45,006 nt of DNA from a virus (IMGVR_UViG_3300029286_002680:1-45006), one strand, 5' to 3'. Counted from the stretch's first letter, positions 1 to 45,006 are shown. Program-made: numbers and translations. Notes: generated by a model not told the origin, from the sequence alone.

Positions 1-1
1 T

Positions 2-373
2 CACCTTAAAATAAGACTATTAAAGATTTCAGATGAAATTTGCCTATCAATGGTCATGAATACAATATGTAAGAACAAAAACGCTTGTAGCATAAGAGAA
101 AATGAGAACTGGTACGCCATGGATGTTCAGAATATATTTAAGGATAAACTTCCAGATGCTACTGCTTGGGAGACAGAAGAATGGTTTACTGGAGAAAAAT
201 CTATGGTCAATCCTGCTTTGATGCTTATTACAGGAAATCTCAATACTCTTAAGAACTTAGGTAGAAGTACGCTTGGTCCTCGTATAACAAAAGATGGACA
301 AGCACCAGTGGCAAAAGGCTGTAGTTCATGCCAGCGGTCTAAGCCACAAATGGAGGTAAAGCCAGTAACTTAA
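2..373 (+). CDS. Hypothetical protein, C-terminal part (5' end outside window)
   Basis: The reading frame is open from the left edge of the window to the TAA at 371-373, so the gene probably begins upstream. In-frame ATG codons at 50 and 56 have no Shine-Dalgarno sequence in front of them. The visible part is about 123 residues, with a Trp-rich centre (ENWYAMDV, WETEEWF) and a C-terminal CSSC pair near the end. I do not recognise a family. The next gene follows after 44 bases with its own ribosome binding site. Confidence 0.55.
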   Translation, partial: HLKIRLLKISDEICLSMVMNTICKNKNACSIRENENWYAMDVQNIFKDKLPDATAWETEEWFTGEKSMVNPALMLITGNLNTLKNLGRSTLGPRITKDGQAPVAKGCSSCQRSKPQMEVKPVT

Positions 374-417
374 ACGTATTACAAAAATAGTAAAGTTGCT
401 TTTTAAAAGGAATTACT

Positions 418-777
418 ATGATTATTCAAAGTTTTTTAACAATTCAAAACCAGATTAAGATACTGCACTGGCAAACCACTTCCTATGCTGCTCACAAGGC
501 TCTCGGGAAAGCCTACGACGAGCTGGACGACCTTATGGATCAATTTGTCGAGGTGTATGCTGGAGGTGACAGAGGAATCCTTAAAATAGATTCTTTGTCT
601 ACTAAGTGTCATGGTATAGAAGCGGTAAAACCTATGGATTTTATTGACAGCGTAGAAAAATTCATTTCAGGTAAGCTTTCTGAGTCTATCTCAGAAGAGC
701 GTACCGATTTGCACAACATCAAGGATGAAATGCTTAGTGTAGTCAATCGTACACGTTATTTACTGAATTTACAATAA
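418..777 (+). CDS. DUF5856-like protein (Dps/ferritin-like helical fold)
   Basis: 119 residues. An AAAGGA motif 6 bases before the ATG sets the start. The N-terminal half has the pattern I associate with DUF5856 of phages and large viruses: NQIKILHWQT, then SYAAHKALGKAYDELDDL, then a conserved DQFVEVYAG. The His-Trp and the acidic residues resemble the ferritin/Dps-like four-helix arrangement, but I cannot show metal binding, and function is unknown. The rest is predicted helical (LSESISEERTDLHNIKDEML). The family name is from memory of the motif; confidence is good for the family and low for any function. Confidence 0.7.
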   Translation: MIIQSFLTIQNQIKILHWQTTSYAAHKALGKAYDELDDLMDQFVEVYAGGDRGILKIDSLSTKCHGIEAVKPMDFIDSVEKFISGKLSESISEERTDLHNIKDEMLSVVNRTRYLLNLQ

Positions 778-778
778 T

Positions 779-874
779 ATGAGCACAGATCAAGAAAAAT
801 TTGAAAATCTTCCCAGAGATTTCAGTATTCCAGTTGTTTACGATAACGATTCGGATATAGATATAGACGATTAG
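779..874 (+). CDS. Small acidic protein of 31 residues (possible)
   Basis: A short open frame that starts one base after the stop of the preceding gene (TAATATG) and ends with DNDSDIDIDD. Its TAG stop shares its last G with the first base of the tRNA-Ser gene. There is no clear Shine-Dalgarno sequence of its own, so it would rely on translational coupling. Nine or more Asp/Glu residues in 31 make it strongly acidic. It could be a real micro-gene or chance. Confidence 0.35.
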   Translation: MSTDQEKFENLPRDFSIPVVYDNDSDIDIDD

Positions 875-960
875 GACAGATGTCCGAGCGGTTGAAGGAG
901 CAGCATTGGAAATGCTGTTTACGGGAGACTGTAACGTGGGTTCGAATCCCACTCTGTCCG
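874..960 (+). tRNA. tRNA-Ser (anticodon GGA)
   Basis: The ends GGACAGA (874-880) and TCTGTCC (953-959) form a 7-bp acceptor stem, followed by discriminator G960. The anticodon arm is CAGCA / TGCTG with loop TTGGAAA, giving anticodon GGA at 908-910, which reads UCC and UCU. The long variable arm (about 918-935) and the T arm GTGGG TTCGAAT CCCAC are those of a class II serine tRNA. CCA is not encoded. TCT is a common serine codon in the surrounding genes, so it would help translation of phage messages. Confidence 0.95.
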
Positions 961-976
961 TTATTTGGTTGCAGCA

Positions 977-1186
977 ATGAATAAGAAAAAAGAAGCCTTA
1001 AGCTCCAAATCGGCAATTACAAGGCTTGAGCTTCATCATGTAGACGCCAGTGACTACTTCACTGGTAATGATGAAATTTACTTTATACCGATTCCACCTG
1101 GTATAACAGATCACTTGGGATGGTCTGACAACGATCAGCTTGATATGCAGATCAAAGATGGAAAAATTATCTTAACTAAAAAATAG
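977..1186 (+). CDS. Small AbrB/MazE-like DNA-binding protein
   Basis: 69 residues from ATG 977; an in-frame TTG at 965 lies only 4 bases after the tRNA and is less likely. The C-terminal half, IPPGITDHLGW followed by SDNDQLDMQIKDGKIILTKK, is the swapped-hairpin pattern of SpoVT/AbrB and MazE-type domains (I-P-x-x-I-x-x-x-L-G-W, then G/N-D-x-L, then I-x-L). Such domains bind DNA as dimers, as antitoxins or transition-state regulators. No toxin gene adjoins it; the next gene is of unknown function. Confidence 0.6.
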   Translation: MNKKKEALSSKSAITRLELHHVDASDYFTGNDEIYFIPIPPGITDHLGWSDNDQLDMQIKDGKIILTKK

Positions 1187-1216
1187 GTAATTATATAGTT
1201 ATTAAGAAATAGCTAC

Positions 1217-1543
1217 ATGCATCGCATATTCGAACTTATAAGTAATTTTACGAAGACTGCCTCTATCTCGCATTCTGTTTCTCGTTTTCAGACTGCGCTA
1301 ATTAAAGGAAGCAGCCCCAAAAGTGCTCGTAAGAGCATGGAAGTAAAAATACACTACAGATCAAGTCAGAAAAAAGCAACAGTTGATGTGGATGAATTCA
1401 CAAGATCTGGACATAAACATCGTTGCTACGAACTTGAAGATGTTGGCCGTGACGTATTTAAGAAAATGGAAAGCTTGATATCAAAAGGGCATTGGGGCAT
1501 GTTTTTTGCTATAGTAAATAAACATCGAATAGTTTCAGAATAA
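1217..1543 (+). CDS. Hypothetical protein with N-terminal FxKxAS motif
   Basis: 108 residues, basic (many Lys, Arg and His). I do not recognise a family. The N-terminus (residues 1-16, MHRIFELISNFTKTAS) contains an F-x-K-x-A-S pattern that also occurs near the N-termini of the proteins at 8980-9381 and 11554-11943, which are otherwise unrelated. The stop lies 5 bases from the end of the convergent helicase gene, with no terminator between. Confidence 0.65.
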   Translation: MHRIFELISNFTKTASISHSVSRFQTALIKGSSPKSARKSMEVKIHYRSSQKKATVDVDEFTRSGHKHRCYELEDVGRDVFKKMESLISKGHWGMFFAIVNKHRIVSE

Positions 1544-1547
1544 AATA

Positions 1548-4061
1548 TTAAGCTCCAGAGGCTCGATATTGCTCGTCGATGTTTTCCATCTGTACCAATG
1601 CTGCCCATTTTCTTTCTCTTATCTTTGCAATTTGCTCGTTGGCATTACCAGTACTGGCAGATGCTGCAGACTTTTCCTCATCTGAAAGATTTTGTATACG
1701 CTCTGCAATTTCTTTCTTTTTCTTAAGAAGTTCGTAAAATCTTCTATCTAAAGTGTTTTCAGCAAGCATGTATGTGACATTGACTGCGTTTAAAGAATTG
1801 ATTCTATAGAATCTTCCCAAAGACTGGTCGTCATCACTTGGAGACCAATCAAAATCGTTCACTATTACGTCTGTCAAAATATTGGGAAAATCTATGCCGG
1901 TTCCTCCAGCGTCAATACTGATCACTATTGCCACATATTCTGATCCCGGCTCCTTAAAAGCCTGTATCTCTGATTGACGAATACGTCTGTTCTGACCTCC
2001 AGATATTGCTGCAACCTTTTTGCCTTGGCCTGGGAATATCTCTTCCAGTAAAAGCTCAAGTCTTCTTTTAATTTCTTGTAGTGTTTTTGCGTGTGCAGTA
2101 AATACTCCAACTTTTTTGCCTTGAGTAATTAAGTTTTCTGCAAGAGCAACAGTATGTAATATTTTTGAATATGCAATCTTCTCTCTTATTTTGCTCATTT
2201 CCTGAGCAGATGGTCTATCTCTGTTCCTTACTCCTTTCATAATTTCTTCTATATTTGATTCTGTAACTGCAAATCTATCTTCACTAATTTTGATAGGTGG
2301 CATATCTGGATTAACTTCTTGCTTTGTTCTTCTAATGTAAACTCCCTGATCTGTAAGTAAGTCTCTTATTTCATCAGCCTTTACGTATTGGTCTTTTGGG
2401 TTTTTGGAATCTCCACCGTATCTGGCTTTAAACTCTTCGTACTTCATTAGTCCAGCATTGTGATTTATTGCTCTGAGCTGATTGTAAATGTCTATTGGTT
2501 TGTTTGCGACTATGGTTGCTGATGCTCCCCAGACAAACGGAATGTACTGAGTAACCTCTTGTACATTAAAAGTTCTATGGCTACTTGTGTGTTTCAAATT
2601 TATTCTGTCTCTATGTTCTGGATTGCCATTTTTTATCATGTGAACCTCATCCAGTATGCATACTGTAAATAATCCAGACTTTGCCATCTGCGCTAGCGAT
2701 TTCGTTACTAATTCTCTTATTGGTGCTGGATTGTCTGGGGAGGTAACAGTATCTTCTTCAAAAATTTGATAAGAAACAACAGTCCATTTTGCTGGGATCA
2801 TCCAATCATCTGATATATCTGAGTCTTTGTCTCCAGTAATTTTTTGTATTTCTAAAATAAGTTGTGGTACTACTGCATTTTTGGTTATTATGAGACATCT
2901 GCCGCCGTTTCTTTCGAGTCTCATACTTGCAGCAACGATGCATTGAATGGTTTTGCCTACACCAACTTCGTCGCCCAGCAGCGCATTTTGTCTGCTGTAA
3001 AGGAATTTAATTCCATCTTTTTGAGCGTTAAAGAATCTTTTCTTTTTAGGCGGTATGGTCGAATCTCGGAAGAACAATTTTTCATAACTTTTAATATCTT
3101 CAGTAAATTCAGCATCGTCTTCGAATCCGTCCATCTCTCCATCAACTCTTGTTTTGGGCATTACGCCTTTTGCCGCCAATTGTTCGATCACATCATGTAG
3201 TGCACTAGTGTTAAAGTTATTTCTTTCCAAAATTAGCTGTAATGCTTTTGCCTCTCTGTAGCTGCATCTAAAGAAATAAATTTCTTTATTACCAATATCC
3301 ATTTCAAAAACTTTTTGCTCTACATCAGTAGAGTTTATGCTTGTTGCTTTATTGGGGAAAATAAAGTTAATAATATCTTTTGCCAAATTACTTGTCTTTG
3401 ATGGATCAAAAGTTCCATGATATATATTTATCTTAAAATTCCATCCAGCTTTATCAGATTCTGTAGCTCTCACTATTGGGTTGATAGCTACAGCGCTCCC
3501 CTCTGGCAATTTTGTGGCAATTGGCTCTAAAGCTGTAGTATTAAAATTACTTCGCTTTAAAGCCTGTATGTATTGTTGAAATAAATCTTTACTTACTGAG
3601 GATATGAAGAAGTCATTTTCTCCACTTGCTCTAAAATGGTCTTTAAATATATTGCGTGTTATACTATAAAATATAGCGCTGAATTTGTTGGTAGCTATAT
3701 GTATCTCTCCTAATTCAAAAGACTTTAATTGTATTGCAATGTCGTCGTTAGGTCTGAACGACTGTGGTATTGCAAAAGTTCCAGTCCTGTTCTCTTTGGC
3801 TCCCATTTCTGCCAGTAGATTGAGAATTTTGTCCTTATGCTCAAAAGAACTGCGCATAGTTTTTGCAAAACCATTAGCAGATATCATGTATGCTGGAATT
3901 CTGAGTTGCCCAAGTTTTTGGGCGAAATGACAGAATTGCTCTGGAGTTATTTGATATAACCCGAGATTTAGTTGACCTACTCTGTCGATATCTAATGTAT
4001 AAGTAAATGCATCAATATTCATTATTCTATTTTTCGAGGACTTTGGGTCCATGACCTCCAT
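1548..4061 (-). CDS. SNF2-family helicase/ATPase
   Basis: 837 residues. The C-terminal ~500 residues carry the two RecA-like domains of SNF2 ATPases: Walker A GDEVGVGKT (363-371), DEVH box (471-474), motif III GASAT (about 512), then the second domain with SGGQNRRIRQ, IDAGGTGIDFP, and arginine-finger motif QSLGRFYRI. Such proteins translocate on DNA; in phages they may remodel or repair DNA. The N-terminal 340 residues hold two related repeats, recognisable by RSNFNTTALEPIATKL (171-185) and RNNFNTSALHDVIEQL (280-295). The start is uncertain: ATG 4061, ATG 4052 or ATG 4022 are all in frame and none has a well-spaced Shine-Dalgarno. It overlaps the divergent GT gene at 4051. Confidence 0.88.
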   Translation of the reverse strand: MEVMDPKSSKNRIMNIDAFTYTLDIDRVGQLNLGLYQITPEQFCHFAQKLGQLRIPAYMISANGFAKTMRSSFEHKDKILNLLAEMGAKENRTGTFAIPQSFRPNDDIAIQLKSFELGEIHIATNKFSAIFYSITRNIFKDHFRASGENDFFISSVSKDLFQQYIQALKRSNFNTTALEPIATKLPEGSAVAINPIVRATESDKAGWNFKINIYHGTFDPSKTSNLAKDIINFIFPNKATSINSTDVEQKVFEMDIGNKEIYFFRCSYREAKALQLILERNNFNTSALHDVIEQLAAKGVMPKTRVDGEMDGFEDDAEFTEDIKSYEKLFFRDSTIPPKKKRFFNAQKDGIKFLYSRQNALLGDEVGVGKTIQCIVAASMRLERNGGRCLIITKNAVVPQLILEIQKITGDKDSDISDDWMIPAKWTVVSYQIFEEDTVTSPDNPAPIRELVTKSLAQMAKSGLFTVCILDEVHMIKNGNPEHRDRINLKHTSSHRTFNVQEVTQYIPFVWGASATIVANKPIDIYNQLRAINHNAGLMKYEEFKARYGGDSKNPKDQYVKADEIRDLLTDQGVYIRRTKQEVNPDMPPIKISEDRFAVTESNIEEIMKGVRNRDRPSAQEMSKIREKIAYSKILHTVALAENLITQGKKVGVFTAHAKTLQEIKRRLELLLEEIFPGQGKKVAAISGGQNRRIRQSEIQAFKEPGSEYVAIVISIDAGGTGIDFPNILTDVIVNDFDWSPSDDDQSLGRFYRINSLNAVNVTYMLAENTLDRRFYELLKKKKEIAERIQNLSDEEKSAASASTGNANEQIAKIRERKWAALVQMENIDEQYRASGA

Positions 4062-4809
4062 TTTTACACTATTAACAGCAAGCTATAACAATTTGTCGTA
4101 TTTAGATGCCTGGATGGAAAGCGTATTATTACAAGATTACAGGCCATTGCGACTATCCTTTGTAGATGATTCCAGTACAGACGGTACTTGTGATCAATTT
4201 CCTAAATATGCTCAAAAACTTGCAAATAAAGACGTGCAAGTAGAATACATAAGAAACAGTACAAGACAATATTACGGCAATTGTCTTAAAATTGCTTTTG
4301 ATATATCTAAGGGTGATTTTTTTGGGTGTTTAGATGCAGATGACGCCTTGCTTCCTGGTGCTGTCAGTTCAGTCATGGAGCAATATATGAAATATCCTAA
4401 TATCGGATACGTATATACCCAATTTGTGACTGCTGATTTTAATATGAAGCCAATGCGAAAAGGCTTTAGCTCATGCCCTCCACCAAATAGCAATTTACTT
4501 AATGAAGGGCAGCGCAACAAGCATTGCTATAGCCATTTTAGGACATTTTCTAAACGCATAGAGAGATTAGATAAGGTTTGGGCACAGAACCTGAAATGTG
4601 CGGTTGACAAATATATGGGCTACAGGCTCGAGGAGCTTGCTGATGGACTGTTCCTTGATAGGCCGTGCTATCTATGGAGAACGGGCAGGAAGGACTCTAT
4701 AGGCCATACGGAGCCTTCTAGGGCTCAATGGCATAAAGTTATCTCTGAGGCTCGCAGGAGGCGTAATATGTGGAAGATAACACCTCATCCAATCATTTCA
4801 GCAGAATGA
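4051..4809 (+). CDS. Glycosyltransferase family 2
   Basis: 252 residues with a GT-A fold. Nucleotide-binding strand FTLLTASYNN at the N-terminus, DDSSTDGT (about 38-45) and the metal-binding GCLDADDALLPGA (about 90-102). It would transfer a sugar from a nucleotide donor in the cytoplasm. GAGGA 9 bases before ATG 4051 is a plausible ribosome binding site. The stop overlaps the start of the next gene in an ATGA junction, so the two are translationally coupled. It is divergent from the helicase gene with overlapping starts. Confidence 0.88.
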   Translation: MTSIFTLLTASYNNLSYLDAWMESVLLQDYRPLRLSFVDDSSTDGTCDQFPKYAQKLANKDVQVEYIRNSTRQYYGNCLKIAFDISKGDFFGCLDADDALLPGAVSSVMEQYMKYPNIGYVYTQFVTADFNMKPMRKGFSSCPPPNSNLLNEGQRNKHCYSHFRTFSKRIERLDKVWAQNLKCAVDKYMGYRLEELADGLFLDRPCYLWRTGRKDSIGHTEPSRAQWHKVISEARRRRNMWKITPHPIISAE

Positions 4810-7166
4810 AAGTATCAGTAATCACCACCTTATTTAACTATAAAGCGTATATAGGAGATTGTATACGAAGCGTAGTCACTCAAAATTATGACGATTTAGA
4901 AATGATAGTCGTAGATGATGGGTCTTCTGACGACGGTTGCTCAGTTGTTGAGTCTTATGTAAATAAGTATCCAAGGGTCAGACTGGTGAGATTGAATAAA
5001 AATTACGGCTATTCAACTGCTAAAAATGTTGGAATAAAATGTGCTAATGGCGATTTGATATGCATGTTAGACGCAGACGATATGCTGATGCCAGACTCTA
5101 TTGGCTTACGTGTTAAAAAGATGATGAAAGGTCATGACCTTGTTCATGGTTGGGCTTACAATTTTTCTAAAAGAGGCAGATCAGAAAACGAGATGCGCAG
5201 TAAATGGATCAAGCACAAAAATGATCCATTGCGCTGGAAGTACATTCATCCTCAAGGCGTTATCCTAAAGAAATCTATTCACGACAAAATTGGCCTGTAT
5301 GATGAGGAATTAAAATGTAAAAGCGACAGAGAAATGTGGGCTCGAGTATTTAATCATAATTTTTCTATAGGTTTTTTGGATTCGCCTGTGGCTCTATACA
5401 GGCAACACGAATGCCAAATGCATAAAAGTAAATGGAAAAGAGAAAATAACAAAAGACTTTCAAGCGAGTTAATGAGTCTTGTCGAAATAAGAAAAGTAGA
5501 TACATCAGAATGCATAAGACTTTCTTCTTATGATGCAAGTGGTAAAATCATGAATGGTAAACAAAAAATATCTAACGAAGAAGCGGCTCCAATAGCTGCA
5601 TCATCTCCACAAGATCTTTATAAAGACGATTTTTTTGCAAAGCGTGTTGGAGGAAAGCACGAGTACAATTTTTCTATTGGCAATTACGTAGCGATGAAAC
5701 TTGGACTTGCTTCTATTATAGATCTTGGATGCGGAATAGGCTCTTTTCTTGCCGGAGCTAAGGCTCATGGGGTAGAAAATTTATGTGGCATAGAGATAGG
5801 CTATGATGCAGCAAAGCCACATCTTTCCGCTGAAGTAGCAGACTGCATCAAATTTGGTAATGTTGCAGAAGTTAATAGTTGGGGTAAGTATGACGCCGCA
5901 GTATCTATTGAAGTTGCAGAACATTTACTCCCAGAGCAAGCTGATAATTTTTGCAAAAATCTTGCCAATAATTCTTTGCGAATGATAGTAATGACTGCCG
6001 CTAAGCCTGGACAGGAGGGTGTGTATCATTTTAACTGTCAGCCTAAAGAGTATTGGATAAGAAAGATAGAAGCGTTAGGCTTTAAATATCGCAGCGACTT
6101 ATCTGATAGAATAGCAAATGGATTATTAAGAAATGTCCCAAAAATACCAAAGTATATTCCTCAAAATATTATGGTATTTAAGGTAGAGTCAGATCAAGAA
6201 AACTTAAAAAAAAACTTAATAGTTGACCATCATTCAGAAAAGAATATATCAGTTAGCTTTGACCTTCCAGATAATGACTCAAGCGGTAAGCATAAATTTT
6301 TTCAACGCATCCGTGAGGGTTTAAGGGCAGAGGGGTATTCCATTGCTCGTGGTGGAGAACGGTCCAGCATTCATTTCTATATAAATAATCCAAATAAATA
6401 TTCAAAAGTAAATATTAAAAGGTTGGATGGAGTTTATTTTGATGGAACTTCATTAACTAAAAGTAGAAACCGTGGGATTTTAAATTCTATATCTGCTGCT
6501 GATGGGATAATATATCAAAGTCAGTACTGCAAAGACTTGGGCTGTAAGATATTAAATTTAAAACGCTCACATCCTCATGCAATAATTTACAACGGATGTG
6601 ATCCATCTGAGTTTAATGTTTCACCAGTTTTGCTTGACAAGCCATATTTCTTGGCTTTATGCAAATGGAGACGGCACAAAAGACTTAAAGAAGCAGTTGA
6701 AGGATTCTTGGAGTCTGGTATCAACGACCACTACCTTGTTGTTTCTGGTTCTCCAGATTATCGTATAAGTCATCCATTGATTAAGTATGTTGGTGACCTA
6801 AACAGGCAGGACCTAGCAGGCTACATAGCCGGATGTGTTGGCACGGTTCATTTGGCATGGATAGATTGGTGCCCAAATTCTGTCGTTGAAAGCATTATGG
6901 CTGGGAAACAGGTTATACACACCGATTCTGGAGGTACTCAAGAGATAGTTAGAGGTAGAGGATATCAGGTTGGTGATGTAGTATGGCGCGGAGAACAGGC
7001 AAACCCTAAAGATCCTCCAGGTATAAGTCTGCCAGAAATTGCCAAGGCATATGTAAACAGTATTAAAAAACCAATTATAAATTTTGACAATAGTGATCTT
7101 CATATCAAATTATCTGTAAAAAAATACATGGATTTTGGTATGTCTTTATTAGGTAATAAAAAATGA
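4806..7166 (+). CDS. GT2 - methyltransferase - GT4 three-domain fusion
   Basis: 786 residues, started at ATG 4806 in an ATGA overlap with the previous gene. Domain 1 (about 1-230) is a GT2 glycosyltransferase: VITTLFNYKAY, DDGSSDDG (37-44), MLDADDM (87-93). Domain 2 (about 270-460) is a Rossmann SAM-dependent methyltransferase: IIDLGCGIGSF (304-314), then SIEVAEHL (367-374). Domain 3 (about 475-780) is a GT-B glycosyltransferase resembling GT4: YNGCDPSEF (595-603), ALCKWRRHKRLKEA, VESIMAGKQVIHTDSGGTQE (694-713) with the family's E-x7-E-like donor site. All three would act in turn on one growing glycan. I have not seen this exact order as a standard fusion. Confidence 0.88.
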   Translation: MKVSVITTLFNYKAYIGDCIRSVVTQNYDDLEMIVVDDGSSDDGCSVVESYVNKYPRVRLVRLNKNYGYSTAKNVGIKCANGDLICMLDADDMLMPDSIGLRVKKMMKGHDLVHGWAYNFSKRGRSENEMRSKWIKHKNDPLRWKYIHPQGVILKKSIHDKIGLYDEELKCKSDREMWARVFNHNFSIGFLDSPVALYRQHECQMHKSKWKRENNKRLSSELMSLVEIRKVDTSECIRLSSYDASGKIMNGKQKISNEEAAPIAASSPQDLYKDDFFAKRVGGKHEYNFSIGNYVAMKLGLASIIDLGCGIGSFLAGAKAHGVENLCGIEIGYDAAKPHLSAEVADCIKFGNVAEVNSWGKYDAAVSIEVAEHLLPEQADNFCKNLANNSLRMIVMTAAKPGQEGVYHFNCQPKEYWIRKIEALGFKYRSDLSDRIANGLLRNVPKIPKYIPQNIMVFKVESDQENLKKNLIVDHHSEKNISVSFDLPDNDSSGKHKFFQRIREGLRAEGYSIARGGERSSIHFYINNPNKYSKVNIKRLDGVYFDGTSLTKSRNRGILNSISAADGIIYQSQYCKDLGCKILNLKRSHPHAIIYNGCDPSEFNVSPVLLDKPYFLALCKWRRHKRLKEAVEGFLESGINDHYLVVSGSPDYRISHPLIKYVGDLNRQDLAGYIAGCVGTVHLAWIDWCPNSVVESIMAGKQVIHTDSGGTQEIVRGRGYQVGDVVWRGEQANPKDPPGISLPEIAKAYVNSIKKPIINFDNSDLHIKLSVKKYMDFGMSLLGNKK

Positions 7167-8103
7167 TTAGTCATGTCGTGCTTCATTATAACCGTCCTGG
7201 CTTTTGAGAACTCACATTGAGCTGATAAAAAAATACTGTCCTTCAGTTTCTCAAATTATTATAGCTGATGACGGATCGGATGCAGAGGTTTTAAACTACA
7301 TCTCCAATATTGGTGCAGATATTGTGTATGTTCAGCCTGATCACAAGTTTGAATGGAAAGAAAGTTCTGCCTCTAATACCATACGAGCAGCATTGTCGAA
7401 ATGCAAAGGCACTTTTATAAGTTTTTCTGAGGATGACTTTTTTTTATGGCCAAACGGAATTGATGATAATTCTTTTTACGAAAATGGAACATATCCAGAT
7501 GCAAAGCTGGAGGATGGGCCAGACGCTCTATCTGATGCAGTATTTTTGTTTAATGTTCAGCAGGCAGTAATAGTTCAGCCATCTCGTGATCATTGCGGAT
7601 GGAAGGGAGTGCCAGTCACGGGAAAAACTAGATCTAATGCATTGAAATGGCACCAAATAGATCATAGGAAAAAAACAAGATTTTATTACAGTAATTGGCC
7701 ATGGATAATGAAATTTAGTAATGCTAGATTTTTAAGTTTACCTAAAAACGCTGGTATGTGGAAAGTTGAAAGCCATTTGAATAAATGGATGGCTGATAAC
7801 TATGGAAAAGGAAACTGGAATTGGTGTGCAGATAAAAGACTATTTGTGCATGTTGGTTTGCCATTTTCAAAGAAAGACATGCGCTACGCAGAAAAAACAG
7901 AAAAAGCTTCTATTAGGAACGAGCAGTCTAAGGCTTTTGTCACATCAATAGGAAAAGAAGAAGAGTTTTCTACAATAGATGATTTTAATAAAAAGTTTTT
8001 AGAGAAATGGTTGATTAATAAACCAGAGATTAAAATTGAGGATTTGAAAACTATTGGTTTGAGATCAACATTTGAAAAATTTGCACAAGAGGTCATGAAG
8101 TGA
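7163..8103 (+). CDS. GT2-like glycosyltransferase, interrupted by one missing base
   Basis: ATG 7163 (ATGA overlap with the preceding stop) begins the frame MISHVVLHYNRPGF and hits TGA at 7205-7207. The -1 frame continues LRTHIELIKKY... to 8103. Joined, the two pieces align without a gap to the N-terminus of the next gene (HWNRPYFAQVHVELARHY then DDGSD), so the ancestor had TTTTT where TTTT (7202-7205) now stands. Repaired length is 313 residues. Motifs: IIADDGSD and SFSEDDF (GT-A nucleotide/metal sites), and YSNWPW shared with the paralogue. It is either a sequencing error in a homopolymer, a real mutation or a recoding site. An intact product is not encoded as written. Confidence 0.75.
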
Positions 8104-8990
8104 AGATCTCATATGGCATTTTGCACTGGAACAGACCTTATTTTGCTCAAGTCCATGTGGAGTTAGCTAGGCACTATTTTCCTTTTGTAAATGACTTTGT
8201 CTTACTTGATGATGGATCTGATGCAGGATGTATTGATAAGCTATCGCCTTTTTATGATCGAGTAATTAGATCAAATGCTAACACAAACGGATGGAAAAAA
8301 GGTAGCACTGGAGGACTAGTATCGTCTTTTATAAATGAAAATAATTCTGAATTAATAATATTTGCTGAAGATGATTTTTTGCCATGTCCACTTTTTTTTG
8401 ATGATTCATCTGCTGAGGACAACATGATTCCGCCAGATTGCGTATTTCCTGGTCAGGCTGGTTCGGATTTAGAGAGTGTTCTTTCAGAAGTTGCTAGCAA
8501 AAATGTTTATCTTCAACTTGCTAAGTCTGATTATGGATGGAAAAAACTAAAAACATCTGGTAACGGATTCCTAAAAACAGTAAAACATGAAGAAGGCAAA
8601 AGATCTTACAGTAATTGGCCATGGATGATGCCATCTCGCCTAGCTAAGCTTTCATTTGCTAATATAATAAATACTCCAATATGGCAAATGGAGTCAATTA
8701 TAGATCAGCGTCTTGCCAAGACAAAACATGCTAATATGTGTGTAGCTGTAAAGAACTATGTCCATGCTGGCTTTATATGCAGTACCAGACTAGATGAATT
8801 TGAGAAGATAGGTAAGTTTAATTTTAATAGACGAAGGAGCGCCTCAGAATTCTTTGGTCATAAAATCAAAAGTCTAGATCAAATAAGAAATGATTTTATG
8901 AGAATTTACTTTGAGGGCAAGCGAATAAGGCCTCAGGATTTGATGTCTCAAGGTCTACATGGTGCATTGCATAATTTTATTACTGCATAG
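8100..8990 (+). CDS. GT2-like glycosyltransferase (paralogue of the preceding gene)
   Basis: 296 residues from GTG 8100, which overlaps the preceding TGA (GTGA). N-terminal ILHWNRPYF, LLDDGSD (about 37-43) and FAEDDFLPCP (about 86-95) fit a GT-A nucleotide-sugar fold. YSNWPWMMPSR (about 164-174) followed by IWQMES is shared with the upstream paralogue and may mark an acceptor site. The exact GT family is not clear. The 3' end overlaps the convergent 2H-phosphoesterase gene by 11 bases. Confidence 0.75.
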   Translation: MKISYGILHWNRPYFAQVHVELARHYFPFVNDFVLLDDGSDAGCIDKLSPFYDRVIRSNANTNGWKKGSTGGLVSSFINENNSELIIFAEDDFLPCPLFFDDSSAEDNMIPPDCVFPGQAGSDLESVLSEVASKNVYLQLAKSDYGWKKLKTSGNGFLKTVKHEEGKRSYSNWPWMMPSRLAKLSFANIINTPIWQMESIIDQRLAKTKHANMCVAVKNYVHAGFICSTRLDEFEKIGKFNFNRRRSASEFFGHKIKSLDQIRNDFMRIYFEGKRIRPQDLMSQGLHGALHNFITA

Positions 8991-9381
8991 CAACTTCTTT
9001 AATTACGCCATTCAGTATAATTGGTTCGCTAATCGGCTGCCAAGACTTTAGGTTGTTGCTGTCTTTGGGCTTTCCGCCGTCCATCGCATTGACTGCAACT
9101 GTAACGTGTGGGGTTCTTCCGTCTTTTAATGGCAGACCTTCCACCATGACTGCCAAGACTTTTTCATCTTTAGCCCATTGTGTTGCAACAAGCTTTACGC
9201 TGCTTCCTAGCTTTTCTGGATCTTTAGCTGGCCCAAGATTAATTGTCATATGATGTGCATATCTTTTCCAGCTTCCTGGAACAAACGTAGACATCTTGTC
9301 TAGCAGCAAATTGTGGCTTTGCTCATCCAGCATAACTCCAGTGTACGATATTTTTTGTGATGCTTTTTTAAACCAATTCAT
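8980..9381 (-). CDS. 2H phosphoesterase-like (RNA ligase/CPDase-like) protein
   Basis: 133 residues from ATG 9381, with GGAA 5 bases upstream; an upstream in-frame ATG at 9417 is less supported. Two H-x-T motifs, HHMTINLG (about 42-49) and PHVTVAVN (about 94-101), spaced about 50 residues apart are the signature of the 2H phosphoesterase superfamily. Members include 2'-5' RNA ligase (ThpR), cyclic phosphodiesterases and RNA-repair proteins, and they act on 2',3'-cyclic or 2'-5' phosphodiester bonds. It lies next to a tRNA gene. The N-terminus MNWFKKAS carries the short motif also seen in two other small proteins of this window. The precise substrate is unknown. Confidence 0.75.
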   Translation of the reverse strand: MNWFKKASQKISYTGVMLDEQSHNLLLDKMSTFVPGSWKRYAHHMTINLGPAKDPEKLGSSVKLVATQWAKDEKVLAVMVEGLPLKDGRTPHVTVAVNAMDGGKPKDSNNLKSWQPISEPIILNGVIKEVAMQ

Positions 9382-9460
9382 AATATTTCCATATATTGTT
9401 TCTTTTTTTGTTTCCATTTACCTGTAAACGGGTCGATAGAATATGCATCAAACAGTGTGG

Positions 9461-9531
9461 TCCCTTGTGGTGTAATGGTAGCACGGAACCCTTTGAAGGT
9501 TCTTGTCTTGGTCCGAATCCAGGCAAGGGAA
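9461..9531 (+). tRNA. tRNA-Gln (anticodon TTG)
   Basis: TCCCTTG (9461-9467) pairs with CAAGGGA (9524-9530); the discriminator is A9531. The anticodon arm GAACC / GGTTC encloses loop CTTTGAA, giving TTG at 9493-9495, reading CAA and CAG. The T arm is CTTGG TCCGAAT CCAGG with one T-G pair. The D arm with TAATGGTA is normal. CCA is not encoded. Confidence 0.93.
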
Positions 9532-9538
9532 TTAAATT

Positions 9539-9952
9539 ATGATTTACGATTGGGAAAAGCGTTTTGAATATATAGATATGATGAATGTGCATATCCAGCA
9601 CATATGGAATGCTGTTCCTTTTGCTCGTCCTGAAAGCATGAAAAGTATTAAAAATTACCATGACATATGGGACTGGTGTGATGGCTCAAATATAGATTTT
9701 GATATGTTTGAAAAAAGCGTCACAATGTACGCTCTTGAAAAAGTTTCAAAGATATCTGCATTTGAAATAAAAATTGATAATGGATATTACAATCTTATTT
9801 CTTCAAAAGAGCATATTTCTTTCAGCGGTTCTAATCTTTTAATTTTATTATCAGAATTTATAAAAACATTTAAAATAATCGAAGACACAGATACTGTGCC
9901 AATGGAAAAAAATATAATATCAGTTCACGAAAGATCTTTTAAGCTTTCTTGA
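9539..9952 (+). CDS. Hypothetical protein
   Basis: 137 residues starting 7 bases after the tRNA-Gln; AAGGGA inside the tRNA 3' end sits 8 bases before the ATG and could be the Shine-Dalgarno sequence. The protein is mixed alpha/beta with several aromatic residues near the N-terminus (WEKRFEYIDMM, WDWCDG). I recognise no family. Its 3' end overlaps the convergent gene by 28 bases. Confidence 0.6.
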   Translation: MIYDWEKRFEYIDMMNVHIQHIWNAVPFARPESMKSIKNYHDIWDWCDGSNIDFDMFEKSVTMYALEKVSKISAFEIKIDNGYYNLISSKEHISFSGSNLLILLSEFIKTFKIIEDTDTVPMEKNIISVHERSFKLS

Positions 9953-10218
9953 TATCTATAGGCCATGTGACAGAGCTCGAGTCTTTTTGGGAATAATTCG
10001 AGTTCTTTTTGCATTTCTAATCTATTGTATTCGGTCGTCCATTCCCTTTTTACTGCAATTATTTTTTCAGCAAAAGCGAGCCATTCAATAATGGCATCGC
10101 AGTTGTTGGTCAATAATATTTTTTCCCACTTACCAATAGGCCATCCATGCATTTGGTACAGGCCAAGTGCAGACAACTTGTGAATGACGTTCGATATATG
10201 TGTATCTGGAGCTTCCAT
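9925..10218 (-). CDS. Hypothetical protein
   Basis: 97 residues, predicted mostly helical, with MHGWPIGKWEKIL and a long charged helix (AVKREWTTEYNRLEMQKELE). No family recognised. Its ATG (minus strand 10218-10216) shares the palindrome CATG with the start codon of the divergent gene at 10217, so no intergenic promoter fits between them. Confidence 0.6.
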   Translation of the reverse strand: MEAPDTHISNVIHKLSALGLYQMHGWPIGKWEKILLTNNCDAIIEWLAFAEKIIAVKREWTTEYNRLEMQKELELFPKRLELCHMAYRYQESLKDLS

Positions 10219-10825
10219 GTTAAAATTTCTCAGTAATATTAATTACCAAAAAATAAATAAGTTCTTTTCTGAACCTGTAAATTTTAGTGCCATTAAATCT
10301 CTTGAGTCTCACATATATGAAAATATAGGCAGCGAGTTTATATCAGAACGAGATAGGTCTAAGTTGATATTAAAGTCAGTATGCCTTTCTACAGACACCA
10401 ATCATACACATCCTGCCAGATTCCTCATGACAAGACTTATGCATGTGATGAAAAATGCCAGTAAAGATAAAGTTCTTGTGTGGATGAATAATTTACAAAG
10501 TCATGAGCCATATCGTACTGAAATGATTAGATTTCATAGATTGAGCGGCGTTCGTCCAAAAGATGCATGGCAAACCTCTTCTTTTACTCTTTGGCATATG
10601 CCTGCAGGTAAAAAATGGACATCTAGTAGATCTGTGCTTTTTCTTCCGTGTAAAAATACATTTTCAGAATACGCTGAATTAGATCTGTATATTTTGCAAC
10701 AAAAAACTTGGATAAATATGCCGGTTAAAAGAACCAAATATGGACTGCCTTCTTTTTGCATGTATTTAAACTTGGAAATCTTTAATGATTGCATACTGCA
10801 AGGTATGCCTACTGAATATAAATAG
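10217..10825 (+). CDS. Hypothetical protein
   Basis: 202 residues from ATG 10217, with GGAG 5 bases upstream; a longer frame exists from 10184 but lacks such a site. The protein is basic, with central LVWMNNLQSHEPYRTEM and WTSSRSVLFLPC. No family recognised. It is followed after 2 bases by the next gene and is probably co-transcribed with it. Confidence 0.6.
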   Translation: MLKFLSNINYQKINKFFSEPVNFSAIKSLESHIYENIGSEFISERDRSKLILKSVCLSTDTNHTHPARFLMTRLMHVMKNASKDKVLVWMNNLQSHEPYRTEMIRFHRLSGVRPKDAWQTSSFTLWHMPAGKKWTSSRSVLFLPCKNTFSEYAELDLYILQQKTWINMPVKRTKYGLPSFCMYLNLEIFNDCILQGMPTEYK

Positions 10826-10827
10826 AT

Positions 10828-11370
10828 ATGGCTAAATCAAAACATAACAGCATCAAGAAGATGAAACAGACGTGGAGTAGTCTTGCAAGTAATAATAGTT
10901 ACAACCAATTCCACTGGGACGAGTACCAGAAGCCTGAACCTATTAAAGCAATAGTTGATGGCTGGAAGTTCACACTATTTAATAATAAACATGTTATAAG
11001 ATTAGAAGCAGTGTCAGAAACTACTAGTTGTGGCATTGGGATCAAGGTTTCTGCTTACATGAACACCCCTTTTGGTAATGATGCATATAAATGGGCTTAT
11101 AAAGTAATGCAACCCGATGATACGGCAACAGACTCTGAGAAAAAAGAAGAAAATCGCTCAGGGCCTGAGCATGATGTCTGCTTTGATGTTGCTATTAAAT
11201 CGATGGATGATAGCTATCAGAAATGGTTTGATGTTTGGAGTATAAATCAATATGGAGTTTCTTTAAAATTTAATAGCACAAAGCACAAAGAAATAATGCA
11301 AAAACTTCTCAACTTGGGTGAGCTAATGGAAAAGATGAAGGTGAGAATTCTACTTGAAAAACTCAGCTAA
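10828..11370 (+). CDS. Hypothetical protein
   Basis: 180 residues, starting two bases after the preceding stop. The N-terminus is basic (MAKSKHNSIKKMKQTW). The middle is beta-rich (GWKFTLFNNKHVIRLEAV, CGIGIKVSAYMN) and the C-terminus helical (EIMQKLLNLGELMEKMKV). No known family. Its TATAAATA-like upstream string is just the end of the previous coding region. Confidence 0.6.
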   Translation: MAKSKHNSIKKMKQTWSSLASNNSYNQFHWDEYQKPEPIKAIVDGWKFTLFNNKHVIRLEAVSETTSCGIGIKVSAYMNTPFGNDAYKWAYKVMQPDDTATDSEKKEENRSGPEHDVCFDVAIKSMDDSYQKWFDVWSINQYGVSLKFNSTKHKEIMQKLLNLGELMEKMKVRILLEKLS

Positions 11371-11394
11371 TAAGCCAATTTTAAAAACAAGCAC

Positions 11395-11550
11395 ATGAAG
11401 GTAAAAGTTCATTCAATAACAGAAACAGATTCTGTAATCAGTAACAATACAGCAAAGAATGCATGTTTATGGATGAATAGCTTTGTTTTTGTTGTAGTTT
11501 TAGGCTTATCTATGGCAATTCTAATCACCATACTTGTATCTTATGCCTGA
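11395..11550 (+). CDS. Small single-span membrane protein
   Basis: 51 residues. A polar N-terminus of about 28 residues (MKVKVHSITETDSVISNN) is followed by one hydrophobic segment, roughly residues 29-50 (FVFVVVLGLSMAILITILVSY), ending at the C-terminus: a tail-anchored topology. Small inner-membrane proteins of this kind occur in phage lysis and superinfection-exclusion roles, but nothing here identifies the role. No clear Shine-Dalgarno sequence. It fills the only space between its neighbours, which supports it as a gene. Confidence 0.55.
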   Translation: MKVKVHSITETDSVISNNTAKNACLWMNSFVFVVVLGLSMAILITILVSYA

Positions 11551-11553
11551 CTA

Positions 11554-11943
11554 TTATTTAGACCCCAATGACTGTATAAGTGGCAAAAGTTCTGGTGCGG
11601 AGCTTAACTGACTAAAATTAACCGTTGTCATTCCTGGATTTTTGTCTGAATAATCTATCGCTTCGGTAAGCATATTTTTTAATTTTTGCAGCAATTCTGC
11701 TTTTCCTGCTTCTTTTGCTTGAATCGCTAAGCATTCCCATTGCTGTGGTGAATCAGGAACTAAAATAATACGAAATTCTTTTGTTTGTGCATTTCCTTTT
11801 GTATCTTTTACTATTTGCCCATTTTTATCTTTTTTTATTATCTTTTTCTCTAATTTATTTATTAGTGTAATGCAGTCATTGTACAGTGCATCTACAATAG
11901 ATGATGCTCTTTTGGTAAAATTTTTGCTGTTTATTTTAATCAT
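11554..11943 (-). CDS. Hypothetical protein with N-terminal FxKxAS motif
   Basis: 129 residues. N-terminal KNFTKRASSIVDALY matches the short motif of the proteins at 1217-1543 and 8980-9381. The middle is Lys-rich (KKIIKKDKNGQIVKDTKGN) and the C-terminal half helical (LLQKLKNMLTEAIDY). Ends 4 bases from the convergent membrane-protein gene. No family recognised. Confidence 0.6.
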   Translation of the reverse strand: MIKINSKNFTKRASSIVDALYNDCITLINKLEKKIIKKDKNGQIVKDTKGNAQTKEFRIILVPDSPQQWECLAIQAKEAGKAELLQKLKNMLTEAIDYSDKNPGMTTVNFSQLSSAPELLPLIQSLGSK

Positions 11944-11979
11944 TCTTATAATTACCTTATCTAAAGTTAGACTCCTACA

Positions 11980-12597
11980 TTATCTTATATGCTTGTAGTC
12001 CTTAAAATCTTCTCTAATATCTGAATATCCAGCCCTTTGCCATGCTATACTGGGCATAAAACCATAGCATGGATATTGTTTTTGGAAGTCTGCCAAGTGC
12101 AGGTCCGCAGGTTTTCTAAATATTCTGTCATCGGCAAAGAATTTTACTAAATTTTCTGCAGCTTCTCTTTTGATACCGTAACAGTGTGTTGTATAGGTTT
12201 TCTTTAACTTATGAACGTGTGGAGTTATTTTCTTTAAAGGATTACTCCTGTGGCTACCGCCCAGGTATAGAAGCTGCCAGTCGGTTGGTACTCCTTTAAC
12301 GTATTCGGCAAACCTTGTGGCAACATTTCTGTCAAACTCTACATCATCTTCCATTATTAGAGCAGTTTTTATGGATGAATCTGCCAGCATCATCTCTAAA
12401 ACTTTTCGGTGAGAAAGGCAGCAGCCAGCCTCTCCAGGCTTAATATCACCAGTATTTGATAGAGTTTTCCCGTCAACTGCATCTACAAAATTTACGTTAA
12501 AATTAAAGTTTTTAAATACTGTCTGTGCATGCTGTTTTCTATCTGCTCTGCGCGGCAGATTAATACAGTACATTTTTGTGAAATCTCTGATTAGCAT
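11980..12597 (-). CDS. Glycosyltransferase family 25 (LPS-type)
   Basis: 205 residues. GT25 hallmarks: CINLPRRADRK (11-21), GEAGCCLSHRKV (about 55-66) and LIMEDDVEFD (about 79-88), the last holding the metal/donor-binding acidic residues. Bacterial members such as Lex1/LpsA add galactose or glucose to lipooligosaccharide. A paralogue with the same THCYxIKRE signature lies at 32264-32881. Its ATG shares a CATG palindrome with the divergent transketolase gene. Confidence 0.88.
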   Translation of the reverse strand: MLIRDFTKMYCINLPRRADRKQHAQTVFKNFNFNVNFVDAVDGKTLSNTGDIKPGEAGCCLSHRKVLEMMLADSSIKTALIMEDDVEFDRNVATRFAEYVKGVPTDWQLLYLGGSHRSNPLKKITPHVHKLKKTYTTHCYGIKREAAENLVKFFADDRIFRKPADLHLADFQKQYPCYGFMPSIAWQRAGYSDIREDFKDYKHIR

Positions 12598-13384
12598 GAT
12601 ACAAATTATTTCGACATATAGTCATATGCTTCCTAATACTAATAGAAAAAACATAATAAAGAAAATAGTTTTAACATCTTCTTTGAGCAAAGAAGGCCAT
12701 GTTCCAAGTGCATTGTCCATACTTGACATACTGTATGTTATATACGAAAAATTTATTACAAAAGGCGATCATAAATTTGTGCTTTCAAAAGGACATGCAT
12801 CTCTTGGTCTTTATGCAATAATGGAGCATTTTGGAATACTCCATGAAAATATGCAATCATTTTGCAAATTTTCATCAAAAATAGGCGGACATCCTTCTTC
12901 TAGGCTTAATGGAATAGAATGTTCAACAGGATCTCTTGGTCATGGTCTTCCATTTGCTTTGGGAATGGCAATGAGTAAAAAGATCAAGGGTGAATCTGGA
13001 AAAGTATTTTGTATTATTGGAGACGGAGAGTCTAATGAAGGAACTATATGGGAAACTGCATTACTTGCCTCACACCATAAAATTAATAATTTATGTTGTA
13101 TATTAGATCACAACCATTCTACAGACAGGGCTCTTGAAATTGGTGATATGGTCAAGAAATTTAAATCTTTTGGATGGGTATGCAGCAAAGTAGATGGTCA
13201 TAATATTGAGAAAATATCAAAAGTTCTTTTAAAGAAAGATCAATCAAGACCCCATTTCGTACTTGCTCATACGATAAAGGGTAAAGGCATAAAGCGGATG
13301 GAGAACAGTCCAGAATGGCACCATAAGTCTCCCAGTGCTACTGAGTGCGAAGATATGATCAAGGAACTATATGAAAGCATCTAA
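12596..13384 (+). CDS. Transketolase, N-terminal (TPP-binding) subunit
   Basis: About 262 residues, the size of separate N-terminal transketolase subunits. Key sites: SKGHASLGLY (about 64-73), CSTGSLGHGL (about 109-118) and the TPP/Mg motif IGDGESNEG (about 141-149) followed by the LDHN region, then THIKGKG-like HTIKGKGI near the C-terminus. It would pair with the C-terminal subunit at 14846-15721. Known chemistry is transfer of C2 units between ketoses and aldoses, for example making sedoheptulose 7-phosphate. The start is uncertain: ATG 12596 or ATG 12626; neither has a good ribosome binding site. Confidence 0.9.
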   Translation: MIQIISTYSHMLPNTNRKNIIKKIVLTSSLSKEGHVPSALSILDILYVIYEKFITKGDHKFVLSKGHASLGLYAIMEHFGILHENMQSFCKFSSKIGGHPSSRLNGIECSTGSLGHGLPFALGMAMSKKIKGESGKVFCIIGDGESNEGTIWETALLASHHKINNLCCILDHNHSTDRALEIGDMVKKFKSFGWVCSKVDGHNIEKISKVLLKKDQSRPHFVLAHTIKGKGIKRMENSPEWHHKSPSATECEDMIKELYESI

Positions 13385-14216
13385 AAGTCTAATTATTAAT
13401 ACAAGAGAATACGGCATGTTCTCCAGTCTGCTACAGATCATAGACAATATTAAGTACTGTGAACTAAATAAAATGAAGCCTATCATTAATATAGGTGAAA
13501 AGTTTCTTTATAGAGATGGACCAGAAAATCCCTGGAGTCACTATTTCAAGCCAATCAATGACGGGAAGCCGGAAGGTGAAGTATTTGAGGTTTCTCAGCT
13601 TACTTCAACTGCAAACTTCTTCTTAGAGAATTATGTTATGACTCGGCCAGTCATTCACGACTACAGACTAAAACTGTGGAATATGATAGCAGATCGAGAT
13701 GATCTTCTTGCGCATAGATTAGAGATCAAAGCAATGCTTGATAAATACGTTAAGCCTCTTCCAGTCATAATGAATGAGGTTAAAAAGTTTGCTAAAGGTA
13801 ATCTTAAAAACGAAAGTCAGGTGTCGGTTCATATTAGAAGTACGGACTATAAATTCACAAATCTTCCACTTTTGATAGATAAGATAAGCAAAATACAGCA
13901 GCAGAACAGTTACGAGAAAATATTTGTAGCGTCTGACAGTCTTGAAGCAATTATGGGGATATATAATGCGTTCCCAAATGTCTGCTACTACCACACTGAC
14001 TTGCGGTGCGAGAAGATAGATTCTCCAAAGCCCCTTTGTCATATAGTCCATGGTCAGGACAAGATAAAACATGGTCGTGATACAATAATTGAGTGCCTAT
14101 TGCTCTCAAGAGGAAAAGAGATAGTCTGCATCAATTCAAACGTAGCCGGTATGGCTTGCTATTTGAACCCAAATATGAAAATACATTTAATGCAACGCCA
14201 AGTGCATGGAGGCTAA
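13371..14216 (+). CDS. NodZ/O-fucosyltransferase-like glycosyltransferase
   Basis: 281 residues. NPWSHYFKPI (about 53-62), VHIRSTDY (about 147-154), IFVASDS (about 180-186) and the C-terminal ICINSNVAGMACYLNP-like stretch (VCINSNVAGMACYLNP) resemble the GDP-fucose-binding GT-B fold of NodZ (GT23) and protein O-fucosyltransferases, whose HxRxTD-type motif contacts the donor. Overlaps the transketolase stop by 14 bases. GDP-fucose-type donors could be supplied by Gmd and the Fcl-like enzymes in this window. The subfamily is uncertain. Confidence 0.65.
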   Translation: MKASKSLIINTREYGMFSSLLQIIDNIKYCELNKMKPIINIGEKFLYRDGPENPWSHYFKPINDGKPEGEVFEVSQLTSTANFFLENYVMTRPVIHDYRLKLWNMIADRDDLLAHRLEIKAMLDKYVKPLPVIMNEVKKFAKGNLKNESQVSVHIRSTDYKFTNLPLLIDKISKIQQQNSYEKIFVASDSLEAIMGIYNAFPNVCYYHTDLRCEKIDSPKPLCHIVHGQDKIKHGRDTIIECLLLSRGKEIVCINSNVAGMACYLNPNMKIHLMQRQVHGG

Positions 14217-14217
14217 G

Positions 14218-14844
14218 ATGAAAAAGAATGAAGTTATGACGATTGTCAACAATTTAAAAGGGAAGAGAAGCGGCACTCATCCGTGTCAAAACGATGAAGA
14301 ATTTGTGATACTTGCAAATTGGATAGAAAAATGTAATGACATGGATGGTCACTTTGTTGAGATAGGAGCATACGAAGGCTTCACAAGTGAATTTATATTC
14401 AATCTAAAAGGGGCAAAAAAGAAGCTTTTCCTGTGCGACACTTTTGAGGGACTTGCAGATGTATGTGAAGAAGACTCTTCACTTGGGATACCAAATGGAC
14501 TTCTCAAGGTAGATTATGAAAAATTCTTGCAGTTGAATAATTTTGCAGACGATTCAACAGTAACAGTTGTTCGTGGATATTTTCCAGATTCTTCCACAGC
14601 TAAAATGGATAAGGCAAAGTATTGCTTTGTGCATATAGATACAGATACATATCATTCAACTCTCAAGAGTTTAGAGTACTTCTATAGTAAAATGGTTAGC
14701 GGTGGTGTAATAATAGTACACGATTATATGGCCCATCCCGGAATGCGTGCAGTAAAAAAAGCAGTCAATGAGTTTATGTCTGACAAAGAAGACTCTTTGA
14801 CAACAGAGCCAGGTAGTACTCAGGGAATAATCGTTAAGATATAA
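14218..14844 (+). CDS. TylF/MycF-type sugar O-methyltransferase
   Basis: 208 residues from ATG 14218, with GGAGG 6 bases upstream. FVEIGAYEGFTSEFI (about 45-59) is the SAM site; VHIDTDTYHST (about 139-149) and GGVIIVHDYMAH (about 164-175) are the metal and substrate signatures of the macrocin-O-methyltransferase (TylF/MycF) family, which methylates sugar hydroxyls. It lies between the two transketolase halves, so its substrate may belong to the same pathway or glycan. Confidence 0.82.
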   Translation: MKKNEVMTIVNNLKGKRSGTHPCQNDEEFVILANWIEKCNDMDGHFVEIGAYEGFTSEFIFNLKGAKKKLFLCDTFEGLADVCEEDSSLGIPNGLLKVDYEKFLQLNNFADDSTVTVVRGYFPDSSTAKMDKAKYCFVHIDTDTYHSTLKSLEYFYSKMVSGGVIIVHDYMAHPGMRAVKKAVNEFMSDKEDSLTTEPGSTQGIIVKI

Positions 14845-14845
14845 A

Positions 14846-15721
14846 ATGAGAAAACAATTTGTTAAATCAATGAAAGAAATACTTCATGGTGATATCGACT
14901 CTGTGTTATTGCTAGGAGATATTGGAGTATTTGGCTTTCGAGACGAATTAAAAAATATCCCAAATAGGGCTTACAATATAGGCATATTGGAGCAAGCAAC
15001 TGTAAGCTTGGCAGCTGGAATGGCTCGTGGCGGGATGATACCTTTTATTCATACGATAGCTCCATTTATGGTCGAAAGAGCCCTGGAGCAAATAAAGGTA
15101 GATTTTGGATACCAAGAGCTAAACGGAAATTTCATTAGCGTAGGAGCGTCATACGACTACGCTGGTCTTGGATGCACACATCATTGCCCTGGAGATATTC
15201 AAAGTCTTTTGAGTATACCCAATATCAATATTTTTGTTCCCGGAACATCTCATGAATTTGATTGTCTTTTGAAGTCATTTTATAAATTGAGTATTCCAAA
15301 GTATTTCAGACTGAGCGAAAGCGAAAACTCAGTGTCTTTTGATTGCGAACCAGGGCGTGCTGCTATCGCTAAAAAGGGTCAGCTTGCGACTATTGTGTGC
15401 TACGGTCCAATATGCGAAGCGGTGATGAGGGCATGTGAAGAATTTGATGTTTCTATCCTTTACTATAATTCCATTCTTCCATTTGATGCAACTTCACTAG
15501 TTAATAATTTTAATGAAACAATAATTGTATGTGAGCCATTTTATGCAGGCACAACAAATTATCTTATTAATGAAGCCCTTGCTGGCAAAAAGTACAGAAT
15601 TTTCAATATTGGTGTACCAAGAAAATTCTTGCATAATTATGGCGATAAAAAACAACACGACCAGCATTTAATGCTTGATGCTGATGGCATAAGAAGAAAG
15701 GTTGCTGAATGCTTGATTTAA
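14846..15721 (+). CDS. Transketolase, C-terminal (pyrimidine-binding) subunit
   Basis: 291 residues, typical for the separate C-terminal subunit. The TPP-activating glutamate is in NIGILEQATVSLAAGMA (about 45-61); GDIQSLLSIPNINIFVP (about 116-132) and the C-terminal Rossmann-like domain (ATIVCYGPI, IIVCEPFYAG) follow the family pattern. With the N-terminal subunit two genes upstream it would make a complete enzyme. It starts one base after the methyltransferase stop and overlaps the next gene by 13 bases. Confidence 0.9.
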   Translation: MRKQFVKSMKEILHGDIDSVLLLGDIGVFGFRDELKNIPNRAYNIGILEQATVSLAAGMARGGMIPFIHTIAPFMVERALEQIKVDFGYQELNGNFISVGASYDYAGLGCTHHCPGDIQSLLSIPNINIFVPGTSHEFDCLLKSFYKLSIPKYFRLSESENSVSFDCEPGRAAIAKKGQLATIVCYGPICEAVMRACEEFDVSILYYNSILPFDATSLVNNFNETIIVCEPFYAGTTNYLINEALAGKKYRIFNIGVPRKFLHNYGDKKQHDQHLMLDADGIRRKVAECLI

Positions 15722-16743
15722 TAAATTTTGAATGCCGTGATATAGCAAAAAAAATAGACTTTTCATCATTAAGAAATAAGAAAATTCTAATTACAGGAGC
15801 TTCTGGCATCATGGGGATTTACATGCTCTCATGTTTAAAGAGCGTGCAAAAAGAACTAAATATAGGAATCTATTGCTGGGTAAATAACGACGTAGAGCCA
15901 GCGTTTAAAGAACTTTTTGATGGTACGGAAATAATCAAAGGGGATATATGCAATGATGGTCTTTTGACAGAAGTTTATGACTCATTGTGTGAAACTCTAG
16001 GTGGATTTGATTTTATATTCCATGCAGCAGGATATGCTCAGCCTAATAAATTTCTTGAAAATAAAGTAAAGACTATTGAGTTGAACACAGCTTCAACAAC
16101 AAGGCTTTTCAAGATGTTAAACAAGGGCGGTACTTTTGTCTTTATGAGTACAAGCGAGGTATACAGTGGCCTTGATAGCGATAGTATCACAGAGAATGAT
16201 ATTGGCAACTCTAAGCCAGATCATCCCAGGTCTTGCTATATTGAAGGAAAAAGATGTGGCGAATCTATATGCCATGCATTATCTGGCCAGAATGTCAAAG
16301 TAAAAATAATAAGGCTCAGTCTGGCTTATGGCCCAGGTACAAAGAAAAATGATCAACGCGTGCTCAATTCATTGTTTCAGAAGGCATTTGAAAAGGAAAG
16401 AATTGATTTGCTTGACAGTGGCTCTTCACTGAGGACATATGGATACATTTCAGACATCATCGAAATGGCCTGGAACATATCTTTATTTGGAAAGCAAATA
16501 GTTTATAATGTTTCTGGAGAATCAAGAACAAACATACTTGAACTAGCAACCATCATAGGAGAATTAACTGGCGTAGAAGTATACGCCCCTAAAGATGACG
16601 TTAATTCTCTTGCTGGTACTCCCAAGAACGTTAACCTCAGCTTAAGTAGATATTTTAACGAATTTAATAAAATAGATTTCATTCCCTTGCGCGAAGGACT
16701 AAGGCGCACAATGGAATGGCAGAAAGGTTTATATGGCATATAA
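15709..16743 (+). CDS. NAD-dependent nucleotide-sugar epimerase/dehydratase (extended SDR)
   Basis: 344 residues. Cofactor site ITGASGIMG (about 26-34), HAAGYAQP (about 106-113), catalytic MSTSEVYSG (about 145-153) and YIEGKR (about 178-183, the YxxxK pair). The C-terminal TYGYISDIIEMAW fits sugar-nucleotide SDRs such as UDP-glucuronate decarboxylase and dTDP-glucose dehydratase relatives. The exact substrate cannot be read. Overlaps neighbours by 13 and 11 bases in a coupled operon. Confidence 0.82.
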   Translation: MLDLINFECRDIAKKIDFSSLRNKKILITGASGIMGIYMLSCLKSVQKELNIGIYCWVNNDVEPAFKELFDGTEIIKGDICNDGLLTEVYDSLCETLGGFDFIFHAAGYAQPNKFLENKVKTIELNTASTTRLFKMLNKGGTFVFMSTSEVYSGLDSDSITENDIGNSKPDHPRSCYIEGKRCGESICHALSGQNVKVKIIRLSLAYGPGTKKNDQRVLNSLFQKAFEKERIDLLDSGSSLRTYGYISDIIEMAWNISLFGKQIVYNVSGESRTNILELATIIGELTGVEVYAPKDDVNSLAGTPKNVNLSLSRYFNEFNKIDFIPLREGLRRTMEWQKGLYGI

Positions 16744-17650
16744 AATAACAGCAGATGACATATCTGGCATTCTTGGCTTCAAGATAGCTGACTTGCCAGC
16801 AAAAATGGTTGATGATTTTGACTTACGCTATGAGCATCTCACAGACCAAGAGATGAATGACTATCTCATTCGTATTGTAGATGTGCTTACTGGAGACATA
16901 GTCAAGAGTGGCGCTCACCGAATAGATGATTGGGAAAAGGGCTGGGGAGAAAATCTTGATATGTATAAGCAAACCAAAGATATAAACTCTCTTATTCCTA
17001 AGTATCACTGTAAAAACAGACATGTTAGATGGATGGGTAATGTCGTCAATCCAATTACTCCAGCATTTGACTACAAGATACATATATGCTTTATTGACGC
17101 TATCTTGCATCACTACCTAAAGGATGGCTACAGTGGCGTATACGAGTTTGGGTGCGGACCTGGCTACCATTTACTCAGACTACGAGAGGCTCGTCCAGAC
17201 TTGAACCTGACGGGATTGGATTGGACCAAATCTTCTCAGGAGCTTATCGGTGAAATAAGTAAGTCTCTTTCCAAGCCGATAGGTGCTCATAATCTTGACT
17301 TTTTCAAGCCAGATTACAAATTTAATATAGACAGTAACAGCATTGCATATACCATTGCTGCACTTGAGCAGACTGGAAGCAACTATGTTAAGTTTGTTGA
17401 TTATCTATTAGATAAGAAGCCAGCTTTGTGCATCAACATGGAACCAATTGCAGAGCTATTGGACGAGTCAAAGTTGATAGATAATCTCTCTGTCAGATAT
17501 TTCAGAAAGAGAAATTACCTGCACGATTATCTAAAGCATCTTGAATGGCTTGAAAGTATTGGAAAGATTAAGATCATAGACAAGAGAAGAATATGGAGCG
17601 GAAGCTACTTCATTGAAGGCCATTCGCTAGTTGTCTGGAAGCCTTTGTAA
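16733..17650 (+). CDS. SAM-dependent methyltransferase
   Basis: 305 residues. VYEFGCGPGYHLLRL (about 139-153) and LTGLDWTKSS (about 161-170) form the nucleotide-binding half of a class I methyltransferase; the first ~110 residues are a separate helical region. A related FGCGACYHLRN motif is found in the minus-strand protein at 28430-29059, suggesting that the two are distant paralogues. The substrate is unknown but presumably the glycan or an amino-sugar intermediate. Confidence 0.78.
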   Translation: MAYKITADDISGILGFKIADLPAKMVDDFDLRYEHLTDQEMNDYLIRIVDVLTGDIVKSGAHRIDDWEKGWGENLDMYKQTKDINSLIPKYHCKNRHVRWMGNVVNPITPAFDYKIHICFIDAILHHYLKDGYSGVYEFGCGPGYHLLRLREARPDLNLTGLDWTKSSQELIGEISKSLSKPIGAHNLDFFKPDYKFNIDSNSIAYTIAALEQTGSNYVKFVDYLLDKKPALCINMEPIAELLDESKLIDNLSVRYFRKRNYLHDYLKHLEWLESIGKIKIIDKRRIWSGSYFIEGHSLVVWKPL

Positions 17651-17651
17651 A

Positions 17652-18485
17652 ATGCTATTATCAATACTAGTTCCAGGAAAAAATGATGGCTTTCGTTATA
17701 ACGGCGCAAAGACTATAGAATTTAATTTGAACCAAACTTTAGACAATATCCAAGCTTGTAAGGCAAAAGATGTGGAATTGGTTTTATGCGACTGGGGGAG
17801 CGAAAAAAAGATTGTAGAGCATGTAGTAAAGAGAAAACATAAAAACTTTAGATGTGTATATGTTTCACCTGAAATAGCAAAAAAATATAACGGTGAAGCA
17901 AACTATTCTATAGTTCATCCAATAAATACTGCATTTCGCCATAGCAAAGGCAAGTATGTATGTTTTTGGGATTCAGACTGTTTTATTTTGAATGATACTT
18001 TTAAAAAGCTGTATGAATTTGTTAAAAAAATGGATAGTACTCAAGATATGAATTTTTATTGGGCTTCCAGATTTCACGTTCCATTTGAATCATATAATAG
18101 TTTAAACAGTAATAAAGAATTGGTAAAGTTGATTGAAAATGGTGTTCAAGTTTATCATGATAAAATAAAAAGTGGATATGAATTCAGGGGAGCATCAATC
18201 GCTCTTCTTATGAATAGAGAGCTATGGGAAAACAGTACGGGATGGTATGAAGAGCTAAGATATTGGGGCTGGCAGGATATAGAGTTTCATCGTCGCTTAA
18301 TGCAGCGGTACGCCTATGGCGGAGACATTGAAGATTATGGAATGAAGTTCTTCCATCTAATGCAGCCTTCGGTTAAAGATGGAAATAAAAATAATCATCT
18401 AGTTAATCCATCTATTAATGCTAGATTTTTTAAAGCCAACCCACCAAGCTGGGGTTTAGTAAATGAAAAGTTAGAGGTTATATGA
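17652..18485 (+). CDS. Glycosyltransferase family 2/7-like
   Basis: 277 residues from ATG 17652, one base after the previous stop. SILVPGKND at the N-terminus, FWDSDCFIL (about 103-111, the DxD metal site) and, near the C-terminus, RGASIALLMNRELW and LRYWGWQDIEFHRRL (about 205-219), which matches the GT7-C/GT27-like W-G-x-E/Q-D-x-E-x-x-R signature. It would add a sugar residue. The C-terminal signature recurs in divergent form at 32868-33797. Confidence 0.78.
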   Translation: MLLSILVPGKNDGFRYNGAKTIEFNLNQTLDNIQACKAKDVELVLCDWGSEKKIVEHVVKRKHKNFRCVYVSPEIAKKYNGEANYSIVHPINTAFRHSKGKYVCFWDSDCFILNDTFKKLYEFVKKMDSTQDMNFYWASRFHVPFESYNSLNSNKELVKLIENGVQVYHDKIKSGYEFRGASIALLMNRELWENSTGWYEELRYWGWQDIEFHRRLMQRYAYGGDIEDYGMKFFHLMQPSVKDGNKNNHLVNPSINARFFKANPPSWGLVNEKLEVI

Positions 18486-18489
18486 ATCT

Positions 18490-19251
18490 ATGAGTCTTGA
18501 AATAAACTACATTGGTAGATTAGGAAATAATATTCTTCAATACTTGATGGGTCAATATCTGTCACATAAATTTAATTTACAATTTAACACAGAGCTAGAG
18601 TCTAATGATGATTTCATAGTCCACAAAACATCTGGCTCCAAAAATTATTCATGTAAAGTTGAAGTAAATGACAGCAACATATTTGACATTATTAATACTG
18701 AAAATATAAAACATGGAATACATTTAAATGGTTATTTTCACGACAGAAAAATATTTGAGAACAAACATATTATTAATTTCTATAAAAGTAGAATAATATT
18801 CAAACCACTTAATGGTGTTTCTGATCTTTTTGCGCATGTTAGACTCGGAGATATAGATAATAGGCATAATTTACCATATGAATATTATCATGAACAAATT
18901 GAAAAAGTACCATATGAAAAATGTACTATTTCAACTGATAGTCCTGACCATGATATAGTAAAGAAGCTAATGAGTAATTTTAAAAATTGTAATATTCTTG
19001 GAGATTGCAGTCCTAGCCATGCGCTTAGGTACGGCGCAAATTGCAATAATCTAGTTCTTAGTCCCGGTACTTTTAGTTTTTGCATAGCATTTTTTTCTCT
19101 TTGCGATCCAGACGTGTATTGTATAGATAATATAATTTTAAAAGAAAAATTTAATAGAGAAAGTTGGGATGGAGGCGTTTTTACGGCCTTCATTGGTCGA
19201 GAAAAATTTAACTTTTACAACAGATCATTATTAGAGGCTATTATTAAATGA
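18490..19251 (+). CDS. GT11-like fucosyltransferase (divergent)
   Basis: 253 residues. N-terminal GRLGNNILQYLMGQYL (about 8-23), FAHVRLGD (about 114-121) and LVLSPGTFSFCIAFFS (about 193-208) correspond to the three GT11 motifs (G-x-L-G-N-x-x-F-Q, H-x-R-x-G-D, S-x-S-T-F-S-W-W). GT11 enzymes are alpha-1,2-fucosyl or -colitosyl transferases. Motifs are degenerate compared with the clear GT11 at 20155-20931. It overlaps the Fcl-like gene by 4 bases, which supports a GDP-6-deoxyhexose donor. Confidence 0.68.
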   Translation: MSLEINYIGRLGNNILQYLMGQYLSHKFNLQFNTELESNDDFIVHKTSGSKNYSCKVEVNDSNIFDIINTENIKHGIHLNGYFHDRKIFENKHIINFYKSRIIFKPLNGVSDLFAHVRLGDIDNRHNLPYEYYHEQIEKVPYEKCTISTDSPDHDIVKKLMSNFKNCNILGDCSPSHALRYGANCNNLVLSPGTFSFCIAFFSLCDPDVYCIDNIILKEKFNRESWDGGVFTAFIGREKFNFYNRSLLEAIIK

Positions 19252-20153
19252 GTACACTTATAACGGGTGGTCGTGGTCTTTTGGGTTCCGCAATGACATT
19301 TGGACTTAAGCCATCAAGACAAGAATTAGATGTTCTTGATAGCATTAAACTTGAAGAATATATCATTAACAATAAAGTAGATTCGGTTATTCATGCTGCA
19401 GCAAAAGTCGGTGGAGTAAAAGCGAATGCTGATTTTGTTTATGATTACTTCTCTGATAATTTATCTATGAGTATGAATGTAATGAATATGTGCAAAAAAT
19501 ACAGATTCAAGAAGGCAATATTCGTTCTTTCAACCTGCATATTTCCATCTGCGGCTCCATTGCCATTAGAGGTGGAGTCTTTGCATCAGGGAGAGCCTCA
19601 TTACACCAACTTTGGATATGCATATGCAAAGAGAATGCTTGATGTCGGAGCAAGGGCTCTTAAGCAGCAACATGGAGTTGACAGCTCATGCATAATAGCT
19701 TGTAATTTATATGGAGAAAATGATAACTATAGTTTGAATAATGGTCATGTAATACCAAGTTTAATCCATAAATGTTGGATTGCAAAAAATACAAATACCA
19801 CGATGGAAGTATGGGGGTCTGGAAGGGCAGAGCGAGAGTTCATATATGTAAAAGACCTTGCTAAAATTATTGATCTATCATTTCATGATGATTCTAAAAA
19901 TTTTGACACCATGATAGTATCTCCTGATAGTACGTATGCGATTGAAGAAATAGTATACGAAATAGTAAAGCAAATGAAATTTGATGGAAATGTATATTTT
20001 GATAAATCAAAACCTGAAGGCATATTGAAGAAAAACTCTTGTAATAAAAAATTCAAGTCTTTATACCCAGATTTTAAATTTACTTCTCTAGATGAGGGCT
20101 TGAGTAGTACTATAGAATACTTCATTAAGCATTATACAGAAGTAAGAAAGTAA
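19248..20153 (+). CDS. fcl: GDP-L-fucose synthase-like epimerase/reductase
   Basis: 301 residues, close to the ~310-320 of GDP-fucose synthase (Fcl/WcaG). ITGGRGLLGSA (about 5-15), HAAAKVGGVKAN (about 49-60), FVLSTCIFP (about 91-99) and the catalytic YAYAKRM (about 126-132) are all diagnostic; NLYGENDNY follows. Family members convert GDP-4-keto-6-deoxymannose to GDP-fucose with NADPH. The substrate-maker Gmd lies at 42214-43224. The homologue at 22063-22995 could be either Fcl or ColC; which gene does which is not resolved. Ends one base from the convergent GT11 gene. Confidence 0.85.
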   Translation: MSTLITGGRGLLGSAMTFGLKPSRQELDVLDSIKLEEYIINNKVDSVIHAAAKVGGVKANADFVYDYFSDNLSMSMNVMNMCKKYRFKKAIFVLSTCIFPSAAPLPLEVESLHQGEPHYTNFGYAYAKRMLDVGARALKQQHGVDSSCIIACNLYGENDNYSLNNGHVIPSLIHKCWIAKNTNTTMEVWGSGRAEREFIYVKDLAKIIDLSFHDDSKNFDTMIVSPDSTYAIEEIVYEIVKQMKFDGNVYFDKSKPEGILKKNSCNKKFKSLYPDFKFTSLDEGLSSTIEYFIKHYTEVRK

Positions 20154-20154
20154 G

Positions 20155-20931
20155 TTAAATGACTGACCACTCTGGTGGGAAAAGATCTTTCGTGCAGTCT
20201 GCAAGTGTTGGGTGTGATTCTTTATATGGCCATTTATTTCCAAACCAATTTTGTGGTCTGAATACTTTTTTAGGTTTGCCTAAATAAGCTCCCCACCAAC
20301 TGAACGTACTATTTGCCATAATTACATTATCGCAATTAGACATAAGAAGCATTGAATGATACGCTGGTGCTGTTACAAAAATATAATCTGGACCTTCAAA
20401 TTGAGCTTTACACCATTGAATATCATCTGAAAATACTAAAATCTTGTTTCTATTCGGTATTTTATTTATGCAACTAAGATAATATTCATGAGTCATTTTT
20501 GGGTATACATCAGGATGTTTTAAATAGTCTCCCCTTCGAATATGTATTGCGACAAGATTTTCTTGTCCTATTAAACCTTCATATTTAAAATTATCTATTC
20601 CATTTAATTCTTCATAGATATATTTTTTGAAAGAAAATGCTTTCTTGACTTCTTCCAATGCGTTAGAGAAATATTTTGGAGATTGAAAATAGCCATGAAG
20701 ATGAGTATGCGGCTTTAATTTAAAAAACTTTTCGTAAAAACTAAATGTTTTCTCTTCAAATAAATGCTTTGATTTTTCGTTAAGTTTTTTTACGCCTATT
20801 AATTCAAATCCTTTAACTTCATCATCTCCAACGTATCCACATTCAACCCCATGGCGTTTTGCAAGAGCAATGGCTGATGCAATTTGAAATAGATTATTGC
20901 CAGTATGTCCTTTTAATTGTACAGATATCAT
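20155..20931 (-). CDS. Glycosyltransferase family 11 (fucosyl/colitosyl transferase)
   Basis: 258 residues. All GT11 motifs are intact: KGHTGNNLFQIASAIALA (7-24), AIHIRRGDYLKHPDVY (about 133-148) and IMANSTFSWWGAYLG (about 204-218). GT11 members add L-fucose, or colitose in Escherichia coli O55 (WbgN), in alpha-1,2 linkage. It overlaps the ColD-like gene by 4 bases and is followed by no further gene on this strand, so it is the last cistron of the long minus-strand run. The neighbour makes a colitosyl transferase at least as plausible as a fucosyl one. Confidence 0.9.
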   Translation of the reverse strand: MISVQLKGHTGNNLFQIASAIALAKRHGVECGYVGDDEVKGFELIGVKKLNEKSKHLFEEKTFSFYEKFFKLKPHTHLHGYFQSPKYFSNALEEVKKAFSFKKYIYEELNGIDNFKYEGLIGQENLVAIHIRRGDYLKHPDVYPKMTHEYYLSCINKIPNRNKILVFSDDIQWCKAQFEGPDYIFVTAPAYHSMLLMSNCDNVIMANSTFSWWGAYLGKPKKVFRPQNWFGNKWPYKESHPTLADCTKDLFPPEWSVI

Positions 20932-22082
20932 AATGCATTCAAAATAGAAGTCAGTTTTCTTACGTCTTGTTCATTGATGGTTTCGTTGTTACCAACATAA
21001 AATGAATTATTGTGTATAAAGTTTGCATTTTTACAAGCATCAGGCATGGGGAATATAAAAGTATCAGTTTTCTCCAACATTGGATGCTTTAATAAATTGC
21101 CAGCTATTAGTGGTCTATTCTCAATTTGATTGGCATCCAGTGCATTTTTTACATCTATTGGTTTTACACTTTTACATATAATGGGGAATGCATATAAACT
21201 AGTTCCATCTGTGACAAAATCAGAGTAATATTTTTCTCTGTCTATTGAAGCAACAAATGTTTTAAAGTTCTTGTTTCTTATGTGTATAGATTTTTCAAGT
21301 CTGTCTATTTGCTCTATGCCAAGAACTGCTTGAAGATCAGTATTTCTGACGTTATATCCTGAGCATAAAAAAGTAAATCTTTGGTCAACGCCTTCTTGTT
21401 TGTATTTTTCGCGCTTTTCTTCTGGTAACTCCCTAAGCAGTCCGTGCGATCTCAAAAGCAATAGACGCTCGTAAAATTCATCATCATTTGTGCATATCAT
21501 TCCACCCTCTATTGTGGTCATATGATGTCCATAGAAAAATGAAAATGTTGAGGCCTTACCAACTGTGCCTATTTTATTTCCATTCCATACAGTGCCGTGT
21601 GACTCACAGCAATCCTCAAATATTATCACTCCATTTTCAGAACACAATTTTATAAGTTCTTCAGAAAGAGCAGATAAACCAAGTACATGTGTTAAAAAAA
21701 TATACTTAATATCATGCAGTTTTATATAATTACTTACATCTTCTATGCTGGGTCCTAAATTTTTTAAGTCTATATCTGTTAGAAAAATGCCACCCTTTTT
21801 TTGAAGTTGAATAATAGGGGCTATATTTGTAGACCATGTGCAACTTTGAGCAGCCCAACTTCCATGCCCATATAGATCATGCGCAGCTTGTACAAGTATT
21901 AAATTAGCAGATGAGCCAGAATTGACAAAAACGCTATGCTTTACGCCAAGCCATTTTGACCACTTGTTTTCAAATTCTTTAACTTTTGCGCCATAAGTAA
22001 GCCTTGCATCACTCATCAAGAATTCACACATCTTTGTCCTATCAGAGTGACTTATAGCCCCGTCATGCATTAATTTCCACAT
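20928..22082 (-). CDS. ColD-like GDP-4-keto-6-deoxymannose 3-dehydratase (DegT/DnrJ fold)
   Basis: 384 residues (ColD is 388), started at ATG 22082 with GGAGA 7 bases upstream. The fold is DegT/DnrJ/EryC1 (VNSGSSANL at 53-61, IIFEDCCESHG at 153-163). The PLP-lysine position of aminotransferases is occupied by histidine in SFFYGHHMTTIEGG (181-194; His186), as in ColD, where this histidine replaces lysine and the enzyme is a dehydratase rather than an aminotransferase. GYNVRNTDLQAVLGIEQ and ENRPLIAGNLLKH also follow ColD. RfbH-type 3-dehydratases share the histidine but are longer and bind an Fe-S cluster. A 3,6-dideoxyhexose product such as colitose is inferred. Confidence 0.78.
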   Translation of the reverse strand: MWKLMHDGAISHSDRTKMCEFLMSDARLTYGAKVKEFENKWSKWLGVKHSVFVNSGSSANLILVQAAHDLYGHGSWAAQSCTWSTNIAPIIQLQKKGGIFLTDIDLKNLGPSIEDVSNYIKLHDIKYIFLTHVLGLSALSEELIKLCSENGVIIFEDCCESHGTVWNGNKIGTVGKASTFSFFYGHHMTTIEGGMICTNDDEFYERLLLLRSHGLLRELPEEKREKYKQEGVDQRFTFLCSGYNVRNTDLQAVLGIEQIDRLEKSIHIRNKNFKTFVASIDREKYYSDFVTDGTSLYAFPIICKSVKPIDVKNALDANQIENRPLIAGNLLKHPMLEKTDTFIFPMPDACKNANFIHNNSFYVGNNETINEQDVRKLTSILNAL

Positions 22083-22995
22083 TTTTTGTCTCCATCAATT
22101 TTTTACATACTTGCCTTACTCCACTTTCAAGAGAAGTAAAATTAAAATATCCAGTTATATTTATTAATTTATCAGAAGATACATCTTTTCTAAAAATACC
22201 ATCTAAATTGCCGTTATATCTTATATCTCCTTGAAACTCTATTATATTTTTGACTATATTGGCTATTTGAGATATAGTTAAATTTTCTGGTATTGCTGCG
22301 TTGTAATCTCCTTGTAAATTAAGCTCATGTGCTTTGATAAGTATTTTTGCAGCATCACCTGCGTACATGAATTGCCTCATTGGTTTTCCTGTTCCCCAAA
22401 GTTCTACTTCTGGAAGATTTTTTAATTTGGCATTATAAAACTTCTTTATTAAAGCAGTTACTAAATGACTTTTTACATCATTGTGAAACTCATCATATTC
22501 TCCATAAAGATTGCAGAAATAAAGAGTGCAATATTTTAATCCATACTGTTTGTGTGCTGCTTGTAGCATTTGCCCTGCAAATCTTTTAGAATATGCGTAA
22601 GAGTCATTGGTTGGCTCTGGCTCTCCATCATTAACCATATCCTCTGTCATTGGATAAGACCTGGCTTCTTTTGGATACACACATGTACTAGAAGAGAATA
22701 TAATTGGTATATTTTTTTTAACGCAATAATTTATTACATTAGTATTCATTGTATTATTGATATGGATAAAATCGTATGGACTTTCTGTGTTCCACTTAAT
22801 CCCACCAACTCTTGCAGCAAGATGGAATATTTTATCTGGAGCATATAGGTCAAGCGTCTTTTCAACTTCTGCTTGATCGCACAAATTAACGTCTTTGGAG
22901 GATAGATACGTAAATTCTGGTTTTATATCTTTTAAACTTCGACCCAAAAGTCCACTTCCTCCGGTTATAAGTATTTTTTGATTTGTTTTATTCAT
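22063..22995 (-). CDS. GDP-fucose/GDP-colitose synthase-like epimerase/reductase
   Basis: 310 residues. ITGGSGLLGRS (10-20), LAARVGGIKWN (about 58-68), SSSTCVYPKEA (about 100-110) and catalytic YAYSKRFAGQ (about 133-142) are Fcl-family motifs. It directly precedes the ColD-like gene (20-base overlap), the relation of ColC to ColD in colitose gene clusters, so it may be GDP-L-colitose synthase. It could equally be the fucose synthase, with the 19248 gene as ColC. AAAGAGAAAACC before the ATG serves as a weak ribosome binding site. Confidence 0.8.
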   Translation of the reverse strand: MNKTNQKILITGGSGLLGRSLKDIKPEFTYLSSKDVNLCDQAEVEKTLDLYAPDKIFHLAARVGGIKWNTESPYDFIHINNTMNTNVINYCVKKNIPIIFSSSTCVYPKEARSYPMTEDMVNDGEPEPTNDSYAYSKRFAGQMLQAAHKQYGLKYCTLYFCNLYGEYDEFHNDVKSHLVTALIKKFYNAKLKNLPEVELWGTGKPMRQFMYAGDAAKILIKAHELNLQGDYNAAIPENLTISQIANIVKNIIEFQGDIRYNGNLDGIFRKDVSSDKLINITGYFNFTSLESGVRQVCKKLMETKNVEINA

Positions 22996-23013
22996 GGTTT
23001 TCTCTTTTTAAGT

Positions 23014-23751
23014 TTATTCTTTTACGTAAAGCCTATCTGATATAATATCTTTTATTAAAGAATATCCCATTCCGGTAAGCATATTGTGTATGTCCTTATC
23101 AGCACTAAATGATCCAAGCCATCCTCTTTTTTCACCTTTATTGATAATGGTTTCTAAAAATATCATTTTAGGCTTTATGCTTCCCATGCCGTTCAAAACA
23201 TACCATTCTGCTCCTTCTACATCTATATGGGCTACATCTACTTCATCTATTTTATTTTCCTTGCAAAATGAATCAATAGATATACATTTGACTGTAATCG
23301 GATCTTGCTCTTGCTTTATATGGGGATATATTGATTTATATAAATCCGTATGCTTAAGTAGTGATCCTTGACCAAGTGCTTGTCCATCTACGAATGATTG
23401 ATAAAATTGACTTTCTCCATTATGATCTGAAACTGCTAATGGAATAAAATTTACATCAAATTTTTTAATGTATTTTTCTATTAAATTTATTCTTGCAGGG
23501 TCGCCTTCGAAAGAATATACATTAGCTTCAGGAAATTTATGCTTAAGCCTTATTGCATCTCCACCGTCATAAGAGCCTATATCTAATATAACTTTTGGAT
23601 TTATATTACATTCTTTTATCCAATTTGTATTAAAGCTGCTATGCAATATTTCATGATCTTGCATGCTTGCTAATTTTAAGGCTTCATGTAAATCGTGGTC
23701 GAATGCTTCGCCGTCTTTTATTTGTGGTGATATAGTATATTCATATCTCAT
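23014..23751 (-). CDS. FkbM-family methyltransferase
   Basis: 245 residues. VILDIGSYDGGDAIRL (about 54-69), YSFEGDPARINLIEKYI (about 78-94), and VDVAHIDVEGAEWYVLNG (about 171-188) are the motifs of FkbM methyltransferases, which methylate hydroxyl groups of sugars or polyketides. The ATGA overlap with the upstream cyclase gene means translational coupling. The substrate is not visible. Confidence 0.85.
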   Translation of the reverse strand: MRYEYTISPQIKDGEAFDHDLHEALKLASMQDHEILHSSFNTNWIKECNINPKVILDIGSYDGGDAIRLKHKFPEANVYSFEGDPARINLIEKYIKKFDVNFIPLAVSDHNGESQFYQSFVDGQALGQGSLLKHTDLYKSIYPHIKQEQDPITVKCISIDSFCKENKIDEVDVAHIDVEGAEWYVLNGMGSIKPKMIFLETIINKGEKRGWLGSFSADKDIHNMLTGMGYSLIKDIISDRLYVKE

Positions 23752-24812
23752 AATTTATCTTTCTCAATCGAAGAGAACCATTCGTCTATGACATTATGCA
23801 TATCTTGATTTTTATTGATCATATGCACGAACATATCTCCAGCTTTCTTTGTCAATATGAAGCCATAGTGTGTGCTTGTATTCTTTTTATCTTTGGCTAA
23901 AAACGATGTGATTAAGTTGGAGTCTATCGATTTAATAGGACATACTTTGTATATATTTCTTAGCGTTTTATTATATCTTATATAGTCTGCTTCTGACAAA
24001 AACCCAAGTTTCATTGATGTAAAATTAGCAACATCCATTCCATAGGCAACTGCTATACCGTGTGGTATCGCATAGTCCATCATAGACTCTATTGCATGCC
24101 CAAATGAATGTCCATAATTTAGAAGTTTTCTTTCTTTCTTTTCAAATTCATCTATCTCAATAAACTTCTTTTTTATCATAAGAGATCTCTTGACTATGTT
24201 TATCTTGCTTGCATTATTCATGTTGTCCATAAAGAACTTTAGATCATCTTCTCCAGAAACCAAAAAGTAGTGCAACATCTCCCCCATTCCAGAGAGTATT
24301 TCTGTAGTTGAGAGAGATTTCTCGAATTCTGGATATATAAACACTTTTTCTGGTGGGTAGAAGTTTCCGATTTGATTTTTATACGATTCAAAATTAATAG
24401 AAGTTTTTGACCCTATGCAGCTATCTCCTTGAGACAGTAGTGTAGTTGGTACGTAGCTCCATTTTATTCCCCTAAACAATATAGAAGCGGAGAACGATAC
24501 AACGTCCTGTACAATACCTCCCCCTATTGCCACTAAGTGAGTATCCTTTGTTATACCGCAGTCCAGGAGCTTTCTCATTACACCCTCGACTCCACGATAC
24601 GATTTTGTTGTCTCGGAACTTGTGATGAAGATTGCCTTATGACCGTAAGTATTTATCAGTCCATTTAAAAAATCGTCAACTACGAATATAATATTACTTA
24701 AAGACTCTGATACATTAAGCCTTTCTACCAATCGATCTATTGACAGGTCTTCATTTAAAAAATCAACATCATATTTCTTTATTTTAGATTCAATACTTAG
24801 TCTTTCATACAC
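23748..24812 (-). CDS. Dehydroquinate-synthase-like sugar-phosphate cyclase
   Basis: 354 residues from GTG 24812, which has GGAGG 8 bases upstream; ATG 24827 is an in-frame alternative without a ribosome binding site. NAD site AIGGGIVQDVVSF (about 95-107), SYVPTTLL (about 119-126) and SCIGSKTSIN (131-140). All three zinc ligands of the family appear: Glu in GMGEMLHYF, His in NYGHSFGHAIE and His in IPHGIAVAYGM. It belongs to the cyclase superfamily that includes AroB and sedoheptulose-7-phosphate cyclases (valiolone-type). Neighbours are sugar genes and no shikimate gene is present, so a C7 sugar phosphate substrate is more likely than DAHP. Activity unproven. Confidence 0.82.
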   Translation of the reverse strand: MYERLSIESKIKKYDVDFLNEDLSIDRLVERLNVSESLSNIIFVVDDFLNGLINTYGHKAIFITSSETTKSYRGVEGVMRKLLDCGITKDTHLVAIGGGIVQDVVSFSASILFRGIKWSYVPTTLLSQGDSCIGSKTSINFESYKNQIGNFYPPEKVFIYPEFEKSLSTTEILSGMGEMLHYFLVSGEDDLKFFMDNMNNASKINIVKRSLMIKKKFIEIDEFEKKERKLLNYGHSFGHAIESMMDYAIPHGIAVAYGMDVANFTSMKLGFLSEADYIRYNKTLRNIYKVCPIKSIDSNLITSFLAKDKKNTSTHYGFILTKKAGDMFVHMINKNQDMHNVIDEWFSSIEKDKL

Positions 24813-25521
24813 AGGAGAACCCTCCATCAACTATAAGGTTGTGTCCTGTTATATATGTATTGTCTGGCGAGCTAAGGAATGCAACTGCTTTTGCTATCTC
24901 ATCTGTCGTTGCTAGTCTTTGCATCGGAATGTCATTTCTTATCTTAGCGATTCCATCTTCTCCTAGCATCCTCTGAGTTAATTCTGTCATAGTGAAACCT
25001 GGAGAAACGCAATTTACCATGATATTCCATGGAGCCAGTTCTACTGCTATAGTCTTGGTCATTCCTATGAGAGCGGACTTTGTCATTGTGTAAAGAGACC
25101 TGCCAGATTTTGTTTTTGTTCCCCATATAGAAGCTATGTTAACTATATGTCCCTTACGTTTTTCTTTCATCTTTTCAGATACTATCTTAATAGTCTCAAA
25201 TGCAGATCTTAGATTAGTGTCCATAAGTAATTCATACTCATCATTAGTATAATCGCTAAATGGTTTAACAATATTAGTGCCTACATTGTTAATACATATA
25301 TCTATTCCAGTACGTTCTATCTTTTCAGTTAACAGTTTTTTGTATTCTTCTACAGAACCGCTATCAGAGAAATCAACTGGTATGTACATGTCGCTATCAT
25401 CATTTGCTGATCTGCCAGTACATATAACACTAGCACCATGGTTTCTCATGGCGCTAGCTATTGATAGCCCTATTCCCCTAGTCGATCCAGTCACTAAGGC
25501 GACCTTTCCATGTAGTGTCAC
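24805..25521 (-). CDS. Short-chain dehydrogenase/reductase (classical, FabG-like)
   Basis: 238 residues from GTG 25521, supported by AAGGA 6 bases upstream. GSTRGIG (12-18) cofactor site, INNVG (about 82-86), catalytic Ser in VNIASIWG (about 131-138) and YTMTK (about 147-151), and C-terminal ITGHNLIVDGGF. Lies between the cyclase and the SIS isomerase, where a ketone reduction or alcohol oxidation on the cyclised product would fit. The substrate is inferred only. Confidence 0.88.
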   Translation of the reverse strand: MTLHGKVALVTGSTRGIGLSIASAMRNHGASVICTGRSANDDSDMYIPVDFSDSGSVEEYKKLLTEKIERTGIDICINNVGTNIVKPFSDYTNDEYELLMDTNLRSAFETIKIVSEKMKEKRKGHIVNIASIWGTKTKSGRSLYTMTKSALIGMTKTIAVELAPWNIMVNCVSPGFTMTELTQRMLGEDGIAKIRNDIPMQRLATTDEIAKAVAFLSSPDNTYITGHNLIVDGGFSCV

Positions 25522-25530
25522 ATTTTATCC

Positions 25531-26097
25531 TTAATGAACCATTTTTCTAATAATCTCATCTTTAATGACTGGACACTTATTCCCACTACCATACACTAAC
25601 TCATAAAAACTCATAACACACATTATTTCGTGTGTATGAAAGTACTGAGTTTCACATACAAGTTCATTGACTCCATCTGGAAGACAGGTAGATTTTTGTC
25701 CAGATATAAGATGGGAAGAGAAATTATACTGATCCTTAGCCCAAGCGAGTGCAGAGATTACACTCTTTGATCCACCAGACCCAGAGTATCCAATCACTAT
25801 AGACTTTGTCTCCTTTGATCCTAGTGCATAAAGCTCAAGCCATCTTTTAAATATATTCTCATAGCCGAAGTCATTCGCTATAGAAGTAAGCAGGGATTGA
25901 CTATCAAGAGCGTATGTCTTCTTTCCAGACAGGCGTGTTGCGTCAGCAGCTGCATGACTTGCCACAGCCATATTTCCGCCATTTCCTATAATATATACCG
26001 AATCAGCTTCATTAAAGGAGTTCTGAAGACGCTCCCATTCTTTTGTTGTTGTAATTTGCTCAAATCTGCTATATAAGTTTTCAAATGGGCATTTCAT
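25531..26097 (-). CDS. SIS-domain phosphoheptose isomerase-like protein
   Basis: 188 residues, the size of GmhA (about 190). AAAGGAG 6 bases before the ATG. SIS motif VYIIGNGGNMAVASHAAADAT (34-54; compare G-N-G-G-S-A in GmhA), then SIVIGYSGSGGSKSVISALAWA (about 98-119), the second phosphosugar loop. GmhA interconverts sedoheptulose 7-phosphate and D-glycero-D-manno-heptose 7-phosphate. The C-terminal His-rich TQYFHTHEIMCVM matches the helix that carries a metal-binding His in GmhA. It is either a true heptose isomerase or a relative with another phosphosugar. Confidence 0.8.
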   Translation of the reverse strand: MKCPFENLYSRFEQITTTKEWERLQNSFNEADSVYIIGNGGNMAVASHAAADATRLSGKKTYALDSQSLLTSIANDFGYENIFKRWLELYALGSKETKSIVIGYSGSGGSKSVISALAWAKDQYNFSSHLISGQKSTCLPDGVNELVCETQYFHTHEIMCVMSFYELVYGSGNKCPVIKDEIIRKMVH

Positions 26098-26107
26098 TGT
26101 ATCTCCT

Positions 26108-27295
26108 TTAGTATGGAATGTTTGGTATTTGTTTGTCTCTTACAAGCATAGACTTGCAAGATTTTGAAATTAAATTTATTGCATTATAAATTTCATGTTC
26201 TGATATTGCCATGCTGGGTCTAAGCCTTACAGTTTTTTCTTTTGTAGGATTGCATATCATACCCAATTCTTTTAGCGTTTTGGCAAAATAATCCCTATGA
26301 TCCTTGTTCTCAAAGTCTACGGCTAAAAGTAACCCACAATTTCTTACATTACAAAGTCCATTAATCGATTTTAACATATTTGATATTTTGTCTCCCGATG
26401 ACGATGCATTGTCAAGCAATTTAAATTTATCGTATGCTTTAATAATATATTTGCATCTTAGCATATCAACTAAATCTCCATCAAATGTGACACAAACACG
26501 ACTATTTTTCTTGTAAAATAAGTTAGGTCTGCTCATTAGGCCAGATACTTGAGATTTTTTTCCAAATATTACTATATCAGGCAAAATATTCAACTTATTA
26601 AAGTACCATACATCTCCTGTAACTCCAAATCCGGTTTGTATTTCATCAAAAATCACAGGAACAGATCTTGATTTTGCTTCTTGACATAATTCTTTTATGA
26701 AAGATTTATTTAAATAATTATCACCAAACGTAGCTTGTATTGGCTCTATTAGTAAAGCTGCTACATCGCCAGAACTTACTTCTTTAATAAATTCACTGAT
26801 ATCTTTAACTTTTGGCCAGTTAAAATCTGGGAACCCTTCCAGTCTTTCGCTTACCGGATAAAATCTATCTGTTGTAAAATTTCCATAAGATTGCACCCCA
26901 TGGAAACTATTTGAAATGGACACAATTCTTTTTTTACCTGTATGTTCCATTGCTAATTTGCATGCACATTCTACAGCTAATGCCCCAGTGCAAGTAAAAT
27001 GAAAGTTGGAATAATAATTACATCCAGCAAAATTATAAAATGCATCTATGAATTCATCTTTTTCTATACTATCAAACTCACAATTTGCTATTTTTATATG
27101 AGCTATTTTTTTTAATTCATCATAAAATCCATCTTCAAATATTTCATGATTGTAGCCCAATGGCATTGATGAATACATGCTAAAAAAATCTAAATATTCA
27201 CGTCCAGTATTTATATCAAATAAATAACTGCCATGGCTTTTAAAAAGATCGGCTTTAATATTCCAAAAGCTTGTTTTAGCTATTTTTATAGACAT
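26108..27295 (-). CDS. Class III PLP aminotransferase, lysine-6-aminotransferase-like
   Basis: 395 residues. CTGALAVECACKLA (about 102-115) phosphate loop, SFHGVQSYG (130-138), IFDEIQTGFG (215-224) and the PLP lysine in FGKKSQVSG (244-252). The FGKKxQVxG form and the C-terminal TVRLRPSMAISEHEI are like L-lysine 6-aminotransferase rather than the commoner GABA/ornithine types. In this setting it more likely aminates a sugar or cyclitol ketone, or a side chain, than lysine; this is a guess. Overlaps the CMP-sugar synthetase gene by 20 bases. Confidence 0.83.
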   Translation of the reverse strand: MSIKIAKTSFWNIKADLFKSHGSYLFDINTGREYLDFFSMYSSMPLGYNHEIFEDGFYDELKKIAHIKIANCEFDSIEKDEFIDAFYNFAGCNYYSNFHFTCTGALAVECACKLAMEHTGKKRIVSISNSFHGVQSYGNFTTDRFYPVSERLEGFPDFNWPKVKDISEFIKEVSSGDVAALLIEPIQATFGDNYLNKSFIKELCQEAKSRSVPVIFDEIQTGFGVTGDVWYFNKLNILPDIVIFGKKSQVSGLMSRPNLFYKKNSRVCVTFDGDLVDMLRCKYIIKAYDKFKLLDNASSSGDKISNMLKSINGLCNVRNCGLLLAVDFENKDHRDYFAKTLKELGMICNPTKEKTVRLRPSMAISEHEIYNAINLISKSCKSMLVRDKQIPNIPY

Positions 27296-28412
27296 GTGCT
27301 ACATCACTTCTGCTCACTGCAAGTCTTACTGACATTTTTTCTCCTACACATTTAATTTGATGCCATTTATTCTTTGGTATAAAAATGACATCATCTTTTT
27401 TGGCAATATTTTTTTTGCCTTCTATCTCAAACTCCCATTCTCCCTCAACTATATACCACCATTCGTTCCAGTTAGGATGATAATGTCTCCTATTTCCTTC
27501 TCCTGGAAGCTGTGCTATTAGACAACAGCTATTACTCTCTGTATCTACGACTCTTCTCATCCAAGATTCATTATTTGGCTTTTCATTTATTATATTTCTT
27601 ACATTGACTATTGTTATATTTTCTTGTGAATAATCTCCACTAGAAACTCCATCTTTTTTCAATATATCTGGAACTATAGCTTCAGATATAATATCAGAAT
27701 GTAAATCTTTATTGTAATAAACTGGTTCCATTTCAGATGGCAAGCTAAGTGATTCAAGTATTTTTTCAGCTAAGAAAAAGTCACTTATAGTATCTATATC
27801 AACAGTGGAAACCCCATCAATCGTGTGGAATCCTGTTTTTCCATCTCCTCCATGATATGCGCATTCATATTTTTCCATGTTTTGTAAATATCTATTTTTT
27901 CCCCAAGCCATCATTCCGCACGCATATGCTTTTATAGGCTCAATGTCTTGTGACCTTGGAGTTTTTTCTTTTTGCTTAAAATTAAGTGGCTTCTGCTCAT
28001 AGACACATTCGATTTGTACATTTTTTACTAATATTAAGGTCTCATACTCATTTACTTCCATATCATCAACAAATTCAATAATGTCTTTTGGCTGAATAAA
28101 TGGAGACGTTGCTAAAAATTGATAAAGAACATCCATTTCTATATTCTTAATAAAATCATACGCAAAATCATCATTAGTTGCAGTGTCTGATGAAAGGTGT
28201 TCTGGTCTTTTATAAAATTTAACGCCATATGCATTAGCTATATCTGCAAAAACATCAGATTCTGAATTTATGTATATGTCATCAAACTTTTTTGAAGCTT
28301 TTACAGCTTCAATTATATATGCTATAAGTGGCTTTCCAGCAAGTATTCTCAGATTCTTATTCGGAACTCTTTTGCTGCCCATTCTTGCTGGTATCATTGC
28401 TATTCTTTTCAT
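27276..28412 (-). CDS. CMP-sugar synthetase (NeuA-like) fused to a cupin domain
   Basis: 378 residues. Residues 1-225 resemble CMP-N-acetylneuraminate/CMP-sugar cytidylyltransferases: AMIPARMGSKRVPNKN (5-20), AGKPLIAY (25-32), LATSPF (100-105) and VDIDT (204-208). Residues about 265-370 are a cupin with HYHPNWNEWWYIVEGEWEFE (310-329) and HQIKCV (351-356), giving metal-binding His and Glu positions. Sugar-linked cupins are often isomerases or binding domains. The fusion suggests activation plus processing of one unusual sugar. GGAGAG lies just before the ATG. Confidence 0.83.
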   Translation of the reverse strand: MKRIAMIPARMGSKRVPNKNLRILAGKPLIAYIIEAVKASKKFDDIYINSESDVFADIANAYGVKFYKRPEHLSSDTATNDDFAYDFIKNIEMDVLYQFLATSPFIQPKDIIEFVDDMEVNEYETLILVKNVQIECVYEQKPLNFKQKEKTPRSQDIEPIKAYACGMMAWGKNRYLQNMEKYECAYHGGDGKTGFHTIDGVSTVDIDTISDFFLAEKILESLSLPSEMEPVYYNKDLHSDIISEAIVPDILKKDGVSSGDYSQENITIVNVRNIINEKPNNESWMRRVVDTESNSCCLIAQLPGEGNRRHYHPNWNEWWYIVEGEWEFEIEGKKNIAKKDDVIFIPKNKWHQIKCVGEKMSVRLAVSRSDVAHVYKNS

Positions 28413-28429
28413 ATACTCTCCATTTTAAT

Positions 28430-29059
28430 TCATACTTTTTCTAACAATACCCCATAATCAATGTAGTCTTTGGTGATTTGCATATTCCATTCAGGTAGGG
28501 CAAACTTCACTAGGTCATACCAGTTTTTATGATTTCTTACACCCTCAATCAATAGGATCCATCGCGTAGAAACCTTACCCATATTTCTCATCATTTTTAT
28601 TGCTTTTTCTGAATTAAGATGCATAACAACAGCTTGTGAGAAAACAAATTCATGTTTTCCAAAAGCACTTACATCTTCTGTCAGATCAGCCTGACGGACA
28701 TTTTCTGGAAATTCTAAATTGTCTGGGAAAAAAGTACGACCAAATTGTATCTGTGATTCTAAGTAATCTGCTCCAGAAACTTCAATATGAGGGCATATGG
28801 TCATAGTGTTTCTTAAATGGTAGCATGCACCACATCCAAATTCAAATACAGATGCTGGATTTAGTCTATTAATAGTATTGTATAACTCTTTCCAATTATC
28901 CACTAAGTTATCTTCAAAAATAATCTTACCGTTTTCTTCGTGCCATTTTTTTACAAAAAAGTCAAAGCCTTCTTTGTTTTTCATTCCTATAAGTTGGTCT
29001 GCATATTCTGGGGTATAATTCTTCCATACATATTCATCTTCAAATTTGTTTAATTCCAT
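28430..29059 (-). CDS. SAM-dependent methyltransferase
   Basis: 209 residues, AAGGAGA 7 bases upstream of the ATG. VFEFGCGACYHLRN (about 72-85), VSGADYLESQI (about 94-104), and FVFSQAVVMHL (about 137-147) are class I methyltransferase motifs. The F-G-C-G-x-x-Y-H-L core is shared with the plus-strand protein at 16733-17650. Substrate unknown. Confidence 0.8.
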   Translation of the reverse strand: MELNKFEDEYVWKNYTPEYADQLIGMKNKEGFDFFVKKWHEENGKIIFEDNLVDNWKELYNTINRLNPASVFEFGCGACYHLRNTMTICPHIEVSGADYLESQIQFGRTFFPDNLEFPENVRQADLTEDVSAFGKHEFVFSQAVVMHLNSEKAIKMMRNMGKVSTRWILLIEGVRNHKNWYDLVKFALPEWNMQITKDYIDYGVLLEKV

Positions 29060-29070
29060 AAAATTTCTCC

Positions 29071-29868
29071 TTATAAATTTGGTTTGCTATACTCTAATAC
29101 TTCAGAAAGATGGCCAGTCTCATTTAGGCTATATATTTTAGTGCCAATCTTTTCAGCAGCGTCTCTTATGATGCCTATGTCTTTCTTTACTCTTTGTATG
29201 TAATCTGGGACGTAGTTCATATTTGCCATCCCAAGAGCCATCCTGTCTTGCTCAAAATTCACTTTGTTATTGAAGTAACCTTTAGAGTAGTCTAAATCTA
29301 TTCCTGTAACGTAGACAGGGTTTAGTCCTAATATCACAGAGAGAGCCACCATATGGACTCCTACGGTATCTCCAGCTCCATATAGCTCTCCATGTCCAGT
29401 CACGTCTGCAAGAATTTCCTGTATGCATTTTCTTCCACTTATTATGCCAGCGCAGCAAATATGTCTGCCTCCTGGCAATTTTCCCCAGCCACATGGTTCG
29501 CTTTTAAAATGACGCTGATCGTAGCCGATATAATCAACTTTGATGTGCTCTGCTACCCAATTTCTGTCGGTAAGGTCTAGGCAATCTGTGTAAAGAAAGA
29601 ATGCTCCTTTTTTATTGATACGCTCATAAAGATTTGTAACACAATAGGGACTATCATTGTCAGCAGGTTGTGCTAAAATCCAATAGTCATAATTTATGTC
29701 TGACATTACATCCATATTGTTGCATGATATTATTGCATACGTCTCTTTTTGCTTATCTATAGACTTGATCATAGGTAAACTTTTATTTAAACTTGGACCA
29801 AGTCCAAGAACAAACCCAGTCTTGCCTTTTTCTTTTCCTATTATATTTTCAAATTTTTTATTCGCCAT
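29071..29868 (-). CDS. DUF115-like protein (MAF_flag10/PMT-type transferase fold)
   Basis: 265 residues. FVLGLGPSLNKSLP (19-32) and CNNMDVMSDINYDYWI (about 49-64) followed by VYVTGIDLDYSKGYFNN (about 185-201) are the conserved features of DUF115/6-hydroxymethylpterin-pyrophosphokinase-like proteins. Relatives include Maf proteins, which attach nonulosonic acids to flagellin, and lipopolysaccharide phosphotransferases. The NeuA-like synthetase nearby makes a CMP-activated acidic sugar a possible donor. Function is inferred. Confidence 0.68.
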   Translation of the reverse strand: MANKKFENIIGKEKGKTGFVLGLGPSLNKSLPMIKSIDKQKETYAIISCNNMDVMSDINYDYWILAQPADNDSPYCVTNLYERINKKGAFFLYTDCLDLTDRNWVAEHIKVDYIGYDQRHFKSEPCGWGKLPGGRHICCAGIISGRKCIQEILADVTGHGELYGAGDTVGVHMVALSVILGLNPVYVTGIDLDYSKGYFNNKVNFEQDRMALGMANMNYVPDYIQRVKKDIGIIRDAAEKIGTKIYSLNETGHLSEVLEYSKPNL

Positions 29869-30502
29869 TTTGCTTCTTATTTTCTGATGGATGAAATACT
29901 GTTGGTTTTAATATTATATTATTTTCTTTAGCATATTTAAGTAATGCTTCTCCTATCCCTACATTCCAATCTCCAAAATCACCGTGTTCTGGCTTTTTCC
30001 AATCATCTAATGGCACTAATATATTTGATCGGTTTTTGTTATGATTATTATGCTCTTCAGCATTTATTGTTATAAATTTAAAATTTTCAAATTTCATCAA
30101 TGATTCGTATATTTTGTTTGCCCATTTTTTTGAAGATTTAGATGGTCTTTGAAAAATAGTAAATATAATTTTGTTGTCTTTTATTTTTAAATTATATAAC
30201 ATTCTTAAAGTTCTTCTAGAGTACTTCTCTATGCATTCTTCCATAGATTCATTTCCATGTGGATTTTTATGTAAGTCATGAGGAAACCAGCTGCCTGTTT
30301 GTAAGTTTACATTTTCTTTATTTAAATTTTTAAAATATTTTTCCCAAAATTCAGATACAGCATCTTCTTGTAAAGAAATAACTTCACACATTGACGAGCA
30401 TGACATTTGACACCAATCAAAAGGCATATCTGGCCCTGAAAGTTTAATAATATTTAAAGCACCTTTGGCGTCACATCTAATACCTAGTGGAATTATTATC
30501 AT
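29858..30502 (-). CDS. DUF1796-like putative cysteine peptidase
   Basis: 214 residues. N-terminal IIPLGIRCDAKGALNII with PDMPFDWC (about 24-31) matches the DUF1796 (putative papain-like cysteine peptidase) pattern, S/G-C-x-x-A followed by P-F-D-W. The family's activity is unproven; members often sit in polysaccharide gene clusters. Basic N-linked-like stretch NNHNKNRSN near residue 160. Overlaps the DUF115 gene by 11 bases. No Shine-Dalgarno sequence. Confidence 0.62.
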   Translation of the reverse strand: MIIIPLGIRCDAKGALNIIKLSGPDMPFDWCQMSCSSMCEVISLQEDAVSEFWEKYFKNLNKENVNLQTGSWFPHDLHKNPHGNESMEECIEKYSRRTLRMLYNLKIKDNKIIFTIFQRPSKSSKKWANKIYESLMKFENFKFITINAEEHNNHNKNRSNILVPLDDWKKPEHGDFGDWNVGIGEALLKYAKENNIILKPTVFHPSENKKQNGE

Positions 30503-30511
30503 ATTATTAGA

Positions 30512-31312
30512 CTATAAAAATTTTACAAAGCAATCTATGCTATTTTGAACACAAGTATGCATACTTTTTGCTATTTGACAGTTATGTATTATGCTATTAA
30601 GTTTTGAGCTATAATAATTCTCATTTAAAGATTCTATTGGAATAATCCCTCTAGTTATGTCATCTAGCCAGACGATTCCATCTGCGTCAAAAATAGTATT
30701 AATGGATCTTGTCCCAAAAAATATTGGTATAGTTCCTGTTAAAAAACAATCCAAAAGTTTTTCAGTATAGTAAAGATCTGTTATATAATTTTCCATGCAG
30801 AAAGTAAATCTATAGTCTTTCAGTCCATCAATTTTATTTTTTAGTTGCTTCGAACCTCTTCCTGTGCCATATACATCGCAGTAATGTCCGTACTCTTTGA
30901 CCATTTTTTGTCTATATTTGTGCTCTTCACACATTTCTTTTGTTGATGCTATAAAAGAAATATTTTTAGTTTTTTCGTGAATACCAACATCTTCGCCGTG
31001 CATCCATGGACCAAATGGAGGTGGCACATGAACTAGATTTTCTGCATTTCTAAAAAAAGAGCGATCATAAGATATGATGTGTTTAAATCTGTGCTTATTG
31101 TTTATTACATAATCATAATATCGTGGATGTATAGATTTAGGTTCGACTAACAATGTGCTTGATCCAGAGGGGACATCTAATGAGTCTATATATATATCAT
31201 GATCTGAATCTTCTTCAGTATTGGTGCAGTTTTTCCACGATCCATTTGGAGATGTCCAAGATTCAACTCCAGAATTTTGATAAGATTTCCAAAAAATCTT
31301 TATTTTTTTCAT
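30512..31312 (-). CDS. GT10 (alpha-1,3/4-fucosyltransferase)-like protein
   Basis: 266 residues, GGAG 7 bases before the ATG. The C-terminal donor-binding motif is DYRFTFCMENYITDLYYTEK (about 165-184) then LLDCFLTGTIPIFFG, which corresponds to the GT10 signature (Y-K-F-x-L-x-x-E-N-x-x-x-D-Y-x-T-E-K, then G-x-x-P-V). ISYDRSFF precedes it at about 80. GT10 enzymes use GDP-fucose. Together with Gmd and the Fcl-like enzymes the window encodes both donor and transferases. Confidence 0.82.
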   Translation of the reverse strand: MKKIKIFWKSYQNSGVESWTSPNGSWKNCTNTEEDSDHDIYIDSLDVPSGSSTLLVEPKSIHPRYYDYVINNKHRFKHIISYDRSFFRNAENLVHVPPPFGPWMHGEDVGIHEKTKNISFIASTKEMCEEHKYRQKMVKEYGHYCDVYGTGRGSKQLKNKIDGLKDYRFTFCMENYITDLYYTEKLLDCFLTGTIPIFFGTRSINTIFDADGIVWLDDITRGIIPIESLNENYYSSKLNSIIHNCQIAKSMHTCVQNSIDCFVKFL

Positions 31313-31313
31313 T

Positions 31314-32258
31314 TTAATTCTCCAAATCTTCTCTTGTTTTATTTATTATACTATCTTCGTATTTGCCAGCGCACCATCTTCTTCCTTCGTGGTCGTCTGG
31401 ATTAGACCATTTTGTTGGAAAATTGCATGGTATATCTTGGTCAAAGAATATTTTTGCATACAAAGACCACCTTCCAAGAGCCCAATCAGCATAACTTTGT
31501 GAGGGGCTAGATTTTCCATAGTAATAAGCACAGCCAGATCCCACTCCACCAAAATGAACCAACTTAGATCCACAGTCAAAGTTTAAATTTGAAACATACC
31601 CATTGTATTTGCTTCCTTCATGTGTCATTCCACCATATTCTTTTATATCTAGATAGTTTATTTTTGCTCCATTTTTTAAAGCAGCAAAAACAACTGGATC
31701 AAAAAAGTCTAATATAGTATGTTTAAGCGGATTTGCGTGTCCACCACACATTTTTACAAAATAATCAAAATCATAATCTGGAATTTTGCTCTTATTTATA
31801 CCAAACGCATAAGTGGATACTGTATCTTGGAAACTATCAAGACCTGTGCATTTGCTCATATTGTGTTTATATGCTCTTGGAGTTCCAACAATATCCCATC
31901 CATTTAACAATGGATCTAGTATTCCACTAATTGATTCCTTTTTGAATATAACATCTGAATCAAAATGAATAAGCCATTTTTTATCTGACCACTTTTTTAT
32001 GACTGAAGCAAATGAAAGTGCAGTGCCTTTATGTCCAGTCTTCCATTCTTGCTTAAAACTTTGATTGTTTGTTATGTCTATTATTTTTACTCTAGGATCA
32101 CTTATAATAGACCCTGCATTGTTTGCGTCTTCTTTTGATGTTACTATATTTATTTCAGCATCATGATTAGCGAAAAAACTTTTCAAAAAAGGACCAAGTA
32201 GATGTCCACAGTTGAAACACTCAGTAAATATAAAAGCCTTATCTAATCCATTTATCAT
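31314..32258 (-). CDS. GT-A glycosyltransferase-like protein
   Basis: 314 residues, GAGG 8 bases before ATG 32258. WLIHFDSDVIFKK (about 96-108) gives a DxD metal site, after a GT-A-like start (AFIFTECFNCGHLLGPFLKS). GTALSFASVIKKW precedes it, as in nucleotide-diphospho-sugar transferases. The C-terminus (CSY-like SGCAYYYGKSSPSQ, WALGRWSLYAKIFF) is unfamiliar. No CAZy family can be named with confidence. Confidence 0.7.
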   Translation of the reverse strand: MINGLDKAFIFTECFNCGHLLGPFLKSFFANHDAEINIVTSKEDANNAGSIISDPRVKIIDITNNQSFKQEWKTGHKGTALSFASVIKKWSDKKWLIHFDSDVIFKKESISGILDPLLNGWDIVGTPRAYKHNMSKCTGLDSFQDTVSTYAFGINKSKIPDYDFDYFVKMCGGHANPLKHTILDFFDPVVFAALKNGAKINYLDIKEYGGMTHEGSKYNGYVSNLNFDCGSKLVHFGGVGSGCAYYYGKSSPSQSYADWALGRWSLYAKIFFDQDIPCNFPTKWSNPDDHEGRRWCAGKYEDSIINKTREDLEN

Positions 32259-32263
32259 AAATT

Positions 32264-32881
32264 TTACCTCAAAAAATCATATCGTTTATTCTTCATTTCA
32301 ATATCTGAAAATGACTCACGCTGCCAACCCAGATGTGGAAAAAACCCATAACAGGGAAATTCTTTTTGTACTTTTGAAAGATGAACATCTACTTCATTAT
32401 TGTATATATTTTCATCACTAAATTCAGCTAATAGTTGTGGTACTATTTCTCTTTTTATTGCATAGCAGTGTGTAGTATAGGTTTGAATAAGTCTATGCAC
32501 GTGTGGCTTTACAAAGTTTTTTTCTAAACCGTTATGATTGCCTCCAAAGTAAAGCATGTTCCAATGATCTGGTACTTCTTCGTACCATTCTTTAAATAGT
32601 TTTTCTACTTCTGGATGAAATTCAATATCATCTTCTAAAATCAAAACTTTTTGCAATGATGGATCATTTCTTACGATATTATATATGTTTCTATGAGAAA
32701 GACAGCAACCTTTGTGTCCAGGCTTTATAGTTGCTGGACTTGAAATCATCGAGCCATCGACAGCCTCTATGTATTCAACATTTAGTCGCAATAATTTAAA
32801 TATTTTGTCGCAAGTAATTTTTCTATCGGTGCGCTTTTTTAAGTTTATGCAATATATTTTGTCAAAGTCATGAAGACGCAT
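32264..32881 (-). CDS. Glycosyltransferase family 25 (second copy)
   Basis: 205 residues, the same length as the paralogue at 11980-12597. CINLKKRTDRK (11-21), GHKGCCLSHRNI (about 55-66), LILEDDIEFH (about 79-88) and THCYAIKRE (about 139-147). It would transfer galactose or glucose in a lipopolysaccharide-type glycan. Overlaps the upstream gene by 14 bases. The two copies sit 20 kb apart within one glycan region, both on the minus strand. Confidence 0.88.
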   Translation of the reverse strand: MRLHDFDKIYCINLKKRTDRKITCDKIFKLLRLNVEYIEAVDGSMISSPATIKPGHKGCCLSHRNIYNIVRNDPSLQKVLILEDDIEFHPEVEKLFKEWYEEVPDHWNMLYFGGNHNGLEKNFVKPHVHRLIQTYTTHCYAIKREIVPQLLAEFSDENIYNNEVDVHLSKVQKEFPCYGFFPHLGWQRESFSDIEMKNKRYDFLR

Positions 32882-33797
32882 TTTTTAAACATTCTTTTAC
32901 AGTATTTTTTTGGATTTTATAATAACTTGAAAATTCTTTAATAAGCTTCATTCTTAAAGATTTATCGATACTATTAAAATATTTATGAATTTTGTGTCCT
33001 TTATTTCTTATTGCTTCTGGTGTTTTTGTTATATTTTCAGGATGCCATAAATGCACCATTTCAATCGGCGGATCATTGCATCCATCAAAATTGCAGAAAA
33101 GTGATGCTTTATCGATGAAAAACTGATCTTCTATTGAATAAGATAAAAAATAATATGGATCAAATCCACCTATTTCTCTAAATAGGTTTTTGTCTATAAT
33201 TACTGATCCTCCTGGAGCTCCAGGTCTTCCAGACTTATAAAAACTAGGATTATCATATAAGGTATCTGGGTCAATTTTTCTTTCAAACACCATTTCTGTT
33301 TGTGTTTTATGAACGTAGTGAACTCTTTTATTTGCAAATGACTGAATTATCTGTTTATTTCCTATATTCTTTTTTAATTTTTCCCAAAAGTTTTTTGGTA
33401 TTACTAAATCTATATCATGGAACATTAAATATTTTGTTTCATATATCGCAGATCCAACATTCATGCAAAGGCACTTGTTGAAAAGTTTATAATGATTTTT
33501 TTCTATAAAAATATATGGTATGTTTTCCTGTTCGCATATACCTCTTCCATCTTGTGATTCAGAATGTTCGACTACAATCGTAATATGCCTATACGGAGAT
33601 TCTGCAATGCTTATTTTATATGTTTCTAATAAGATTCTTAAATGCGCGTTTCTTGACATTTTAGGTATAACCGTAACAAAATCATAATCATTTGAGAATG
33701 ATGGATGTTTATAAATTTTAATATGGCGCAATTCCTCAGAGACAATTTTTCGTTGTCCGATAAATAATTCCATTAAAAAATTATATTGATTAATCAT
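32868..33797 (-). CDS. GT2/GT7-like glycosyltransferase
   Basis: 309 residues. FVTVIPKMSRNAHL (about 40-53), CMNVGSAIYETKYLMFHDIDLVIP split as NVGSAIYETKYL and MFHDIDLVIP (about 113-136; the DxD site), and PGGSVIIDKNLFREIGGFDP (about 197-216) then SIEDQFFIDKA. These follow the galactosyltransferase-like GT7-C arrangement (N-x-G, F-H-D-x-D, G-G-x, E/D-D). The donor sugar is unknown. Overlaps the carbamoyltransferase gene by 8 bases. Confidence 0.75.
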   Translation of the reverse strand: MINQYNFLMELFIGQRKIVSEELRHIKIYKHPSFSNDYDFVTVIPKMSRNAHLRILLETYKISIAESPYRHITIVVEHSESQDGRGICEQENIPYIFIEKNHYKLFNKCLCMNVGSAIYETKYLMFHDIDLVIPKNFWEKLKKNIGNKQIIQSFANKRVHYVHKTQTEMVFERKIDPDTLYDNPSFYKSGRPGAPGGSVIIDKNLFREIGGFDPYYFLSYSIEDQFFIDKASLFCNFDGCNDPPIEMVHLWHPENITKTPEAIRNKGHKIHKYFNSIDKSLRMKLIKEFSSYYKIQKNTVKECLKNASS

Positions 33798-35373
33798 TTT
33801 TTGCTCTTGAAAATATGTAGTTTTCTACAATAATGTGATCAATTTCTGTTTCTTCAAGTACTTCTATTGCATCTTTTATCGTTGTTAAAATAGGTTTTCC
33901 TTTAATATTAAAAGACGTATTAAGTAAAATTGGTATTTTACCTAAATTTTCCATTTCATCCATTATTTCATAAATATAAGGGTTTGCATTTTTTGAAACA
34001 GTTTGTGCCCTTGAGGTGCCATCGTGATGAGTTACAGATGGAAGCATGCTTTTCCATTTATTTCTTACATATGGCGCAAAGCTCATGTATTCACATGTAT
34101 GTTCGGTTTCAAAATATTTGGAAATCTCGTTTTCTCTAACCATAGGAGCAAAAGGCCTAAACCATTCTCTAAACTTAACTTTTAAATTAAGCTTATCTTT
34201 CATGTCTGGAAAAGAAGGATCGCATATTATACTTCTATTGCCAAGAGCTCTTGGACCACATTCAGAGAGGCCTTTTACTATTCCAATGATCTTACCTTCG
34301 GAAACAAGTTTTGCTATTTCTTTTGGAGTTATCTTTTTAGCAGAATATTTTTCAACATAAATTGGAAGATCTTCTTTGTCTAAAATGCCAAATCCTGCAT
34401 AAGTAAAATCAACAGTGGATTGTGGATTCTGATGTGCTAGAATTCCTCCGATAGAAAGACCGCAGTCATTTGGATTAGGTGGAACAAAAACTGGCATATT
34501 AATAAGTCTTCTTAATTTCTCATTAAATAAAACGTTAAGTGCGCAACCGCCAGTTAGGCCAACAGGTAATTTATAATGTTCTACAAATGGCATTAACATG
34601 TCAAATGTTAATTTTTCAAAAACATACTGACTAGTTGCTGCTAGGTTGTATGAATTGTCCCCACTTAAAATGTCTGGATCATCTAAGTTTAAATTTATTT
34701 TTTCACCTAAACGTGACAATTGATCTTTTAATAATTTTTCTTCACCAAAAAAGAAATTACGGTAGAAATTTTCTACGTGAGGAATCCAGTCAATTATAAC
34801 TTTCCCGTAGGCGCATAGACCCATTATCTTGCCAGCAAGACTTAGGTAATTTCCCTTTTTAATTTCGCTTATTGGAATGGCGATACATGAATAGGCATTT
34901 CCTAAATCTATAGATTTAGAAAATATTCTACTGTAGTAGTTGTTTTGCTTGTCACATAGAAATATATTAAAAGTTCTAACTACATCATCTTCATCAAAAC
35001 CTCCGCCATCATATGATAAAACTAAACTTTTATCATATTGATGCGAATGTATCGCACATGCAGCGTGAGCTATATGATGCCCTATTTCTTCAATGTCATT
35101 TATTTTAAATACTGACTTAATAGCCTCTTTTTCTTCAATATGTCCCCATGGAGAGCTTTTTACAATTATGCCTTTATGAAATTTATAGCTATTCCCTAAG
35201 TCTTTTTTTATTATTTGCTTAAGATTTAAGAGCAAGGCTGGTAAATTTTCGTCAGGTTTAAAATATCGTATACCAGTTAGTCTCTCTAGCTCATATATAC
35301 GATATTTATTAGAGTCAAATTTTACTGCTACTGAAGCATCATGCGAAAGATAAAATGAAATTAAATTACTCAT
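33790..35373 (-). CDS. NodU/CmcH-type carbamoyltransferase
   Basis: 527 residues. The N-terminal kinase-fold (Kae1-like) domain has HHIAHAACAIHSH (99-111, Fe/Mn-binding His), YDGGG (121-125) and GLTGGCALN (272-280). The C-terminal YrdC-like domain begins near GLSECGPRALGNRSI (368-382) and includes FRPFAPMV and LNTSFNIKGKP, all typical of O-carbamoyltransferases. These carbamoylate sugar hydroxyls using carbamoyl phosphate and ATP; NodU acts on Nod factor. Length and the C-terminal domain exclude TsaD. It implies carbamoylated sugars in the final glycan. Confidence 0.92.
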   Translation of the reverse strand: MSNLISFYLSHDASVAVKFDSNKYRIYELERLTGIRYFKPDENLPALLLNLKQIIKKDLGNSYKFHKGIIVKSSPWGHIEEKEAIKSVFKINDIEEIGHHIAHAACAIHSHQYDKSLVLSYDGGGFDEDDVVRTFNIFLCDKQNNYYSRIFSKSIDLGNAYSCIAIPISEIKKGNYLSLAGKIMGLCAYGKVIIDWIPHVENFYRNFFFGEEKLLKDQLSRLGEKINLNLDDPDILSGDNSYNLAATSQYVFEKLTFDMLMPFVEHYKLPVGLTGGCALNVLFNEKLRRLINMPVFVPPNPNDCGLSIGGILAHQNPQSTVDFTYAGFGILDKEDLPIYVEKYSAKKITPKEIAKLVSEGKIIGIVKGLSECGPRALGNRSIICDPSFPDMKDKLNLKVKFREWFRPFAPMVRENEISKYFETEHTCEYMSFAPYVRNKWKSMLPSVTHHDGTSRAQTVSKNANPYIYEIMDEMENLGKIPILLNTSFNIKGKPILTTIKDAIEVLEETEIDHIIVENYIFSRAKND

Positions 35374-36298
35374 TATTCTTAATCCAATCTTTTAATGACA
35401 CTTTTGGCTGGAAGCCTAAAACTTTTTTACAAATATTTATATCTGCTAGTGTAATCTTTGATTCTCCAAGTCTTGGCGGTATTTCGACACGAGGACCACC
35501 TATCATGTCTGCGATCTCATTAACCGAGTAATTTACGCCAGTTCCAACATTGATGATATTTCCAAAATCCCAAGAACGATATATAATGTCGGTTTCATTA
35601 TACATGACTTGATCATTTAATCCCATTGCTCTTATATTTGCCTCTACCACATCACTAACGTGAGTGAAATCTCTGCGTTGTGTACCGTCTCCAACAATCG
35701 TCATAGGTTGGTTGTTTTTCTTTTGTCTTAAAAATATGCCGACTACTGGAGCATACTGACCCTTTAATGGCTGTCTTTCTCCATATACATTAAAATATCT
35801 AAGTATAACTGTCTTAAGACCATATAGCTTAAAGTACATTTTACATAATTCTTCTCCACACACTTTAGTTACTGAATACGGGTTTAAGCAGTCATTGGGC
35901 ATATTCTCTTTAAGGGGAGGCTGATTGGTGCGACCGTACGCTGATGACGTTGATGAGTACACAACCTTATTGACTCCAGCTTCTCTTGCACACTGGAGTA
36001 CTGTGCAGGTTCCTACGGCATTAGACTGAACAGCCTTTAGGGGATTTACAATACATGGCTGTATTCTTGCCTCTGCAGCGATATGAAACACAGTGTCAAC
36101 GCCATCATAGATTTTTCTTGTATTTTGATAATCACATATGTCATGTTTGTAATTATTGGCATTGTCATTCCAGTAAAAGAAGTCATGAGCATCTGATGAC
36201 TCATTGTCAATTACAGAAACTTCGTGTCCTTCTATAAGTAGTCTGTCAACTAGATTCGATCCTATGAACCCAGCACCGCCAGTAACCAGTATTTTCAT
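35366..36298 (-). CDS. UDP-glucose 4-epimerase-like NAD-dependent epimerase
   Basis: 310 residues, first gene of the long minus-strand run; AAGGA 7 bases before the ATG. VTGGAGFIGSNLVDRL (5-20), HIAAEARIQPCI (about 73-84), YSSTSSAYG (about 115-123), and YSVTK (about 143-147, YxxxK). Then DFTHVSDVVEANI (about 210-222). The relatives interconvert UDP-sugars (GalE, WbpP) or dehydrate them. It overlaps NodU by 8 bases. The exact substrate is unknown. Confidence 0.87.
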   Translation of the reverse strand: MKILVTGGAGFIGSNLVDRLLIEGHEVSVIDNESSDAHDFFYWNDNANNYKHDICDYQNTRKIYDGVDTVFHIAAEARIQPCIVNPLKAVQSNAVGTCTVLQCAREAGVNKVVYSSTSSAYGRTNQPPLKENMPNDCLNPYSVTKVCGEELCKMYFKLYGLKTVILRYFNVYGERQPLKGQYAPVVGIFLRQKKNNQPMTIVGDGTQRRDFTHVSDVVEANIRAMGLNDQVMYNETDIIYRSWDFGNIINVGTGVNYSVNEIADMIGGPRVEIPPRLGESKITLADINICKKVLGFQPKVSLKDWIKNNE

Positions 36299-36316
36299 AA
36301 ATTAATCCTTAAATAT

Positions 36317-36345
36317 ATTATAATATAAAATATTTATCGACACAA
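36317..36345 (-). promoter_or_regulatory. Sigma70-like promoter of the minus-strand sugar operon
   Basis: On the minus strand, TTGTGT (36345-36340), a 17-base spacer and a perfect TATAAT (36322-36317). The start of transcription would be near 36310, right at the Shine-Dalgarno sequence of the epimerase gene (AAGGA 36310-36306), giving a very short leader. It follows the terminator at 36364-36390, so it would restart transcription for the following 18-gene run. The -35 box matches TTGACA at only 3 positions. Confidence 0.5.
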
Positions 36346-36363
36346 TATTTTATGTTATGATAA

Positions 36364-36390
36364 TAAAAAACCGCCACCTTTCGATGACGG
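36364..36390 (-). terminator. Intrinsic terminator with GNRA tetraloop
   Basis: Minus-strand RNA: CCGTCATC-GAAA-GGTGGCGG forms an 8-bp stem (with two G-T pairs) capped by GAAA, followed by TTTTTT (36370-36365). It ends the transcript of the two glycosyltransferase genes at 36462-38326. Confidence 0.85.
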
Positions 36391-36404
36391 AATAAAAATT
36401 AAAG

Positions 36405-36444
36405 GGGCGTTATTTAAACAGAGCGATACGCCCATCTGGCTCTG
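36405..36444 (-). other. Candidate H-type RNA pseudoknot
   Basis: Four complementary blocks in alternating order: GGGCGT (36405-36410), CAGAGC (36419-36424), ACGCCC (36428-36433) and GCTCTG (36439-36444). Each pair gives a perfect 6-bp stem; loops are 5, 3 and 8 bases on the minus strand. It lies 17 bases after the stop of the 36462 gene and 14 bases before the terminator, so it would be in that gene's 3' untranslated region. Only one of the two stems can form as a plain hairpin; both together need a pseudoknot. Confidence 0.45.
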
Positions 36445-36461
36445 TGTTATTAAGGTCGGGA

Positions 36462-37274
36462 TTAAGAGTATTCTCTACGAATATTCTTAATCATTTCATC
36501 CTTGCCCATTGCCACTAATGCGTTTTTACTTCTCATGGCATGAACAATTGCTGGATCAACAACCGACTCTTTATGGGTCATGTATTCCACAAACTTCCAA
36601 GGAGCACCTTTTGGTATCACGTCAGAGTATACTCCAGTCCATTCGCTTGCCCAAATATCCATATAGTTTTTATGGAATCTAGCACTATAGTCTTTGCTGA
36701 ACATGTGAGATAATACCGCTATACCAACTTCTTCTGGGAAGTTGAGCCCAGCTTTTTTCTGGAACTCACGAAAATGGTTAGCCGTATCTCTTGCTTGCTG
36801 GGCAAAATTCTTCTTGCAAATCCAGAATCCACCGTTTGTATTATAAACTATGTTCTGGTTAACTCCGAATGCCCTCCATAGCTCAACCATTTGTGCATTT
36901 GACAGTCCCCACCAGTCTGATCTGCGAGTAGTGGTGTCATTGATGGGACTTTCCAGAAAGCTATGCCAAGGATCTTCGCCAATTATCTCACTGAAGTCTA
37001 GTCTAGGCTTTCGTACAAAGTAATGATCACTGTCTATGAACACAAATAGATCGTAGTCCATTTCTGCAACTCTTGTAAGATATTCAAATTTCCAATACTG
37101 AGTAGAGTCCATTTGAATATCTTTGATCATTTGCTTGTTTTTGCAGCCACTCAGAGCTTCATCGCAATAGACAAGTATGTCGTGTTCGATCCCAACATTA
37201 TTCATGCTTTTCACCAATGACTGAAGCATGTACCTGTAATCGCCCCAAGCAACTGACCATATGAGAGTCTTCAT
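36462..37274 (-). CDS. GT-A glycosyltransferase-like protein
   Basis: 270 residues. TLIWSVAWGDYRYMLQSL at the N-terminus, LFVFIDSDHYFV (about 75-86) with a D-S-D metal site, and YNTNGGFWICKKNF (about 143-156). The pattern resembles GT8/GT77-type nucleotide-diphospho-sugar transferases. It overlaps the preceding GT4-like gene by 4 bases, so the two form a pair with a common transcript ending at the terminator around 36370. Acceptor unknown. Confidence 0.72.
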   Translation of the reverse strand: MKTLIWSVAWGDYRYMLQSLVKSMNNVGIEHDILVYCDEALSGCKNKQMIKDIQMDSTQYWKFEYLTRVAEMDYDLFVFIDSDHYFVRKPRLDFSEIIGEDPWHSFLESPINDTTTRRSDWWGLSNAQMVELWRAFGVNQNIVYNTNGGFWICKKNFAQQARDTANHFREFQKKAGLNFPEEVGIAVLSHMFSKDYSARFHKNYMDIWASEWTGVYSDVIPKGAPWKFVEYMTHKESVVDPAIVHAMRSKNALVAMGKDEMIKNIRREYS

Positions 37275-38326
37275 ACATTTACCTCTATTCTTTTATTTGC
37301 TACATCAAGAAGCGTACTCCACTTGGATATTGCCGCAACTTTGTTACACCACTTATCTCGACAATGTTGACTCGCCAGTCTCCCCATTTTTGTACGAGTA
37401 TCATAATCAGATAGAATTTTTGCTTGCTCCTTTGCTTCATCAAGGTTGTTCCAAACGAATCCTGTTTCTTCGTGTTGGATCATATTTGGAAAATTCCACT
37501 TGTTTGGAGCTATGATGGGAGCTCCGGTGAGCTGACTTTCAATAATCGCTCTACTTTGATTTTCTATGAATTTATGATTGCAATTATACAAGAATACATC
37601 AAGATCTGCAAACCATTCAATGGTAGCCATGGCATTTGCTGCATACAATCTCCACTTGTCTTCAAAGTTATACCACTTATACTTACTTGCAACTTTATCT
37701 GACCATCCTAAAATTGAGTATTCACATTTTAATCCATCAGTTATTTGATCATAAAATATTGGGAAGTTCTCAGAGAATTTCATAGGTTCATCTCTAGAGA
37801 CTTTGCCAAACGTTGTGAACCCTCTGTCTTTTCTTTCGAGAAGCGGCCACGTGTCGGCATCAAAGTAATTTTCTATTACAAATGTTTTTTGAGTTGGATT
37901 TGCGGATGCAACTTCTTTGTGAAGTACGCTCCTATGGAATGCTGATGTGTACAAGACAACTTCAATCATATTTTTCTTTATTGCAAGTATCTCTTCCGGG
38001 GTATGCCACATCATGTCGTTAGACCACAAAAGCTTCAGGCCTGAGTCTTTGATGTACTCTATTCTATTGCGTTCAGAAAAAAGTCTAAAATTACAATTGG
38101 AGTAAGCATAACCACTCAGTTGTTTTGGTAAAGAACTGAAACTTACGTACGATATTCCGTGCTTGTCTAAAAAATCAGTGTTGTGTTTTTCTTGTAACCT
38201 AAAATCATCATTAGGTACACATGTGATATCGAATCTGTCTTTTAGTAATATTAATAGCTCTTTAAGCCGAGTGTCTGCGCCACCTAAATCAGATATCCAT
38301 TGAAATACGTAAATTTTTTCTTTCAT
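37271..38326 (-). CDS. GT4-like glycosyltransferase
   Basis: 351 residues. GT-B fold with DLGGADTRLKELLILL (13-28) near the N-terminus, TFVIENYFD (about 147-155), FTTFGKVSRDEPMKF (about 170-184) starting the second domain and AIIESQLTGAPIIAPNKW (about 264-281) with GFVWNN after it, the donor-binding region of GT4. It is first in its two-gene operon; the 174 bases to the divergent gene at 38501 probably hold its promoter, but I see no convincing -35/-10 pair. Confidence 0.8.
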   Translation of the reverse strand: MKEKIYVFQWISDLGGADTRLKELLILLKDRFDITCVPNDDFRLQEKHNTDFLDKHGISYVSFSSLPKQLSGYAYSNCNFRLFSERNRIEYIKDSGLKLLWSNDMMWHTPEEILAIKKNMIEVVLYTSAFHRSVLHKEVASANPTQKTFVIENYFDADTWPLLERKDRGFTTFGKVSRDEPMKFSENFPIFYDQITDGLKCEYSILGWSDKVASKYKWYNFEDKWRLYAANAMATIEWFADLDVFLYNCNHKFIENQSRAIIESQLTGAPIIAPNKWNFPNMIQHEETGFVWNNLDEAKEQAKILSDYDTRTKMGRLASQHCRDKWCNKVAAISKWSTLLDVANKRIEVNV

Positions 38327-38500
38327 ATGCGGAACGTAATCTTATTTGTATAAGTACGTTTTTCCTTTCTTAAATTAACTTCAGCGTTTTTTCTCACACA
38401 TATTATATCGTACAGTATGAAAAACAGCAGGATATATTCTTTAAATATTGCAAGTTTAATGAACGAGTTATGTCAATGAATTCTTGCTGGAGGAATAATA

Positions 38501-38995
38501 ATGAAATTTAAAATGAATAAATCAAGTTGGCTACAAATAGGATGCAATCTGGGCTGGATTAAAAAGGCCGATTTAAACGCAGAAGATCAGAAAATGATGG
38601 AAGACATTATGCAGGCTGAGCCGCTAAGAACGAAGCGTCCAGAGGTTAAAGACATAGGCGATGCTTTCGCCCTGGTTGAAGATTCCGTCCATACTCTATC
38701 AGATATATCACAGAAAATTCTTGAAACCCTTGAGTATCAAGACTCTGAAGAAAAGAATAACTTAGAAAGACAGATTGTCCGCATAGAGAGTCAATACTTT
38801 GACGCTATGCAAAATGCAAAGCAGCATTGGCAAACTCATGCTCAAAATATGAAAGAAGTAGCTGATATGTGTCTGAGCTATCTTGATACGCTAACATCTA
38901 CTATGCAAAAGCATAATATGGCAAAAACTTCTTTAATGAGCGATATACGAAAAGACTTAATATTTAGTCGTCGTATATTGGAAAACGCAACTTAA
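38501..38995 (+). CDS. Coiled-coil protein with N-terminal WLQIG-GWI motif
   Basis: 164 residues from ATG 38501, GGAGG 7 bases upstream. Residues 5-23 (MNKSSWLQIGCNLGWIKKA) match the C-terminus of the frameshifted DUF5872 protein at 39743-40128 (MSKDQWLQIGKDLGWI). The rest is helical with heptad-like runs (TLSDISQKILETLEYQDSEE, MSDIRKDLIFSRRILEN). No known domain. It ends exactly where the convergent protease gene ends. Confidence 0.65.
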   Translation: MKFKMNKSSWLQIGCNLGWIKKADLNAEDQKMMEDIMQAEPLRTKRPEVKDIGDAFALVEDSVHTLSDISQKILETLEYQDSEEKNNLERQIVRIESQYFDAMQNAKQHWQTHAQNMKEVADMCLSYLDTLTSTMQKHNMAKTSLMSDIRKDLIFSRRILENAT

Positions 38996-39616
38996 TTATT
39001 TAAGATAGCCTTCAAGCGCTTTTTGTATCTTATTTGGTATCTTTTTGTGCGCATGAATTCTAAAGTTCGATGGCATCAATGATAATATATATCTGCTTGA
39101 CATTGGATCTCTTCTGAATGCCCAAAACTTCTGCTGTTGCTCCATTATCCAATGTGAGTAAATATAAATATTTGCTCTCTTGGCATAGCCTTTTCTATTA
39201 ATTGGCAGATGATACTTCTTAGATAATTTGCAAGACAATATTTCGCATTCTCTTTCCATTTCACGGACAATTCTAAAAGAGTTCTTTAATCTTTTCTGTG
39301 TAATTTTTTTTCTTTGAAACCATTTGTCAATATCCAATATGGCGTTATGAGAATTTTTGTATACTGGAGAGCTTGATAGCCACTGTAGAAAATGTCCGTA
39401 TTCATGCACAAGAGATTCTAGCCAGTACGAATTCTTACGAGCCACCTTAATTACTCCTTCATATTCTGAGAAGTAGGCATTGCTTGTATAGCCACCACAT
39501 TGAACAGTACATCCTCGTCCCCAGATTAAAGTCATGTTATGTTCAGCTAAATGCGCCTTCACATGACTAACAAAGTTTTTGGTTTTTTTGCTCAGTTTCT
39601 GACCTTTCCGTATCAT
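38996..39616 (-). CDS. HEYGH zinc-protease-like protein
   Basis: 206 residues from ATG 39616, with AAAGGAGGG 7 bases upstream; an earlier TTG at 39643 is not needed. WLESLVHEYGHFLQWL (about 65-80) contains the HExxH zinc site (HEYGH), and REMERECEILSCKLSKKYHL (about 119-138) offers a Glu in the following helix as a third ligand, as in gluzincins. Similar small phage proteins are annotated as putative metallopeptidases. No signal peptide; substrate unknown. Confidence 0.68.
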   Translation of the reverse strand: MIRKGQKLSKKTKNFVSHVKAHLAEHNMTLIWGRGCTVQCGGYTSNAYFSEYEGVIKVARKNSYWLESLVHEYGHFLQWLSSSPVYKNSHNAILDIDKWFQRKKITQKRLKNSFRIVREMERECEILSCKLSKKYHLPINRKGYAKRANIYIYSHWIMEQQQKFWAFRRDPMSSRYILSLMPSNFRIHAHKKIPNKIQKALEGYLK

Positions 39617-39641
39617 CCGACTACCCTCCTTTTGTCGATTC

Positions 39642-39688
39642 AAAGACCTGTCAGCTAGCTATTATTATTTATTTTTTGACAGGTTTTT
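39642..39688. repeat. Inverted repeat between divergent genes
   Basis: AAAGACCTGTCA (39642-39653) and TGACAGGTTTTT (39677-39688) are complementary over 12 positions with one G-T pair; the 23-base loop holds a GCTAGC palindrome. It occupies the space between the divergent genes at 39616 and 39743, where an operator or a bidirectional attenuator would be expected. The right arm contains TTGACA, but no matching -10 box follows at the usual distance. Confidence 0.5.
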
Positions 39689-39742
39689 ACCTTCACTCAG
39701 GAAGGCATATATCAGGTAAAACCGAAATATTATTTAAATGGG

Positions 39743-40128
39743 ATGCTTTTTATGAAAAATGATGAAAACTTAGAAAAAGAAGCTAATTTAGACCGCTGGT
39801 TCAAAGAAAAATGGGTTGATATTTCTAAGAAAGATAAGAACGGAAAGCACCCCCCATGTGGGAGATCTGATACCCTAAAGGTTCATATCCAAAATGCAGA
39901 CCTTCTCGCAAGGTTTCTAAAGAAACTCCCACAACCTCTCGCGGGATGAGTAAAAAAACCAAAGAAAAAGCAGTAAGGCAAAAGCGAGACGTAGAAAAAG
40001 CGCCCAGAGTGGACAAAAAGCCACATATGGCATCCCATGAAAAACTTAAAAAGAAGTCTTCCGTAGAGGTCACTATGAGCAAAGACCAGTGGCTTCAGAT
40101 TGGCAAAGACTTGGGCTGGATTAGCTAA
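39743..40128 (+). CDS. DUF5872-like protein, interrupted by one missing base
   Basis: The first frame (39743-39949) encodes DRWFKEKWVDISKKDKNGKH then PPCGRSD, the N-terminal hallmark of DUF5872. After CGRSD it diverges. The -1 frame from about 39870 encodes PKGSYPKCRPSRKVSKETPT then TSRGMSKKTKEKA, the normal continuation of the family, and runs to the TAA at 40128, ending with MSKDQWLQIGKDLGWIS. One base added in the CCC at 39872-39874 restores a single frame of about 128 residues. Basic small protein of unknown function found in phages and giant viruses. Start is ATG 39743 or ATG 39752. Confidence 0.78.
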
Positions 40129-40220
40129 TCTAGTTTAAAAAACATTAAAAATTAAACTTAATCTAAACTTACTGCTTTTTAAATCTGCAAAAGTTTTTTT
40201 TAAAAAATTATCCAAATGGT

Positions 40221-40248
40221 TTGACATTGGGTATATACGGTGTATCAT
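40221..40248 (+). promoter_or_regulatory. Sigma70-like promoter
   Basis: TTGACA (40221-40226), 14 bases, TG and TATCAT (40243-40248): 16-base spacer with a TG directly before the -10. The start of transcription is expected near 40255. A second promoter with the same layout lies at 43758-43785. It drives the 40279-41581 gene pair, which ends in a terminator. Confidence 0.72.
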
Positions 40249-40278
40249 ACTTACATGTCCACTACCAAAGAGTTACAC

Positions 40279-40821
40279 ATGTGCAGTAAGTGTGTGAGCA
40301 AAATGTCTGCTTACGATATGTATAGTCTGATTCAGAACAAGAAGGCTGATCTGGAGAATCTGAAGCATTACTACCAAAGTACTCGCGCAGAGCTGGATGC
40401 AGTCATCTCTGAGATGACCTTCAAGTCTGCATCTGTTGATCTTGCTCGTAAGGCAAATACGCTTCGCACCACCGTGAATGACACCCTTAAGGAGATTAAG
40501 GCGATTGAAATGTGCTCCCGTGACATTAGCGGGATGCAGGATGTCATGCGTCAGAGAACAGAGCGTTCTCACAAGAAGTCTTTCCGAGACTGCGTGCTTC
40601 AGTTCATTAGCATGAAGGGTGCAAATTCTTTTGAGCCCACTGAGGTTGCAAAATTTGTTGCTGATTCTCGCGGTCAAATTCTAACTAATTCTGTACGCGT
40701 GTTCACTCATCGCATTTTGAGAGACTTACTGCTTCAGGACAGCGTCAAGCAGATTTCTCACGGGCTGTATATTGCCAAGGACGTATGTGTTGTGAATGAC
40801 TTGAAAACGACCGAATCTTAA
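40279..40821 (+). CDS. Hypothetical protein, coiled coil plus possible winged-helix domain
   Basis: 180 residues from ATG 40279, with AAAGAG about 8 bases upstream. In-frame ATGs at 40240 and 40255 lie within or at the start of the predicted transcript and are less likely. N-terminal MCSKCVSKMSAYD has one CxxC; about residues 18-100 are a long helical region (NKKADLENLKHYYQSTRAEL); the C-terminal 75 residues (FEPTEVAKFVADSRGQ, VFTHRILRDLLLQ, ISHGLYIAKD) look like a winged-helix module. GC content and codon choice are higher than in the sugar genes. Confidence 0.6.
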   Translation: MCSKCVSKMSAYDMYSLIQNKKADLENLKHYYQSTRAELDAVISEMTFKSASVDLARKANTLRTTVNDTLKEIKAIEMCSRDISGMQDVMRQRTERSHKKSFRDCVLQFISMKGANSFEPTEVAKFVADSRGQILTNSVRVFTHRILRDLLLQDSVKQISHGLYIAKDVCVVNDLKTTES

Positions 40822-40843
40822 TTTATCAACAAATGAGGATGCT

Positions 40844-41581
40844 ATGGAATCTGATGATGCAGTAGTGCTTGGCGTTGAGTGTGTCACGTTTGAATATGAA
40901 TCCCTGGGTGGTAATTTGGCAAAAACTGATTGGGTTAAGAAGATTGAAGATGGCGACATCGAAGCTTCTGATCTGATCAATCAGTTTTCTTCATACTTTT
41001 TCAGCAAGTTTAGGGGTGAACCTCTTAATATGCAGATTTTACTCTTGATGAGTAACTCATGTGCCCAGATTGCCCCCAGCAGTCTTAATAATCATGTTGA
41101 AAAAGAAGCATTTATTTCGGTACTTCCAGAGATCATCGCCTCTGTTTGTAAAGAAAAAGGGGCAGAACCCATTATGGCAATGATGTGTTTTGAGGGCTGG
41201 ACCTGTGCAATGCGCCGTGAAACGGCAATCAAACTAGAAGCATCCATTACCGATAAGGATACTGCAGACGAAGTCAAGTGTAAGATCGTCGCAGAAGTAG
41301 TGGAGAAGTGGGGTAACATCGCTTCAGTACCAAGCAATCACGCTCATGTGTGTAAGTTTGATGGGATGATCCATCTTTCTTTCTTTAATGATGCTCGTGG
41401 ACCCGTCATCGTGACGAACAAGCGTCCTTGCCAGGAAGAAGATTTGAGAAAAATTGATCCAGGCTTTGCTGGCGATTTCCTTGAGCCTATCGTGTCTCGC
41501 AATGGCGAAACGACTGGAGTGCTTACTTTTGAGACAGATGGCTTCAGGATTCTTAGTCTTGATGAAGAATCTTTGAAGTAA
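40844..41581 (+). CDS. Hypothetical protein
   Basis: 245 residues, GAGG about 7 bases before the ATG, second gene after the 40221 promoter and last before the terminator at 41602. Mixed alpha/beta; helical centre (SDLINQFSSYFFSKF, EAFISVLPEIIASVC) and a C-terminal beta-rich part (DGMIHLSFFNDARGPVIVTN, TGVLTFETDGFRILSL). I recognise no family. Codon use matches the preceding gene, and both probably are well expressed. Confidence 0.65.
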   Translation: MESDDAVVLGVECVTFEYESLGGNLAKTDWVKKIEDGDIEASDLINQFSSYFFSKFRGEPLNMQILLLMSNSCAQIAPSSLNNHVEKEAFISVLPEIIASVCKEKGAEPIMAMMCFEGWTCAMRRETAIKLEASITDKDTADEVKCKIVAEVVEKWGNIASVPSNHAHVCKFDGMIHLSFFNDARGPVIVTNKRPCQEEDLRKIDPGFAGDFLEPIVSRNGETTGVLTFETDGFRILSLDEESLK

Positions 41582-41601
41582 ATTAAAAAAAAATATCATC
41601 A

Positions 41602-41642
41602 ATATCGGCTGTTGGACTAAGTCTGACAGCCGATATATTTTT
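41602..41642 (+). terminator. Intrinsic terminator, 11-16 bp stem
   Basis: ATATCGGCTGT (41602-41612) pairs perfectly with ACAGCCGATAT (41626-41636); the inner bases 41613-41625 can extend the stem to 16 bp with a TAA loop, then TTTTT (41638-41642). It lies 20 bases after the preceding stop codon. The ATG of the next gene follows immediately at 41643, so the hairpin may also occlude or set that gene's translation. Confidence 0.82.
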
Positions 41643-41867
41643 ATGGAAAATATAGACGATACACAAGAAGAGCAAGAGATGGAGGTAGTGGATCAAATTG
41701 ACTTTGTTTTGCGCAATTTAGATCTTCACCCAATCCCTGGATATGTAGTGGGCACTCTCTGTCAGGCAAGAAGATACATTGATGCCTTGGAGCAAGAAGT
41801 GATTAATTTAAATAACAAAAATGTATTAGAGCCAGTAGAAGAGTCTAGTGCGCAGCAAGAAAACTAA
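41643..41867 (+). CDS. Small acidic hypothetical protein
   Basis: 74 residues, acidic at both ends (ENIDDTQEEQEMEVVDQIDF; LEPVEESSAQQEN) with a middle PIPGYVVGTLCQARRYIDAL. ATG 41643 directly abuts the T-run of the terminator and has no Shine-Dalgarno sequence; ATG 41679 with GAAGAG about 8 bases upstream is the likelier start, giving 62 residues. No family recognised. It is followed after 14 bases by the thioredoxin gene. Confidence 0.5.
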   Translation: MENIDDTQEEQEMEVVDQIDFVLRNLDLHPIPGYVVGTLCQARRYIDALEQEVINLNNKNVLEPVEESSAQQEN

Positions 41868-41881
41868 GAAAGAGGTTTGCA

Positions 41882-42217
41882 ATGGGTTACAAAGCAAGTG
41901 TGGTTAATGATTCTAATTTTGATTCTGAAGTTTTAAATAGTCCTGATACTGTGCTATTGCAGTTTAGCACTCCCTGGTGTGCTCCTTGCAGAACATTCGG
42001 ACCTATTTTGGAATCACTTGCAGAAGAGTTTGATGGCTCATTCAAACTTTGCAAGATTGATGCAGAGGAAAACTATAAGATCGCTTCAAAGTACGGAATT
42101 AACTCTGTTCCAACAATTATTATATTTAAAGACGGTAAGCCGATAGACAAGGTTGTTGGAATGATGTCCAAGCAAGCTTTGTCAGAAAAAATTGGCGGAA
42201 TAATTAAGGTTGGATGA
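41882..42217 (+). CDS. Thioredoxin
   Basis: 111 residues, the normal thioredoxin length; AAGAGG 7 bases before the ATG. VLLQFSTPWCAPCRTFGP (about 24-41) has the redox pair with Ala in place of the usual Gly (WCAPC), KIDAEENYKIASKYGI (about 59-74) and the cis-proline in SVPTIIIFKDG (about 76-86). Cytoplasmic disulfide reductase; in phages it can support ribonucleotide reductase. Overlaps the gmd start in an ATGA junction, so the two are coupled, an unusual pairing. Confidence 0.93.
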   Translation: MGYKASVVNDSNFDSEVLNSPDTVLLQFSTPWCAPCRTFGPILESLAEEFDGSFKLCKIDAEENYKIASKYGINSVPTIIIFKDGKPIDKVVGMMSKQALSEKIGGIIKVG

Positions 42218-43224
42218 TAATGGAACTTCAAAAAACAGCAATTATCACTGGCGTAACTGGTCAAGACGGCTCTTATCTTAGCGAACTTTTGCTCAGTAAG
42301 GGATATAGAGTGATTGGTCTTAAAAGACGTACTTCTACTATTAGTACCGGAAGAATTGACCATCTGAGGTCGAATCCTAATTTCGTTCTTAAATATTACG
42401 ACTTGCTTGACCCTCATGCCCCCTTAAGGCTTATTCAGGAATATCAACCAGATGAAGTCTATAATTTAGCTGCACAGTCTCACGTTGCGGTATCATTTGA
42501 GTTACCACAATATACTTCTGATGGCATCTGTAAAGGTACGCTTTACTGGCTTGAAGCTATTAAGCTTCTTTCTAAGCACACAAAGTTTTATCAAGCTTCT
42601 TCTTCTGAAATGTATGGAGACAGTGAAGATTACGATCCTGCATATGGTTATAACGAGACAAGTAACATGCTACCAGTCTCACCATACTCTGTTGCTAAAC
42701 TTTATGGGCATAACATAGCGAGAGTTTACCGTCAGGCTTATGGTCTACATGCCTCATCTGGCATACTCTTTAACCATGAGAGTCCGCGTCGTGGAGAAAC
42801 ATTTGTTACCCGCAAGATTACTATTGGTGCTGCGCAAATCAAGCTAGGGCTTCAGGAAAAACTTTTCTTAGGAAATCTTGATGCTCAAAGAGACTGGGGT
42901 TTTGCTGGCGACTATGTTGAGGCAATGTGGCTCATGCTACAGCATGAAAAAGGCGATGACTATGTTGTTGCAACAAATGAAACATACACTGTAAGAGATT
43001 TCTTAAATGTCGTATTTGATTGTGCTGGACTAGGAGACTTCAATAAATATGTTGTAATAGATCCTAGGCTTTTCAGGCCAAATGAAGTTCCTTTTCTAAA
43101 AGGCAATCCTGCGAAGGCAAAGTCAGTTCTGCAGTGGAGTCCAAAGCACGACATGCAGAGCCTCGCAAAAATGATGTATGAATCTGACTACAATTTAACT
43201 AAGAATGGAAAAAATTATGAGTAA
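42214..43224 (+). CDS. gmd: GDP-mannose 4,6-dehydratase
   Basis: 336 residues, slightly shorter than the usual 345-370. ITGVTGQDGSYL (11-22) NADP site, LAAQSHVAVSF (85-95), catalytic Ser131-Glu132 in SSSEMYG, Tyr158/Lys162 in YSVAK and NHESPRRGETFVTRKI, which is specific to Gmd. It converts GDP-mannose to GDP-4-keto-6-deoxymannose, the precursor of GDP-fucose, GDP-colitose and perosamine. It lies 6-20 kb away from its probable partners and on the opposite strand from the long sugar run. Start is ATG 42214 (ATGA overlap) or ATG 42220. Confidence 0.95.
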   Translation: MIMELQKTAIITGVTGQDGSYLSELLLSKGYRVIGLKRRTSTISTGRIDHLRSNPNFVLKYYDLLDPHAPLRLIQEYQPDEVYNLAAQSHVAVSFELPQYTSDGICKGTLYWLEAIKLLSKHTKFYQASSSEMYGDSEDYDPAYGYNETSNMLPVSPYSVAKLYGHNIARVYRQAYGLHASSGILFNHESPRRGETFVTRKITIGAAQIKLGLQEKLFLGNLDAQRDWGFAGDYVEAMWLMLQHEKGDDYVVATNETYTVRDFLNVVFDCAGLGDFNKYVVIDPRLFRPNEVPFLKGNPAKAKSVLQWSPKHDMQSLAKMMYESDYNLTKNGKNYE

Positions 43225-43546
43225 ATCAAAGAAGAATGCAAAAAACATAAGTAAGCAACCCAAAACTGCCGCTCCAAAGCAAACAAGCAAGAAGAGACAG
43301 GCAAAAAATACTGCGAAGATCGAAGCTCCTGTTACTTCAGTTAATCCAGTAGGCTTCAAGGTTTTTAAGGAGCCAGAACTTGATGGCACTGAAACTCCCT
43401 TTACTTTTACAAGTCATGCAGCATTCCCGTCTTCTATCAATGACCAGATTACTGATGCAGTTACTCAGTTTTTCAATAAGATAAAGTGCAGTGTGTGCAA
43501 GGCTTATGGAAAAGTAAAGCACTGGATTACTTCGCTGAGTATTTAA
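43217..43546 (+). CDS. Small basic hypothetical protein
   Basis: 109 residues from ATG 43217 (ATGAGTAA overlap with the gmd stop; GGAAA upstream). The first 40 residues are strongly basic and Lys/Ala-rich (KKNAKNISKQPKTAAPKQTS, KKRQAKN), probably disordered and nucleic-acid-binding. The C-terminus FFNKIKCSVCKAYGKVKHW has one CxxC pair. No family recognised. Last gene before the terminator at 43607. Confidence 0.6.
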   Translation: MSKSKKNAKNISKQPKTAAPKQTSKKRQAKNTAKIEAPVTSVNPVGFKVFKEPELDGTETPFTFTSHAAFPSSINDQITDAVTQFFNKIKCSVCKAYGKVKHWITSLSI

Positions 43547-43606
43547 TTAAACTAAAATCAGCACTCGGAGTTGCAGAAAAGACAATACCTAAGATGAAGT
43601 GTACGG

Positions 43607-43646
43607 GATGCCGTGCAGATATGAAGTCTGCACGGCATCGTCTTTT
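43607..43646 (+). terminator. Intrinsic terminator, 13-bp stem
   Basis: GATGCCGTGCAGA (43607-43619) and TCTGCACGGCATC (43627-43639) form a perfect 13-bp stem with loop TATGAAG, then GTCTTTTG. It closes the thioredoxin-gmd-basic protein operon, 60 bases after its last stop. The T-run is short, so termination may be partial. Between here and the promoter at 43758 I see no gene or other element. Confidence 0.75.
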
Positions 43647-43757
43647 GATGGATAGATTCTGAATCCCATATACTCTGATCGCCTTAATCGTGATTGTCTG
43701 ATGGTTCGCCTACATTTTTTAATCTACAAATTTTATGATTTTAAAAACATTACCTTA

Positions 43758-43785
43758 TTGACAATGATAGGCTACACTGTACCAT
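43758..43785 (+). promoter_or_regulatory. Sigma70-like promoter upstream of the structured leader
   Basis: TTGACA (43758-43763), 14 bases, TG and TACCAT (43780-43785): the same TTGACA-N14-TG-TAYCAT layout as at 40221. Transcription would begin near 43792, three bases before the 26-bp hairpin. The downstream genes are the 32-residue membrane protein, csrA and the acidic protein, up to the terminator at 44731. Confidence 0.65.
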
Positions 43786-43794
43786 AACGAGCCC

Positions 43795-43891
43795 TCGATT
43801 CCACCTACCCACCTCTGCGTCCCAGCGCAGCCCGTTCCTAGATTGTTATTGAAACGGTATGGCAAATGCAGAGGTGGGTAGGTGGAATTGA
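43795..43891 (+). ncRNA. Candidate structured RNA: 26-bp hairpin at the 5' end of a transcript
   Basis: Arms 43795-43820 and 43866-43891 pair over 26 positions, 21 of them perfect and consecutive (43798-43818 with 43868-43888) and two G-T pairs in the flanks. The 45-base apex can fold further: CCGTT (43832-43836) with AACGG (43853-43857). No coding frame explains this pairing. The left arm is pyrimidine-rich with two CACCT strings, the right arm has GAGGTGG and AGGTGG, which resemble Shine-Dalgarno sequences. It may be an mRNA-stabilising 5' hairpin, a regulatory leader of the csrA operon or a free small RNA. The function is unknown. Confidence 0.6.
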
Positions 43892-43985
43892 CTTTCGCAT
43901 ACGAATGTCGATAGAAAAGTGATGGAAAGTTTTTTAAAATTCACCATAGTTTGATTCAAGAACGCTTAAAGAAAGGACGATATCG

Positions 43986-44084
43986 ATGACAGAATACCTC
44001 ACCTATGCTTCAATAGCAGTTTTATCTTTTTGGTGTGCTCGTTTTCTTGGAATAAGAGTTCTGTCTATACTCAAAAAAAAGTAA
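43986..44084 (+). CDS. Small membrane protein of 32 residues
   Basis: ATG 43986 is preceded by AAAGGA about 9 bases upstream. The sequence is mostly hydrophobic (YLTYASIAVLSFWCARFLGI) with a Lys-rich end (LKKK), consistent with one membrane span. It is the first frame after the structured leader and may belong to the csrA transcript. Small phage membrane proteins often act in lysis or exclusion; no role can be assigned. Confidence 0.5.
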   Translation: MTEYLTYASIAVLSFWCARFLGIRVLSILKKK

Positions 44085-44188
44085 GTCCAGAATAGACGAC
44101 ACAAGCAAACAAGATGTTTTACGAAGACTAAATAGTTGCTGTAAAGTGCAGCACAGACTCCATTACTCTTTTGCAAAGGATTGCCCCC

Positions 44189-44401
44189 ATGTCACAGAAT
44201 GATCAGCGCAACACTCTCGTTATTACCCGTCGCGAAGGCGAAATTGTCGTAATAGGTGATGAGAATATGCCGATGGGAGAGATTGAAATTGTCGAAATAC
44301 AGGGCGGTCGCGTTCGTGTCGCGTTTCGCTTCCCCGATCATATTCGGATCATGCGTAAAGAAATCTCTGATAACTGGTCGGAAAAAAAAGGGAATACATA
44401 A
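44189..44401 (+). CDS. csrA: CsrA/RsmA-like RNA-binding regulator
   Basis: 70 residues from ATG 44189, with AAAGGA 8 bases upstream; an in-frame TTG at 44171 is not supported. LVITRREGEIVVIGDE (9-24) aligns with the CsrA start (L-I-L-T-R-R-x-G-E-x-x-x-I-G-D), then VEIQGGRVRVAFRFPDHIRI (42-61) and MRKEISDNW, matching R44 and the region of the second RNA-contacting strand. CsrA dimers bind GGA motifs in mRNA leaders and block or promote translation. In a phage it may rewire host carbon and surface-polysaccharide control. It has a longer N-terminus than cellular CsrA (8 extra residues). Confidence 0.88.
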   Translation: MSQNDQRNTLVITRREGEIVVIGDENMPMGEIEIVEIQGGRVRVAFRFPDHIRIMRKEISDNWSEKKGNT

Positions 44402-44445
44402 AAATTGTTTATATGTAATCTTGTCTAAAAATAAAAGGAGACTTT

Positions 44446-44679
44446 ATGCCAAAAATCAAGATTCAAATTGAAGCAGATGATGATGAGTTTATGCTAGAGG
44501 ACATCGAAAACTTTCTTAACGATTTGCAAGAACAGTTTTCAGAAGATGCAGACACAAGCGGTTCATCGCCATGGCAGATAAGTGTTGTTAACAAAAATGG
44601 AAAAATGACTCCACTCGTCAGTCAGGAAGGTGAAAATGACGATGAAGATGAAGAAGAGGATGACGATGAAGATTTCTAA
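44446..44679 (+). CDS. Acidic hypothetical protein with poly-Asp/Glu tail
   Basis: 77 residues, AAAGGAG 6 bases before the ATG, a strong ribosome binding site. N-terminal PKIKIQIEADDDEFMLED, then PWQISVVNKNGKMTPL and an almost pure acidic tail of about 16 residues. Acidic tails of this kind occur in DNA mimics and histone-chaperone-like proteins, but nothing identifies a partner. Last gene before the strong terminator at 44731. Confidence 0.65.
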   Translation: MPKIKIQIEADDDEFMLEDIENFLNDLQEQFSEDADTSGSSPWQISVVNKNGKMTPLVSQEGENDDEDEEEDDDEDF

Positions 44680-44730
44680 AGCATGACCTCGCGGGAATGC
44701 CACCACATGTTGTTACTGACCTGATTCTTT

Positions 44731-44769
44731 ACGCGAGGGTCGCCGCTTGGCGACCCTCGCGTGCTTTTT
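44731..44769 (+). terminator. Strong intrinsic terminator, 14-bp GC-rich stem
   Basis: ACGCGAGGGTCGCC (44731-44744) and GGCGACCCTCGCGT (44749-44762) form a perfect 14-bp stem with a GCTT loop, followed by GCTTTTT (44763-44769). It is much more GC-rich than the surroundings. It ends the csrA operon. The following 140 bases to the next start hold no gene that I can see. Confidence 0.95.
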
Positions 44770-44912
44770 GCCACGATGAGTGCTGCGCAAATCCCTACAC
44801 TTCACGCTTCGAAAGGCACTTTATGCTTGGATTCATCTTGCGCCCACATTGAAGTAATTACTATTTTTATAATTTTAAAACCTACAGCATGCATTCTGTC
44901 GATATAAAGTGT

Positions 44913-45006
44913 ATGGGAAAGAAATTATTAAAAGTAAAGAAGTCGAAATCGATGTGGACATATCAGCTTCAGAAGCTTAAAAGAGGTCGTAGATGTGAGT
45001 TTTCTA
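44913..45006 (+). CDS. Small basic protein, N-terminal part (3' end outside window)
   Basis: ATG 44913 opens a frame that runs to the window edge: MGKKLLKVKKSKSMWTYQLQ then KLKRGRRCEF. Twelve of the first 29 residues are Lys or Arg. There is no clear Shine-Dalgarno sequence, and a TATAAA box 10 bases upstream could be a -10 element. It may be nucleic-acid-binding. The call rests only on the open frame and composition. Confidence 0.35.
   Translation, partial: MGKKLLKVKKSKSMWTYQLQKLKRGRRCEFS

Follow-up and report, generated by a model that had tools for sequence, protein, structure and literature searches.

Gene content of the locus

The window, that is, the whole stretch of 45,006 bases analysed here, is a virus record, and its central feature is a cassette of five genes on the minus strand between positions 23748 and 28412. 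ORF calling, with families assigned by Pfam, bears out the initial annotation of five adjacent enzymes at this place. By descending coordinate they are a NeuA/PseF-like cytidylyltransferase fused to a cupin (NEU, 27276-28412; CTP_transf_3 and Cupin_2 in one ORF, confirming the predicted fusion), a class III aminotransferase derived from lysine 6-aminotransferase (AT3, 26108-27295; Aminotran_3), a protein of GmhA/DiaA fold with a remodelled active site (SIS, 25531-26097; SIS_2 at 24.6 bits, slightly under the cut-off of that model), a short-chain dehydrogenase/reductase that is the partner of the cyclase (SDR, 24805-25521; Pfam SDR), and the AroB-related cyclase itself (CYC, 23748-24830; DHQ_synthase and DHQS_C), for which the nearest NCBI model is TIGR04425. 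The cyclase and SDR genes overlap by 26 bp and AT3 and NEU by 20 bp, while the remaining intergenic gaps measure 9-10 bp.

The adjoining genes lie on the same strand. Next to NEU is a methyltransferase-like gene (28430-29059), a 64% identical homologue of which lies beside NEU in the viral contig L023, followed by an MptE-like (DUF115) protein (29071-29868; PF01973 at 36.4 bits against a cut-off of 34.6, and a weak match to the sialyltransferase CST-I), which is a candidate transferase for a CMP-activated product. At the other end, an FkbM methyltransferase gene (23014-23751) overlaps the cyclase by 4 bp. The GT29 and MptE-like Pfam matches found near the cassette fit the use of a CMP donor. 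As previously noted, no shikimate gene other than the AroB-fold cyclase was recognised in the window.

The split transketolase described earlier is also present. Pfam and nearest-sequence comparison identify an N-terminal chain (12578 or 12596 to 13384) and a C-terminal chain (14846-15721), both on the plus strand, which together cover the N-terminal TPP domain and the Pyr domain and whose closest match by sequence is 6yaj/6yak, a split transketolase of solved structure. The two chains are 1.5 kb apart, and 8 kb separate them from the cyclase on the opposite strand.

Distribution of the cassette in viruses and bacteria

A search of 50,697 phage records turned up nothing close to the cassette, the cyclase returning distant AroB-like matches only and no full-length cytidylyltransferase-cupin occurring there; plasmid records gave distant AroB-type matches only. 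The suggestion that no phage carries this combination therefore holds for these records but not for uncultivated viruses, since the cassette is not unique to the window and recurs as a set in dozens of their contigs. The first relative was one viral contig with a NEU 53% identical to that of the window, and alignment-based scans with NEU and AT3 provided further ones. NEU is present in 37 viral contigs including the window, a count that, like the others given here for viral contigs, is not dereplicated and contains near-copies; 35 of them have AT3, 34 have SIS and 22 have the cyclase, each of these 22 also having the SDR, nearly always 60 bp or less away. Fifteen of the 37 are without the cyclase (14 of them with AT3, 13 with SIS), and the contigs that were searched for one yielded none at another place. 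Where NEU and the cyclase co-occur, the genes are usually interleaved in a single run, such as NEU-SDR-CYC-AT3-SIS, other orders occurring too; in L023 the cyclase/SDR/SIS block lies 6 kb away from NEU and AT3. Because it recurs in so many viral contigs, the gene set is far beyond what chance would produce.

Since these scans had used NEU and AT3, the search was repeated with the cyclase alone. The single cyclase of the window yielded no match as a query, and a cyclase alignment yielded 113 candidates, of which 80 were kept and 79 analysed. TIGR04425, a cyclase family to which no reaction has been assigned, is thereby placed in at least 79 uncultivated viral contigs and in two main gene contexts and a minor one. 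In the first (type A, 32 loci) NEU stands with SIS at 30 loci, AT3 is present at 25, an SDR lies within 60 bp at 30, and a GT29- or DUF115-like gene occurs at 27. The second (type B, 38 loci) is another viral use of the same cyclase, combining it and the SDR with RfbH and a TPP enzyme: an acetolactate-synthase-like TPP enzyme is found at all 38 loci, RfbH and an RmlB-like dehydratase at 35 each, an SDR within 60 bp at 36 and an HpcH-like aldolase at 23, while NEU is found at none. Types A and B taken together, the SDR is within 60 bp of the cyclase at 66 of 70 loci. The minor context (type C, six loci) unites the cyclase and SIS with a NeuA-like gene and a DegT aminotransferase in place of the class III enzyme, so that amination recurs by means of a different enzyme.

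Bacteria carry related loci. A genome scan with NEU found them in Omnitrophota, Ignavibacteriota, Marinimicrobia, Gammaproteobacteria, Planctomycetota, Bacteroidota and others, and the cassette cyclases of eight of 11 bacterial genomes pass the TIGR04425 cut-off. The family is sporadic, exceeding its cut-off in four of 297 genomes of the Alteromonas family and in eight of 296 genomes of the phylum of L007. Eleven bacterial TIGR04425 loci picked without reference to the other cassette genes all have an SDR adjoining the cyclase, and they show the same two main contexts as the viral ones, one with SIS, Gfo/Idh and 2-hydroxyacid dehydrogenase genes (four of these loci with NEU as well) and the other with RfbF/G/H-like genes, a TPP enzyme and an HpcH-like aldolase.

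It could be argued that the window is itself a bacterial polysaccharide island misfiled as viral, as it consists mostly of glycan genes and no structural gene was recognised in it. We consider this improbable in the extreme. The relative nearest to the window, L030 (NEU 69% and SIS 66% identical), has a clamp loader (phrog_168, 417.7 bits) and other T4-like replication genes beside the same cassette, another relative has a match to a late sigma factor (phrog_234), and the window has a match to a phage-type helicase (phrog_62). A literature search, conducted largely outside subscription-only papers, found none that deals with TIGR04425, with dehydroquinate-synthase cassettes of this sort in phages or with the gene combination.

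The cyclase and its companion enzymes

The predicted structure of the cyclase (pLDDT 86) matches AroB best (Z 38), followed by DOIS (35.6), EEVS (33.7) and DDGS (33.2), an order that is weak evidence because all four share one fold. Its best NCBIfam match is TIGR04425 (annotated as AroB-related putative sugar phosphate phospholyase (cyclizing)), at 354.9 bits under a curated cut-off of 400; the AroB model TIGR01357 gives 242.4 bits, under its cut-off of 305. We compared the cyclase with AroB, EEVS and DDGS, as the initial annotation had proposed, in an unrooted maximum-likelihood tree of 59 sequences a few rows of which are long. The cassette cyclases, among them the bacterial ones over the TIGR04425 cut-off, fall on one side of a branch with support of 100/99, apart from AroB, as the annotation had expected, but also apart from the cyclases of sedoheptulose 7-phosphate (SH7P), which form a clade of their own (100/98).

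The three zinc ligands reported for the cyclase are all in place (E184, H241 and H257). When set against the 11 residues of the DAHP pocket of DHQS, listed as a whole in PMC6262012, the window cyclase retains ten, the exception being Lys197, which is His187 here. At positions N268, H275, K250 and K356 it has N, H, K and K, whereas the pockets of EEVS and DDGS have Asp or Ala at N268, Pro at H275, Met at K250 and no Lys at K356. Over 79 viral cyclases, 12 of 13 mapped AroB catalytic or pocket residues are invariant and position 197 alone varies, with Lys in all 38 type B cyclases and His in 30 of the 32 belonging to type A. The K197H replacement thus tracks the NEU (CMP) context (30/32 versus 0/38). 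These residues suggest that the substrate of the cyclase is close to DAHP, with one changed contact.

Such a pocket, with AroB chains as the nearest folds, is also what would be expected of a viral 3-dehydroquinate synthase that boosts the aromatic amino acid pathway of the host. We regard this as very unlikely and rejected the window as a plain AroB carrier, given the separate clade, the replaced Lys197, the glycan genes that surround the cyclase throughout, the lack of a recognised shikimate partner in the window, and the second, lower-scoring AroB-like gene in seven of the eight bacterial genomes whose cyclase passes the TIGR04425 cut-off. Clade and residues support an AroB-fold enzyme other than the housekeeping AroB.

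The companion enzymes have likewise departed from their nearest families. AT3 scores 242 bits with the model of lysine 6-aminotransferase (cut-off 520.8) and keeps the catalytic Lys and the R422 position, but has Val and Thr at R170 and E243, which we take to be substrate-binding or substrate-gating residues. No complete cassette AT3 retains either residue, whereas all 21 solitary homologues from phages retain both; we therefore rejected lysine as the substrate, and the label of lysine-6-aminotransferase-like is correct as to descent only. SIS is similarly a GmhA in fold (Z 21.9, versus 20.8 for DiaA) but not in active site: it reaches 59.8 bits with the GmhA model (cut-off 209), and in full-length cassette copies compared with the E. 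coli sequence Glu65 and His180, the catalytic residues of GmhA, are replaced by Asp and Tyr, for which reason we rejected a normal GmhA. NEU scores 103.8 bits with the PseF model (cut-off 205.7). Its N-terminal motif PARMGSKRVPNKN (of the PARxGSKRxPxKN type) and its DxD motif (D205/D207) are intact, as are the cupin metal ligands H310, H312, E317 and H351, their conservation having been checked over 48 NEU relatives.

The pathway first put forward, in which the transketolase makes sedoheptulose 7-phosphate and the cyclase turns it into a valiolone-type cyclitol to be aminated and activated with CMP, draws on the superfamily of the cyclase, on the fold of SIS, closest to the sedoheptulose-7-phosphate isomerase GmhA, and on the transketolase in the window. 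What stands of it is a co-inherited biosynthetic cassette that provides a cyclase, a redox step, amination and activation with CTP. The SH7P step is unsupported, because SH7P cyclases have lost several of the DAHP-pocket residues kept here; the cyclase also lies outside their clade, and SIS has lost His180 of GmhA and has Asp for Glu65. Nor does the transketolase belong with the cyclase, being present in six of 22 contigs with it and three of 15 without (p = 0.71). It occurs together with RfbH in eight of nine contigs (p = 3.5e-5, uncorrected for shared ancestry), the exception being the window, which has the transketolase without RfbH. In L043 an acetolactate-synthase-type TPP enzyme lies near RfbH in its stead. 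Since it follows RfbH and not the cyclase, the transketolase is placed in a branched-sugar route; we rejected it as a cassette member, and it probably lies outside the cassette. The route as a whole is highly improbable. An aminocyclitol product is possible.

A putative route to a CMP-activated glycan unit

What the cassette produces is very probably an unusual building block, activated by a nucleotide, for the sugars of the cell surface. More specifically, and with about an even chance of being right, we propose that it is a phage surface-glycan cassette for a ulosonate-like unit that is activated with CMP, is probably both acidic and aminated, and is made by AroB-type chemistry on a 3-deoxy-2-ulosonate phosphate. 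In the order of steps that we infer, SIS would isomerise a sugar phosphate, and the cyclase, whose fold and pocket point to such a substrate, would act on a 3-deoxy-2-ulosonate 7-phosphate (DAHP or a stereoisomer) through NAD-dependent oxidation at C5, loss of phosphate and re-reduction. Ring closure would then give a dehydroquinate-like carbocyclic acid, or else a deoxy-keto acid would be released. According to a review (PMC7144000), DHQS contributes little to ring opening and aldol closure, which makes release before the carbocycle forms possible. The SDR, as its tight pairing suggests, would reduce or oxidise the cyclase product, AT3, with its catalytic Lys, may add an amino group, the NeuA-like domain would load CMP from CTP next to a cupin that retains its metal ligands, and a sialyltransferase- or DUF115-like transferase, judging from the neighbouring genes, may pass the unit to a host or virion glycan.

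The cassette resembles the pathways of CMP-nonulosonates (sialic, pseudaminic and legionaminic acid) and CMP-Kdo in its NeuA/PseF-like cytidylyltransferase, its aminotransferase, its sialyltransferase- or DUF115-like neighbours and its setting in flagellin and surface-glycan islands. It differs from them in its AroB-related cyclase with SDR and SIS, in the cytidylyltransferase-cupin fusion, and in an aminotransferase that in the window is of class III rather than DegT. Against the proposed route, neither a PEP-dependent ulosonate synthase of the NeuB type nor an HpcH aldolase was recognised in the window.

A true carbocycle offers a NeuA-type enzyme no anomeric carbon, which is hard to reconcile with the presence of the cyclase unless the ring remains open. 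Nucleotide-activated cyclitols do exist in C7-cyclitol pathways (GDP-valienol), to which EEVS and DDGS belong (validamycin, acarbose, mycosporines). We think it unlikely that the product is a cyclitol counterpart of sialic acid, namely a carbocyclic (quinate-like) amino acid sugar activated with CMP, made via a DAHP-type cyclase for a phage-spread glycan decoration; such a product would represent a new class of nucleotide-activated cyclitol.

The main rival to the ulosonate-like unit is that two pathways run in parallel, NEU, AT3 and SIS making a CMP-amino sugar and the cyclase and SDR supplying a compound of their own to a different branch of that glycan, because NEU and the cyclase each occur without the other. 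The cyclase-free NEU contigs, the 38 loci beside RfbH and the TPP enzyme, and the 6 kb that part the two blocks in L023 speak for it, whereas the usual interleaving in one run and the association of K197H with NEU speak against it, and we hold it to be possible, if on the improbable side. On the reading of a single ulosonate-like unit, the contigs without a cyclase indicate that the core can work without it or draw a precursor from the host.

If the proposed route is right, phages carry whole pathways for an unusual CMP-activated glycan unit, with implications for how receptors are masked, superinfection is excluded and virions are glycosylated. A pocket that is DAHP-like rather than SH7P-like, together with a single residue that tracks the CMP context, leads directly to substrate assays. 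Among the bacterial carriers, the module of Alteromonas arenosi adjoins flagellin.

Contexts of the cyclase

The AroB-related cyclase has a second context, in which an RfbH/RmlB-like gene, an acetolactate-synthase-like TPP enzyme, a short-chain dehydrogenase/reductase (SDR) and the cyclase occur together, frequently with an HpcH-like aldolase (loci L143, L146, L147, L149 and L150, as well as 38 loci of viruses, among them L175, L188 and L204). This set, present in both bacteria and phages, appears to be a branched-sugar pathway not described before. In a third context (L161, L169, L206, L216, L224 and L226), the cyclase and a SIS protein accompany a NeuA-like gene, and an aminotransferase of another class, DegT, is swapped in.

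Cyclase-free variant and solitary aminotransferases

In a cyclase-free variant (L002, L022, L026, L027 and L029), the cytidylyltransferase-cupin and class III aminotransferase occur with a SIS protein that carries a fused HAD-like domain; an additional cytidylyltransferase and an HpcH/HpaI aldolase complete the set. Many phages, some with huge genomes, carry lone lysine-6-aminotransferase-like genes (L003, L068-L096); these retain R170 and E243, the residues lost in every complete cassette aminotransferase.

Bacterial cassettes and neighbouring genes

Flagellin-like genes adjoin the bacterial cassette of Alteromonadaceae in L012 (11305-12105) and L140 (2508-3317), which suggests that a flagellin is modified.

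The window also carries a Dps/starvation-inducible-regulator-like gene (418-777, phrog_858), tRNA-Ser (GGA; 874-960) and tRNA-Gln (TTG; 9461-9531) genes, a carbamoyltransferase (Carbam_trans_N/C; 33790-35373) set among glycosyltransferases and, assigned by eye rather than through a family search, a plus-strand CsrA/RsmA-like ORF of 70 residues (44189-44401). A glutamine-synthetase-like ORF, likewise assigned by eye, lies at 587-1690 of L030, the closest viral contig, a phage contig with T4-like replication genes alongside.
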